Below are positions 1 through 43,056 of a stretch of 43,056 nucleotides of DNA, in pieces; within the stretch, counting starts at the first letter, position 1; every line of letters begins with the position of its first letter. The notes below the pieces were generated by a model that did no database searches, was not told the DNA's origin, and worked only from the letters and a program-made list of their open reading frames with translations. Both the position numbers and the translations under genes were made by a program. The stretch comes from a virus, in IMG/VR virus record IMGVR_UViG_3300025168_000176, positions 1-43,056 of that record; one strand, written 5' to 3'.

Positions 1-259
1 TTTCTGTATTGTTATTGAACATAGCACCTACAGTGTCTTGTATTACTTCTGTTAAATCTATATTAGCAGTACCATCGAATGATACTCCATGAATTGTTCT
101 TGCTGTGGCTAATGCTGTAGCAGTAGGTGCTAAAAATCCTGATGCTGTAGTAATATTAACATTAGCAGTTCCATTATCAAATTTTAAGACGCCATTTTCC
201 ACAAACACTAGTTTAGTGTAAACGTCTTTAATCTGTGTATTTGTTAATGAACCACCCAT
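1..259 (-). CDS. Tail fibre/appendage protein, N-terminal part (cut by window edge)
   Basis: The reading frame starts at an ATG at 259 and runs off the left edge with no stop, giving 86 complete codons. The visible protein starts MGGSLTNTQIKDVY and contains LATARTIHGVSFDGTANIDL. That arrangement (alanine/threonine stretch, then an R-T-I-x-G-V-x-FDGTANI block) is common in repeats of long tail fibres and adhesins, which supports the call. The ATG overlaps the stop of the upstream gene by one base (TAATG), so the two are translationally coupled and the start is well supported. It is the most distal gene seen in the minus-strand head-tail cluster, as expected for a fibre. The receptor-binding part is not visible here; a fibre-like C-terminus lies at the other end of the window. 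Confidence 0.6.
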   Translation of the reverse strand, partial: MGGSLTNTQIKDVYTKLVFVENGVLKFDNGTANVNITTASGFLAPTATALATARTIHGVSFDGTANIDLTEVIQDTVGAMFNNNTE

Positions 260-552
260 TAAGATATTTCCTTATCTGTAAAAGTTGGATTGTTAGGACT
301 ATTTACGTCAGTGTAGGTAGCATCTGAAGGAATAGCACTATCGGAGTAACTAATAGATGATTTATTTGTATCTGTATAGTTAGCGTCAGAAGGTATACTA
401 GTGTCAGTATAACTTGCATCAGAAGGTATATTCTGATTATTGTAATTTCCTGATAGATTGTCTGTAAAATTAACATAAAGTAAACTAAAAGATATACCTA
501 TGTTATCAAACGACTCTAAGCCGAAATGTCCTTTTAACCATGTATTTGCCAT
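259..552 (-). CDS. Small virion-cluster protein with SDAxYTDT repeats
   Basis: A 97-residue protein; ATG at 552 is preferred to the GTG one codon upstream because it sits in a TGATG overlap with the stop of the preceding gene. Residues up to about 40 are hydrophobic/aromatic (MANTWLKGHFGLESFDNIG). The second half is a tandem repeat: IPSDASYTDT, IPSDANYTDT and IPSDATYTDV, plus degenerate copies SSISYSDS and SPNNPTFTDK. Repeats of this kind usually form short beta structures or act as spacers in virion proteins. The gene lies directly upstream of the tail-fibre start, overlapping it by one base. No family recognised; a minor tail or fibre-attachment protein is the likeliest role, by position only. 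Confidence 0.6.
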   Translation of the reverse strand: MANTWLKGHFGLESFDNIGISFSLLYVNFTDNLSGNYNNQNIPSDASYTDTSIPSDANYTDTNKSSISYSDSAIPSDATYTDVNSPNNPTFTDKEIS

Positions 553-962
553 CACATCCCATGTTGTATTACGGTACGCATCCCTGTCACACGTCCTCTA
601 TTTTTAAATGCTTTCCCTTCTTTAATTCCTTTTTCAAATTTTCTTTCAAAATACATAGCTTTATTTATTTCATCTGGTTTTAATTCATATCCAAGCTGTA
701 TAGTTTTATCTACTAAATATTGATGAAACTGTGTTGGTAATTCACTTTGCTCTGTCATTGCAGATTGTGCTGAATCTAAAGTATTAAAATGATCTGCTTT
801 CTTATGATAGAATATTGTAATAGTTTGAACTTCATCTATAGACGAAAATCTATTTTTAACGCTAGTTAATGGGTCCATTAAAGCTATTCCTATAGAATCA
901 CGTTCTGTCCACCAAACATATTGCTTAGTTTGTTTATGGTATATTGTATTGTATGATGGCAT
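552..962 (-). CDS. Conserved-looking virion-cluster protein, unknown function
   Basis: A 136-residue protein starting MPSYNTIYHKQTK at the ATG at 962, whose last base is shared with the end of the upstream 92-residue gene. It ends in a one-to-three-base overlap with the next gene (TGATG). The C-terminal half has an amphipathic helix-rich stretch (FHQYLVDKTIQLGYELKP, then FERKFEKGIKEGKAF) and a basic tail (NRGRVTGMRTVIQ). No signal peptide or membrane segment. It lies between connector-type genes and the tail fibre, so a head-tail junction or tail-completion role is inferred from position. The family was not recognised. Confidence 0.6.
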   Translation of the reverse strand: MPSYNTIYHKQTKQYVWWTERDSIGIALMDPLTSVKNRFSSIDEVQTITIFYHKKADHFNTLDSAQSAMTEQSELPTQFHQYLVDKTIQLGYELKPDEINKAMYFERKFEKGIKEGKAFKNRGRVTGMRTVIQHGM

Positions 963-1240
963 TATGTTAAATCCCTATATTCAGGTCTTCCAACTAATCT
1001 AGCAATTTCCTGTGTATTGCCATCAGAATCAGTCTTATCTACCGATTTAATTTCTATAATACTTTCTTTTAATCCATAATATCTTTGATTTGCAACAGTG
1101 CTAAATTGTGTTGCTTCATCTAACATTAAAGTTCTTGAGCAAAATTCATCAGAAGCTTGATTTAATAAATGTATAATTTCATTAACCCCTAAATCTGGAT
1201 GATGCTTTTGAACTAAATCAATCATTTGCTGTAGCTTCAT
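962..1240 (-). CDS. Small connector/adaptor-like protein
   Basis: A 92-residue protein starting MKLQQMIDLVQKHHPDL with a good ribosome site (AAGGAGAT) upstream of the ATG at 1240. It overlaps the end of the 556-residue gene by 23 bases. The first 45 residues look like two helices (residues about 2-14 and 20-36). The rest has short beta strands around RYYGLKESIIEIKSVDK, a pattern seen in small head-tail adaptor proteins where a helix pair is followed by a YxL-P/K-x-x-I-x-I strand. The neighbouring 556-residue protein has a similar strand region near its N-terminus, and both sit between capsid and tail genes. Assignment as adaptor is by pattern and position, not by a definite family match. Confidence 0.55.
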   Translation of the reverse strand: MKLQQMIDLVQKHHPDLGVNEIIHLLNQASDEFCSRTLMLDEATQFSTVANQRYYGLKESIIEIKSVDKTDSDGNTQEIARLVGRPEYRDLT

Positions 1241-2888
1241 TAGTATCTCCTTGTACTTGTGGTGGTGTGTATGGTTGTAAAAATGTAAATAAATCTTGTG
1301 TTACTATTTGATATTGCTGTGCATACCAATTATAATCTGTTGTAACTTTTTGCAATTTAGAATTAAAGTTTTGCACTTCTTTAGCTACTTGCTGTCCATA
1401 AGATTCTACTTCAGTAGCATAATTTTGTATTTCCATTGCTTCTTTTTGAGAACTTGCACCAGCTTGTTCAATTTTTTGTTGTAAATCTGCTTGATATATA
1501 GAAAGTTCTTTTTGAAATTCATTTAATTCATCTTGTATATCATTGCTATGCTTTTGTAGCTCTGTATTTCTTTTTGTATTAAACAAACTTAATTCTTTTT
1601 CTAAATTAATTTGATATTCTTGAACTTCAGCATTTACTTGAGATTGATAAGTTTGAACTCTGGCACTATAGTCTGATACTAAAGATTGATTATTTGCCAT
1701 TATAGCTTCCATATCTTTAGCTCTATTTTCTAAACTCAATTGTAAGTCTTTTTGTTTATTAGCTACAGAAACTTCGGTTGCTTGTTGTGCAGTTTGTTGT
1801 GCATCTGCAGCTGCTATTTGTGCATTAGTTATTGCTACTTGTAAGTCTGTATTATGTTTAGCTAATTCAGCTTGTATGTTTGCTTCATAAATTGTATTGC
1901 TTTTATTAAAACTATTTAACTTGTTTTGTATATCTAATTGATAATCTTGTAATTGTTGTGATTGTTTCTCTAATGCTACTGCTGCCATTTCTGGATCTTC
2001 ATCTGCAATCCAGTCATCTACTCCAGTGCTTCCAGCTCCGTAATCTACGGATGAACTTGCTTCAGTATATGTAGGATTACTACCACTAATATCAGGTTTT
2101 GATGGAGGGGAAGAAACAGTAACATCTCCCACTGCAGCTGCACTAGCGTCTCCAGCAGCTGGATCAACGTAAGTAACAGTACCTAATGATATTGCACTAG
2201 GGGCATTTGCTTGTATAGACAATGCATTTATACTTGGTGCTCCTGTTAAATTTAAAGATGTTTTACTATAATTAGGTGCACTTCCTAAAGAACCCACAGT
2301 AACAGTAGCTACTGAAGCAGAACTTGGTGTGCTAGGTATAGTTAAATCAGCTGGTAACGATGCATTTTTAGTACTTAAAAACTTTCTTAATAATTCTTTA
2401 GATGCATATAATATAACACCACGTTCTAATTCATCTGGAAAATTAGTTAAACTATTGTCTGTAACAGCTATAGAAGTATCTGGTTGAATTTTGTAAATAG
2501 TTGCAGTTTCAGAGTTTGTAGGAGTTGGTAAAATTTTTAATATATCTGTTTCTATGTAATATTTAGGATCTAATTTACTTGTATAATATATACTATTAAC
2601 ATCTGTATAAAGTCCTACTTTAGTAGGAGAAACTCTTTCACAATTTCTTACAACAGAACCGTCTGTTCTTGTTACGGATACAATATCTAGTATTTCTGTT
2701 AATGTTAATGTTGTAGTGCTTCCATTTAATGTAGAAGTAGATGTAAGTCTATCTACAAACAAAGGGTTAGCCATAACATATTTAGTTATAAACTTAACTC
2801 CTTCTTTTAAAAAAAGAACTGCTTCTCCCGTGTAATCAGGTGAGTCTATGTCTCCTACAATTGCTTCTATCTCTGCTTTAAAACTCAT
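1218..2888 (-). CDS. Structural protein: connector-like N-terminus plus long coiled coil
   Basis: A 556-residue protein. Residues 1-190 (MSFKAEIEAIVGDIDS...) are helix then beta rich, with TEILDIVSVTR and ILKILPTPTN, resembling head-tail connector proteins. Residues 190-300 are low-complexity Ser/Thr/Ala/Pro. Residues about 300-530 are a very long Gln/Asn/Glu-rich heptad region (for example LEKQSQQLQDYQLDIQNKLN), almost certainly a coiled coil. The protein ends with a Pro/Gln tail. A fibrous rod attached to a connector-like head would suit a neck or tail whisker. The start ATG follows AAGGTTAAATAAAA, and the end overlaps the next gene by 23 bases. Virion location is inferred from position directly after capsid genes. 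No named family is claimed. Confidence 0.65.
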   Translation of the reverse strand: MSFKAEIEAIVGDIDSPDYTGEAVLFLKEGVKFITKYVMANPLFVDRLTSTSTLNGSTTTLTLTEILDIVSVTRTDGSVVRNCERVSPTKVGLYTDVNSIYYTSKLDPKYYIETDILKILPTPTNSETATIYKIQPDTSIAVTDNSLTNFPDELERGVILYASKELLRKFLSTKNASLPADLTIPSTPSSASVATVTVGSLGSAPNYSKTSLNLTGAPSINALSIQANAPSAISLGTVTYVDPAAGDASAAAVGDVTVSSPPSKPDISGSNPTYTEASSSVDYGAGSTGVDDWIADEDPEMAAVALEKQSQQLQDYQLDIQNKLNSFNKSNTIYEANIQAELAKHNTDLQVAITNAQIAAADAQQTAQQATEVSVANKQKDLQLSLENRAKDMEAIMANNQSLVSDYSARVQTYQSQVNAEVQEYQINLEKELSLFNTKRNTELQKHSNDIQDELNEFQKELSIYQADLQQKIEQAGASSQKEAMEIQNYATEVESYGQQVAKEVQNFNSKLQKVTTDYNWYAQQYQIVTQDLFTFLQPYTPPQVQGDTNEATAND

Positions 2889-2890
2889 TT

Positions 2891-3175
2891 TTATTTAACC
2901 TTGTGTTTTTTAATTAAAGTCATTGAATCAGTAGATTGCTTAGTTATCATTTCAAATTGTTGTTTAGATTGTTTACTACGTCCTTGTAATTTTGTTTCTA
3001 CTTTAGCTCTTTGAACTTTATTTTTCATTTTATTAATTATACCTACAGGTTTAAAGCTTATACCTTGACCTGTATTGTGAGGTCTAGCTCTATTAATTTC
3101 TCCAAGTTTTTTTACAACCTTACTTGCACCTTTTTGTATTGCTTTACCCAATGATCTTATTAATATTGGATTCAT
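2891..3175 (-). CDS. Small basic protein downstream of the capsid gene
   Basis: A 94-residue, strongly basic protein (MNPILIRSLGKAIQKGASKV...) with many Lys/Arg and no hydrophobic segment. The ATG at 3175 follows AAGGGGAGAATATTAT, a good ribosome site that also forms one arm of the hairpin at 3184-3221. It lies two bases upstream of the 556-residue gene and just after the capsid gene. A DNA-contacting internal virion or head-completion protein would fit the charge and location, but no family was recognised. Confidence 0.55.
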   Translation of the reverse strand: MNPILIRSLGKAIQKGASKVVKKLGEINRARPHNTGQGISFKPVGIINKMKNKVQRAKVETKLQGRSKQSKQQFEMITKQSTDSMTLIKKHKVK

Positions 3176-3183
3176 ATAATATT

Positions 3184-3221
3184 CTCCCCTTTAATATGGG
3201 GGAGTATATTGCAACTCCCCC
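3184..3221 (-). terminator. Competing GC-rich hairpins after the capsid gene
   Basis: GGGGGAGT (3198-3205) pairs perfectly with ACTCCCCC (3214-3221) over an 8-base loop. CTCCCC at 3184-3189 can instead pair with GGGGAG at 3199-3204. The two structures are mutually exclusive. In this very AT-rich genome the C/G runs are conspicuous. There is no long U tract, so this is more likely an attenuator, RNA-processing or mRNA-stability element at the 3' end of the highly expressed capsid message. The second pairing would also bury the ribosome site of the 94-residue gene. Confidence 0.45.
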
Positions 3222-3235
3222 GATGTTAATTAGCC

Positions 3236-4669
3236 TTAGCTAAATTTCAATACAGTGTGTGTTTCTGGTAAAGAAATTTCTAGACCTGCTTCTGTTAGAA
3301 TCATGTCTTTTCTTCCGTCAACATCTCTGTTTTGAACATTGGTAATAATTTGAGTATCACGTGATACACCGTTACCCATTAAAGGACGGTATGCTACGTT
3401 ATTCAAATCTACCATGATAGCTGTATCCTCATGAATACCTCTAAATAATGGTTCCATAACAAAGTTAAGGTTACCATATAGAGTAGATATTCTAGTTACT
3501 AGGTGCCCGAAAGAACCTTGTACGTTTTGGATATCCATTCCACTACCAACTTGACTATTTAAAGCCATTGTATTGCCTAAGAAAGATGTTCCACCAAGTT
3601 TATTCAACCATGATAGTACTTTTCTTGAAGCTAATACTAGTTTTTCACCACTGTTTCCAGATTCTGGTGCAAAAACATCTTCCATAGCGTCTATAAAGTG
3701 ATCGTAATTAGCTGAAGCGTATGCAAAAGTTTTAACTTTACCATTCATTTCAGTGTAAGGTACGATACCATGTGTTCTACGGACAGGACCACTTGCTGTA
3801 GAGTCATCTGAACCAATACCAAATAACATAGCGTGCTCAAGATCCATCTTATGTTCCATAAGTTTTTCTTGATAAACTCTCATGTATTCGTTATTTACTC
3901 CACGATAACGTGTAGCTAGAGCTGTACCAGAGAATAGAGGCACTGCAGTTTTAAAAATCTGACAGTATCCTTCTCTGTTGTAAAACTCATCATGCCATCC
4001 TTCAGGGTCAGTACTTCCTTCAGCAAATGCTGAACCAACTACTTGACCATCTCCATCTGCTCTAAAAATTAATTTAGAAGCACTTGCTGGTGTAATTTCA
4101 CCTTTAAGTGCAGCATCTGCACCATCAGCTGAACGAGTAGGTTTGTAAACAACCTTAATAAAGGTTCCTACAATTCTACTAGCTGCAGCATCAGATGATA
4201 GGTCTGGTGTTGCTGTGATCTTATAATATGCAATAGCAGCCGTTTCTGATCCTACTCCAGCATCAGTACCGTTAGCATCGTATTCACATTCGATTGCAAC
4301 GATTTGATTCTCAAGTAAGAAATTAGGTTGTACTGCTGTTGAAACCTCTCTACCGAACTTATCATAAAGAACGTCAAGGTCAAAGTTGTCACCTGATACA
4401 ATTGCAAAAGCGTCAGTACCGTAGTTTCCTACTGTTACCGCAGCTTGCACTTGAAAGTTACGTCTTTGATATTGATGTCTTTGTTCTAAAAACTTAAAGA
4501 CTGGATCGTCTGTAGGGCTCTTAGCAACATTAGATAAATAAGTGAAGAAAGGTGATTGTGCGGGAGCTAACTCGGCAACTCTTTCACCAAAGTTGAAAAT
4601 TCGTCTATCAACATTGATGGAAGTTCCCTGTATAGCCTCTCCTGGTATATTACTATATACATTAGCCAT
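3236..4669 (-). CDS. Major capsid protein, HK97-type fold (SU10/DUF5309-like)
   Basis: A 477-residue protein. The N-terminal block FNFGERVAELAPAQSPFFTY, then KSPTDDPVFKFLEQ, matches the N-arm seen in capsid proteins of the SU10/DUF5309 group. Later segments such as YQEKLMEHKMDLEHAMLFG (spine-helix-like, about residue 270) and the Gly-Ser-rich loops fit an HK97 fold with inserts. The gene follows the scaffold and portal genes in the usual order portal, scaffold, capsid. A GGAG ribosome site is present before the ATG at 4669. It is separated from the next gene by a GC-rich hairpin. Codon composition is less AT-extreme than its neighbours, as is common for highly expressed capsid genes. The family name is from pattern memory; the capsid role is secure from context. 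Confidence 0.85.
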   Translation of the reverse strand: MANVYSNIPGEAIQGTSINVDRRIFNFGERVAELAPAQSPFFTYLSNVAKSPTDDPVFKFLEQRHQYQRRNFQVQAAVTVGNYGTDAFAIVSGDNFDLDVLYDKFGREVSTAVQPNFLLENQIVAIECEYDANGTDAGVGSETAAIAYYKITATPDLSSDAAASRIVGTFIKVVYKPTRSADGADAALKGEITPASASKLIFRADGDGQVVGSAFAEGSTDPEGWHDEFYNREGYCQIFKTAVPLFSGTALATRYRGVNNEYMRVYQEKLMEHKMDLEHAMLFGIGSDDSTASGPVRRTHGIVPYTEMNGKVKTFAYASANYDHFIDAMEDVFAPESGNSGEKLVLASRKVLSWLNKLGGTSFLGNTMALNSQVGSGMDIQNVQGSFGHLVTRISTLYGNLNFVMEPLFRGIHEDTAIMVDLNNVAYRPLMGNGVSRDTQIITNVQNRDVDGRKDMILTEAGLEISLPETHTVLKFS

Positions 4670-4688
4670 CTTAATTCATCTCCATTGT

Positions 4689-5579
4689 TTAAAATGGATT
4701 CCTTTTCTTAAAGTCTCCGACCATGGAATCCATTAATTGATCTTCAATTTTACTAGATGACTGCTTAGAAGCTCCTGGTTGTACACCTATTGGCTTAGGA
4801 ATACTAAGTTTCTCTTGTCTACTACCCATTAGTGCTGCTTTTTCTTGAGCTTGTGGAGTTACTTGTGTAATCTCCTGTGGGCCATTGCCCTGTCTCATTT
4901 TATGTAACTGTACTAAGTTGTCTAGACTTAAGGAATCTGGACTGCTCATAGTTGCTATAAAGTCGTTAGCTTCTTCATGTGAATAAGAATATTGGCCTTG
5001 TAAATCATTCACAAGTTTCTGTCTAGAAAGTTCTTTCTGTTGAGATTCTTGTTGTTTTTCCATCATTTCTATTCTAGATGCTTCCATTTCTGACATATAG
5101 TCTGTCATGTTATCCATATACTGTTCCCTAGTAGTTAAATACTTTGCAGATTCACTATCAGGATCAGCCAGTGCTTCAGAATGATCGTAGCTAGCTGGCT
5201 TGTTAGGTTTAACAGGTTTTTCTAATTTTACTGTTTCCTCTACAGGCTTTGCAGGTGAATTAGAATCTTTAAGGGCACCCATCATTTCTGACATCTGTCC
5301 TTTAAGTGTTTCTATTTCTACTTGTTTTTTATCAGCTTGACTTTGCCAGTATTGAAACTGGTCAGAATCACTCTTTGGGTCTTCGGTACTAAGAACATTA
5401 GAAGTTTCATTTTCCTCGGTAACATTTGGTTGCTGCGGATCGGTTGCAACGATTTGCTCCTGCTGACCAAATATATCTTTAAATATGTCTTCTTGTGTAG
5501 ATTGTGCCTCTATTGCAGTCACGACACCATCTTTTTGTTCTTGTACTTCTGCCATGTTATTTTCTTCATTATTACTCAT
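4689..5579 (-). CDS. Capsid scaffolding protein
   Basis: A 296-residue, acidic, Gln/Glu/Lys-rich protein without hydrophobic core segments. It has helical stretches (about residues 80-110 and 150-200, for example SQQKELSRQKLVNDLQGQYS) and Pro/Lys-rich linkers (PVKPNKPASY). The C-terminus is short and basic/aromatic (GDFKKRNPF), typical of scaffold tails that contact the capsid protein. Position between portal and major capsid genes is the standard one for a scaffold. A clear ribosome site (GAAAGGAGCAATA) precedes the ATG at 5579. No protease motif was seen, so a pure scaffold rather than a protease-scaffold fusion is preferred. Confidence 0.75.
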   Translation of the reverse strand: MSNNEENNMAEVQEQKDGVVTAIEAQSTQEDIFKDIFGQQEQIVATDPQQPNVTEENETSNVLSTEDPKSDSDQFQYWQSQADKKQVEIETLKGQMSEMMGALKDSNSPAKPVEETVKLEKPVKPNKPASYDHSEALADPDSESAKYLTTREQYMDNMTDYMSEMEASRIEMMEKQQESQQKELSRQKLVNDLQGQYSYSHEEANDFIATMSSPDSLSLDNLVQLHKMRQGNGPQEITQVTPQAQEKAALMGSRQEKLSIPKPIGVQPGASKQSSSKIEDQLMDSMVGDFKKRNPF

Positions 5580-5591
5580 TATTGCTCCTTT

Positions 5592-7907
5592 CTAACTCTC
5601 CATTTCCGAAGCTACATCTTGAAATGTATCTGAAGATGACTCTTCTTCTGCGGAGTTTATTAGATTTGATTTTGCGTCTTGTAATCTAGCTTTGTATAAG
5701 CTAGTAGCCATATCAGCACGATTAGATACTTTATCTAAATCGGTACTAAACTTTTCTATTTCAAGTCTTTTCTTAGCGTGAATTTCTTCACGTGAAGCTG
5801 TTTGTAAATCTCCCTTGACTTGTTTTAATTCTTCTTGAAGGCTTTGTATTTCTTGTAACATTCTTTGCATTTCTCCATGTCTTGACATTACACCTTCTAT
5901 ATCTACAACTTCTGTTTTCTTTAATACTTCTTCTTGGTCTATTAATCCAAGTTTAAACATTTCTACATATGTTTCTAACATAGCCATCTTGTTTGTAGGT
6001 AATGTAGAACCAGAAACTACAGCTACGTCATATCTTCCTACTCCTACATCGTGTATACTTTTAACCGTGTCATCAGAAACTTCTTTATAGTTAATAACAG
6101 ATTCTTTTTCTAATCCATTAGGTTGTATAATTCTTAAAAGTTTTTCTTCTGTGTATAGTTGCTGTATTAATGGAATTGCTACTTTACCACATTGATTTAA
6201 AAAATTCTCTATATCATCACGTCTAGATTTAATTCTTCTTTGACCAAACTCATCTACTACCATTGTTCCTCTGGCTGTAGAAGGAGCGTTAGTTGCTCCA
6301 CCCTGCATAAGTTCAAATATACCAAATCCGTATTCTAGGTCATATTTAGCATCTGCTTCATTTTTGTACAATTCATTTGGTAGTGGTACTGGACCAGCTA
6401 CTATTGGTGCACCAAGTTCAGCGTCAAATTCTATAACACTAGTTCCAGCTCTACTCCATTCCTCTTCTATCTGTCTTAAATCTGCAGATCCCCTAGGTAT
6501 TAAAAGTTTAACATTAGTACTAGTACTTGCATGTGCTATAATTAAAGAACGTATTTTATTTATATATTCTTGTAACGGTCTAAACAATCTTACGTCAGAT
6601 TCTGGATAAGGATTTCTGTGATGAACATTCATTAATGGTACTATAGGGTAGTCTTCACATGGTAGCATTCTAGTATAAAGTAACTTATCTCCAACAGATA
6701 CATGCATTTGTACGCAAGGTTTTTCTATTTGGTTTGATGTTATATCTCCTAGACCTATCAATTCTTCTACACTTATAGGTATAATAACTGTTGTACTACC
6801 AGGTATTGAATTTTCATCTTCGTCTCCTGGTACTCTTACTGGTTCCTGAGGAATTATCTCTCCAGTCATTTCATCATACTCAGGTTCTGGTAGTTCAAAG
6901 TGAAAAACTGGTCCTTGTTTAGATATTAACTCTAATAACTCCAATATTGCTTCTGGCTCAAACACAATTATTTCTTCACCAGTTATCTTTCTAATCTTTA
7001 TATATTGTTTACCTAAGTATTGATTATATTCATTAGCGTTAAATAAATACTCTTTATTAGAAAATGGTTCATAAACGTTTTGATATACCATTAAAGTCTT
7101 AGAATATCTTTCTGTATATCTTCTTTTGTCGTGATATCTATTTTCGTCGTCACCGTAAAATTGTTGCCCTTCTGTTGCAGCTAAATCAGTAGAAGGTCTA
7201 TTATCTCTAGTATCTACTTCTAATTCTGAATCCATAATAATATCCATGTAATCTGGATAAACTCTTTCTGCTTGTTCGTCTGTAAGTGTTTTTACAACTA
7301 ATATATGTGCTGCATCCCTAGCATATGGGTCTTTAGCATTTGGATCTATGTAAACATCTAGAGGATTAATAGATTTTAAACAAACTTCACCCTTACCTAA
7401 GTCAGCCATAGGGTCTTGATAAACTAAAAAACAACCCATACCACCAACATAATAATCGTCAATAGTTTGTTTTAATTCTTCGTCTCCTACAGATTTCTGC
7501 CATATGTATTGAAATAAGTCAGAAAAAACTTTAGCAGTTCCTCTATCTGAGTCTTCTCGTGCACTAGCTCTAAATTGTGGTGAATTGTAAGTAAGTAAAG
7601 ATTTTGCCGTTTCGACAATAGGATGTATACGATTTACTACTATAGGTGCTTGACCTCTAGACTCTAAAACTTCTTGCTCCTCTAAAGTCCATTGAGCTCC
7701 TGCTCTAAATTCTACTGCTTCTTGATATTTTTGTGCCCATTGTTCTCTTGAGCTATTGTATTCGGTGTAAAGTTCTTTTGATAATTCTACTTCTGGATCA
7801 ATTATTTCTGATTGAATGCTTCCATCTTCAAAGCCAAAAACATTCTTTTTATCCTGTCTCGATTGAGTTCTCGTAGATTGTGTCTTTTTCTGTATGTTGT
7901 TTGCCAT
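5592..7907 (-). CDS. Portal protein (P22-like, long form)
   Basis: A 771-residue protein forming the ring at the packaging vertex. The N-terminal region has EFRAGAQWTLEEQEVLESRG followed by APIVVNRIHPIVETAKSLL, the wing/clip entry typical of P22-type portals. Then comes ECLKSINPLDVYIDPNAKDPYARDA in form (CLKSINPLDVYIDPNAKDP), a hallmark portal block where V-Y-I/F-D-P precedes an acidic loop. Residues near 545-590 contain GIFELMQGGATNAPSTARG and GQRRIKSRRDDIENFL, the tunnel/stem helices. The C-terminal 100 residues are a coiled coil (IQSLQEELKQVKGDLQT). Gene order TerL, portal, scaffold, capsid supports it. The gene starts inside the end of a small overlapping reading frame. Confidence 0.9.
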   Translation of the reverse strand: MANNIQKKTQSTRTQSRQDKKNVFGFEDGSIQSEIIDPEVELSKELYTEYNSSREQWAQKYQEAVEFRAGAQWTLEEQEVLESRGQAPIVVNRIHPIVETAKSLLTYNSPQFRASAREDSDRGTAKVFSDLFQYIWQKSVGDEELKQTIDDYYVGGMGCFLVYQDPMADLGKGEVCLKSINPLDVYIDPNAKDPYARDAAHILVVKTLTDEQAERVYPDYMDIIMDSELEVDTRDNRPSTDLAATEGQQFYGDDENRYHDKRRYTERYSKTLMVYQNVYEPFSNKEYLFNANEYNQYLGKQYIKIRKITGEEIIVFEPEAILELLELISKQGPVFHFELPEPEYDEMTGEIIPQEPVRVPGDEDENSIPGSTTVIIPISVEELIGLGDITSNQIEKPCVQMHVSVGDKLLYTRMLPCEDYPIVPLMNVHHRNPYPESDVRLFRPLQEYINKIRSLIIAHASTSTNVKLLIPRGSADLRQIEEEWSRAGTSVIEFDAELGAPIVAGPVPLPNELYKNEADAKYDLEYGFGIFELMQGGATNAPSTARGTMVVDEFGQRRIKSRRDDIENFLNQCGKVAIPLIQQLYTEEKLLRIIQPNGLEKESVINYKEVSDDTVKSIHDVGVGRYDVAVVSGSTLPTNKMAMLETYVEMFKLGLIDQEEVLKKTEVVDIEGVMSRHGEMQRMLQEIQSLQEELKQVKGDLQTASREEIHAKKRLEIEKFSTDLDKVSNRADMATSLYKARLQDAKSNLINSAEEESSSDTFQDVASEMES

Positions 7908-8010
7908 GTTTTTTCTTTACTTCTACATAATTTTTAGGTATATTCTTATGGACAAGAGAGTCTATTCTCTTTATAAACTGATTAAATGAAAGTTTGTATT
8001 TATCAACCAT
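7849..8010 (-). CDS. Small 53-residue gene between TerL and portal
   Basis: A short frame from an ATG at 8010 to a TAA at 7849, starting MVDKYKLSFNQFIKRIDSLV and ending ENSIETG. It overlaps the portal start by 59 bases in another frame. It fills what is otherwise a 156-base gap between TerL and portal and lies just downstream of a plausible promoter. The ribosome site is weak (GGGTG at some distance). The composition (Lys-rich amphipathic helix) is like real small phage proteins, but the length is too short for certainty. Function unknown. Confidence 0.45.
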   Translation of the reverse strand: MVDKYKLSFNQFIKRIDSLVHKNIPKNYVEVKKKHGKQHTEKDTIYENSIETG

Positions 8011-8027
8011 ACTATATACACCCGCTA

Positions 8028-8056
8028 AATTAATGGAAAAAATAGCATCTTGTCAA
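8028..8056 (-). promoter_or_regulatory. Candidate promoter upstream of the portal-capsid genes
   Basis: On the minus strand a perfect TTGACA (8056-8051) is followed after exactly 17 bases by TTAATT (8033-8028), a weak -10 (3 of 6 consensus positions). Transcription would start near 8021, in front of the 53-residue gene and portal. It lies in one of the few non-coding gaps of the left arm. If real it would be read by a sigma-70-type host polymerase. A single site found by eye in AT-rich DNA, so moderate to low confidence. Confidence 0.35.
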
Positions 8057-8063
8057 GTATTAT

Positions 8064-9551
8064 TTAGAATAATTTCCAATTCTTTTTAGTAGGGTATCTG
8101 TATTCATCCTCTCTATAAATAATATCTGCGTCATGAGCTGGTCTATAACAATTTTTATTAGCATAAAAGAATCCATCTAACAAGTCATCGTGTTTACCTC
8201 TAGGGTAAAGCAAAAGCTCATCTGTAAACGCTTGCATATCTGGTTGTATAAATACCTTACCGTTAGCAAATATAGGCTGTAAACTTTCCAATCTATAAGA
8301 CTTAGATGTTCTAGGATTTTCTTTTATTTCTAATCCTGGTATAAATAATCCCATTTCTTCAGATTTTTCTTTAATGTATTGACGTAACATTTCTTGATAC
8401 CCTACGGATTCTATTCTAGTCTTAGCACTTTTATATTCTCTAAAGTTATTTATTACTGCGTCAGCTAAATCTAACGGCGTTGCTCTTTTTCTATAGTATG
8501 GAAGTATAAAACGATTATTATCACCATCTATTGCAACATTGAATATTACAGAGAAGTCGGCACCTTTCTTTGTGGATGATGCGGGATCGACACCAGTAAA
8601 CACGTTTACAGGTCTAATCTCTTCCACTTCCTCACCATTAACGTTCGTCAGTACGAGATTCGACAATCCCTGTTCATCTCTTTCTATGAACCCGTTATAG
8701 TAGTTAAAATGTTCTTCTCTAAACAAATTGTCTTCATCTCCAACGATTTGACACAAGTATTCTCTATAAAATACAGATAATCTGTTTATACTATCTAACT
8801 CTGACTTCTTTTCTTTTAGTTTTTCTATAGGCCACACTTCAGGCCATAAGGAATAATTTGTTTCTAATACTGGTCTAAACTCTAAAGTTGACCAACCTTT
8901 CATATCTTTTAGTGTTTCTACTAAGCACCTTTGGTGCTGGGGAGTACCAATCACAGCTACTTTACCGTTGAGAGGATCTAATGATGGAACACCAGATTGT
9001 AGCAACCAACGAAGATTAAACTCCATTGCTTCCGATGTTTTCGTATTGTTTTCATCTTCAGGGTCATCTAAGACTAACAGAGTAGGACGTTGATTTCCAT
9101 GTTTGATTCCTCTTATCTGTTGCCCTGTACCCTTACAAATAATAACTGAACCATCTTTTAGTTCTATTTCGTTGTTTGTCCACTTCCTTGCTGATTGTTG
9201 TCCCCAGTATCCAAAAAAATATCTAAACTCTTTAGAATAATCCAATACATCTTTAATAGTACCAAGTAACTTAGTAGCATGAGACTGAGTACGAGAAACT
9301 AATACAATTACTTTTACACCTTTATTAAACATTAAATGATATAAAGGATAAACACCAGCCACCACTGAAGATTTAGCATGACCACGAGGAGCTATAACGT
9401 TTACCTGTCTTATGGACTCATTATGTAACTCTTTAGTTATGTCATAATGGAATGCAGGAGACTCTGAGCTAAACATGTTTGGCATAACCATTTTACCAAA
9501 TAGTAGCATATCTTGCTCCATATCTAGTAATATCTTATCTTTCTTCGTCAT
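8064..9551 (-). CDS. Terminase large subunit (packaging ATPase-nuclease)
   Basis: A 495-residue protein that pumps DNA into the prohead and cuts it. N-terminal ATPase: Walker A variant APRGHAKSS at residues 54-62, Walker B LLVLDDPED at 158-166 with its adjacent acidic residues, and coupling region IGTPQH near 201-206. C-terminal RNase H-like nuclease: FTGVDPASSTKKGADFS with Asp322 and Asp332, and a final acidic cluster HDDLLDG near 460 giving the third metal ligand. Length is normal for the family. It follows a small-terminase-like gene and precedes the portal. The RGHAKS form of Walker A is typical of terminases. All expected catalytic elements are intact. Confidence 0.95.
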   Translation of the reverse strand: MTKKDKILLDMEQDMLLFGKMVMPNMFSSESPAFHYDITKELHNESIRQVNVIAPRGHAKSSVVAGVYPLYHLMFNKGVKVIVLVSRTQSHATKLLGTIKDVLDYSKEFRYFFGYWGQQSARKWTNNEIELKDGSVIICKGTGQQIRGIKHGNQRPTLLVLDDPEDENNTKTSEAMEFNLRWLLQSGVPSLDPLNGKVAVIGTPQHQRCLVETLKDMKGWSTLEFRPVLETNYSLWPEVWPIEKLKEKKSELDSINRLSVFYREYLCQIVGDEDNLFREEHFNYYNGFIERDEQGLSNLVLTNVNGEEVEEIRPVNVFTGVDPASSTKKGADFSVIFNVAIDGDNNRFILPYYRKRATPLDLADAVINNFREYKSAKTRIESVGYQEMLRQYIKEKSEEMGLFIPGLEIKENPRTSKSYRLESLQPIFANGKVFIQPDMQAFTDELLLYPRGKHDDLLDGFFYANKNCYRPAHDADIIYREDEYRYPTKKNWKLF

Positions 9552-9634
9552 ACCTAACTACTTCCACTTGAATTTCCATGTCTACGGCCACTTCTAGTAA
9601 TGTAGCTAAAAATATAGCTAAGTTATTAGATTTG

Positions 9635-10408
9635 CTAGATTGTATCTTTAAGAACTTCTTCTTCGTGGGTTTTGGTTGCTTTAAGCTTTTTTCTAGCTTT
9701 TTCATAATTATCCTCTATTTGGTGACTCATATCCATCTCTATAGACTCTGTGATTTGCTTAGTTTTAGGTTTCATATCTAAAAAATCTCCTAGTTCTTTA
9801 GCTGCACGAATCATATTTGCTGGATCTTCTTTCATTTTTGCTACATCAATAGCATCTTTCATAACATCTAAGACAAATCCTTCATCAATTTCTTTATCTA
9901 TAAGTATCTCTTTTAATTTATCTGCCATAATTTTTTTAACTTCCTTAGTTTTTAACATTCTTTTTGCAGCTATAGACGGGTTTTTTTGGTCAGGCCTGTA
10001 TATTTTACCTATTTCTTCCATATTTGGGCTTAAACCAGCTATTTTGTAGCTTAAAAAGGCATCTATAGCTAAATCAGTCCTAGATTTATTAGCTTCTAGC
10101 TCTTCATAGCTCTTTGTAGACACATTTGAGTAGTTTTTACTAGTATAATGTGGCTCAAAGTTCAACTTAGCTGTTTTTGTTACCCACTGCCTACCATAAG
10201 GAAACACCATTTCTATAGCTGTAGAGTAATAATTACGATCCAAACACTCAGCTACGTACCCGTCGTCGCTTATTCCCCACTCAGAAGGCTTACATTTGGA
10301 CCAATGCTTATATTTCTTCCCTGTTTCCTTAAATTCTTTCTCAGGATAGATATAATAATCAAGAGATTCAAAGTTATTTACTTTCAGTCTTCTCGTTATC
10401 TTTATCAT
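9635..10408 (-). CDS. Small terminase subunit-like protein
   Basis: A 257-residue protein from the ATG at 10408 (a TTG at 10429 would add seven residues; neither has a strong ribosome site). The N-terminal part (LDYYIYPEKEFKETGKKYKH, then GISDDGYVAECLDRN) is unusual. The C-terminal two thirds are helical, with AAKRMLKTKEVKKIMADKLK and a helix pair ending AAKELGDFLDMK, a layout seen in terminase small subunits that have a DNA-binding helix-turn-helix followed by an oligomerisation coil. Direct position upstream of TerL supports the assignment. It overlaps the end of the previous small gene by about 35 bases. The DNA site it recognises was not identified. Confidence 0.65.
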   Translation of the reverse strand: MIKITRRLKVNNFESLDYYIYPEKEFKETGKKYKHWSKCKPSEWGISDDGYVAECLDRNYYSTAIEMVFPYGRQWVTKTAKLNFEPHYTSKNYSNVSTKSYEELEANKSRTDLAIDAFLSYKIAGLSPNMEEIGKIYRPDQKNPSIAAKRMLKTKEVKKIMADKLKEILIDKEIDEGFVLDVMKDAIDVAKMKEDPANMIRAAKELGDFLDMKPKTKQITESIEMDMSHQIEDNYEKARKKLKATKTHEEEVLKDTI

Positions 10409-10592
10409 CTGTGTTATATTTTTCTTCAAGATGCTTTATAAAGTCGTCTTTGTCGCCTTTCATCTTAGTATATTCATCTAGGGCTTTCTCCCCTATATGT
10501 ATTTGTTGCTTCAGACCTTCTATTTGCTGTTGCATACCAAAGATAAGCGTAACCATCTGTTTGTAGGTCATTTTATTTTTCTTTTTCTTCAT
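10374..10592 (-). CDS. Small coiled-coil protein, first cluster
   Basis: A 72-residue protein from the ATG at 10592 (MKKKKNKMTYKQMVTLIFG); a longer frame from 10646 would run through the repeat region and is less likely. It is helical throughout with heptad spacing in MQQQIEGLKQQIHIGEKALD, and has charged ends (KKKKNK at the start, DDKDNEKTESK at the end). It is encoded just before the small terminase gene. Function unknown; an oligomeric accessory of packaging or a small regulator is possible. Confidence 0.55.
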   Translation of the reverse strand: MKKKKNKMTYKQMVTLIFGMQQQIEGLKQQIHIGEKALDEYTKMKGDKDDFIKHLEEKYNTDDKDNEKTESK

Positions 10593-10619
10593 ATTTCGCT
10601 TGACATCCTTCTTTTTTAC

Positions 10620-10682
10620 TAGTATACTTATAGTAGCACTTAACAAATATCTTAAATATTTGTGTTAGTATACTTATAGTAG
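10620..10682 (-). repeat. 17-bp direct repeats flanking an 8-bp palindrome (operator-like)
   Basis: TAGTATACTTATAGTAG occurs exactly at 10620-10636 and again at 10666-10682. Between them ACAAATAT...ATATTTGT forms an 8-bp inverted repeat (10643-10663). The minus-strand copies read CTACTATAAGTATACTA and contain TATACT/TATAAG hexamers that could serve as -10 elements. The element lies in the gap between the first two minus-strand genes, directly in front of the terminase cluster, so it could be an operator or tandem promoter for late genes. Confidence 0.6.
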
Positions 10683-10684
10683 TA

Positions 10685-10909
10685 CTAGTCCATTTCTCTT
10701 GACATTAAAATTCCCATCTTTAAACCTTCAATCACGCACATAATCTCTGTTTCAGCTAAATGCATCTCTTTAAACTTAACGTGTTCTGCGTTATTAGGAT
10801 CAAACTCAACTTTTTCCCACTGTCCAGTCTTTTTATTGAACTTCGACAACGAGTGGTCTCCCTCTACAGCCTCTATAAATTTTTCTAAAATTTTTTTTGG
10901 AATACGCAT
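10685..10909 (-). CDS. First minus-strand gene, small acidic/basic protein
   Basis: A 74-residue protein starting MRIPKKILEKFIEAVEGDHS at the ATG at 10909, next to the divergent control region. It is helix-rich and mixed in charge, with an aromatic core (FNKKTGQWEKVEFDPNN). No family recognised. As the promoter-proximal gene of the packaging cluster, separated from the rest by a repeated operator-like element, it might be a regulator, but it has no obvious helix-turn-helix. Stated as unknown. Confidence 0.55.
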   Translation of the reverse strand: MRIPKKILEKFIEAVEGDHSLSKFNKKTGQWEKVEFDPNNAEHVKFKEMHLAETEIMCVIEGLKMGILMSREMD

Positions 10910-11070
10910 AATACATAATCTAAGGCAAATATTTCAAAAATGCAATTAGATTGTATGCACTTGGTTTATACTTAACCTACCCCTACGATGATACGAAGTG
11001 GTTTTGGATATTTAGTTGAAAAAGGCCATTTAGATTATAATGTTAATATAGATCCATTAAGGAGGATTAT
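10910..11070. promoter_or_regulatory. Divergent control region between late and early arms
   Basis: 161 non-coding bases between head-to-head genes. Reading plus, a perfect TATAAT lies at 11036-11041 with TTGAAA at 11016-11021 (spacing 14, shorter than optimal). The start codon is only 30 bases further on, after an excellent AAGGAGGA ribosome site. TATACT at 10967-10972 is another -10-like hexamer. The C-rich motif TACCCCTACGA at 10978-10988 recurs almost unchanged at 22311-22321 and, inverted, at 14142-14152. Which polymerase reads this region (host or the putative injected polymerase) is unknown. Confidence 0.5.
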
Positions 11071-11403
11071 ATGAATGAGAATCAAACAATAGCACGTAGC
11101 GAACCTAAGTTCACTATTGTAAGTGCTAGAATCTCTGGTGTTACTATGAGTAACGATGAGATTACCAAGGGCCTAACATCTGGTGAAGTTCAACTTCAAC
11201 CTGGTGACGTTATGTTCCTTGATTCTGGAGTAAATCCAGAGGATACCCTATTATCAGTTCAGACTTACGCTGGTGATAAGTATCAGAAGTTTTGTTCTGA
11301 TAGTGCAGAAGTTTCTACTAAAGCTATTAAGCTTTGTGATACACCTGATCAGAATGTATGTGTGGCTATTAGGAAACAAAGAGCCGAATTGATGAGTCTC
11401 TGA
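11071..11403 (+). CDS. First early gene, 110-residue protein of unknown function
   Basis: Starts MNENQTIARSEPKFTIVSAR immediately after AAGGAGGATTAT, the strongest ribosome site in the window, close to the TATAAT hexamer. The protein is mainly beta (FTIVSARISGVTMS, VQLQPGDVMFLDSG), contains three cysteines (in FCSDS, LCDTP and VCVAI) and ends RKQRAELMSL. High predicted expression and position as first gene of the early arm suggest a host-takeover or early structural role. It is followed by the long untranslated stretch, so it may be transcribed alone. No family match is claimed. Confidence 0.75.
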   Translation: MNENQTIARSEPKFTIVSARISGVTMSNDEITKGLTSGEVQLQPGDVMFLDSGVNPEDTLLSVQTYAGDKYQKFCSDSAEVSTKAIKLCDTPDQNVCVAIRKQRAELMSL

Positions 11404-11894
11404 TGAGATAATCAAACCTCTTGTTCCTATGTGTTAGGGATGATTAGCCTCTACTCTCTTGTAGTTATGCTATTGCATCACATTAGATGAGATAGATTAG
11501 ACTTAGTTCTAGTCTATCTTGTCTATCTATTCTATTTTTTCTATTATATATCTTTCAATACTGGCTATAATTATAATACCATACATCTATCTATATGTAT
11601 TATATAGTCTATCTTATCTTTTTTATCTGTCTAATCTTTCAATACTGGCAGAATATAGAATTAGTACGTATTACATCTGGTTAAAGGGTAAGCGTGCTTT
11701 TATGTAGATATTATAAAAGATATCTACTCTATCCTTGTGCAATATTCCCAATAAAACAATATATGTATAGGCTTATGGCTACAAGCATTTATCTGTTTAG
11801 ATGTTCAGCATCTCAGTTAGTATTGGTGAGACGAATATTTGTCAGCAGAAATAAATCCTAATGCGTGGAATCTGAAGAGGAGCAAGGAAAGAAT
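11404..11894 (+). other. Untranslated stretch with pyrimidine-rich repeats
   Basis: About 490 bases without a convincing gene. It opens with a hairpin-rich part after the first early gene (TAGACT...AGTCTA near 11489-11507), then a TCTA/TATC-rich low-complexity run (11505-11630). The 16-bp sequence ATCTTTCAATACTGGC is repeated exactly at 11550-11565 and 11634-11649. Later small hairpins such as AGATG-TTCAG-CATCT occur near 11800. The stretch could hold an untranslated leader, small RNAs or promoters for the genes at 12046 onward. Confidence 0.5.
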
Positions 11895-12010
11895 TAAGGG
11901 CTTTACACAAGTCTTAGACGTGACATATTTTCATTGGAAGAACCAAAGTGATTCTTTCGTCATACCTCGGAGCTAGTAACTCTTTAGTCTAATTGACAGT
12001 AAAGCCCTTA
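11895..12010 (+). ncRNA. Candidate structured RNA closed by a 12-bp perfect stem
   Basis: TAAGGGCTTTAC at 11895-11906 is perfectly complementary to GTAAAGCCCTTA at 11999-12010, enclosing 92 bases. A 12-bp perfect closing stem at this distance is unlikely to arise by chance. The interior holds short complementary segments (for example AGAAC...ATTCT around 11939-11954), but no tRNA-type T arm was found. It ends 35 bases before the start of the next gene, so it could be a cis-regulatory leader or a processed small RNA. No known riboswitch class was recognised. Confidence 0.5.
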
Positions 12011-12045
12011 TAATTACAACTAACACCGTTATCAAGGAGATACAC

Positions 12046-12333
12046 ATGAAGTTAAATACTATTGAACTACCTAACAATAAGCAAGTTTCTAATGATACTG
12101 GATTCACTCGTAAAGAGATCCAATTGATTAGAAAGAATGGTGGCAAAGCTATTGTTATGCGTCCTAAACATACTATCTATTATGTAGATGGTGTAGATAA
12201 GGATGGTAAAGCCATCAAAATCAAACGTAGTAGTACAAAGCATGTACCTAAGTTTGTGCTGAAGTTTGTCAAGGGGAAAGGCATGGTTTCAGCTCCATCA
12301 GGAGTACCATTAGTTAAGAAGGGAGAAATTTGA
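12046..12333 (+). CDS. Small basic early protein
   Basis: A 95-residue protein, MKLNTIELPNNKQVSNDTGF onward, very basic in the second half (KIKRSSTKHVPKFVLKFVKG). The ATG is preceded by TCAAGGAGATACAC, a strong ribosome site, and by the structured RNA candidate. Its stop overlaps the next ATG (TGATGG). Beta-strand pattern with repeated VDG/KDGK turns. Nucleic-acid binding is likely from charge only; function unknown. Confidence 0.65.
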   Translation: MKLNTIELPNNKQVSNDTGFTRKEIQLIRKNGGKAIVMRPKHTIYYVDGVDKDGKAIKIKRSSTKHVPKFVLKFVKGKGMVSAPSGVPLVKKGEI

Positions 12334-12479
12334 TGGCAAAGAAAAAGAATGAAGGCAATGCAGAGAAAGCCTTTGAACTGCAAGAGCGTATAGGTAGTCT
12401 AATAGATAAGTTAGATGCTTTAGGCTTTGATTTCATGTATTTTAACTACCAATCTTCAATACGAAGGAAGCGTAGATGA
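12333..12479 (+). CDS. Small 48-residue helical protein
   Basis: A short frame from ATG at 12333 to TGA at 12479, overlapping both neighbours at start/stop (TGATG before, ATGA after), which is a typical sign of a real coupled gene. The protein is MAKKKNEGNAEKAFELQERI, then a helix (GSLIDKLDALGFDFMY), and ends with an Arg/Lys-rich tail (IRRKRR). The upstream ribosome site AAGGGAGAAAT is good. Function unknown. Confidence 0.65.
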   Translation: MAKKKNEGNAEKAFELQERIGSLIDKLDALGFDFMYFNYQSSIRRKRR

Positions 12480-12685
12480 GTAGTACATTAGAAAAAGGTG
12501 CAATTCCAAGGTTAATACAAGAGGTATACTTCACATGTAATGAAAGAGGTGACGTCAAGATTAATCAGAAACTGACAATTAAAGAGTTTACTGAACAGTT
12601 GAGAGAATTGCAAAATAGAGAATATAATAAAATAGAAGATCAAGCAATAGATGATTATTGCGACAGAGAATCTTCACATCGTTAG
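12476..12685 (+). CDS. Small acidic early protein
   Basis: A 69-residue protein (MSSTLEKGAIPRLIQEVYF onward), coupled by a 4-base overlap to the preceding gene. Contains KINQKLTIKEFTEQLRELQN, a strand followed by a helix, and an acidic C-terminal part (EDQAIDDYCDRESSHR). No family recognised. Belongs to the run of small genes ahead of the Ubl cassette. Confidence 0.6.
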   Translation: MSSTLEKGAIPRLIQEVYFTCNERGDVKINQKLTIKEFTEQLRELQNREYNKIEDQAIDDYCDRESSHR

Positions 12686-12708
12686 TTGTTATCTTCTCGA
12701 TAGCAAGG

Positions 12709-12747
12709 TAGGCAGTGTCATCAGAAAGCATCCCTAGATGCTGCCTA
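12709..12747 (+). promoter_or_regulatory. Stem-loop in the leader of the following gene
   Basis: TAGGCAG (12709-12715) pairs with CTGCCTA (12741-12747), and an inner hairpin GCATC-CCTA-GATGC sits at 12728-12741. It lies in a 94-base gap and ends 33 bases before the next start codon. It may be an mRNA processing or translational control element; there is no U tract for termination. Confidence 0.4.
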
Positions 12748-12779
12748 TAATTTCAAATAGGATGCGAAAAGAGCAATAC

Positions 12780-13268
12780 ATGGCAAAGAAAAAGAAGAAA
12801 CAACAGATATGTTTGTTTCCTGGATGCGATAAACCTGCAGTTGCAAGAGGTTTGTCTGCAAATTACTATGGTATAGCACTAAGACAAGTTAAGGCTGGTA
12901 AAGTTACATGGGCAGAGTTAGAAGCTCAAGGTAAAGCGTTACCTCCTGCTGGTGGATGTATTAAAAAGAATACACCTGCACAACAATGGTTTAGTGTAGA
13001 ATCTAACAAAGAAAGCACACCTGTAGTTCAAGAAGAACCTAAATTTATGATGGTTAAGAATGAAGATACAGTAGATGCTGAAGCTAATGTTCATTTAAAT
13101 ATGATGTATGATGAGCACAATAGATTATTGCGTTCTCAATTAGCTAGACTTACTAAACTTTATACTGATACACACTCAATAGCTAAAGATATACAAGAAA
13201 GTATAGAATCTGTTAGCATGAGACATAATAGTATAAAGAATGAAACAGAAGTTACTGAAGTTGGCTAA
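12780..13268 (+). CDS. Protein with zinc-knuckle-like N-terminus and helical tail
   Basis: A 162-residue protein from the ATG at 12780 (a frame from 12738 adds 14 residues but runs through the stem-loop region). The N-terminus has CLFPGCDKPAVARGLSANYY and then KAGKVTWAELEAQGKALPP. This resembles a small phage family in which C-x4-C, RGL-C-x2-C and TW-x-x-L-E-x-x-G occur together. Here the second Cys pair is replaced (SANYY), so metal binding is probably lost or uses other ligands. The C-terminal 70 residues are helical (RLLRSQLARLTKLYTDTHSI). A DNA-binding or adaptor role is possible; not established. Confidence 0.6.
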   Translation: MAKKKKKQQICLFPGCDKPAVARGLSANYYGIALRQVKAGKVTWAELEAQGKALPPAGGCIKKNTPAQQWFSVESNKESTPVVQEEPKFMMVKNEDTVDAEANVHLNMMYDEHNRLLRSQLARLTKLYTDTHSIAKDIQESIESVSMRHNSIKNETEVTEVG

Positions 13269-13413
13269 GAAAATACAACATAATGGATGGTGGTACTTTC
13301 ATAATATTCAAATGAATCATTATAAACAACCACCATGGTCGTGGAGATTTAATGTTGAGTATGATCCTAAACTATGTAAAAAGAAAGAGGAAAAATATGA
13401 TAAAACCAAGTAA
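13240..13413 (+). CDS. Small aromatic-rich gene overlapping both neighbours
   Basis: A 57-residue frame from ATG at 13240 to TAA at 13413, overlapping the previous gene by 29 bases and the next by 17. It covers the otherwise non-coding gap 13269-13396. The protein is rich in Trp, Tyr and His (HNGWWYFHNIQMNHYKQ, then PPWSWRFNVEYDPKL), a composition unlikely for random AT-rich DNA, with a basic tail (KKKEEKYDKTK). Function unknown. Confidence 0.6.
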   Translation: MKQKLLKLAKKIQHNGWWYFHNIQMNHYKQPPWSWRFNVEYDPKLCKKKEEKYDKTK

Positions 13414-13882
13414 CAACAGAAAAATACTTTACAATATAACAGAAGCATTTAAATCTGTGATAGATAATGATATAGATGAAAATAGTAGTCTATCTTATTT
13501 ACCACAACCAAGTGCTATGTTAAATGAGTACGTAAGGTACATTAATATGCTTATGAAAAATCGTTTAAAGATAGGTGCGGCAAGCTACGGCGAAGAAGTA
13601 CCTATTACTAAATACGATTTAAAAGTATGGGAGGAAAGACACGGTAGATCGAGAGATAACTTGACAGAAACACTAGAAGAATTAGTGGATGCGTTAGTAT
13701 ATTTATCAGCTGAGTCACAACAACCATTAGAAAATACATTGCATGAGTTAGGCAATGAATATAAGCAAGAAATAAACAGGTCAGTAAAACACCTATGTCT
13801 AAGTGTATTACATTTATTATACGCTAATGACAATAAAGTTACATACGTTAACGAAATAAAAGAGGAGATAAATAATGGCTGA
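13397..13882 (+). CDS. Helical protein, possibly MazG-like
   Basis: A 161-residue protein. The ATG at 13397 (MIKPSNNRKILYNITE) is preferred over the upstream ATG at 13352 because it follows AAGAGGAAAAAT and keeps only a short overlap with the preceding gene. The middle has NRLKIGAASYGEEVPITKYD and, further on, LEELVDALVYLSAESQQP. The E-E-L-x-D-A-x-x-Y pattern after a Gly-x-x-x-Y-G stretch recalls MazG-like nucleotide pyrophosphohydrolase fragments common in phages, but the full metal-binding ExxE...ExxD set is not obvious. The call is tentative. It overlaps the start of the Ubl gene by 8 bases, so it may be translated together with the conjugation cassette. Confidence 0.55.
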   Translation: MIKPSNNRKILYNITEAFKSVIDNDIDENSSLSYLPQPSAMLNEYVRYINMLMKNRLKIGAASYGEEVPITKYDLKVWEERHGRSRDNLTETLEELVDALVYLSAESQQPLENTLHELGNEYKQEINRSVKHLCLSVLHLLYANDNKVTYVNEIKEEINNG

Positions 13883-14096
13883 GCTATTAACTATCGAATT
13901 GATGTATGACAGTGCAAACTTCTCTACACTTGAGTTGCCATCAGACGTTCTAACAGTAGGACATCTGAAGACATTCAAGGGTATCGAAGGTTCTAACGTG
14001 ACAACAAATGTTGGTGGGGTCGAAAGATCTGACAGCTATGAGTTGCCACAAGGAGCATTTGTTGCAATTGTTACTACTAATAAAGTCGGAGGATAG
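13875..14096 (+). CDS. Ubiquitin-like beta-grasp protein with exposed C-terminal Gly-Gly
   Basis: A 73-residue protein ending ...TTNKVGG, so its last two residues are Gly-Gly with nothing to be trimmed off. Predicted order of elements fits the beta-grasp fold of ThiS/MoaD/ubiquitin: strand LLTIELMY (4-11), strand STLELP (17-22), helix LTVGHLKTFKG (26-36), strand VTTNVGGVERS (42-52), a L-PQG-AF turn and the final strand FVAIVTTNKVGG (62-73). In ThiS the matching region reads N-G-x-x-V-x-R-S, then L-x-D-G-D-x-V-x-I-V, ending GG, a close parallel. Such proteins are adenylated and thioesterified at the C-terminus by E1 enzymes. A strong AGAGGAGA ribosome site precedes it. The next three genes encode the E2-like, JAB and E1 partners. 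It could be a protein modifier or a sulfur carrier; the former is favoured because no sulfur-using enzyme is nearby. Confidence 0.8.
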   Translation: MAELLTIELMYDSANFSTLELPSDVLTVGHLKTFKGIEGSNVTTNVGGVERSDSYELPQGAFVAIVTTNKVGG

Positions 14097-14201
14097 GATT
14101 TATTAGTTGACATCGTGAGTAAACATAAGGTGACTATTTTATCGTGGGGGTAAATAGTTGCCTTAGTTTACATATATCCATTAAAAAAGTAAAGGAGTAC
14201 C
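14097..14201 (+). promoter_or_regulatory. Spacer with hairpin and shared G-rich motif
   Basis: 105 non-coding bases between the Ubl gene and its partners. ACTATTT (14133-14139) pairs with AAATAGT (14153-14159), displaying TCGTGGGGGTA (14142-14152) in and beside the loop. This G-run motif is shared, inverted, with 10978-10988 and 22311-22321. A TTGACA-like TTGACAT occurs at 14108-14114. It could be an internal promoter or an element that adjusts the ratio of the modifier (made in excess) to the enzymes. Confidence 0.35.
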
Positions 14202-16154
14202 ATGTTAAAGAAGAAATTACCAGCTGTATATACTCTAAACGACAAAGTTATGTTTGACGTTAGTGAATATCAGCTAGAACCTGAAATTATAGCTAAAGCT
14301 ATTACTGAAGGTCCGCAAAAGAAAGTTCTACACAATTTAGAACGAATTAATAATCGTTATATTAAACCCAAAAGTATTTATCCTATTAGAACTAAACTAG
14401 AAAACTTACCTGCTTTACAAGTAACAGAAAGTTTTAAGTGGAAAAGAGGATATAGAGAAACTATTTTTGATGTTATTAACAATAGATTGGGACAACAAAA
14501 CAAGTCAGCTGCTAGTTTACAAGTATTATTGAGCAGTAGACCTGAAAGAATATCTCATGATATACAAGATTTCAAAAATCAAGTTATAGTTGTGGATAAT
14601 ATGATGAGAGAATTACGAAAGAATAAAATATCATTTGCTAAAAACGATAAATTATTCAAAAATGTCTGGGAAACTTATTTTGATAGATTAAAACAAAAGT
14701 TTAATCATTTTCAAGATAATATACTAGAACACATAGGTCCTAACATGTCTTTCGATTGGTACATACAATCACCAACGAAACACAAACAGAGACATTATGG
14801 CAATGATACAGTAATGTTTGATGATGAGTTATTTAACGAATCATTTATATGTTATGAGATATTATGGAAAGATGCAAAGGTTCCAGTTATATCTAGCGAA
14901 GGTGAATTATTACAAGATATTCCATGTGGAGATATGGTGTTTAAATTCAACGTTAGATTGTCTGCTTTAATGAAGGAGCTAATCAGATCTTATTATACAG
15001 TTTATAAAGAACAAGATGACTGGAATGATATAGATTTTGATACTGTATTACAAAACGCAGAGATATCTAGAATGGAAAGATGCACACCATTAGGTAGTGC
15101 AAACAACGATAGATTCTCTCAAGACCCTCAAGTATATAATAGAAGAGTGTCAAGAGAAGTTGGCTTAATGTCCAGAGGTATCATGATAAATTCTATAAAT
15201 ACTGAGCTAAGTCGTAATATATGGAATGATTCTGAACCTGACTTGTTAAACCATCCTTTTATTGGTGCATCAAGACTAGGTAGAAGTCAAGACAGTGTAG
15301 AAAGTTACATATCTGACAACTATATAGGTAAACATTATGTAGAAACTAGTGTGCCTCAACATAGTTCTGTTAGTAAATATCTATTTCCAATACAAATGAA
15401 TACTATTTGTTGGGGTGATTGTCACTTTGATATATGGAGTTCAATAATTAATCTTAGGTTTCCTGAGTTAGTTATGACTATGCATAATTGGAATAGATAT
15501 ACTATACCAGGTGCAAATCCATTAAATAATATACGTCAATTGCATTTTGGAATGCCTGGTGATTACAACAAGGAATACAGAAGAGTTAGCAGTGCTAACA
15601 CAAATACTTGTTTTAGTATGCAAGTAAAATCGTTAGATCCATCAAGACCAATGAAAGATAACTATACTGCTATGTTACATAATGAAAGTGTTATCTACGA
15701 AGAAGATGGGACATATAATCGTGACTTAGATTTAGCTAAAATCATGGAAATTCTATCATATTGTGATAAAATTAAATGTACAGCTAGAAATGAAGGATGC
15801 GATAAATATGCTAATTACGCTCCAATGCTAAATAATATAATCAAAACAGAAGAGGATAAATTCCCGTTTGGTGATGATATATATGGTTTATTAGATCAAG
15901 CTTTGGACGAAACATCAGAAGTTGTTGAAGAAATACACAATGACCTTGATGAATTGGAATCTATTATGCATGAAATAGATGGAGATGAATTACCATTTAG
16001 TGAAGTAGATGACGTAGATGCATTTCATACATCAGATGAAATACATGAAACATTAACTAATCATAATAATCAACTAAGTACAGATCTTACTGACGACGAA
16101 TTGAGAGATCAAATGCGTACTTGGTTTACTGCCAGAGGAGGAAACAATGGCTAA
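14202..16154 (+). CDS. Large protein of the Ubl cassette with E2-like signature
   Basis: A 650-residue protein starting MLKKKLPAVYTLNDKVMFDV after AAAGGAGTACC. Residues 380-450 carry the best clue: VPQHSSVS (384-391), NTICWGDC (400-407), then a helix IWSSIINLRFPELVMTMHNW and a NPLNNI turn. Prokaryotic E2-like domains typically show H-P-H-V-S, then x-CWG or CLG with the catalytic cysteine, then a helical stretch and Y-N-P-x-D. By that comparison His387 would be the HPN-type histidine and Cys403 the thioester cysteine. A second cysteine group (C521, C526, C533) could bind metal. Residues 555-625 are strongly acidic. The N-terminal 380 residues match nothing recognised and could choose substrates. 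It lies between Ubl and JAB genes, overlapping JAB by 8 bases. E2 assignment is inference. Confidence 0.5.
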   Translation: MLKKKLPAVYTLNDKVMFDVSEYQLEPEIIAKAITEGPQKKVLHNLERINNRYIKPKSIYPIRTKLENLPALQVTESFKWKRGYRETIFDVINNRLGQQNKSAASLQVLLSSRPERISHDIQDFKNQVIVVDNMMRELRKNKISFAKNDKLFKNVWETYFDRLKQKFNHFQDNILEHIGPNMSFDWYIQSPTKHKQRHYGNDTVMFDDELFNESFICYEILWKDAKVPVISSEGELLQDIPCGDMVFKFNVRLSALMKELIRSYYTVYKEQDDWNDIDFDTVLQNAEISRMERCTPLGSANNDRFSQDPQVYNRRVSREVGLMSRGIMINSINTELSRNIWNDSEPDLLNHPFIGASRLGRSQDSVESYISDNYIGKHYVETSVPQHSSVSKYLFPIQMNTICWGDCHFDIWSSIINLRFPELVMTMHNWNRYTIPGANPLNNIRQLHFGMPGDYNKEYRRVSSANTNTCFSMQVKSLDPSRPMKDNYTAMLHNESVIYEEDGTYNRDLDLAKIMEILSYCDKIKCTARNEGCDKYANYAPMLNNIIKTEEDKFPFGDDIYGLLDQALDETSEVVEEIHNDLDELESIMHEIDGDELPFSEVDDVDAFHTSDEIHETLTNHNNQLSTDLTDDELRDQMRTWFTARGGNNG

Positions 16155-17043
16155 TTTCTATATGAAAGAAAAAGTTTGGGATAAACTTCAAAATTATTCA
16201 CAATACGCTTATGATGAACATAAATCAGAAATAGGTGGTATGTTACTTGCTGAGAAAGATAAGGATGATCGATGGAAATTGCACTCTCCTACTATTCTTA
16301 AGCAAGAAATTAGTGGTGGTAATACAGCTCTCTCTAAAGAAGCTTTAGCATCATATTACGTTAAAACAGCTATGAAACATAAAAACAGAGATATTAAATT
16401 CGTATGGTGGCACAGTCATCATACGATGGATGTTTTCTGGTCTCAAACTGATTTGACAGCAATTGATGAAATGAATCAAGGTGATTGGTCTATTTCTTTA
16501 GTTGTTAACTTGCAGAAAGAATACAAGTTAAGAGTAAATGTCTGGAAACCTTTTCCAGCAGTAGTTGATGACATAGCATTAGATATAGTGAGAAAAGAAC
16601 CTCAAATACCTAAAGCTATTGTTAATGAAGTAGAAAAGTTGTGTACTAAACCTTCTACTATTGTAGTAAGATCAAACAATAATCATCTTGTTAATAGTAA
16701 TTATAGATATGGTTCACAATTAAATGTGTTTCATGATAAAGCTATGATAAGATTTGAGTCTAAAGTTGATGACATTATGTTAGATTTTATCAATGGTTCA
16801 ATTAAGTACAAAAATGTAAAACATAAAATTAAAATGTTGAACTTCGAATTGCAGGAGCATAATATGAAAGTATCTATACCTCCAACGCATGAAGAACTTG
16901 AAACAACATCTTGTGTTTTAGATGCAGAAGATTATTTTCATAGAATTTATGAAAAATGGTCTTATGAAGATAAATTGATTGAAAAGAACGAAGATGCAGA
17001 CGAAATAAGATATTATAATGCTGCTTGGAGTTCAAATGTCTAG
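16147..17043 (+). CDS. JAB/JAMM metalloprotease (Ubl deconjugase candidate)
   Basis: A 298-residue protein. Residues 1-135 form a JAB (MPN+) domain with a complete JAMM motif: Glu28 in HKSEIGGMLL, then H89-S90-H91 in KFVWWHSHH, seven residues, Ser99 and Asp102 (FWSQTDLTAIDEM). This E...HxH-x7-S-x2-D set binds the catalytic zinc in enzymes that cut isopeptide or Gly-Gly peptide bonds of ubiquitin-like proteins. Residues 135-298 are an extra helical domain of unknown kind. A strong AGAGGAGG site precedes the ATG. The gene overlaps its neighbours by 8 bases on each side. Because the Ubl already ends in Gly-Gly, removal of the modifier from targets is more likely than maturation. A cell-wall or tail-assembly JAB is less likely: there is no NlpC/P60 part and the gene is in the early cluster. 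Confidence 0.88.
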   Translation: MANFYMKEKVWDKLQNYSQYAYDEHKSEIGGMLLAEKDKDDRWKLHSPTILKQEISGGNTALSKEALASYYVKTAMKHKNRDIKFVWWHSHHTMDVFWSQTDLTAIDEMNQGDWSISLVVNLQKEYKLRVNVWKPFPAVVDDIALDIVRKEPQIPKAIVNEVEKLCTKPSTIVVRSNNNHLVNSNYRYGSQLNVFHDKAMIRFESKVDDIMLDFINGSIKYKNVKHKIKMLNFELQEHNMKVSIPPTHEELETTSCVLDAEDYFHRIYEKWSYEDKLIEKNEDADEIRYYNAAWSSNV

Positions 17044-17698
17044 TTTATCTATGAGATATAATGATATATGTGACAATTTTAGTGATTACACTTATCATAT
17101 ATTAGGTTGCGGTGCTATAGGTAGTGCCGCAGCTACACAATTAGTAAGGATGGGTGCAACAAACCTATGCTTCTATGACATGGATAAAGTTGGAAGAGAA
17201 AACATAGGTGTTAGCTCTTACGATACACGACATGTAGGTGAATATAAATGCGATGCTTTAAAAAGTATATGCTCTGATATCACCAATGATCTTGATATTA
17301 AATGTTATAACGAACGTTTTGTACAATACAGAAGAGAAGGTAATGACATTGTAATATTAGGATTTGACTCTATGAAAGATAGACTTGAAGCAGTTCAATC
17401 TATACTTAAATTAAGGTCACCAATGTATTTAATAGATGGTAGAATGGGTGCTGAGCATTATCAGCAGTACACATTTAATAAACCTACTATTAAACAATAC
17501 TTGAAAACATGGTATTCAGATGAAGATGGTAGTCATGAGCCTTGTAATGCGAAAGCAACAAGCTATTGCAGTAATATGAGTGGAAGTTTTATCTCTAATA
17601 TAATTAGAAAGATATTAACTGATAGCCCATATCACAAGGAAATGTCATTTGACTTTCCTACGAGTACTATCAAAACTAAATACTATACTACTGTGTAA
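17036..17698 (+). CDS. E1-like ThiF-family adenylating enzyme
   Basis: A 220-residue enzyme expected to adenylate the Ubl C-terminus with ATP. The ATG at 17036 is chosen because GGAG lies five bases upstream; an ATG at 17018 would add six residues. Rossmann motif HILGCGAIGSAAA (Gly24, Gly26, Gly29), then acidic strand FYDMDKVGRENIG with Asp48, Asp50 and Asn56, then HVGEYKCDAL with Lys71, and GFDSMKDR with Asp111 and Arg116, all in the order of the E1/MoeB/ThiF superfamily. Two cysteines, Cys170 (HEPC) and Cys178 (SYC), lie where the thioester cysteine would be. Odd: the usual Arg-Gln after N-x-x is replaced by serines (NIGVSS). No zinc CxxC pairs of MoeB type. Short length implies a single-domain homodimeric E1. 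Ends the cassette; a hairpin follows. Confidence 0.85.
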   Translation: MSSLSMRYNDICDNFSDYTYHILGCGAIGSAAATQLVRMGATNLCFYDMDKVGRENIGVSSYDTRHVGEYKCDALKSICSDITNDLDIKCYNERFVQYRREGNDIVILGFDSMKDRLEAVQSILKLRSPMYLIDGRMGAEHYQQYTFNKPTIKQYLKTWYSDEDGSHEPCNAKATSYCSNMSGSFISNIIRKILTDSPYHKEMSFDFPTSTIKTKYYTTV

Positions 17699-17714
17699 AT
17701 AGTAGTTGTTTTAT

Positions 17715-17742
17715 AGCCTATTAATAGTTATATTAGTAGGCT
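17715..17742 (+). terminator. 12-bp hairpin closing the Ubl cassette
   Basis: AGCCTATTAATA (17715-17726) pairs with TATTAGTAGGCT (17731-17742) through a GTTA loop, with a single G-U pair. The stem can extend with TTTTA/TAAAA after one mismatch. Only three Ts follow, so termination would be weak; partial termination or transcript protection is possible. It lies in the 89-base gap between the E1 gene and the recombination gene, marking a module border. Confidence 0.5.
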
Positions 17743-17787
17743 TTAAAATAAGAATAGAATATTAATTAAAAGAAAAAAGGAAAAATA

Positions 17788-18363
17788 ATGGCTAGATTCA
17801 ATATAAGTGATTATACATTAGTAAAAGATCGTTTAATTGCCTTTCGTGATCAATTCCCTCAATGTTCGATAGAAACAACTTTGTTAGCAAGTAACAATAT
17901 AGTTGATTCTCCTACAGGTGAGATGTGTAATGAATACGTTATGAAAGCAGTTGTAACACCAAATCCATTAGCAGAACCAGAGGTCCAATATACAGGACAT
18001 GCTGCAGAACGTGATAATGGACATTTCGTAAATAAATCATCAGCAATAGAAAATTGTGAGACAAGTGCGGTAGGTCGTGCTTTAGCTCATTGTGGATTTG
18101 GTGGTGATAAAAATGGTCCGAGTGCAGAAGAAATGTCAAGTGCTCTTACCAAACAAGCTAAATTTAAAATAACTACAAGAGAATTAGATATTTTAGGTGA
18201 AGCTTTTGCATCAGCAAAGCCCTTTTTATCAGATAAGGAAATAAAAGCTTATAATGATAGAAGAGGTTCAAACTACTATGACACTAAAACTAAATGGTTT
18301 AAATCTGTAATGCATTTCTTAATGCTTACAAAACCTAAACCTAAAGCTCAAAATGTCAAGTAA
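17788..18363 (+). CDS. ERF/Rad52-like single-strand annealing protein
   Basis: A 191-residue protein (MARFNISDYTLVKDRLIAFR onward). The characteristic block is VNKSSAIENCETSAVGRALA near residues 72-91, followed by HCGFGGD. The set T/S-S-x-x-E-x-x-E-T-S-A-x-G-R-A-L-A plus the N-terminal V-x-x-R-x-x-x-F, then F-P pattern marks a widespread phage recombination protein group usually placed with ERF/Rad52-type annealers. It would coat single strands and promote annealing during replication or genome circularisation. The gene is followed by an SSB-like protein and primase-helicase, consistent with a replication-recombination set. C-terminus is basic (KPKPKAQNVK). Family placement is from motif memory. 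Confidence 0.65.
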   Translation: MARFNISDYTLVKDRLIAFRDQFPQCSIETTLLASNNIVDSPTGEMCNEYVMKAVVTPNPLAEPEVQYTGHAAERDNGHFVNKSSAIENCETSAVGRALAHCGFGGDKNGPSAEEMSSALTKQAKFKITTRELDILGEAFASAKPFLSDKEIKAYNDRRGSNYYDTKTKWFKSVMHFLMLTKPKPKAQNVK

Positions 18364-18589
18364 CCATGTAATATCTGGTATGGAAGTAGGTGAAAGTCAG
18401 TGGATTAGTAATGAAACTGGTGAATACATCTTAACTAAAGTTCCAATGTCAGACACAAATACATTGTATGAATATCCTGATTCTTCAAAAGTAATAAGTT
18501 CTGTAAATAATATCTTAGCAGATAAGTATCAAGAAATATTAGATGGAGAAATGGATAAGAATAAAGATTATGCAAAAGATAATAAATAG
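18353..18589 (+). CDS. Small protein between annealing protein and SSB
   Basis: A 78-residue protein starting MSSNHVISGMEVGESQWISN, overlapping the annealing gene by 11 bases. N-terminal half beta-like with ESQWISNETGEYILTKV, C-terminal half charged helix (LADKYQEILDGEMDKNKDYA). No family recognised. Tight coupling suggests a partner of the recombination or SSB protein. Confidence 0.6.
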   Translation: MSSNHVISGMEVGESQWISNETGEYILTKVPMSDTNTLYEYPDSSKVISSVNNILADKYQEILDGEMDKNKDYAKDNK

Positions 18590-18597
18590 GAGGCCTT

Positions 18598-19164
18598 ATG
18601 GCAATTTCGGGTACAAAAGCAGTAAGTAGTACAGGATCAAAAAATTATTTTGTTAATGAATGTACTATAACAGATGTAGAAGTTATGAACTCACAATACA
18701 CAGATATGAGTTTAAAGCTTCAACTAGAAGATAATGATAACGGATACAATTATAATTGTTTCGTAAATCAAAACTTTCAAAAAGATGGTAACGGTGTAGT
18801 CAATGGAATGTTATTTCCAGAAGACTTAAATACGTTATTTATCTCAACTAAATGTGATCTAAATGTTTCTGATACTGGTGTTCTAGACACTAAATCGTTA
18901 GAATCTTTAGTAGGTAAGCATTTAGCTTGTATTACATACGCTTCAAGCGGCAAATACAAGAGAAATACTTGGGGAGTAGTGTCTCATGTAGATGAGAAAG
19001 CATTACTTGAAAAGAAATTCCTTGCTCAATTAGAAAAAGGATACCCTAAGGATTACCAAAAAACAAGTTCTACTGATAAAGTAGAAACACCTACTGTGAA
19101 AGCAGTAATGGATACTTTAATTAATGAAGATACATCATCAGATGGTGACGGAATGCCATTCTAG
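18598..19164 (+). CDS. Single-stranded DNA-binding protein (SSB-like)
   Basis: A 188-residue protein after an AGGAGG ribosome site. The N-terminal 130 residues are beta-rich (NYFVNECTITDVEVMNSQ, then MSLKLQLEDNDNGYN) with scattered aromatics, as in an OB fold. The C-terminus is an acidic tail ending DGDGMPF. An acidic tail ending in a hydrophobic-Pro-Phe tip (as in D-D-D-I-P-F) is the protein-interaction signal of bacterial and phage SSBs. Sits between the annealing protein and primase-helicase. Together these make an SSB role likely, even though the core is too divergent to match by eye. Confidence 0.7.
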   Translation: MAISGTKAVSSTGSKNYFVNECTITDVEVMNSQYTDMSLKLQLEDNDNGYNYNCFVNQNFQKDGNGVVNGMLFPEDLNTLFISTKCDLNVSDTGVLDTKSLESLVGKHLACITYASSGKYKRNTWGVVSHVDEKALLEKKFLAQLEKGYPKDYQKTSSTDKVETPTVKAVMDTLINEDTSSDGDGMPF

Positions 19165-19430
19165 TGGCAATGTCTGCTAAAGATATTGTTCTTTTATGGA
19201 TTGAAAACAGAGCTAATGGAAATAATGTTATGCCAGCTTTCTGGAGTTACGAATTTGAAGAAAAAATCGTAATATACGGTAAGTTAGCACATCAAAAAGT
19301 ACATACTGCAAGTACATATGCTAGAGCGTTTAGAGATATTCGTTCTAGTGATGCATTAAGCAGATTTGGTTTTGCATTAGAAGAAATTAAAGAAGGTAAG
19401 GTTAAAGGATGGAAAATAAACAGACTATAG
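19164..19430 (+). CDS. Small replication-cluster protein, unknown
   Basis: An 88-residue protein. A GTG at 19164 overlaps the SSB stop by one base; an in-frame ATG two codons later (19170, MSAKDIVLLWIENRANG) is an equally possible start. The sequence is helical, with YGKLAHQKVHTASTYARAFR and then a basic C-terminus (KVKGWKINRL), like a small winged-helix or DNA-binding accessory. It overlaps the primase-helicase start by 22 bases, so its product may act with that enzyme. No family recognised. Confidence 0.6.
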   Translation: MAMSAKDIVLLWIENRANGNNVMPAFWSYEFEEKIVIYGKLAHQKVHTASTYARAFRDIRSSDALSRFGFALEEIKEGKVKGWKINRL

Positions 19431-21205
19431 TAGAAATAGTAAAAGGTAAAATACATAACCGAAATAAAGTAACTACTCTTGAGCAATACAGAGAGCTCAG
19501 AGAGTCTAATGCTTTTAAAGGTGAAATGTATAGATCCTATTACTCTTTTGATAAGACTTTTACAGATTTTGTTATAAAAAACAAGTCAGTAAAAGGATTC
19601 GATGGGCTTGTTTACGTTGATAATATAATAATAGACATAGACAAAGGAGAAATTGATGACGAAAATCTACAAGAATATTTACGACATAGTCTTAATGACT
19701 TGTTCGATTTCGGTATTGATAGTAACCATGTTAATGTTTGGTTCAGTGGTAGTGGCTATCATATTGAGTTACTTAATGTATTTGGGTTTCAACCAAATAA
19801 AAACTTGCATGAAAAAGTCAAAGCTACTATGAGTGAGTATTTTAGTTTTGGAGATAATATCTATGATAAAACTAGAATAATTAGATCAAAATGGTCTTTA
19901 AATACTAAAACGGATTTATATAAAATATGGATTCCTTTACAATATGTATGGGATTTATCTTATGCAGATGTAAAGAAGATTGCTCAATCTAAGAATGCAT
20001 ATAATAAATTTGTTAAGAGTAAAGAACACTTTTGGTCTACTTATAATGATGATACTACTCAAATAGAACCTTATTTAAATAGACACGTTCTATCAAAACC
20101 TACCAGTGTTATGGTAAATAACACACCTATTAAAAGTGGAACTACCAATTCTATGGTGACTTGTGTTCAACATATCTTTAATGAGGGTCCTGCTCAGGGT
20201 TCTAGAAACATGAAGATGATGAGAATGATAAGTTCATACAAAAGAGCTGGTATTCCATTTTTGGTGGCACTAAATGGCATGATTACTTGGGCCAACGGTG
20301 AGTTAGAAAGTGATGAAATAGCTAGAACGGTAACTAATGTATATGAAAATCAGTATAGTTATGGATGTGATGATAGTATTCTTATGGAATATTGTGATCC
20401 TAAATGCATTCATTTCAAAAGAAAAGATTATATGTTAGATATTAAAGATGTTGATTCATTAGAAGATAGTTTTAGAAAATATGTTATGACAGACTTTACT
20501 AAGAAAAGTATAGATCTATCAGAGGTATTTGATGGGATTAATCAATACTTATTTAAGCCAGGAGAATTAATAATATTTAGTGGTGATACTGGTATGGGTA
20601 AAACAGCGTTAGTACAGCAAATAATAACTTTTTGTAAAAAAGATACGTTATTTCTATCGCTAGAAATGAATGAAAATTTAACTTGGAGACGTTTTGTTCA
20701 AATAGTAGAAAATAAACCAAAAGAATGGGTTTACGATGCTTATAAAACTGATAACGTTTCCTTTAAAGATAAATTGCAACATATTAGAATAATGACAATA
20801 GCACCAGAAATTGAAGCAGTAAAGAAAGTAGTAGCACAATATGAACCTAATGTTCTAGTTGTAGATACCACTGACGAATTGCAAGTAGATGGAAATAAGG
20901 GAGCTATTGAAGAACAGAATACAATTATAGATGGACTTAAACAGATAGCACAAAGAAATGATACTATTGTTATAGCAATACATCATGTTAATAAAGCTAG
21001 TGCTGCACAAGGATCTATTGGTTTACATTCATTAAAAGGTTCTTCTAATGTTGTGCAAAAAGCAGATAAAGTTATGGTAGTAAAGGGAAACAGAAACGAA
21101 ATGCATCGAACTATTACTTCGGAAAAATCTAGAGACGAAGCAAGGTTTGAGCTAATTACTACTTTCCAATACAAAACTATGACCTTTGAGCGATTAGATA
21201 TGTAA
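19409..21205 (+). CDS. Primase-helicase: AEP-type primase fused to RecA-fold helicase
   Basis: A 598-residue replicative enzyme. N-terminal archaeo-eukaryotic-type primase: IIIDIDKG with Asp76 and Asp78 as metal ligands, VWFSGSGYHIEL (the S-G-x-G-x-H motif, residues 111-121) and DKTRIIRSKWSLN (153-165). A cysteine set C320, C329, C333 (YCDPKCIHF) may hold metal between the domains. C-terminal DnaB/Twinkle-like helicase: Walker A GDTGMGKT at 392-399, Walker B VLVVDTTDE at 482-490, HHVNK at 525-529, and GLHSLKGSSNVVQKAD resembling the DnaB motif 4. It would unwind the fork and lay primers in one polypeptide. No DNA polymerase gene is visible in the window, so the host enzyme or a gene outside must elongate. 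The start overlaps the preceding gene. Confidence 0.85.
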   Translation: MENKQTIVEIVKGKIHNRNKVTTLEQYRELRESNAFKGEMYRSYYSFDKTFTDFVIKNKSVKGFDGLVYVDNIIIDIDKGEIDDENLQEYLRHSLNDLFDFGIDSNHVNVWFSGSGYHIELLNVFGFQPNKNLHEKVKATMSEYFSFGDNIYDKTRIIRSKWSLNTKTDLYKIWIPLQYVWDLSYADVKKIAQSKNAYNKFVKSKEHFWSTYNDDTTQIEPYLNRHVLSKPTSVMVNNTPIKSGTTNSMVTCVQHIFNEGPAQGSRNMKMMRMISSYKRAGIPFLVALNGMITWANGELESDEIARTVTNVYENQYSYGCDDSILMEYCDPKCIHFKRKDYMLDIKDVDSLEDSFRKYVMTDFTKKSIDLSEVFDGINQYLFKPGELIIFSGDTGMGKTALVQQIITFCKKDTLFLSLEMNENLTWRRFVQIVENKPKEWVYDAYKTDNVSFKDKLQHIRIMTIAPEIEAVKKVVAQYEPNVLVVDTTDELQVDGNKGAIEEQNTIIDGLKQIAQRNDTIVIAIHHVNKASAAQGSIGLHSLKGSSNVVQKADKVMVVKGNRNEMHRTITSEKSRDEARFELITTFQYKTMTFERLDM

Positions 21206-21214
21206 AGGAGAAAC

Positions 21215-21427
21215 ATGATATCTACAAAAAAAATAAGTAAAGATAATATGAGTATGTATAAATTGATATTATTTAAAATATTTACATTAGGTTTTACCAA
21301 AGATAATTCTTTTGGTCCTATGTATTCAATATTTTTTGGAATATTAACCTATGAAATTCATATACAACTTAGAAAATGGGAACTCAAAATGCCAATAATT
21401 AATACTGGAAAAAAGAGTGACGCATAG
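21215..21427 (+). CDS. Small hydrophobic-aromatic protein
   Basis: A 70-residue protein after AAAGGAGAAAC. The central part (LILFKIFTLGFTKDNSFGPM, then YSIFFGILTYEIHIQL) is hydrophobic enough for membrane association, with basic flanks. No recognised family. It overlaps the nuclease gene start by 11 bases. A small membrane-anchored replication or takeover protein is possible. Confidence 0.55.
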   Translation: MISTKKISKDNMSMYKLILFKIFTLGFTKDNSFGPMYSIFFGILTYEIHIQLRKWELKMPIINTGKKSDA

Positions 21428-21749
21428 AAATAAAATACGTGGTAACAATCTTGAAAGAGAATGTGTTAATATCGCTAAAGAGGAAGGGCTCTCTGCTGAG
21501 AGGGCCTATGCCTCTAATGGTAAAGCACTAGGTAAATCTGAACAAGTTGATTGTTTAGTAGAAGGATATGCAGTCCAAGCTAAAATGAAAAAAAAGATTG
21601 CACAATGGTTATATCCTAAGCATCACGCAGATGATGTTGATCTAGTGGTTACACGTATGGATAGAAAAGAAGCATTAGCTGTAATACCATATAAAGAATG
21701 GATTAGATTAATTAAAATAGAAAAGGAATATAAAAATGAACATGAGTAA
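21417..21749 (+). CDS. PD-(D/E)XK nuclease, Holliday-junction-resolvase-like
   Basis: A 110-residue protein with a GTG start at 21417, overlapping the previous stop. Motifs of the Hjc/VRR-type fold: RGNNLERECVNIAKEEG with Glu12 in the first helix, then SEQVDCLVEGYAVQAKMKKK, where VD supplies the catalytic Asp (about residue 44) and Q-x-K the catalytic Gln/Lys pair (54-56). The RAYASNGKALGKSEQVD layout matches short phage resolvases. It would cut branched intermediates before packaging, or assist recombination next to the annealing protein. Length is typical. Confidence 0.75.
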   Translation: MTHRNKIRGNNLERECVNIAKEEGLSAERAYASNGKALGKSEQVDCLVEGYAVQAKMKKKIAQWLYPKHHADDVDLVVTRMDRKEALAVIPYKEWIRLIKIEKEYKNEHE

Positions 21750-21942
21750 AGAAGAGGTAACAGCAATTATGTCGTTAGCTAAAAAAATTCTTCAACATCA
21801 AAGTGATAAAAAATGGTTACAAGATTTACAAGATGAAAGTGTAGATACACCTAATGACTTAGATGTTCTTAGAAAGTCAGAAGATTATCATGACATGACT
21901 GGACGTCCAGGTCCAGGGAATTGTGAGTGTCATAATGATTGA
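21736..21942 (+). CDS. Small C-terminal Cys-containing protein
   Basis: A 68-residue protein (MNMSKEEVTAIMSLAKKILQ onward), overlapping the nuclease by 14 bases. A second ATG two codons in is a possible start. Helical first half and an end with Gly/Pro and Cys (TGRPGPGNCECHND) that might bind metal with other chains. Function unknown. Confidence 0.55.
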   Translation: MNMSKEEVTAIMSLAKKILQHQSDKKWLQDLQDESVDTPNDLDVLRKSEDYHDMTGRPGPGNCECHND

Positions 21943-22075
21943 ACTTAAATTTTTAAATCCAGCAGAATTGTTAATAGTTAAGTCTGCTTTGGTGAATTAT
22001 AAAAAAGCACCATTTATTTCTAAGCAAGAAAACATTATTATTAACGAACTGTTAGATCGTATAAATTTACTATAA
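21935..22075 (+). CDS. Last early gene, 46-residue protein
   Basis: A short frame from ATG at 21935 (overlapping the previous stop by 8 bases) to TAA at 22075: MIELKFLNPAELLIVKSALV, then KQENIIINELLDRINLL. It looks like two amphipathic helices. It is the final reading frame before the terminator region. Function unknown. Confidence 0.55.
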   Translation: MIELKFLNPAELLIVKSALVNYKKAPFISKQENIIINELLDRINLL

Positions 22076-22082
22076 GAGAGAG

Positions 22083-22193
22083 AAAAGCATATTTTCTATA
22101 ACATGAAAGGAATACAACTTATTCTTGACAATTTTATTCAGTGTTTGCATATTGGCTTGGCGTGAATATGATAAACAAAGAAAATATGCTTTT
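22083..22193 (+). repeat. 15-bp perfect inverted repeat enclosing 81 bases
   Basis: AAAAGCATATTTTCT (22083-22097) is perfectly complementary to AGAAAATATGCTTTT (22179-22193), followed by further Ts to 22195. A TTGACA hexamer lies inside at 22125-22130 with no good -10. It could be a large stem-loop RNA, or a first terminator ahead of the main one. No reading frame above 20 codons is inside. Confidence 0.55.
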
Positions 22194-22206
22194 TTGTAAA
22201 AAAAAG

Positions 22207-22243
22207 ATTGCGAGGATATACACTATCCTTGCGATTTTTTTTT
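22207..22243. terminator. Bidirectional rho-independent terminator
   Basis: ATTGCGAGGATA (22207-22218), loop TACAC, TATCCTTGCGAT (22224-22235) form a 12-bp stem with two G-U pairs, followed by nine Ts (22235-22243). The other side has eight As (22198-22205), so it has a U tract in both directions. It lies exactly where the early plus-strand arm meets the convergent giant gene. Textbook form; strong confidence. Confidence 0.9.
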
Positions 22244-22342
22244 ATTTAATAGTTACTAAGGATATTAATGCAAAGTGCGGTAAAGGGGCATTGTGAGGCG
22301 TGGAGTGAAATACCCCCACGAAAAAGGGTCTAAAGTCTAATA

Positions 22343-25300
22343 TTAATTAATTTTAGAAAAAGTTTGCTCTTGTTCTACCATTTCTTCAGTTTCTTCTTCA
22401 ACAAATGAATCTAAATGTTCTCTTCTCATCTTAGCTACCTGATGTAATGGTAGTCCTGTCATAAAATCTACAGCCATAGCAGGAGACTGTATAGTTCTAT
22501 AACTATCTCTAGCTAATCTACCAAATGGAAAATATGTAGCTAATTGATATTTAGCGAAAGTATCCATATCACCATTCAATATAGCTGTTATAGGAGCAGT
22601 CACGAAACGAGCAGCGGGAGGTGTTATAATTTGTAATGGTGCTAAATAAGGAGAAGGATACTGATTAAAGAAAGCCCTATCTCTTGCTTTTTCATCACCA
22701 AACAACATAGCAGCAGTATCTTGTAACCAGTTCATAGGAGGAGATAATGCGTATTCAAATAAACTAGCTGTAAATATAGTTCCTAAAGCTAAACTAAACA
22801 GATCAAAAGTAAACTGTCTTTGTGCTTTTTTAGTAGATTGAACATCTAATGCCCATCCATCTACGTTAGCATCTTTATAAAGTTTAATACGTCTACCTAT
22901 ACTATTCCAAGCATAAGGTTGAAATCTTGTCATTACACGACCTAAAGACGTGTTAGCAAAGTTAGGTCTATATGTAGCTTGATATAAGAATTGTGAAGCT
23001 TGTACACCCTTTAATGCATAATCTATTAAAGCTGGACTATTAAAAGGAACTTCTACAGGTTCTAAGTTTTTTTTCATAGCTATATAGTTAGCAAGAAAAG
23101 CACGTCCACGAAGTTTACGCTCAGAATAAGACATAAAAAATGAACCAGCTTTTTCAATAGGTATGTTTATTTTAAAATCTCTAGCTAGTTCCATCAAAGT
23201 TTTATCTTTCATATTATTGTAAGATTCTTTTGATTCTCTAACTTTAGGATCTTTAGAAGCTTTATTAATTCTTCTTACAGCTTCTTTCCAAAATCTTTTT
23301 TGATTTTGTTTACCATAAACACTATCTAAATTTACCATATCTAAAAACATTGAATCATATACACCTAAAGACTCTAACCAATTATCTATATCTTTTTTAG
23401 TAGTAATGGATTGTTCTTTACTTTTACCAGTTACTGGATCAAAAAAAGTAAACTTAGCGTTTTTACCAAACATATTAGATACCATCCATTCTGCATTACC
23501 AGCATTTCTAAATGTACTCCATCCTACGTCAGATATAGTATTCATACTACCACCATACATGTTAGTTAACAATGTTTTAGGTGCTGACAATAATGAATAC
23601 AATTCAAATTTGCCTTCAAGATCACTGAACTGTTTTAGTTTTTGTTGTATAGCATAATGTCTTTGTTTTCTATCTTTAGGTAATTCACCTAATAATCTAC
23701 CACCAAACTTATCATTTATCTTTTCAAGATATTTAGTTCCTACTTCATCACTCATAGCATGATATATAGTACCATACTTACCAGTTATATTAACATCTTT
23801 CAATAATCTTTTAGCTTTTATTAATCTAAGTTCTTGTATTCTTTTTTCTGCACCTTTTATACTACCTACAGACTCTAAAATATTCCATTGTTGTGTAGTT
23901 GGAACTGATATAGCTTCTTCCATGTCCAACAATAAATCTTTTTCATATTTACCCAAACGTAATCCATCAATCTTTAATCCATTTTTTACATATTTTTTAA
24001 ATAACGGAACATCTTTTTTATTTATACCGTGTAAATTAAATGCACGATAACTTGACATACCCATCATGTTTATAAATGCATCACGCATATAATTAGACCA
24101 ATTTCTAGCAAAATCTTGTCCTTTATGTTGATAATCAAAGTCTCTTAGGATCAATTCAGATCTAAGACCAGCTGTGTTAGTAAGCATCATTTTAAAGAAT
24201 CCACTAGTATAATTTCTTAAAGCTTGTAAATCTTTTTGGTAATAAGGCATATATGTTTCACCACGACTTCTAACATTGTTAGCACTGTAGTCTCCTAATA
24301 ATGCATCTTCGTTAGTTCTACTCAACAAATCAGTAATTTGTTTTTCTGCCATAGCTTGTCCAGGAGTTATTTTAGATTGTTCTAATCTTTCAAATTCTCC
24401 CATCTTATGTTCTCTGTAATAAGTCATAAGTTTTTCATCAGTTTCAAAACCAGGTCTTTTATATGCTTTCATAACTCTCAATGCAGAAGGTATAGACTCT
24501 GGGTCTTGTCTAAATCTTTCTATTTCTGATTCTATTTGTTCTTTTTTCCATGCTTCTAATTTAGGAATATTTGCTTTAATTCTGTGATGGTCTAATCTAG
24601 GCCAGTAACCTTCTAATATTTCACCTACTAATGCTTTTTCATAGTAAGTTTTTTTACTACCTTCTTTATTTTTACTGAATATAAGTTCTTTGTTAACTTC
24701 TCTTTTAACCCAATTAGCAGCTTTACTGTTTAAAGGTTTGTTAAGATCAACTGCTTCTAATCCATTAACTTTATTAATTCTTACTTGTAGTCTATCTTTT
24801 AAATTGATATGAAATTTCATAAACCTATGATCGTTTACACTTGGTAATAAGTTTTCCATAACTTCTCTTGGTGATGCCTTAGCATTGAATGTAGCATATT
24901 CAATAACTTTGTGTATTAATTCTTCTCTAATCAAACCATTTTTATCTAAGAAAAGTTTTTCCATTTGTTGGGTTTTATATCCAGGACTTTCTTTAGATTG
25001 CACCCTAGCAGGTAATATTTTCCATTGACCTATTCCAGGCATCTTAGTTGATTTCAATACTTTTTCTAAATTTAAATGTCTTGATTGTATATAAGTGCTG
25101 TTTACATCCTTCAATAAGGTTTGAACTCTACCTTTAATACTTTCAACAAAGTCACTACCAGATACCATTTTAGACTTACCTTGACCAGGTGATTGTTTAT
25201 TATCCATAGGAAACATAACACCATCTTTAGCTATTAAAGAAAGTGTAGCTTCAGTATCTTTATATGATTTCTCTATAGCTCTTCTACTTACTTCGTCTTG

Positions 25301-28300
25301 TTTTTGGTATTTATCAGAATACTTACCATTGTTATATTCTATTCTATTAACAGCTGACTCAAACAATAAATCTACATATTGATTAATAGCAGGATCATCC
25401 TTAATTGTAAATTCAAACAAACCATCAATTCTTTTATTTAAAAAGTCATCTGATGCTTTTTGTAACTGATCCATTTTATCTATAGTAAGTCTACCTAATT
25501 CTAATGTACTTGTAGGTATTTTTCTAGATTGTTCAGTAATTCTTCCAAATTTATCTTTAACGGGTTTAGCATATTGCATGTAAGAAGTTTTGTCAAAACG
25601 TTCCATTTCTTTACCTATTTTTTCATAGTTAAAAAGTTGTTCCCATTTCCCTGGACCTCTAGCTATATTACCTAACTTGTCAATAATATCGGTTTTACTA
25701 TATTTTATTTCTAATGCATTGTTAAATGATTTTAATTCATTAAGACTCATACTTCTAATGTCTGTTGCTAAACCAAAGTTTCTTGCTTCTGATACAACTT
25801 GAAAATCATATTCTAAGTTTTCTAAACTGCCAGGATTGTTAGAAATAATATCTAGCAATTTTTTAATTTCTTTATCTTGTTCTGTAGACCTATAGCCAGT
25901 TTTGTTTAAATTAATTTCTTCTAAAAAATTAAATTGTGGCATCATATCATCTACTTTTTCAATAGTATCTCTAAATTTTCTTGGTCCTGTTCTAGTATCC
26001 TGTACTAATCGTTCACCATCTTTAGTAACTTCTTTAGCTGGTTCATATAAAATTTCATGTATTTTAGGATCGTATACATTTACATCGTAATCTATTTTAT
26101 CTCCATCTTTTGTTATTAGTTTCATATCATCTGCTCTTAAAGACCCTCTTACTACGTCTGTAGGACTATATACAGCTTGTATGTTATCTATACCACCATC
26201 TTGTAAAAATTTTATAATAGATTCTTTTTTAGTTAAATTATTTACATTTGTACCAATTTCTTTTATAGCTTGCTTTATTATTGAATCTGTACTTTCATAG
26301 AATTTTTTTACATTTTCAGTTTTTAATGCTCTACTTCTGGAAATACCTGTTAGATGAGGTCTAAGTCTTTTAAACGAAGCTGCTTTTTCTTTAAGCAATC
26401 TATTTATTTTAGAATTTCTAGGTGCACTAATTTCTGATTGTGGATTTATTTCAAGAAGTTTCATTTCAGCTTCAATAGCTTTATCTAATTTTTTTCCTGC
26501 ATCGTTAAAACTTTCTTCTTGACGAGCTATGTATTCTGTTCTTGCATTACTTGTTGGTACTGCCATCAACATAGCATCTACTAAATATTCATAATCCTTT
26601 AAAGGTATATTTAGTTCAGACATTCTAGCACCTCTGTCGTCTTTAAAATCTTTTATAAGTCTATTTATGTCAGCATTACTAATTTGGAACTCTTCCATTT
26701 TTTCAGTTCTTTCTGCACCAAGGAAACTAGCTTCTTCTCTCATTAAACCTCTTTGTGTATCAAAATAACTTTTTATTTCATAAGCAAAATCAAATATTTC
26801 TTTAGAATAAGTAGCTGGATCTTGTATACCTAGCTTGTCTAATGCTATTTCAAATTTGTTAGCTATGTTTAAAGCTTGTTTAACTGATACGTACTCGTGT
26901 AATTTTGCATATATTTTATCAGGACCAGCTTCATCTCTAGATAGTTTCATTAAATCTATTTCAGCTTCCAATCTATTTGCATAAGAGTCTTTAATACCAA
27001 ATTGTCTAAATAATGGATCTTTCATCATTTGGTCTCTAAGGTTTTGTGCTAGAGCTGCTACCATTTCATTTGCTCTGCTTTGATTACCAGAATAATATCT
27101 TACAGGGTTTATATTTAAATTTTCTAATTGTGAAAATACTTTAGCTACCTTATTAAAGTATGGACCTTTATCACCAATAAAATCTAAATAGTCATCTGCT
27201 ACTTGCTTTATTTCATTTACGGAAGACATTCTATCTCTTTGTGTTGAATATCCTTTTTCTCTCATTTGATTTACCACATCAAATAACTTTATTTCTTTTA
27301 TAACTTTATGATAAGATACTTTAGAATAATCTAATTCTTCAAATCTTGTACTAGGTCTCTTGGTAATAGGATCGATACCTTCGATTTTAGCTTCGATTTT
27401 AAAATATTTTTGTAACATAGCTTTAGCCATATTTTCAGGATAATCTAATTTTTGGAATACTGCAGCATCAGCTAAAATGTTTACACCTTCTGCTATATCA
27501 TCTTGCATTTTTTTAGCAGAATCATTTTTTACTTTTAAACTTACTTTATATACTGCAGCAGTAGGGTCTCCAGTTATTTGTTCAGCTTTGTCTAATCCAA
27601 AATACTTTCTTTGACTAGGTAAGAAAGTCTCTATTACTCTAGCATTTTGTGCTTTACTAAAATATGTTCTAGTATTTTTACCCGAACTATGTGTCATTAT
27701 TTCTCCACCCTGTGACAACAATACATCCATCATTGTAGAGTGTGTAATACCAGAGTTTACAAAAACTCCCATTTTTTGTTTAGCCCTACTCATCATTCTT
27801 GTAAGCTTTATTCTTTCTGACGGAACCATCATTTTAATAATTTCAAAACTATTAATACCAGTATCAGCGTCAGCAAATTGTTTATTTTCTTTATAAGGTT
27901 CTACTATACTTTTAAATGTATCTCCTACTGTAGTAAAGTCTCTGGTGTTACCTGTTATAGGGTCAGTAAATTCTGATTCAAAATTTCTAAATCCTTTTTT
28001 AATTCCTTCTCCCATGTTTTGATATACAAACACAGAGTCAGCATCTTTGTCTGCACCACCTAAATAGTGGTCATTTTTAGATGTAGTTACAACACCATAT
28101 CCTCTTCTACCTGTAAACCCTGCAAATCTTAATACTCTTGTACCACCTAAAGAACTGTTAGGAGATCTAACCATTAAAAACTCTAATGCTTTTTCATAGG
28201 CTACTAAATTTTCACTACCTGCTCTACCTTGAATAGATTTTAATCTTTCATATTCACTAAATGCTTTTTCCAATGTAGTTTTATTTCCTAATACTTCTAC

Positions 28301-31300
28301 TTGTAAAGTTTTAAGATTGTCGTGCAACATAAAAGTTTCATCTGTTAACTCTTTAGCAAATTTAAATCTTATTTCTTCATCTCTTAAAGCTAATTTACCT
28401 TGAAAGCCGTACTCTGCTTGAGGTCTAGTTACTCTTTTAATAGCGTAGTTAGCAATAGATTTTCTTACATAATCTATATTTTGTGGATCAAGTATAGCAC
28501 CAGTAGAATACTCTACAGAGTTTAACATTTCAGGTAGTTTAAAATTTTCTATAGATAAATTAGATAACACTGATTCCATATTACCAGATTCACTAGAAAC
28601 TTCTATAGTTTCTCCTCTTTCTAATATCTTTTGTATTAATTTTCTAGCAATAGGAGTATCAATATCTTTTAAACCATCGTTAATTTCTTTTAAACCTAAT
28701 GATTCTATTTCAAAATCTATTGTGTCGTCTTGTTTTTTCAAAGCTTTTATAAACTCTGAATTAACTATATCATTACCAACAACACCTCTTTCTACCATAA
28801 GGTCATATTCAAACTTAAAATTGTCTGCGTCTTGCCTACCCATATCTGTAACCATTTGTTCGTATATATACTTGTCAAACATTTGTTTTAATATATTTGG
28901 TGCTTGACTCATCTTGTTACCAGATTCATATACGCCATAGTCTATATACAATTCATCGGGTCTTACGTTCAATATAGTTCCGTCTTTTGCAATACGTTCT
29001 CCATTGACTCCGTGTTGTATTTTACCAAAAGTTATACCTCTAGACGATTTTGCTGCAGTAGCACGTATTGTTCCATGAATACCTTTCTTAATCATTAAAG
29101 CATTCTGTGCATCTGAGGCTCTAAATGTACCCGTCTTCATGATAACGTTACCTACTTCGGCCTTAGGCATAGTAAAACCAGATATCTTCATAAATCCAGC
29201 CGTTTCATCTAAAAAGTTTTTTTCTATTGTTCTATCAAATACATCTTGTCTAAGTAATAATCCTGCATCAGCACCAGATTGAGATGGTTTGTCTTCTATT
29301 TTAAACTTGCTATTAATATCTTCAATAGCCATAATTTTTAATTCATTGTTTTCTGCATTAGGTATATTTTCTGTAATCTCAATATTTTGTCTTATGTTAC
29401 TACCTTGAGCCATATGTAAATACTTATTCATCTTTTGTATGGATGTGTATTGTGGATCAGCTATATACATACGCATAGCCCTTGTAAGATTATCTGCATT
29501 TCTTGGAGTGTTTACTGATAAATGACCAGACTCTATTAATTGGTATATCCAATTAGATAAAATTTCTGTTTTACTTTTTTGAAATTTACTAGAACCTAAT
29601 ATTCTAATTTCTTCTCTAAATTGATTTTGAATTGTATTCCAAAATTTATTTAATTCTGTTGGTTTAATATAATGAGGTTGAGCTACATCTACTTCTTTAG
29701 TAGTAAAAGGTATTTTATGAATTATTAAATTACCAGTATCTTTAGCACCACTATAAACATAAGAACCTACGTCTTTAATAAGTTTTGTATTTAATTTAGC
29801 TATAGCATCATCTGTTACTAAATCTGTATACTTTCCATCTTTACCTGGTTTGTATCCAAATATACCTTCTCTTTTAAAAGTATATCTATCTTTTTGATTT
29901 GCACCACTACCATATTTATATTGTTTATCTACCATATAAACATCATCTGCTATAACACGAATTTCTGCATATTGTTCTTTGTTTGCAAAAGAGTGTAAAT
30001 CAAACATATCGTATATATCGTTAGCTTTATTAGGGGAACCAACAACATCTAAATCTTTTCCATACAAATCAGTAGTAGGTTTTACTCTTACACTAGCTTT
30101 TTTAGGATTACGTAAATCTATTTCTAATCTAAATAATGGTGCTAAAGCTTCCTTCATTTTTAAAAACTTACCTAAATTTTTTCTTATAGCTTCAAACTTT
30201 GTAATAGTTACAGTAGTACCGTCTCTTTTTACGGTTATGGTATCTGTTAGCTCTGGATACTTTAATGTTACTTTGTCTGCAAAAGCTAAGAAATCATTCT
30301 CTACATCTTTAGATAAATCATATAAATTTATTTTAATATCATCTAAGTCTTTATATTTAGATTCAGAACCCTTTTGTATTTCTTTTGCAATAACATTTAA
30401 ATTGCTATTACTTGGCACTTCCAAGCCTTCTGTTTCCAATCTGTTGTTTTTAATGTAATTATCAAATTGAGTAAAGTCGTAATCAATATGCTCTAGTATA
30501 GTTTTTTCATGTACGTCTTCTGATTCATTTTCCTTTTCATTTTTAGGTCTTCTACCTTTAGGTATGGGTCCTACAAATTCTTCTGATTGATCTGCTGCTT
30601 CTACTTCTGATTTTTTAGCTCTTTCTTTTTGTATAGCCTCATATTGTTTTCCTGTTAATTTTTCAATGTTAATACCTTGAGCTACAGCCATTTCTTTTAT
30701 TTCGTTAATAGCTTCTATATCTAATACATTTCTAAAGTTTAATCTTTGTTCGTTTTGTAGAGTATCAGTAAAACGCATTATGTAATTTTGGTCTGGTTTA
30801 GTAAGAGAGTTAAAGTCAGGCATTTTCTTTATAGCTTCTCTAGCTTTTTCTAAATTTTTGTTTTGTGGTAAATTATGTTTAGCTAACCATCTATCTCTAT
30901 CTATAGTTCCTCTTCTTTGTGCAGTGGCTCCAAAAAATGTACCTAATAAATACTCATATATTTGTTCTGGTAATGGTTGTCCTTGCATAGTAGCTAAACC
31001 ACCTTGAAATGCACCACCAGCAACACCTTTAGCTACCATATCTAATCCTCTCAACCTTGCTCTTGTTTGATTTTCAGATACGTTTTTAGCTACACCTCTA
31101 ATAATTCTTTTAGCCACAGGTGCTGTTTTAGGATTGATAAGCATGTTACTTATATTTAAATAGTTACCTATACCTCCAAACATAGCACCAGCTGCAAACC
31201 CATGCATAGAAGATTCTACCATAGCTTGAGGTCCTTCTTTCCATTCAGATACACCCAATGCAATACCTAAATGCAAACCTTGTTCACCTATGTTTTGAAA

Positions 31301-31927
31301 TGTTTTATTAGCAGCAATACCCTTGCTTAAGAAACCACTAGTGACTAATTGTGTTTCTCCGACTTGTTTTTTTAAAAACTCAGTTGCTTTATCAGCTACT
31401 TTCATAGGAACTGATTGCAAAGAAAATGCTTTAGGCCCTACTTCTTTTCTTAAAAAACCTGGAGCTATTTCTCCACCTTTTCTTAAAGCCTGCGTAACAC
31501 CAGCAGCACCACGTAATGAAGCTCTTTTTGCAGCTGCTACTGGCACATAAGCTCCCATAGAAAGAGCACTAGCTATTACATCAGGAGCAAAACCTATTAA
31601 ATGCCCTAATCTATTAGCAATGTTTTCTCCACTAGTGTCTCCATCTTCTGCCCAACCTAACGTAGTAAAACCTTCTACTAAACCTGAAGTGAATTGATTT
31701 AAGACGCTAACAATATTAGAATCTCCAACTTCCATATTTCTATTAAATGGTCTATCTGCAGATGTAAGTCTTTTCTCTATATGATCTACATCTTCCTCAC
31801 TATATGAAGTAGGGTCCATCTTGTATTGGAGTTCTAGTCTATTAACATAGTCATCAGAAGTAATTATACCTCTGTTAAGAAGTTCCTCAAGATAAAGTAT
31901 CTTAGGATTTTTAATAATTTCTGACAT
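22343..31927 (-). CDS. Giant 3194-residue virion protein with two-barrel RNA polymerase signature
   Basis: The largest gene in the window. Preceded by a GAGG ribosome site and by T7-core-like internal protein genes, so it is probably packaged and ejected with the DNA. Residues 1-330 are Ala/Gly-rich with amphipathic stretches (FAPDVIASALSMGAYVPVAA). Residues 945-1400 hold a polymerase-like order: MIKKGIHGTIRATAAKS (945-961), DELYIDYGVYESGNKMSQ (991-1008), MVRSPNSS (R1254, P1256), GGADKDADSVFVYQ with D1293, D1295, D1297, then SRAKQKMGVFVNSG near 1386. In bacterial beta-prime the equivalents are NRAP and NADFDGD, 35 residues apart; here the distance is 39. The rest is helical and unassigned. 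Near the C-terminus is a membrane-like helix (FSLALGTIFTASLFEYAL). Alternatives: polyvalent injected protein with unrelated enzymes. The polymerase call rests on motif order only. Confidence 0.6.
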   Translation of the reverse strand: MSEIIKNPKILYLEELLNRGIITSDDYVNRLELQYKMDPTSYSEEDVDHIEKRLTSADRPFNRNMEVGDSNIVSVLNQFTSGLVEGFTTLGWAEDGDTSGENIANRLGHLIGFAPDVIASALSMGAYVPVAAAKRASLRGAAGVTQALRKGGEIAPGFLRKEVGPKAFSLQSVPMKVADKATEFLKKQVGETQLVTSGFLSKGIAANKTFQNIGEQGLHLGIALGVSEWKEGPQAMVESSMHGFAAGAMFGGIGNYLNISNMLINPKTAPVAKRIIRGVAKNVSENQTRARLRGLDMVAKGVAGGAFQGGLATMQGQPLPEQIYEYLLGTFFGATAQRRGTIDRDRWLAKHNLPQNKNLEKAREAIKKMPDFNSLTKPDQNYIMRFTDTLQNEQRLNFRNVLDIEAINEIKEMAVAQGINIEKLTGKQYEAIQKERAKKSEVEAADQSEEFVGPIPKGRRPKNEKENESEDVHEKTILEHIDYDFTQFDNYIKNNRLETEGLEVPSNSNLNVIAKEIQKGSESKYKDLDDIKINLYDLSKDVENDFLAFADKVTLKYPELTDTITVKRDGTTVTITKFEAIRKNLGKFLKMKEALAPLFRLEIDLRNPKKASVRVKPTTDLYGKDLDVVGSPNKANDIYDMFDLHSFANKEQYAEIRVIADDVYMVDKQYKYGSGANQKDRYTFKREGIFGYKPGKDGKYTDLVTDDAIAKLNTKLIKDVGSYVYSGAKDTGNLIIHKIPFTTKEVDVAQPHYIKPTELNKFWNTIQNQFREEIRILGSSKFQKSKTEILSNWIYQLIESGHLSVNTPRNADNLTRAMRMYIADPQYTSIQKMNKYLHMAQGSNIRQNIEITENIPNAENNELKIMAIEDINSKFKIEDKPSQSGADAGLLLRQDVFDRTIEKNFLDETAGFMKISGFTMPKAEVGNVIMKTGTFRASDAQNALMIKKGIHGTIRATAAKSSRGITFGKIQHGVNGERIAKDGTILNVRPDELYIDYGVYESGNKMSQAPNILKQMFDKYIYEQMVTDMGRQDADNFKFEYDLMVERGVVGNDIVNSEFIKALKKQDDTIDFEIESLGLKEINDGLKDIDTPIARKLIQKILERGETIEVSSESGNMESVLSNLSIENFKLPEMLNSVEYSTGAILDPQNIDYVRKSIANYAIKRVTRPQAEYGFQGKLALRDEEIRFKFAKELTDETFMLHDNLKTLQVEVLGNKTTLEKAFSEYERLKSIQGRAGSENLVAYEKALEFLMVRSPNSSLGGTRVLRFAGFTGRRGYGVVTTSKNDHYLGGADKDADSVFVYQNMGEGIKKGFRNFESEFTDPITGNTRDFTTVGDTFKSIVEPYKENKQFADADTGINSFEIIKMMVPSERIKLTRMMSRAKQKMGVFVNSGITHSTMMDVLLSQGGEIMTHSSGKNTRTYFSKAQNARVIETFLPSQRKYFGLDKAEQITGDPTAAVYKVSLKVKNDSAKKMQDDIAEGVNILADAAVFQKLDYPENMAKAMLQKYFKIEAKIEGIDPITKRPSTRFEELDYSKVSYHKVIKEIKLFDVVNQMREKGYSTQRDRMSSVNEIKQVADDYLDFIGDKGPYFNKVAKVFSQLENLNINPVRYYSGNQSRANEMVAALAQNLRDQMMKDPLFRQFGIKDSYANRLEAEIDLMKLSRDEAGPDKIYAKLHEYVSVKQALNIANKFEIALDKLGIQDPATYSKEIFDFAYEIKSYFDTQRGLMREEASFLGAERTEKMEEFQISNADINRLIKDFKDDRGARMSELNIPLKDYEYLVDAMLMAVPTSNARTEYIARQEESFNDAGKKLDKAIEAEMKLLEINPQSEISAPRNSKINRLLKEKAASFKRLRPHLTGISRSRALKTENVKKFYESTDSIIKQAIKEIGTNVNNLTKKESIIKFLQDGGIDNIQAVYSPTDVVRGSLRADDMKLITKDGDKIDYDVNVYDPKIHEILYEPAKEVTKDGERLVQDTRTGPRKFRDTIEKVDDMMPQFNFLEEINLNKTGYRSTEQDKEIKKLLDIISNNPGSLENLEYDFQVVSEARNFGLATDIRSMSLNELKSFNNALEIKYSKTDIIDKLGNIARGPGKWEQLFNYEKIGKEMERFDKTSYMQYAKPVKDKFGRITEQSRKIPTSTLELGRLTIDKMDQLQKASDDFLNKRIDGLFEFTIKDDPAINQYVDLLFESAVNRIEYNNGKYSDKYQKQDEVSRRAIEKSYKDTEATLSLIAKDGVMFPMDNKQSPGQGKSKMVSGSDFVESIKGRVQTLLKDVNSTYIQSRHLNLEKVLKSTKMPGIGQWKILPARVQSKESPGYKTQQMEKLFLDKNGLIREELIHKVIEYATFNAKASPREVMENLLPSVNDHRFMKFHINLKDRLQVRINKVNGLEAVDLNKPLNSKAANWVKREVNKELIFSKNKEGSKKTYYEKALVGEILEGYWPRLDHHRIKANIPKLEAWKKEQIESEIERFRQDPESIPSALRVMKAYKRPGFETDEKLMTYYREHKMGEFERLEQSKITPGQAMAEKQITDLLSRTNEDALLGDYSANNVRSRGETYMPYYQKDLQALRNYTSGFFKMMLTNTAGLRSELILRDFDYQHKGQDFARNWSNYMRDAFINMMGMSSYRAFNLHGINKKDVPLFKKYVKNGLKIDGLRLGKYEKDLLLDMEEAISVPTTQQWNILESVGSIKGAEKRIQELRLIKAKRLLKDVNITGKYGTIYHAMSDEVGTKYLEKINDKFGGRLLGELPKDRKQRHYAIQQKLKQFSDLEGKFELYSLLSAPKTLLTNMYGGSMNTISDVGWSTFRNAGNAEWMVSNMFGKNAKFTFFDPVTGKSKEQSITTKKDIDNWLESLGVYDSMFLDMVNLDSVYGKQNQKRFWKEAVRRINKASKDPKVRESKESYNNMKDKTLMELARDFKINIPIEKAGSFFMSYSERKLRGRAFLANYIAMKKNLEPVEVPFNSPALIDYALKGVQASQFLYQATYRPNFANTSLGRVMTRFQPYAWNSIGRRIKLYKDANVDGWALDVQSTKKAQRQFTFDLFSLALGTIFTASLFEYALSPPMNWLQDTAAMLFGDEKARDRAFFNQYPSPYLAPLQIITPPAARFVTAPITAILNGDMDTFAKYQLATYFPFGRLARDSYRTIQSPAMAVDFMTGLPLHQVAKMRREHLDSFVEEETEEMVEQEQTFSKIN

Positions 31928-32637
31928 TATTCCTCAACTTCTAACATATCTAAAACACTTTCGTATTTTGCAATATGTTTGTCGTATCGTTCTAGTATAG
32001 TTTCTTCTTTCCCTCTAAAAACTTTATTACCAATAGGGTTATAATTTTCTGCTAGAGCGTAAGTATCAATTTTTACTAAGTTGTTTCTAGAGTCTACTAA
32101 ATGATTATACTCTTGTAATATTTTAGCTTTACCTTCTTTAACAAGTCTATGGTCATCTCCTAAAGCCCACTTAGCATCCTTTACTTTATTCATAGCGTCT
32201 ATAACAGCAGCGTTTTGAGTGTCGTGCATATCCAAATAAGCGTTAGCTTCTTTTCTTCTTCTAGCACCATCAAGCATTAATCCACCACCTCTACTTACAC
32301 TAAACTCTAGTTTATCTGATTCTATAAGTCCTCCCTTACCTATAATCTTTCTAGCACCACCACTACCTTTGCCTTCAGTATCTGTAAGTCTGTCTCTACC
32401 TGAATATGAACTTGCTAATGGTAAAGTATCCAACAATCCTAAAGCTGCACTAGCTTGATTACTTGCTGATTCTCTATTATTCATTTCTCTTGTGTGCATA
32501 TCCATTTTAACTGCTTGCTCGTACTGTATCTTAGAAGCAATAAGTTGATTTACAACATCATCTGTATCAGAATCGTTGTATTTATCTAATGTATCTACTA
32601 ACCTTGTTAATCCATCTAAGTATTTATCTACTGACAT
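31927..32637 (-). CDS. Putative internal virion protein
   Basis: A 236-residue helical protein (MSVDKYLDGLTRLVDTLDKY onward) with a strong AGGAGG ribosome site; its stop overlaps the giant gene start by one base. Middle region has Gly/Arg-rich loops (SVSRGGGLMLDGARRRKEAN), flanked by long helices. It sits between the 173-residue core-like protein and the giant protein, the place held by gp15 in T7-type internal cores. By position it would be ejected with, or guide, the giant protein. No family recognised. Confidence 0.6.
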   Translation of the reverse strand: MSVDKYLDGLTRLVDTLDKYNDSDTDDVVNQLIASKIQYEQAVKMDMHTREMNNRESASNQASAALGLLDTLPLASSYSGRDRLTDTEGKGSGGARKIIGKGGLIESDKLEFSVSRGGGLMLDGARRRKEANAYLDMHDTQNAAVIDAMNKVKDAKWALGDDHRLVKEGKAKILQEYNHLVDSRNNLVKIDTYALAENYNPIGNKVFRGKEETILERYDKHIAKYESVLDMLEVEE

Positions 32638-33158
32638 TATATGTACCTCCTATCTAGGTAACTTTGTAAATTAAATTTACTTTTTTTCAATGTAAATCCA
32701 GATTGTGCTGCATCTCTTTGTAGTCCCAACAATCCTTGTTTGACATCTCTATATTCTCCTTCAGCTTGTCTTTGTAAATCAAATGCTGCTCCTTCTCTTT
32801 CTAAGCCTCTTTGATTTTGTTGCATAGCAAACTGTTGTTCCATTTCTGTTTCTTGACTCTTAGCTACATTAGCTAAGTTTGAATTACCTACTTCTTGCAT
32901 AAAATCACTTCTAGTAGCATTATTATTTACAGCGTCTAATAAATTTTGTTGATCATATCCTTCTCTCATCATTCCACCGAGTTTTTTATACCTTTTATCA
33001 ATGTTTTCTGCCGCTCCTTGATAATCACGTTGTGCAGTAGCTGCAAATCCTTTTAATCTACCAATTTTTTTCCTCTCTCTTCTTTTAGCTCTACTAGATC
33101 CGAACCATCCAGCGACCATACTTACTCCCTGCATTACTGCTAATGGGTCTACTACCAT
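32637..33158 (-). CDS. Internal virion protein resembling T7 gp14-type core proteins
   Basis: A 173-residue protein. N-terminal hydrophobic Gly/Ala/Met segment (MVVDPLAVMQGVSMVAGWFG) then a basic patch (SSRAKRRERKK), followed by long Gln-rich helices (QETEMEQQFAMQQNQRGLER). This layout, membrane-insertable start plus glutamine-rich helices, is shared with gp14-like ejection proteins of podoviruses that form a channel in the cell envelope. Preceded by a GGGAGGT site. Gene order (this, a mid-sized protein, then the giant protein) parallels T7 gp14-gp15-gp16. Call is by features and order. Confidence 0.6.
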   Translation of the reverse strand: MVVDPLAVMQGVSMVAGWFGSSRAKRRERKKIGRLKGFAATAQRDYQGAAENIDKRYKKLGGMMREGYDQQNLLDAVNNNATRSDFMQEVGNSNLANVAKSQETEMEQQFAMQQNQRGLEREGAAFDLQRQAEGEYRDVKQGLLGLQRDAAQSGFTLKKSKFNLQSYLDRRYI

Positions 33159-33427
33159 TATTTACCTCCCTCGTGTTTATTAAAATTTAATCCAAATCCA
33201 TATGCTATATCTAACATAGAAAACTTTTTAGCAACATTAAAAGAAGCTGTACGTTTAGCTTTTAATCTAGGATTAGGTATTGTTTTAGGTCCTTCTGGTA
33301 AACCTTCCTCAAATCTAGGATTAGGCATTATTTCAGATTCTTGTTTTAATTCTCCCTCTAACCTAGGATTTTTCATTGTTTTTGATTTTTGTAATATATC
33401 TTTTAATGATTTGTCTTTTTGTAACAT
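33158..33427 (-). CDS. Small basic protein with NPR repeats
   Basis: An 89-residue protein carrying three copies of a repeat centred on N-P-R-L/F: KTMKNPRLEGELKQ, EIMPNPRFEEGLPE, KTIPNPRLKAK. The C-terminal 25 residues (FSMLDIAYGFGLNFNKHEG) are more hydrophobic. The repeats may bind a partner several times. Lies between lysozyme and core-protein genes with an AGGAGA ribosome site. Function unknown. Confidence 0.55.
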   Translation of the reverse strand: MLQKDKSLKDILQKSKTMKNPRLEGELKQESEIMPNPRFEEGLPEGPKTIPNPRLKAKRTASFNVAKKFSMLDIAYGFGLNFNKHEGGK

Positions 33428-33428
33428 T

Positions 33429-33923
33429 CTATTCTCCTATTATATCTTTTATTGCATTAACAAAATCTAATACTCTAACTGGTGTTTGCTTATACCACAA
33501 AGAGTATTTTTTTTCTTTCTTATTAGAATACATTAATTCATCTATAGCTTCTTTATATTCTTTTTGACATAAACATTTCCATGCATTAGGAAACTTTCTA
33601 TACCATTTAGTTCCTAACTGAAAATTAACAGATGTTAATGCTATTTTAAATTCTTTATCATATAAACCTAGTAGAGTACATTGTGTATTACAAGCTTCCA
33701 AAGCTTCTTGTATATCTTCTTTGAACCATTGGTCTATTATTTTATCTGATAGTTTTGTTCCTACTGGGTAAATTTTTATTTCTTCCTTAGTAAGTAAATG
33801 ACCTATACCACCAGTTGGTTTATTTAAAGTGTCTAAATAAACTTCTTTTTTAGAACCTTCACGAAGTTCAATATGTTTATATAAATCTTTTTTAAATATG
33901 CTTACTGTATTAAAAAACATCAT
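33429..33923 (-). CDS. T4-type lysozyme (glycoside hydrolase family 24 muramidase)
   Basis: A 164-residue enzyme that cleaves the glycan of peptidoglycan. Catalytic triad in exact T4 lysozyme spacing: Glu22 in HIELREGSK, Asp31 in VYLDTLN, Thr37 in NKPTGGIGHLL (Glu-x8-Asp-x5-Thr), with G-I-G-H after it. C-terminal helical lobe includes TSVNFQLGTKWYRKFPNAWK, matching the N-x-x-x-N-x-G core of the family. There is no signal peptide or membrane anchor at the N-terminus, and it lies amid virion genes, so it may be carried in the virion to open the wall on entry, or act as endolysin released by the holin. The start overlaps the upstream stop (TAATG). Confidence 0.9.
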   Translation of the reverse strand: MMFFNTVSIFKKDLYKHIELREGSKKEVYLDTLNKPTGGIGHLLTKEEIKIYPVGTKLSDKIIDQWFKEDIQEALEACNTQCTLLGLYDKEFKIALTSVNFQLGTKWYRKFPNAWKCLCQKEYKEAIDELMYSNKKEKKYSLWYKQTPVRVLDFVNAIKDIIGE

Positions 33924-34363
33924 TAAAATCTACTCTTTTTGACTACACCAAAAACAGAACTAGCTATTGATTTAAATGCAACTCTAAATGGTTTATTAGA
34001 TACTTCTCCGTTACTATCTACTTCTTTTAAATTAACTCCCTCTTCATAATCTTTTGGTTTTGGTGCAGTATCATCTTCTGCGTAGATACCTTGTTTAAAT
34101 TCTTTGTCATACCGATCACTCATTGCATCTAGTTCTACTTTTTCATCACGAAATTTTTCATATACACTTCTTTTATCTGTTAACTCTTTAAAACCTTCTG
34201 CACCTTCTTTAAAAGCTAAACCAGCTAATAACGAAGCGTTCATATTGTCTAATAAATTTAAACCTACTTTACCTCTATCTTTTTCTTCTCCACTTGCATC
34301 TAATTCAGCTTTAGCCGCTTTTGCATCATACGCACCTTTTATATTATCTAATTCTGTTGCCAT
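33923..34363 (-). CDS. Putative virion protein, Lys/Glu-rich
   Basis: A 146-residue protein (MATELDNIKGAYDAKAAKAE onward) with charged helices and a middle of NLLDNMNASLLAGLAFKEGA, a short hydrophobic helix. It ends VFGVVKKSRF. Good ribosome site (GGGGGAGGGT) shared with the end of the upstream gene. No family recognised; virion or ejection role is inferred from neighbours. Confidence 0.55.
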   Translation of the reverse strand: MATELDNIKGAYDAKAAKAELDASGEEKDRGKVGLNLLDNMNASLLAGLAFKEGAEGFKELTDKRSVYEKFRDEKVELDAMSDRYDKEFKQGIYAEDDTAPKPKDYEEGVNLKEVDSNGEVSNKPFRVAFKSIASSVFGVVKKSRF

Positions 34364-34365
34364 AT

Positions 34366-35709
34366 TTACCCTCCCCCGCTCGTTGTATTAACCATTGTTA
34401 TATCTAAATCTGTATTATTTGCTAAACTACTATTAGTGTTAGAAAAAGTAACGCTTATGTTTGCATCTGAACCTACCCAAGCTTCTCTAAATTGATGTCT
34501 AAATCTCATATATATTGTTCCTGTTCCTAAATTAAAAGAATGACTTGTATTATATCCAGTGCCATTATTAGCAGTTCCACCTAACCCTGGATCTCCTGTA
34601 GTACTTATAGCAACTCCAAAGTTTAATGCTTGACCAGAATCTTTTGTTAAGCTTATTGTAGTGCTATTATTTGCAGAAGTACCATTTGCTATAGTTCCTG
34701 TTTTATATGCATATGCATACTCACCTGTAGATTCACCTACAAATCCAAAAGCACTTATTGTAAAATCGTTTGGAACGCTCCATGATGAAGAAGAGTTTAA
34801 AGTTGTCACATTGTAAACAGCAGATGTAGCACCTACAGTATCTTGCGTACCACCATTTTCTCCTCTTACTTTTATATTATAAACTGTGTTTGCAGTTAAA
34901 CTAGTTAAATCGTGTGTAAAACTATGGTCAGATACTTGGTTGCTAGTACTTATTGTAGATGTAACTTCGGTAAAACTACTTTGTGCTGCAGTTTTATAAT
35001 AAATTCTTACGGTTTCCGTAACTTGGCAATTACCAGCTATAGTTAATCTTATTGAACTAGATGTTAAAGCTTGTCCAGTTACACTTAAATCACTAGGTAC
35101 TCTAGGTCTAACTCCAGAAATTGTTCCTGCATAATTTACTTTAAATAAAGATTTAGGATTACCGTCCATACTAAAAAACTGATGATCTGGATTGCTAGAA
35201 GCAGTTAAAACAGATGAATTTTCATAAGGTATCCAAGCTGTACTAGCATTAGAAGTTGTGTACATTGTGCTTCCATTAGATAAATCTGGTGATGAATGTT
35301 TTGTTGTTACAGTAGCTGTATGTCCAGTGCTTTCCGTTTCTTTACAAGCTATTAGATAACTACTATGTCCTTTTATATTGTCGGCACTTGTACCCTGTTG
35401 ATATTGGACGTTAAAAGTTGTAGAGGTAGGTGAACTAGTCGTTGTCGTTGTTGTGTCCGTAGTGGTAGTAGTAGACGTCTCATTTACGGTCTTTAAATCT
35501 GAAACGTTTAGTTTTGTTTTTAACCAAGTTCCCATTTTTATATATAAATATTTATTAGGACCTTCTTGTACCAAAACTTTATCTCCATCTACACCTTCAA
35601 AAGCAGAAGGTTTTTCACTAACTTTAGTAGGTAAACTAGTTTCATTCTTAAGATTAGATACAGTCTTAACTGATTTCATTATATTTAATTTGTTATTAAA
35701 CAATGTCAT
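34366..35709 (-). CDS. Virion protein with fibronectin type III domain
   Basis: A 447-residue protein. Residues 35-75 form a small beta region (KVLVQEGPNKYLYIKMGTWL), then a Thr-rich linker (76-98). Residues about 202-303 look like an FnIII domain: VPSDLSVTGQALTSSSIRLT, then VRIYYKTAAQSS, then LTSLTANTVYNIKVRGENGG, with the conserved Tyr, Leu and Ala-N-T-x-Y positions. The C-terminal 140 residues are Gly/Ser/Thr/Asn-rich beta sequence ending TTSGGG. FnIII and Ig-like domains on virion surfaces often help attach to cell-surface glycans. It overlaps the upstream tail gene by 4 bases (ATGA), which suggests a tail or capsid decoration protein. Confidence 0.7.
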   Translation of the reverse strand: MTLFNNKLNIMKSVKTVSNLKNETSLPTKVSEKPSAFEGVDGDKVLVQEGPNKYLYIKMGTWLKTKLNVSDLKTVNETSTTTTTDTTTTTTSSPTSTTFNVQYQQGTSADNIKGHSSYLIACKETESTGHTATVTTKHSSPDLSNGSTMYTTSNASTAWIPYENSSVLTASSNPDHQFFSMDGNPKSLFKVNYAGTISGVRPRVPSDLSVTGQALTSSSIRLTIAGNCQVTETVRIYYKTAAQSSFTEVTSTISTSNQVSDHSFTHDLTSLTANTVYNIKVRGENGGTQDTVGATSAVYNVTTLNSSSSWSVPNDFTISAFGFVGESTGEYAYAYKTGTIANGTSANNSTTISLTKDSGQALNFGVAISTTGDPGLGGTANNGTGYNTSHSFNLGTGTIYMRFRHQFREAWVGSDANISVTFSNTNSSLANNTDLDITMVNTTSGGG

Positions 35710-38138
35710 TTTCTTGTTTTCTCTCTATATACTATTTGTATATCATTTAATTCAAACCCAGCATTTACTAAATTACTATTGTCCCCATCATGTTTAAATA
35801 CCAACCCAAAAGATCTAATATTTTTAAAAGCCGCATTAGATACTGGTATACGTTGAGTACTAAAAGAACTCGTATTGCTTAATACGCTTTGTCCCGAAGA
35901 TAGTAAACTTGTTAAAGTAGTAGTATTTCCATCTACATAACCATATACATCTATGTTAACGCCGTGTTGGTGATTAATATAGATTGAATGTATTTTTTTT
36001 CTAACGTCTGGAGTTTCAAACGTATACTCTTTTGTACGAATTATTTCTCCATTTAAATCTATTGTTTGTGGTGTATCTAACCAATTTTGTGCTTTTATTG
36101 TTCCACTTTGATTTTCATACCAAACTAATCGTCCGTCATTTAAATTAACAAAATTTGTAATGTCGTTAGTAGGAAACTTATCAGAAGAATAAAACCATGC
36201 AAATGTCTTTAAATCGCAAAATAATATTTTACCATTTTTATTAGCTATATATAAAGTTTGTTTGTGAGGTATATAACCTATTACATTATTAGAATCACTA
36301 AAATATGTATCCCAATCTTTAATTTTCTTTTGAGAATTTTCAGACATAAGAATATTAGATATACGCTCTCCGTCATATAAATACACTCCATATTGGTTTA
36401 TCCAAGCAACGAACCCTTCACCTTCTACTACGTGATAAGGCTGTGACACTCCTTTGTACTTATATGTACCTTCTAGATACTCTATGTCACGAGAGCAATT
36501 AATAATATATAAAGTGTTTTGTTTGTACTCTAACAATTTATTCCCAATAGAAGCTAACTTTACAATACTTTCTCCGTCATTAATTTCTACATCAATTAAA
36601 CTATCTAAAGTAAAATAATCAAATTTATTTACTTCTGACTTTAATATAGTATCGTTAGCATTTTTAATATATGAAGTATCGTCTGTTTTTTTATCGTAAA
36701 ATCCTACATTACCTATATAGGCTCTTCTATTTACAATAGTAGATGTTTTGTAACCAGTACCTGCTCTTCCTATTGCTGTGTCTTGTTTTTCTACATATGG
36801 CTCTAAATCTGGTAATGAAAGTAATTTCTTATTAATACTAGATATTTTATCTAAAACATTAGAATATGCTAAAGGGTTAGATGTATATATTGGATCTCCA
36901 GTTAAACTAGAGTGCGATTCAGTAAAAGGTTCAAATGTTTTTTCTCCACCTTTTCTGTAACCTTTTTGAAAATCTACTTCAAATAATAAATATTTTTGTC
37001 CTATTTCTCCGTCTGTTTTTCTAGCCCAATAATAATTAATACCCGACTGAAACGGGTGAGATGGAATTCTTCCTAATATACAATAATACATAGGAACTTT
37101 TTTATCTACAGATGCATTAGTTATAGTGTGATTTATTACAGTACCTATATGCACTGCTACTGATTCTTGATCTTCGTAAACATTTGACGCAAATATTTCA
37201 TAATCATTACCTGGTGCGTTTGTAGTAGAGTGAAAGTTATATATTTCAGAATTTTCATCTACGGTAGAACCTGTCCATATAGCTAATTCTAAACCTCCAT
37301 AACCACTTGTCCATTCTGCGTGTGCATCTAAAAAATTTGTAGTTACATCTAAAGTTTTGTTTACAACATACTCTAATGCGTCGTCTATATCTGCTTCTAC
37401 AAACGTAGTATTGCAAGTAGCTTCTGATTCGTATTCAGCACTAAACCAATCACTTGTACCCATAACAGAATCTACATCATAACCATACCCGTCAGGTGCT
37501 CCATATTGTGCTGCAGGATTAGCTTTAATTGGTGCTATATATGCATTATCAGATTTATATACACTATTGTATGTAGTAGAAGCTTCTAAAGCAGAACTTA
37601 AAGCATTAGTATCTATTCCTAAACTTTTAATAGTTTTAACAAACTTTAATTTTTTAATTTGATTAGTTGTTAAAAAGGGAGTTGTTCCATCAACATAAGG
37701 ACTTACTCTAACTTCACCATCTATAACAGTATATTCTACTTTTGAAGAACCAGTACTACCATATACCATTATATGATTACCCGTAGATAACATAGTGTTA
37801 TTGTCTATATCTAATATTTTTATTTTATAAGCCGAAGGATCGTTAATTAGTAGATATTGCGTTTCGTCTGCATTAACAGCACTAGATATTCTTCTGTCTA
37901 AATTTAAATGTAATAAACCATTTCCGTAGTTTATTGTACTACTAGATATATGGTCATTTGTACCACTTACTGGATAGTTACCCGTATCATCTACCTTACC
38001 TAAAGTTTTAATTTTACCAGCATATTCAACATCAACACCATTTAATATTGCAAATTGATTATCAGCAATATCTCTATTGTTAGTATTGTCGTTTAAACCT
38101 CCACTAAAATCATCTATATTAAGAGCTTTTTTTGGCAC
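35706..38138 (-). CDS. Tail nozzle/stabilisation-type protein
   Basis: An 810-residue protein with GTG start at 38138 after AAAGGATCTGG. The beginning KALNIDDFSGGLNDNTNNRD, then DNQFAILNGVDVEYAGKIKT, is characteristic of large podovirus tail proteins: F-x-G-G-L-N, then Q-x-x-x-x-x-N-x-D-V, then G-x-x-x-x-x-x-G. These are tubular/nozzle or stabilisation proteins (T7 gp12 or P22 gp10-like position). The bulk is beta-rich, with propeller-like repeats such as FVAWINQYGVYLYDGERIS. Role: the tail tube end through which DNA leaves. Exact family uncertain, tail role likely. Confidence 0.65.
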   Translation of the reverse strand: MPKKALNIDDFSGGLNDNTNNRDIADNQFAILNGVDVEYAGKIKTLGKVDDTGNYPVSGTNDHISSSTINYGNGLLHLNLDRRISSAVNADETQYLLINDPSAYKIKILDIDNNTMLSTGNHIMVYGSTGSSKVEYTVIDGEVRVSPYVDGTTPFLTTNQIKKLKFVKTIKSLGIDTNALSSALEASTTYNSVYKSDNAYIAPIKANPAAQYGAPDGYGYDVDSVMGTSDWFSAEYESEATCNTTFVEADIDDALEYVVNKTLDVTTNFLDAHAEWTSGYGGLELAIWTGSTVDENSEIYNFHSTTNAPGNDYEIFASNVYEDQESVAVHIGTVINHTITNASVDKKVPMYYCILGRIPSHPFQSGINYYWARKTDGEIGQKYLLFEVDFQKGYRKGGEKTFEPFTESHSSLTGDPIYTSNPLAYSNVLDKISSINKKLLSLPDLEPYVEKQDTAIGRAGTGYKTSTIVNRRAYIGNVGFYDKKTDDTSYIKNANDTILKSEVNKFDYFTLDSLIDVEINDGESIVKLASIGNKLLEYKQNTLYIINCSRDIEYLEGTYKYKGVSQPYHVVEGEGFVAWINQYGVYLYDGERISNILMSENSQKKIKDWDTYFSDSNNVIGYIPHKQTLYIANKNGKILFCDLKTFAWFYSSDKFPTNDITNFVNLNDGRLVWYENQSGTIKAQNWLDTPQTIDLNGEIIRTKEYTFETPDVRKKIHSIYINHQHGVNIDVYGYVDGNTTTLTSLLSSGQSVLSNTSSFSTQRIPVSNAAFKNIRSFGLVFKHDGDNSNLVNAGFELNDIQIVYREKTRK

Positions 38139-38256
38139 GACCAGATCCTTTAGATTTTTTACCCTTTCCTACATTATGAGATCGTCTGTCTTTATCCATA
38201 GCCGTCCCATTCCAAGGGTTGCCTTTTAGGCTGTTAGTTGTTACTATTTTACTCAT
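38119..38256 (-). CDS. Small basic 45-residue gene
   Basis: A short frame from ATG at 38256 to TAA at 38119, overlapping the metallophosphoesterase end by 8 bases and the tail gene start by 20. The product, MSKIVTTNSLKGNPWNGTAM then RRSHNVGKGKKSKGSGRAKK, is Lys/Gly-rich like the other tiny basic proteins in this arm (near 41600-42126). It fills the only gap here. Function unknown. Confidence 0.6.
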   Translation of the reverse strand: MSKIVTTNSLKGNPWNGTAMDKDRRSHNVGKGKKSKGSGRAKKSS

Positions 38257-39016
38257 TTCCGTCTATTACCTCTCCCCATAAGGATGTTATTCCATCTTTA
38301 ATTTCTACTACTTCTACTTTAAAGTCTCCATTGCTAAACCAGTCAACTATTGCAAAAGCATGTACCCAGTTATGCAATCTTCCCTTTAACCACTTATTAC
38401 TTTCATGAGACATATCTTTTAAACATCCCATAGACCAAGAAGCTATTGTTCCATTTAGTTTAGTTTGAGTATGTCTTTGAACGTCGTGTGTATGTCCATA
38501 TATAACATTCTCTCCATAAGCTTCTAAATGTTTTTTTGCATGATAAGTAGTAGCAAAAGCACCGTGAAAGAAAGTTAAGTTACCAATTTGTATTGGTAGA
38601 TTATAATCTGTGTATTTATAACCTCTTTCTTTTATTCTACATGCTTTTTTAAAACTAAAATCAGACATATAGGGATACTTAGCAACAAAATTATCCACCC
38701 AGAGATCGTGGTTGCCTTGTAATAAATATTTTTTCTTACATCCAACTTCTCTAAGTACGTTATCCCAAACATCTAAACCCTCATTAACTAATCGTATATC
38801 TTCTTCTATAATAGGAATTTGAAACTCTAATGGAGGTAATTTTTTATCTTTATACTTCCAAGCTGAAACAGACTCCCACTCTCCTACATCTCCCAAATTT
38901 ACAAATATATCTGGTTTAACTTTACTTATTGCTTTTACTACACAATTTACAGCTGCATTATCCTGTAATGGAAAATGCGTATCTGGTACTACAATAGCAC
39001 GTTTCGTTATTTTCAA
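38249..39016 (-). CDS. Calcineurin-like metallophosphoesterase
   Basis: A 255-residue enzyme with the full di-metal set: PDTHFP (Asp12, His14), NLGDVGEWE (Asp43), LLQGNHDLW (Asn102, His103), TFFHGAF (His151) and YGHTHDVQRH (His175, His177). This is the standard D-x-H, G-D, G-N-H-D, H, G-H-x-H series of the calcineurin-like phosphoesterases, which hydrolyse phosphomonoesters or phosphodiesters. Substrate is unknown: nucleic acid ends, cyclic nucleotides or phosphoproteins are all possible. It is placed among late virion and lysis genes, an unusual site for a metabolic enzyme. All metal ligands are intact, so it should be active. Confidence 0.9.
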   Translation of the reverse strand: MKITKRAIVVPDTHFPLQDNAAVNCVVKAISKVKPDIFVNLGDVGEWESVSAWKYKDKKLPPLEFQIPIIEEDIRLVNEGLDVWDNVLREVGCKKKYLLQGNHDLWVDNFVAKYPYMSDFSFKKACRIKERGYKYTDYNLPIQIGNLTFFHGAFATTYHAKKHLEAYGENVIYGHTHDVQRHTQTKLNGTIASWSMGCLKDMSHESNKWLKGRLHNWVHAFAIVDWFSNGDFKVEVVEIKDGITSLWGEVIDGNE

Positions 39017-39025
39017 AATGTTCTC

Positions 39026-39397
39026 CTAGTTTTTCTTCTGTATCTTCTCGAAGGAACGCATCCCCCCAAGACCGAGCATACCAAGAAGTACTGTAGTAAG
39101 TGTGCCCATGTCAAACACAGGCAACACTATTTCAATACCGTTAGCATACATTACAAAAGTTAGTAATGGTTGTAGAATAAAATGATACGCCAATGCTATT
39201 GAGCAAACCCAGCCAGTAAATGGCCTCCAACCTGCTACAAATATTGATGTATGACCCGCTTCTACCTTATTAACTTCAAGTTGAGCTTTATTAATTTCTG
39301 CAATTAATTCAGCTTTTTCTTGTTTATCTAAAGTGAATTTATCGACATTTTCTGAAACCTTGTCAATAAGAGTGCCTATTAGATTTAAATTAGGCAT
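39026..39397 (-). CDS. Holin, GTA/HI1416-like three-transmembrane type
   Basis: A 123-residue protein from the ATG at 39397 (a TTG at 39427 would extend it by ten residues). N-terminal charged helix (residues to about 55), then FVAGWRPFTGWVCSIALAYH, the signature G-W-R-P-x-x-G-W-x-C of this holin family, two to three membrane segments (about 57-80, 83-95, 103-118) and a final LGLGGMRSFEKI. It would form holes in the inner membrane and time lysis. It overlaps the upstream coiled-coil gene by 8 bases. A lysozyme gene lies further along the same strand. Charged short tail fits. Confidence 0.8.
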   Translation of the reverse strand: MPNLNLIGTLIDKVSENVDKFTLDKQEKAELIAEINKAQLEVNKVEAGHTSIFVAGWRPFTGWVCSIALAYHFILQPLLTFVMYANGIEIVLPVFDMGTLTTVLLGMLGLGGMRSFEKIQKKN

Positions 39398-39596
39398 CTT
39401 TTTCACAATCTGCGTCACAGTCTTCAAGGGCTTTTAAATATCCTTGTTTCTCTAACAACATTGATTTCACTTCTGTCAAGCGACCTTGCTGTTCTTGAAC
39501 TGATTTTACCAATTCATTATGCTGCTCTACCAATGAATTCATTTCTTCCATTGCTTTTGCTTTTAGATCTACTTTTTTATTTTCGCTTTTAGCCAT
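39390..39596 (-). CDS. Small coiled-coil protein next to the holin
   Basis: A 68-residue, highly charged heptad-repeat protein (VEQHNELVKSVQEQQGRLTE) ending with two close cysteines (EDCDADCEKDA). It overlaps the holin start by 8 bases. No membrane segment is present, so it is not a complete spanin, but a regulator of the holin or a soluble lysis accessory is possible. Unknown family. Confidence 0.55.
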   Translation of the reverse strand: MAKSENKKVDLKAKAMEEMNSLVEQHNELVKSVQEQQGRLTEVKSMLLEKQGYLKALEDCDADCEKDA

Positions 39597-39620
39597 TTTA
39601 CTGGTCTCCTATTTTGGTTA

Positions 39621-41165
39621 TTACTTCTTTTTATTACCGTAAATATCTTTTCTAATCTGAGCTTTTCTTGCTTTACTTTTAGCTATATTAGAAGGCATTG
39701 TTTTGGTTACATAGTTCTTAACTGCTCTACCTCTAGATTTCCAAGAACCACTTACTTCAGTACTTGCTTGTCCTATAGATTTAGCTAAATCGCCATATCC
39801 TCCACCAACAGATGCTTTAGCTGTACTTTTAGCTATCTTACCTACTGTACTATATTTTACACCAGCTATATCAGCACCTATAGATGCTTGTCCTAATACT
39901 GGTATACCCTTTACTCCTACTGTACCTAAAGCAGCTAATGGTAATTTAGCACCAAGTAACTGCACACCTTTTGTGGAAGCAACTTTAGTAGCTTGTTTAG
40001 TAGCTTGAGCTTTAGTTAAATTACCCTGATATCCTCTAGTAGGATTAGTATCTTTCATACTTTGTGCTGTAGTTTGTGGACCTTTATTTTTACTAGTATT
40101 TCTTCCGTAATTAGGGTCCATATTTTTTGATTGTTGATTAATAGTCTTACTTAACTTACCTTGAACTTTTTTATTAGGTTTTGAAGATTGTTGATTTTCA
40201 GTATAACCTAAAGCTGAGTTCATTTGTTTTGTTACTGAATCTTCTACCATTCTAGTATTTTTACTTATAGTATTAGATTGAGCTAGATTTATATTTTGTT
40301 GTCTTATTTCTCCAGCTGATTTTAACTTAATTTCTCTTTTACCTCTTACTTCAACTCCCTGTCTACCAGATATTGGATGTCTACCACCTGGAATTTTTTC
40401 AGTTACGGGTTGATCAGGTAGACCTGGAACTTTTTTCTTAACAGGTGAACCGTCTGGATTTTTTAATTGCCTAGTAGCTGGTACTTTAACATAATTATCA
40501 ACTAAAGTTGGACTAGGACCATCATTTAAACTAACACTTTTATTAAAAGCTTTTGCCATATCCATAGCAATATTCTTTTCTGCTGTTTTAATTAGACTTT
40601 TAGATTTTGGCGTAGTGTAAAAACCTTCTTTATTAAGCTTTCCATAGTTAATATTTTTACCACGTTTAGTAACAGTACCTAATTCTGGAGTTCCAGTAAG
40701 ACCAGGGACAACATTACTTTCACCTGCTATATTAGCTAACTTTGTATACATTGCTTTATTATGAGGTTTTTTATATGCACCCTTAGGAACTACTGGATTA
40801 TCAGGTATATTACCAGGTAATGCCGTACCTCCAGCTTTAGTGGGTTTAATTCCTATAATGTCTGCAGCCGTTTGATTTGGAAGCATAAGACCTTTAGGTC
40901 CTTTGTATGTAGCTTTATTATAAGCACCCGTGATTTTGTTTTTAACGCTTGAGAGAGCCTTTTTAGGACTTTTTAAAACGTTAGCACTAGCATCATAAGT
41001 TGCTTTAGCACCCCTTGAAATAATAGGCAATGCATGTTTTTTAGTTGCGTAAGCACCACCTAAAAGAGCACTTCCACCAAGTAAAATACCTGGAGTTGGA
41101 TCAGTAGTAGTTTGACCTTTTTGTACTTCCTTTCTTCCATTCTTTTTTTTCTTTTTATCTGCCAT
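39621..41165 (-). CDS. Basic low-complexity protein, probably virion-internal
   Basis: A 514-residue, strongly basic protein: starts MADKKKKKNGRKEVQKGQTT, then a Gly/Ala hydrophobic patch (GILLGGSALLGGAYATKKHA), and a long Lys/Thr/Gly/Pro-rich middle. Near the end VQLLGAKLPLAALGTVGVKG is Ala/Gly/Leu-rich, possibly membrane-active. Like several ejection proteins, it combines basic DNA-binding stretches with small hydrophobic patches. A GGGGGAT ribosome site precedes it. Downstream of the tiny basic genes. No family recognised; high positive charge suggests DNA contact in the capsid. Confidence 0.6.
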   Translation of the reverse strand: MADKKKKKNGRKEVQKGQTTTDPTPGILLGGSALLGGAYATKKHALPIISRGAKATYDASANVLKSPKKALSSVKNKITGAYNKATYKGPKGLMLPNQTAADIIGIKPTKAGGTALPGNIPDNPVVPKGAYKKPHNKAMYTKLANIAGESNVVPGLTGTPELGTVTKRGKNINYGKLNKEGFYTTPKSKSLIKTAEKNIAMDMAKAFNKSVSLNDGPSPTLVDNYVKVPATRQLKNPDGSPVKKKVPGLPDQPVTEKIPGGRHPISGRQGVEVRGKREIKLKSAGEIRQQNINLAQSNTISKNTRMVEDSVTKQMNSALGYTENQQSSKPNKKVQGKLSKTINQQSKNMDPNYGRNTSKNKGPQTTAQSMKDTNPTRGYQGNLTKAQATKQATKVASTKGVQLLGAKLPLAALGTVGVKGIPVLGQASIGADIAGVKYSTVGKIAKSTAKASVGGGYGDLAKSIGQASTEVSGSWKSRGRAVKNYVTKTMPSNIAKSKARKAQIRKDIYGNKKK

Positions 41166-41174
41166 TACATCCCC

Positions 41175-41576
41175 CTATTTACGTAAAGATCTATTTAGTT
41201 TTTTGTTTTTTCTAGCAGCGACTCTACCTTTTTTTCTAGCAGCCATACGTTCTCTCATGGTTGTTTTTTTAGTAGTCATACCTTTACCGCTCATTACTTT
41301 TTTAGTTTTACCTATTCTAGATTTTTTCTTAATAGCTTTACCTTGTGCTCTAGTAGCTTTCTTAGTTACTTCTTCTTTGGTTTTAGTGCTATACTTTTTA
41401 CCTTTAAACGTAAAAGTAGCTACACCAGCTTTTTTTCTTTCATTAAACTTTTGACCAAATGTCATTTTACTCTTAGTAGCTGTTTTTGTCATGTTCATTT
41501 TATTCTTTTTTTTCGTTGCTACTTTTTTCTTTGGTCTTCCTACTGTACTTCCGTATGTTCCTGGTCCTTTTGGCAT
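41175..41576 (-). CDS. Lysine-rich histone-tail-like protein
   Basis: A 133-residue protein with about one Lys/Arg in three residues (KKKVATKKKNKMNMTKTATK; AARKKGRVAARKNKKLNRSL). One short folded-looking piece, ATFTFKGKKYSTKTKEE, resembles a beta hairpin found in small phage basic proteins. AAAGGAGAATAAC precedes the ATG. Probably binds DNA, neutralising charge in the capsid or coating host DNA. Family not recognised. Confidence 0.6.
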   Translation of the reverse strand: MPKGPGTYGSTVGRPKKKVATKKKNKMNMTKTATKSKMTFGQKFNERKKAGVATFTFKGKKYSTKTKEEVTKKATRAQGKAIKKKSRIGKTKKVMSGKGMTTKKTTMRERMAARKKGRVAARKNKKLNRSLRK

Positions 41577-41594
41577 GTTATTCTCCTTTATGTT

Positions 41595-41864
41595 TTAACA
41601 TTTCCACTTTCTAAGTGATTTATTAATTCTTGAATCTGGATCGTTTTGTTTTTTTACTCCAGTCAACTTTCTTTTCATGCCTCTCATACGTGCACAAAAT
41701 GATTTTTTTCTTGACTTAGCTTTACCTTTTGGATTTTTTGAAGTTACAGGAGCTCCCAGTTTACTACCTGGGTTCTTTTTTTTGTATGAAGCTCTACCTT
41801 TAGCGTTCAATCCACCACTAGGATTTTTACCTTCTTTTCTTTGCCATGCTGGTGATGTAGCCAT
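41595..41864 (-). CDS. Small basic phage protein, DUF6321-like
   Basis: An 89-residue protein: PAWQRKEGKNPSGGLNAKGR, then KKSFCARMRGMKRKLTG, ending INKSLRKWKC. This order, W-Q-R-x-E-G-K-N-P-x-G-G-L-N followed by K-S-F-C-A-R-M-x-G-M and a C-terminal R-K-W-x-C, is the pattern of a small conserved protein of phages (DUF6321). Its role is not established; the conserved Cys and basic surface suggest nucleic-acid or metal binding. The start overlaps the previous stop by one base (TAATG). Confidence 0.75.
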   Translation of the reverse strand: MATSPAWQRKEGKNPSGGLNAKGRASYKKKNPGSKLGAPVTSKNPKGKAKSRKKSFCARMRGMKRKLTGVKKQNDPDSRINKSLRKWKC

Positions 41865-41995
41865 TACTTTTTCACCTTTTTAACAATTTTTTTTACTTTA
41901 CCATTATGGGTTCGAGCAAATTTATGCGTTTTAGTTTCTCTTATAAGAGTTCCACTATAGCGTTTACCGCCCCACATCCAGCTAACTTTAGCCAT
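41864..41995 (-). CDS. Tiny basic protein B (43 residues)
   Basis: Frame from ATG at 41995 to TAA at 41864, overlapping both neighbours by one base (TAATG). Product: MAKVSWMWGGKRYSGTLIRE, then KFARTHNGKVKKIVKKVKK. The N-terminal aromatic strand region (W-M-W-G-G-K-R-Y) and Lys-rich tail resemble a small SH3-like or beta-hairpin DNA-binding protein. Unknown function. It is a convincing gene because three consecutive genes are coupled the same way. Confidence 0.65.
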   Translation of the reverse strand: MAKVSWMWGGKRYSGTLIRETKTHKFARTHNGKVKKIVKKVKK

Positions 41996-42126
41996 TATCC
42001 TTGCCCCCTACTCTTTTTTTTATATTTAGGACTGAGCTTATTACCAAATTTTGTATTTTTGCCCATACCTTGTCTAGTTTTTTTCTTTCCATTAGTAATT
42101 CTTACTTGACTTTTAACGTTTTTCAT
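41995..42126 (-). CDS. Tiny basic protein A (43 residues)
   Basis: Frame from ATG at 42126 to TAA at 41995: MKNVKSQVRITNGKKKTRQG, then KFGNKLSPKYKKKSRGQG. The end is coupled by TAATG to the next small gene. No clear ribosome site is seen upstream, so this start is less certain. Very basic; first of a run of five lysine-rich genes. Function unknown. Confidence 0.55.
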   Translation of the reverse strand: MKNVKSQVRITNGKKKTRQGMGKNTKFGNKLSPKYKKKSRGQG

Positions 42127-42216
42127 TAGTAAATTAAGAAGTTAAAACCCGTCTTATATCTATAAATAAAAATATCATACATCTGAATATACTAATTTTG
42201 TATTAATATTCCAATA

Positions 42217-42603
42217 TTATTTAATTTCTTTTTTAATCTTATTAAAAACTTCCGTTTCATTAAACCTCATGCTAATACCTGGTTCGTATCTCATTACTTC
42301 TGTTCCATTTTTAAATATAATTATAGTAGGTACTACTTTTATATTCCATTCTTTTTGTATAACAGCTCCAATAGTTTTATTACCTAAATCTATTTCACCT
42401 ATATAACAAAGTTGTGCTAATTTTTCTACTCCAACTCTATTAGCATAATTCCAAGATGCATTTACTTGTACAACTGCACATTCTTGTAATTTAACTAATT
42501 GTATTTCTTCAAAAGTATCTAAACTAACTGACTGTGAATGCAATGGCGATAGTAATAATACTGCACCAAATAAGCCACAAAGTAATTTGTAGTATTTCTT
42601 CAT
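42217..42603 (-). CDS. Exported thioredoxin-fold protein lacking the CxxC
   Basis: A 128-residue protein with an N-terminal signal peptide (MKKYYKLLCGLFGAVLLLSP, likely cut near residue 24) followed by a thioredoxin-like domain. Strand AVVQVNASWNYANR (43-56) aligns with the thioredoxin strand ending A-x-W-C-G-P-C-K, but both cysteines are Asn (W51-N52-Y53-A54-N55). The cis-proline strand is present (KVVPTIIIFKNGTEVMRY, Pro92). Two other cysteines (C42, C66) lie elsewhere. It cannot do normal disulfide exchange through the canonical site; it may act as a binding or folding partner in the periplasm, or bind a host protein. Good AAGGTG ribosome site. Unusual for phages. Confidence 0.7.
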   Translation of the reverse strand: MKKYYKLLCGLFGAVLLLSPLHSQSVSLDTFEEIQLVKLQECAVVQVNASWNYANRVGVEKLAQLCYIGEIDLGNKTIGAVIQKEWNIKVVPTIIIFKNGTEVMRYEPGISMRFNETEVFNKIKKEIK

Positions 42604-42615
42604 AATTAAACACCT

Positions 42616-42915
42616 TTATTTATTGTTCATGTTAAGAAGAGTTTCATTAATACTTCTTGTATCTTCTTTAACAGAATCTACTTTCTCTTCAAGTTTCTCT
42701 ACTTTTTCTTCTGTATTCATAATCGAATCACGAACCATCTGATCTTTAAGATCATACTCCATACGTGATACTTCTGGTTCTGGTAACTTCTTAGCAAGCT
42801 CTATATCTGCTTGTAAGGTGTACCACATACCAACTACTAAAGCTATAGTTACTGCTATACTAACAGCAGTCTCCAAACTTAATGTAAATTTACTATCTTT
42901 ACTCAACTCTGCCAC
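42616..42915 (-). CDS. Membrane-anchored coiled-coil protein (spanin/holin-type candidate)
   Basis: A 99-residue protein with GTG start at 42915 after GGGGGATAAA. One membrane helix (residues about 13-32, AVSIAVTIALVVGMWYTLQA) then a charged coiled coil (VEKLEEKVDSVKEDTRSINE). A single N-terminal membrane anchor plus periplasmic coil is the shape of an inner-membrane spanin, and also of some small holins or tail-assembly proteins. It is next to the exported thioredoxin-fold gene. No outer-membrane lipoprotein partner was seen, so the spanin call is tentative. Confidence 0.55.
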   Translation of the reverse strand: MAELSKDSKFTLSLETAVSIAVTIALVVGMWYTLQADIELAKKLPEPEVSRMEYDLKDQMVRDSIMNTEEKVEKLEEKVDSVKEDTRSINETLLNMNNK

Positions 42916-42932
42916 TTTATCCCCCTTTATAA

Positions 42933-43056
42933 TTAAAATCCAAAATTAATATTACCAGTTATTGCAGAGGTATCTCCCCCTCCACTTTCTAATGTAAAAG
43001 TGAAAGAACCAGAACCGTCTTTATTAGATGGTTCATGTGTCCATCCAGGTCTAATC
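42933..43056 (-). CDS. Tail fibre/structural protein, C-terminal end (cut by window edge)
   Basis: On the minus strand the frame enters at the right edge and runs 40 codons to a TAA at 42933-42935. The visible end (IRPGWTHEPSNKDGSGSFTF, then LESGGGDTSAITGNINFGF) is beta-rich with Gly/Ser and ends in the aromatic F-G-F, as phage fibre and baseplate subunits often do. It is followed, 17 bases on, by the GTG start of the membrane coiled-coil gene. It could be the far end of the fibre beginning at 259, but the frames do not join directly (one base off), so sequence is missing between them or they are different genes. Confidence 0.5.
   Translation of the reverse strand, partial: IRPGWTHEPSNKDGSGSFTFTLESGGGDTSAITGNINFGF

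What the first reader, a model, noticed from the sequence alone, without database searches (positions are those of the whole stretch)
13875..17698. Phage-encoded ubiquitin-like conjugation cassette: Ubl, E2-like, JAB, E1
Four consecutive plus-strand genes encode a beta-grasp protein ending exactly in Gly-Gly, a 650-residue protein with a CWGD-type E2-like signature, a JAB protein with a complete JAMM zinc motif (E28, H89, H91, S99, D102) and an E1/ThiF enzyme with GxGxxG and D-x-D-N-K motifs. The three enzyme genes overlap by 8 bases each. Bacterial Ubl-E1-E2-JAB operons, including the PRTRC-type cassettes, and Bil antiphage conjugation systems are known. A cassette sitting in a lytic-phage replication module is unusual and could mark host or phage proteins for takeover, or oppose host Ubl-type defence. 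That role is inference.
Basis: partly seen in the sequence, partly recalled or inferred. Interest (0 to 1): 0.95.

Follow-up and report, generated by a model that had tools for sequence, protein, structure and literature searches.

The report
Phage ubiquitin-like tagging gene cassette
This marine bacterial virus carries, inside its DNA-copying operon, a complete miniature ubiquitin-type tagging kit (a tag, an enzyme that activates it, a probable enzyme that attaches it and one that removes it), and the same four-gene set in the same order occurs in many other marine phages and in gut crAss-like phages, which suggests that many phages run their own protein-tagging pathway.

Summary
Four co-directional genes encode a beta-grasp Ubl ending in Gly-Gly, a 650-aa cysteine protein, a JAB peptidase and a ThiF/E1 enzyme. 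It is not a one-off: about 400 viral contigs encode a relative of the E1, and the order Ubl, E2-like, JAB, E1 is kept across the 80 examined. Catalytic residues are invariant: Ubl K-x-G-G 51/51, E2-like C403 58/58, JAMM residues 72/72, E1 core and C176 79/79. A second, divergent lineage (crAss-like Steigviridae such as DAC15, and Flavobacterium phages) has the same four genes in the same order. Ubl, JAB and E1 are profile-homologous between lineages; the E2-like proteins are not detectably so. In the marine lineage the gene after E1 is usually an ssDNA-annealing protein, and a helicase-primase follows. Best reading: a phage-owned Ubl conjugation and deconjugation pathway wired into replication and recombination. 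Targets are unknown. The weakest part is calling the 650-aa protein an E2: motif, position and a weak fold match support it, but no significant hit to known E2s was found. I found no description in the open-access literature searched.

The parts
13352..13882 (+). Upstream gene overlapping the Ubl by 8 bases; family c12, found before the Ubl in 17 contigs; function unknown
   Evidence: ORF; context clusters; only weak, inconsistent family matches
13875..14096 (+). Ubl: 73-aa beta-grasp ubiquitin-like protein ending in Gly-Gly
   Evidence: AlphaFold2 pLDDT 85, b-b-a-b-b-b; Foldseek best matches ubiquitin-like; K70, G72, G73 invariant 51/51
14119..14171 (+). RNA hairpin between Ubl and E2-like; kind also common in other intergenic gaps of these phages
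   Evidence: fold z -3.1; control of other gaps
14202..16154 (+). E2-like 650-aa protein; candidate thioester cysteine C403 (codon 15408-15410), upstream HPFI (351-354), invariant P440
   Evidence: C403 and P440 58/58; model pLDDT 72; BFVD fold search; no PDB or Pfam match
16147..17043 (+). JAB/JAMM zinc isopeptidase (deconjugation and Ubl trimming, inferred)
   Evidence: E28, H89, H91, S99, D102 72/72; Rpn11-like 3e-5; PADLOC JAB 9e-7
17018..17698 (+). E1/ThiF-family Ubl-activating enzyme; real start possibly 17036; candidate thioester C176 (codon 17543-17545)
   Evidence: Pfam ThiF 1.3e-17; PDB profile hits UBA6, UBA5, ThiF, Cap2, BubCD; C176 79/79 and kept in the crAss lineage
17788..18363 (+). 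phrog_11717 protein in the slot where relatives carry Sak4- or Erf-type ssDNA-annealing proteins; itself of unknown function
   Evidence: PHROG 1.7e-26; slot statistics; not detectably Erf
19409..21205 (+). DnaB-type primase-helicase, conserved downstream neighbour of the cassette
   Evidence: phrog_239 6e-23, DnaB_C 1e-11; cluster c2 in 72 contigs

Best explanation
The phage encodes its own ubiquitin-like conjugation and deconjugation pathway. The E1 adenylates the Gly-Gly end of the 73-aa Ubl and holds it on a cysteine (C176 best candidate); the 650-aa protein accepts it on C403 and transfers it to lysines of target proteins; the JAB zinc peptidase trims tailed Ubl precursors (found in 23 of 51 relatives) and removes the tag. 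The pathway acts during replication, and the likeliest targets are phage or host replication and recombination proteins (annealing protein, ssDNA-binding or helicase factors encoded next door). Shown: the genes, the predicted Ubl fold, the E1 and JAB families, invariance of all predicted catalytic residues, and fixed linkage to annealing-protein and helicase genes. Inferred: E2 chemistry, conjugation rather than thiolation (about 0.7), and replication or recombination targets (about 0.35 to 0.4). The confidence given is for a working conjugation pathway that serves phage DNA metabolism.
For: Order Ubl, E2-like, JAB, E1 kept in the marine lineage and in the crAss/Flavobacterium lineage; invariant catalytic residues; Ubl fold; E1 profile nearest to Ubl-activating enzymes; JAB profile nearest to Rpn11 deubiquitinases; cross-lineage homology of Ubl, JAB and E1; E1 followed by ssDNA-annealing protein families in 58 of 79 contigs although the family changes (Sak4, Erf); weak fold link between the two E2-slot families.
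Against: The E2-like protein has no significant match to any known E2 by HMM, profile-profile or PDB fold search. The closest relative L006 lacks it on its 27.8-kb contig, a fragment. No substrate is known. The window's own downstream gene is not a proven annealing protein.
Confidence: 0.5

Rival explanations
1. Anti-defence module: the cassette counters host ubiquitin-like defences (Bil, Bub, CBASS Cap2/Cap3), for instance by JAB-mediated deconjugation or by a competing Ubl.
For: E1 and JAB resemble CBASS E1-E2 and JAB models (1e-12, 9e-7); crAss E1 gives a weak BilD match; such host systems are known to act on phages (PMC10097602).
Against: A complete four-gene set with its own Ubl is more than a deconjugase needs; it sits at a fixed place in the replication operon of two divergent lineages, whereas accessory anti-defence genes are usually variable in place (general knowledge).
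Confidence: 0.2
2. Sulfur-carrier pathway: the Ubl is thiocarboxylated by the E1 as ThiS or MoaD is, and serves a modification of nucleic acid or a cofactor; JAB releases the Ubl.
For: ThiF-type E1 (NCBIfam best match is the ThiS adenylyltransferase, 5e-17); Ubl structural matches include small archaeal beta-grasp proteins and TtuB; L006 keeps Ubl, JAB and E1 without the E2-like gene.
Against: The E2-like gene with its invariant Cys is present in nearly all other relatives; no sulfurtransferase or desulfurase was recognised among the neighbours that were scanned, though many neighbours stay unidentified; the best Ubl matches are ubiquitins.
Confidence: 0.15
3. The 650-aa protein is not an E2 but another phage protein (for example a DNA- or substrate-binding factor, or itself a substrate), and E1, Ubl and JAB act without a classical E2.
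For: No detectable E2 homology; E2-slot proteins of the two lineages are not detectably homologous; large, mostly helical model; absent from L006.
Against: Invariant Cys in both lineages with [HF]P[YF]I or HSH[LIV] upstream and C-x-[GD] after it, motifs found in about 70% of members and in at most 1 of 190-211 control proteins, though the patterns were made from the families; weak structural link between the lineages; same operon slot as PRTRC-B.
Confidence: 0.12

Closest known systems
PRTRC system / Iyer 2006 type-6d operons
   Same: Ubl, E2-like, JAB and E1 in one operon; the order E2 (PRTRC-B), JAB, ThiF is the same in L353
   Different: PRTRC models are not met: no PRTRC-B or PRTRC-C hit, ThiF 25.5 bits against a cut-off of 144.75; the phage cassette sits in a replication operon of a tailed phage
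Bil antiphage system (BilA-D)
   Same: Separate genes for Ubl, E2, JAB and E1 (from general knowledge of Bil)
   Different: Carried by the phage, not against it; no BilA-C model hit, only a weak BilD hit for the crAss E1
CBASS type II Cap2/Cap3
   Same: E1 and JAB domains are related
   Different: E1 is a separate gene, a dedicated Ubl is present, and no nucleotidyltransferase or effector was found next to it
crAss-like (Steigviridae) and Flavobacterium phage ThiF loci
   Same: Same four genes in the same order, in replication modules; Ubl, JAB and E1 homologous
   Different: Ubl has a single Gly followed mostly by a long extension; the E2-slot protein is of another family; annotated only as hypothetical, metalloprotease and ThiF
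Lambdoid tail proteins TAPI/TAPK (PMC1779556)
   Same: Phage-encoded Ubl and JAB
   Different: Tail assembly genes without E1 or E2; here a replication operon with E1

Membership tests
Ubiquitin-like modifier (beta-grasp Ubl) | Beta-grasp fold with C-terminal Gly-Gly | tested here: met
   (predicted fold)
E1 / ThiF superfamily | ThiF/Rossmann adenylation domain with nucleotide-binding motifs and a conserved Cys | tested here: met
   Pfam 1.3e-17; invariant motifs and C176
JAB/JAMM isopeptidase | E...H-x-H-x(7)-S-x(2)-D zinc motif in a JAB domain | tested here: met
E2 / UBC superfamily | UBC fold | tested here: inconclusive
   Model of moderate confidence; no PDB fold match
E2 / UBC superfamily | Invariant catalytic cysteine with an upstream HPN-like motif | tested here: met
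   C403 58/58; [HF]P[YF]I upstream in most members; resemblance of the motif only
E2 / UBC superfamily | Profile homology to known E2s | tested here: not met
PRTRC system | Matches to PRTRC protein models above cut-off | tested here: not met
PRTRC system | Gene order E2, JAB, ThiF | tested here: met
   L353 compared
CBASS type II | CD-NTase and effector with fused E1-E2 protein Cap2 | tested here: not met
   E1 is a separate gene; neighbours scanned show no CD-NTase
Bil system | Matches to BilA-D models | tested here: inconclusive
   PADLOC lists BilD for the crAss E1 only, 1e-5; none among the 25 of 33 hits shown for the window E1
Active conjugation pathway | Thioester and isopeptide formation | not testable with these tools
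   needs biochemistry or mass spectrometry

The most novel reading that the evidence does not exclude
A phage-owned ubiquitin-like modification pathway, shared by marine phages and crAss-like gut phages, that reversibly tags the phage replication or recombination machinery (a viral analogue of SUMO or ubiquitin control of DNA repair), using E2 enzymes of two new families.
Probability: 0.3. Interest if true: 0.95.

Novelty: new variant of a known kind. Interest (0 to 1): 0.82.

Why it matters
Complete Ubl conjugation operons are known from bacteria, often as defence or mobile-element modules. Here the same logic is a core part of the replication operon of abundant phages, including phages that grow in the laboratory such as DAC15 and, by its E2-slot and metalloprotease genes, phiCrAss001. 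If it conjugates, phages run their own ubiquitin-like signalling, and substrates could be sought at once through the predicted lysine remnants in proteomics of infected cells. It also offers two unrecognised candidate E2 families that bear on how E2 enzymes arose.

Tried and rejected
RNA hairpin between Ubl and E2-like as a special regulatory element: rejected as special, because other intergenic gaps in the same contigs fold almost as well (69% against 58% with z below -2; p = 0.03). Window gene 17788-18363 as an Erf-type annealing protein: profile comparison negative. Search with the window E2-like protein alone: no relatives, because single-sequence patterns were too strict. Prophage origin: no relatives in about 85,000 prokaryotic genomes apart from two short, weak ThiF-like matches. 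Plasmids: no match for the crAss E1. Literature: no paper linking crAss-like or other phages to a Ubl/E2/JAB/E1 cassette among open-access papers; subscription journals and bioRxiv are largely not covered.

Full report
1. Observation. The residue numbers quoted are right. E2-like and JAB overlap by 8 bases. JAB and E1 overlap by 26, or by 8 if the ATG at 17036 is used. The gene before the Ubl also overlaps it by 8 bases. A 105-nt gap with a stable hairpin separates Ubl from E2-like. The contig is a 43-kb virus record of a tailed phage, with TerL, portal and major head protein. No relative of the E1 was found in about 85,000 bacterial and archaeal genomes apart from two short, weak matches in Bradyrhizobium, so a lytic lifestyle is likely but inferred.

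2. Protein identities. E1: Pfam ThiF 1.3e-17; the family profile finds UBA6, UBA5, ThiF, BubCD and Cap2 structures. JAB: Prok-JAB 3e-4 for the single protein (below Pfam's gathering score), but the family profile finds the archaeal Rpn11-like deubiquitinase at 3e-5 and PADLOC JAB models hit at 9e-7. Ubl: no Pfam hit, but AlphaFold2 gives a beta-grasp (pLDDT 85), and its best Foldseek matches are almost all ubiquitin-like proteins, E about 1e-3, led by Caldiarchaeum ubiquitin and including MTH1743, the Bacteroides fragilis ubiquitin, ISG15 and parkin Ubl. The 650-aa protein has no convincing family match.

3. Relatives. A five-sequence E1 alignment found 405 relatives among viral contigs, and the JAB family 345. 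In the 80 best E1 loci the order Ubl, E2-like, JAB, E1 is kept nearly wherever the contig reaches far enough, with few inserted genes; the exception L006 is discussed below, and in four loci (L056, L073-L075) the Ubl assignment lies further upstream or is doubtful. I call this lineage marine from the kind of contigs and their BFVD neighbours; the sample sources were not shown by the tools, so that word is an inference. The Ubl ends in K-x-G-G in 51/51: 28 end exactly there and 23 carry 1-31 extra residues, as expected if a peptidase must expose Gly-Gly. The E2-like protein keeps C403 and P440 in 58/58. The JAB keeps E28, H89, H91, S99 and D102 in 72/72. The E1 keeps its nucleotide-binding motifs, C176 and C184 in 79/79. 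C176 is also invariant in the cross-lineage alignment while C184 is not, so C176 is the better candidate for the thioester.

4. A second lineage. The E1 also matches crAss-like phages (Steigviridae: cr111_1, cr106_1, cr126_1, cr128_1, DAC15 and others) and Flavobacterium phages (Fpv1, Fpv3, FpV4, FpV21 and others). Their loci have the same four genes in the same order, annotated only as 'hypothetical', 'contains metalloprotease domain' and 'thiamine biosynthesis protein ThiF'. Searching with their E2-slot protein gave 61 loci, and nearly all that reach far enough carry Ubl, E2-slot, JAB and E1 in that order. phiCrAss001 encodes the E2-slot protein next to its metalloprotease gene. In this lineage the E2-slot protein has an invariant H135, C151-x-G153 and E-S-x-x-G-x-P (53/53), and the Ubl has a single invariant Gly, mostly in K-x-[KS]-[SA]-G and mostly followed by an extension. 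Profile-profile comparison shows that Ubl (E 8e-6), JAB (2e-13) and E1 (4e-35) are homologous between lineages; the E2-slot proteins are not detectably so.

5. Is the 650-aa protein an E2? For: the invariant Cys follows a short strand and precedes a helix; an [HF]P[YF]I motif precedes it, as HPN[IV] does in UBC enzymes, and an NP-type motif follows. Motif patterns drawn from each family match about 70% of its own members and at most 1 of 190-211 other proteins of at least 300 aa; this is not independent evidence, because the patterns came from the families. In the BFVD fold search, after six unnamed viral proteins (E below 1e-14), rank 8 is an unnamed 420-aa protein and rank 12 a cr128_1 protein of 435 aa, equal in length to the E2-slot genes of the Flavobacterium phages and of cr128_1; E-values are weak (0.12 and 1.7) and the identities are inferred from length. 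Against: nothing significant to known E2s, and the closest relative L006 lacks the gene between Ubl and JAB and on its whole 27.8-kb contig. I call it E2-like and put the chance that it works as an E2 at about 0.7.

6. Context. In the marine lineage the gene after E1 belongs, in 58 of 79 contigs, to clusters whose representatives are ssDNA-annealing proteins: Sak4-type in 46 and Erf-type in 12. In 15 others it is a protein of the window's phrog_11717 type, of unknown function, directly or after one small gene. Further conserved genes and a DnaB-type primase-helicase follow. In crAss-like and Flavobacterium phages the cassette lies among primase, helicase, ATPase or Sak4, uracil-DNA glycosylase and exonuclease genes. 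That the cassette stays while the annealing protein changes family argues for a role in DNA metabolism rather than an accessory one. This is inference.

7. Mechanism. Most likely the E1 activates the Ubl, the E2-like protein passes it to lysines, and JAB trims and recycles. Targets are probably proteins of replication or recombination. Anti-defence and sulfur transfer remain open.

8. Known kinds. The gene set and the order E2, JAB, E1 match PRTRC (L353) and resemble the 6d operons of Iyer et al. 2006 (PMC1779556), but PRTRC model cut-offs are not met. CBASS is excluded by content; Bil is inconclusive. I rate it a new variant of a known kind: a conjugation cassette built into phage replication modules, with E2-slot families not represented in the libraries used. 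The literature search covered open-access papers only.

Noticed in passing
L032, L034, L036, L041, L044, L045, L052, L053, L055, L057 (between Ubl and E2-like); L065:8113; 120 or more viral contig stretches; absent from the window: A structured RNA element, probably undescribed: conserved core CCAAYAACUGGUCCU...RUAAGUCC, a variable hairpin, GGCAAAGGAAUAUGUGAG, closed by a 10-bp helix with both-sided changes at all 10 pairs (98 compensatory cells against 37 in shuffles). No Rfam match.
   Followed up: partly
window 14119-14171 and most intergenic gaps of L006-L085: Intergenic gaps of these phages fold into strong hairpins more often than shuffles (mean z -2.3 in control gaps, -3.0 after the Ubl); a genome-wide habit without an explanation.
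   Followed up: partly
L006:1375-2714: The closest relative (76% E1 identity) goes from Ubl, through the same hairpin element, directly to JAB; the E2-like gene is missing from the 27.8-kb contig. Natural E2-less variant, or an assembly or contig-end effect.
   Followed up: partly
L090 (FpV21) 2668-4960: The JAB gene is split by a 750-bp reverse-strand ORF, whereas it is intact in Fpv3 (L005); possibly an intron or homing element in a conserved gene.
   Followed up: no
window 22343-31927 (minus strand): A 3194-aa ORF dominates the late region; its function was not examined.
   Followed up: no
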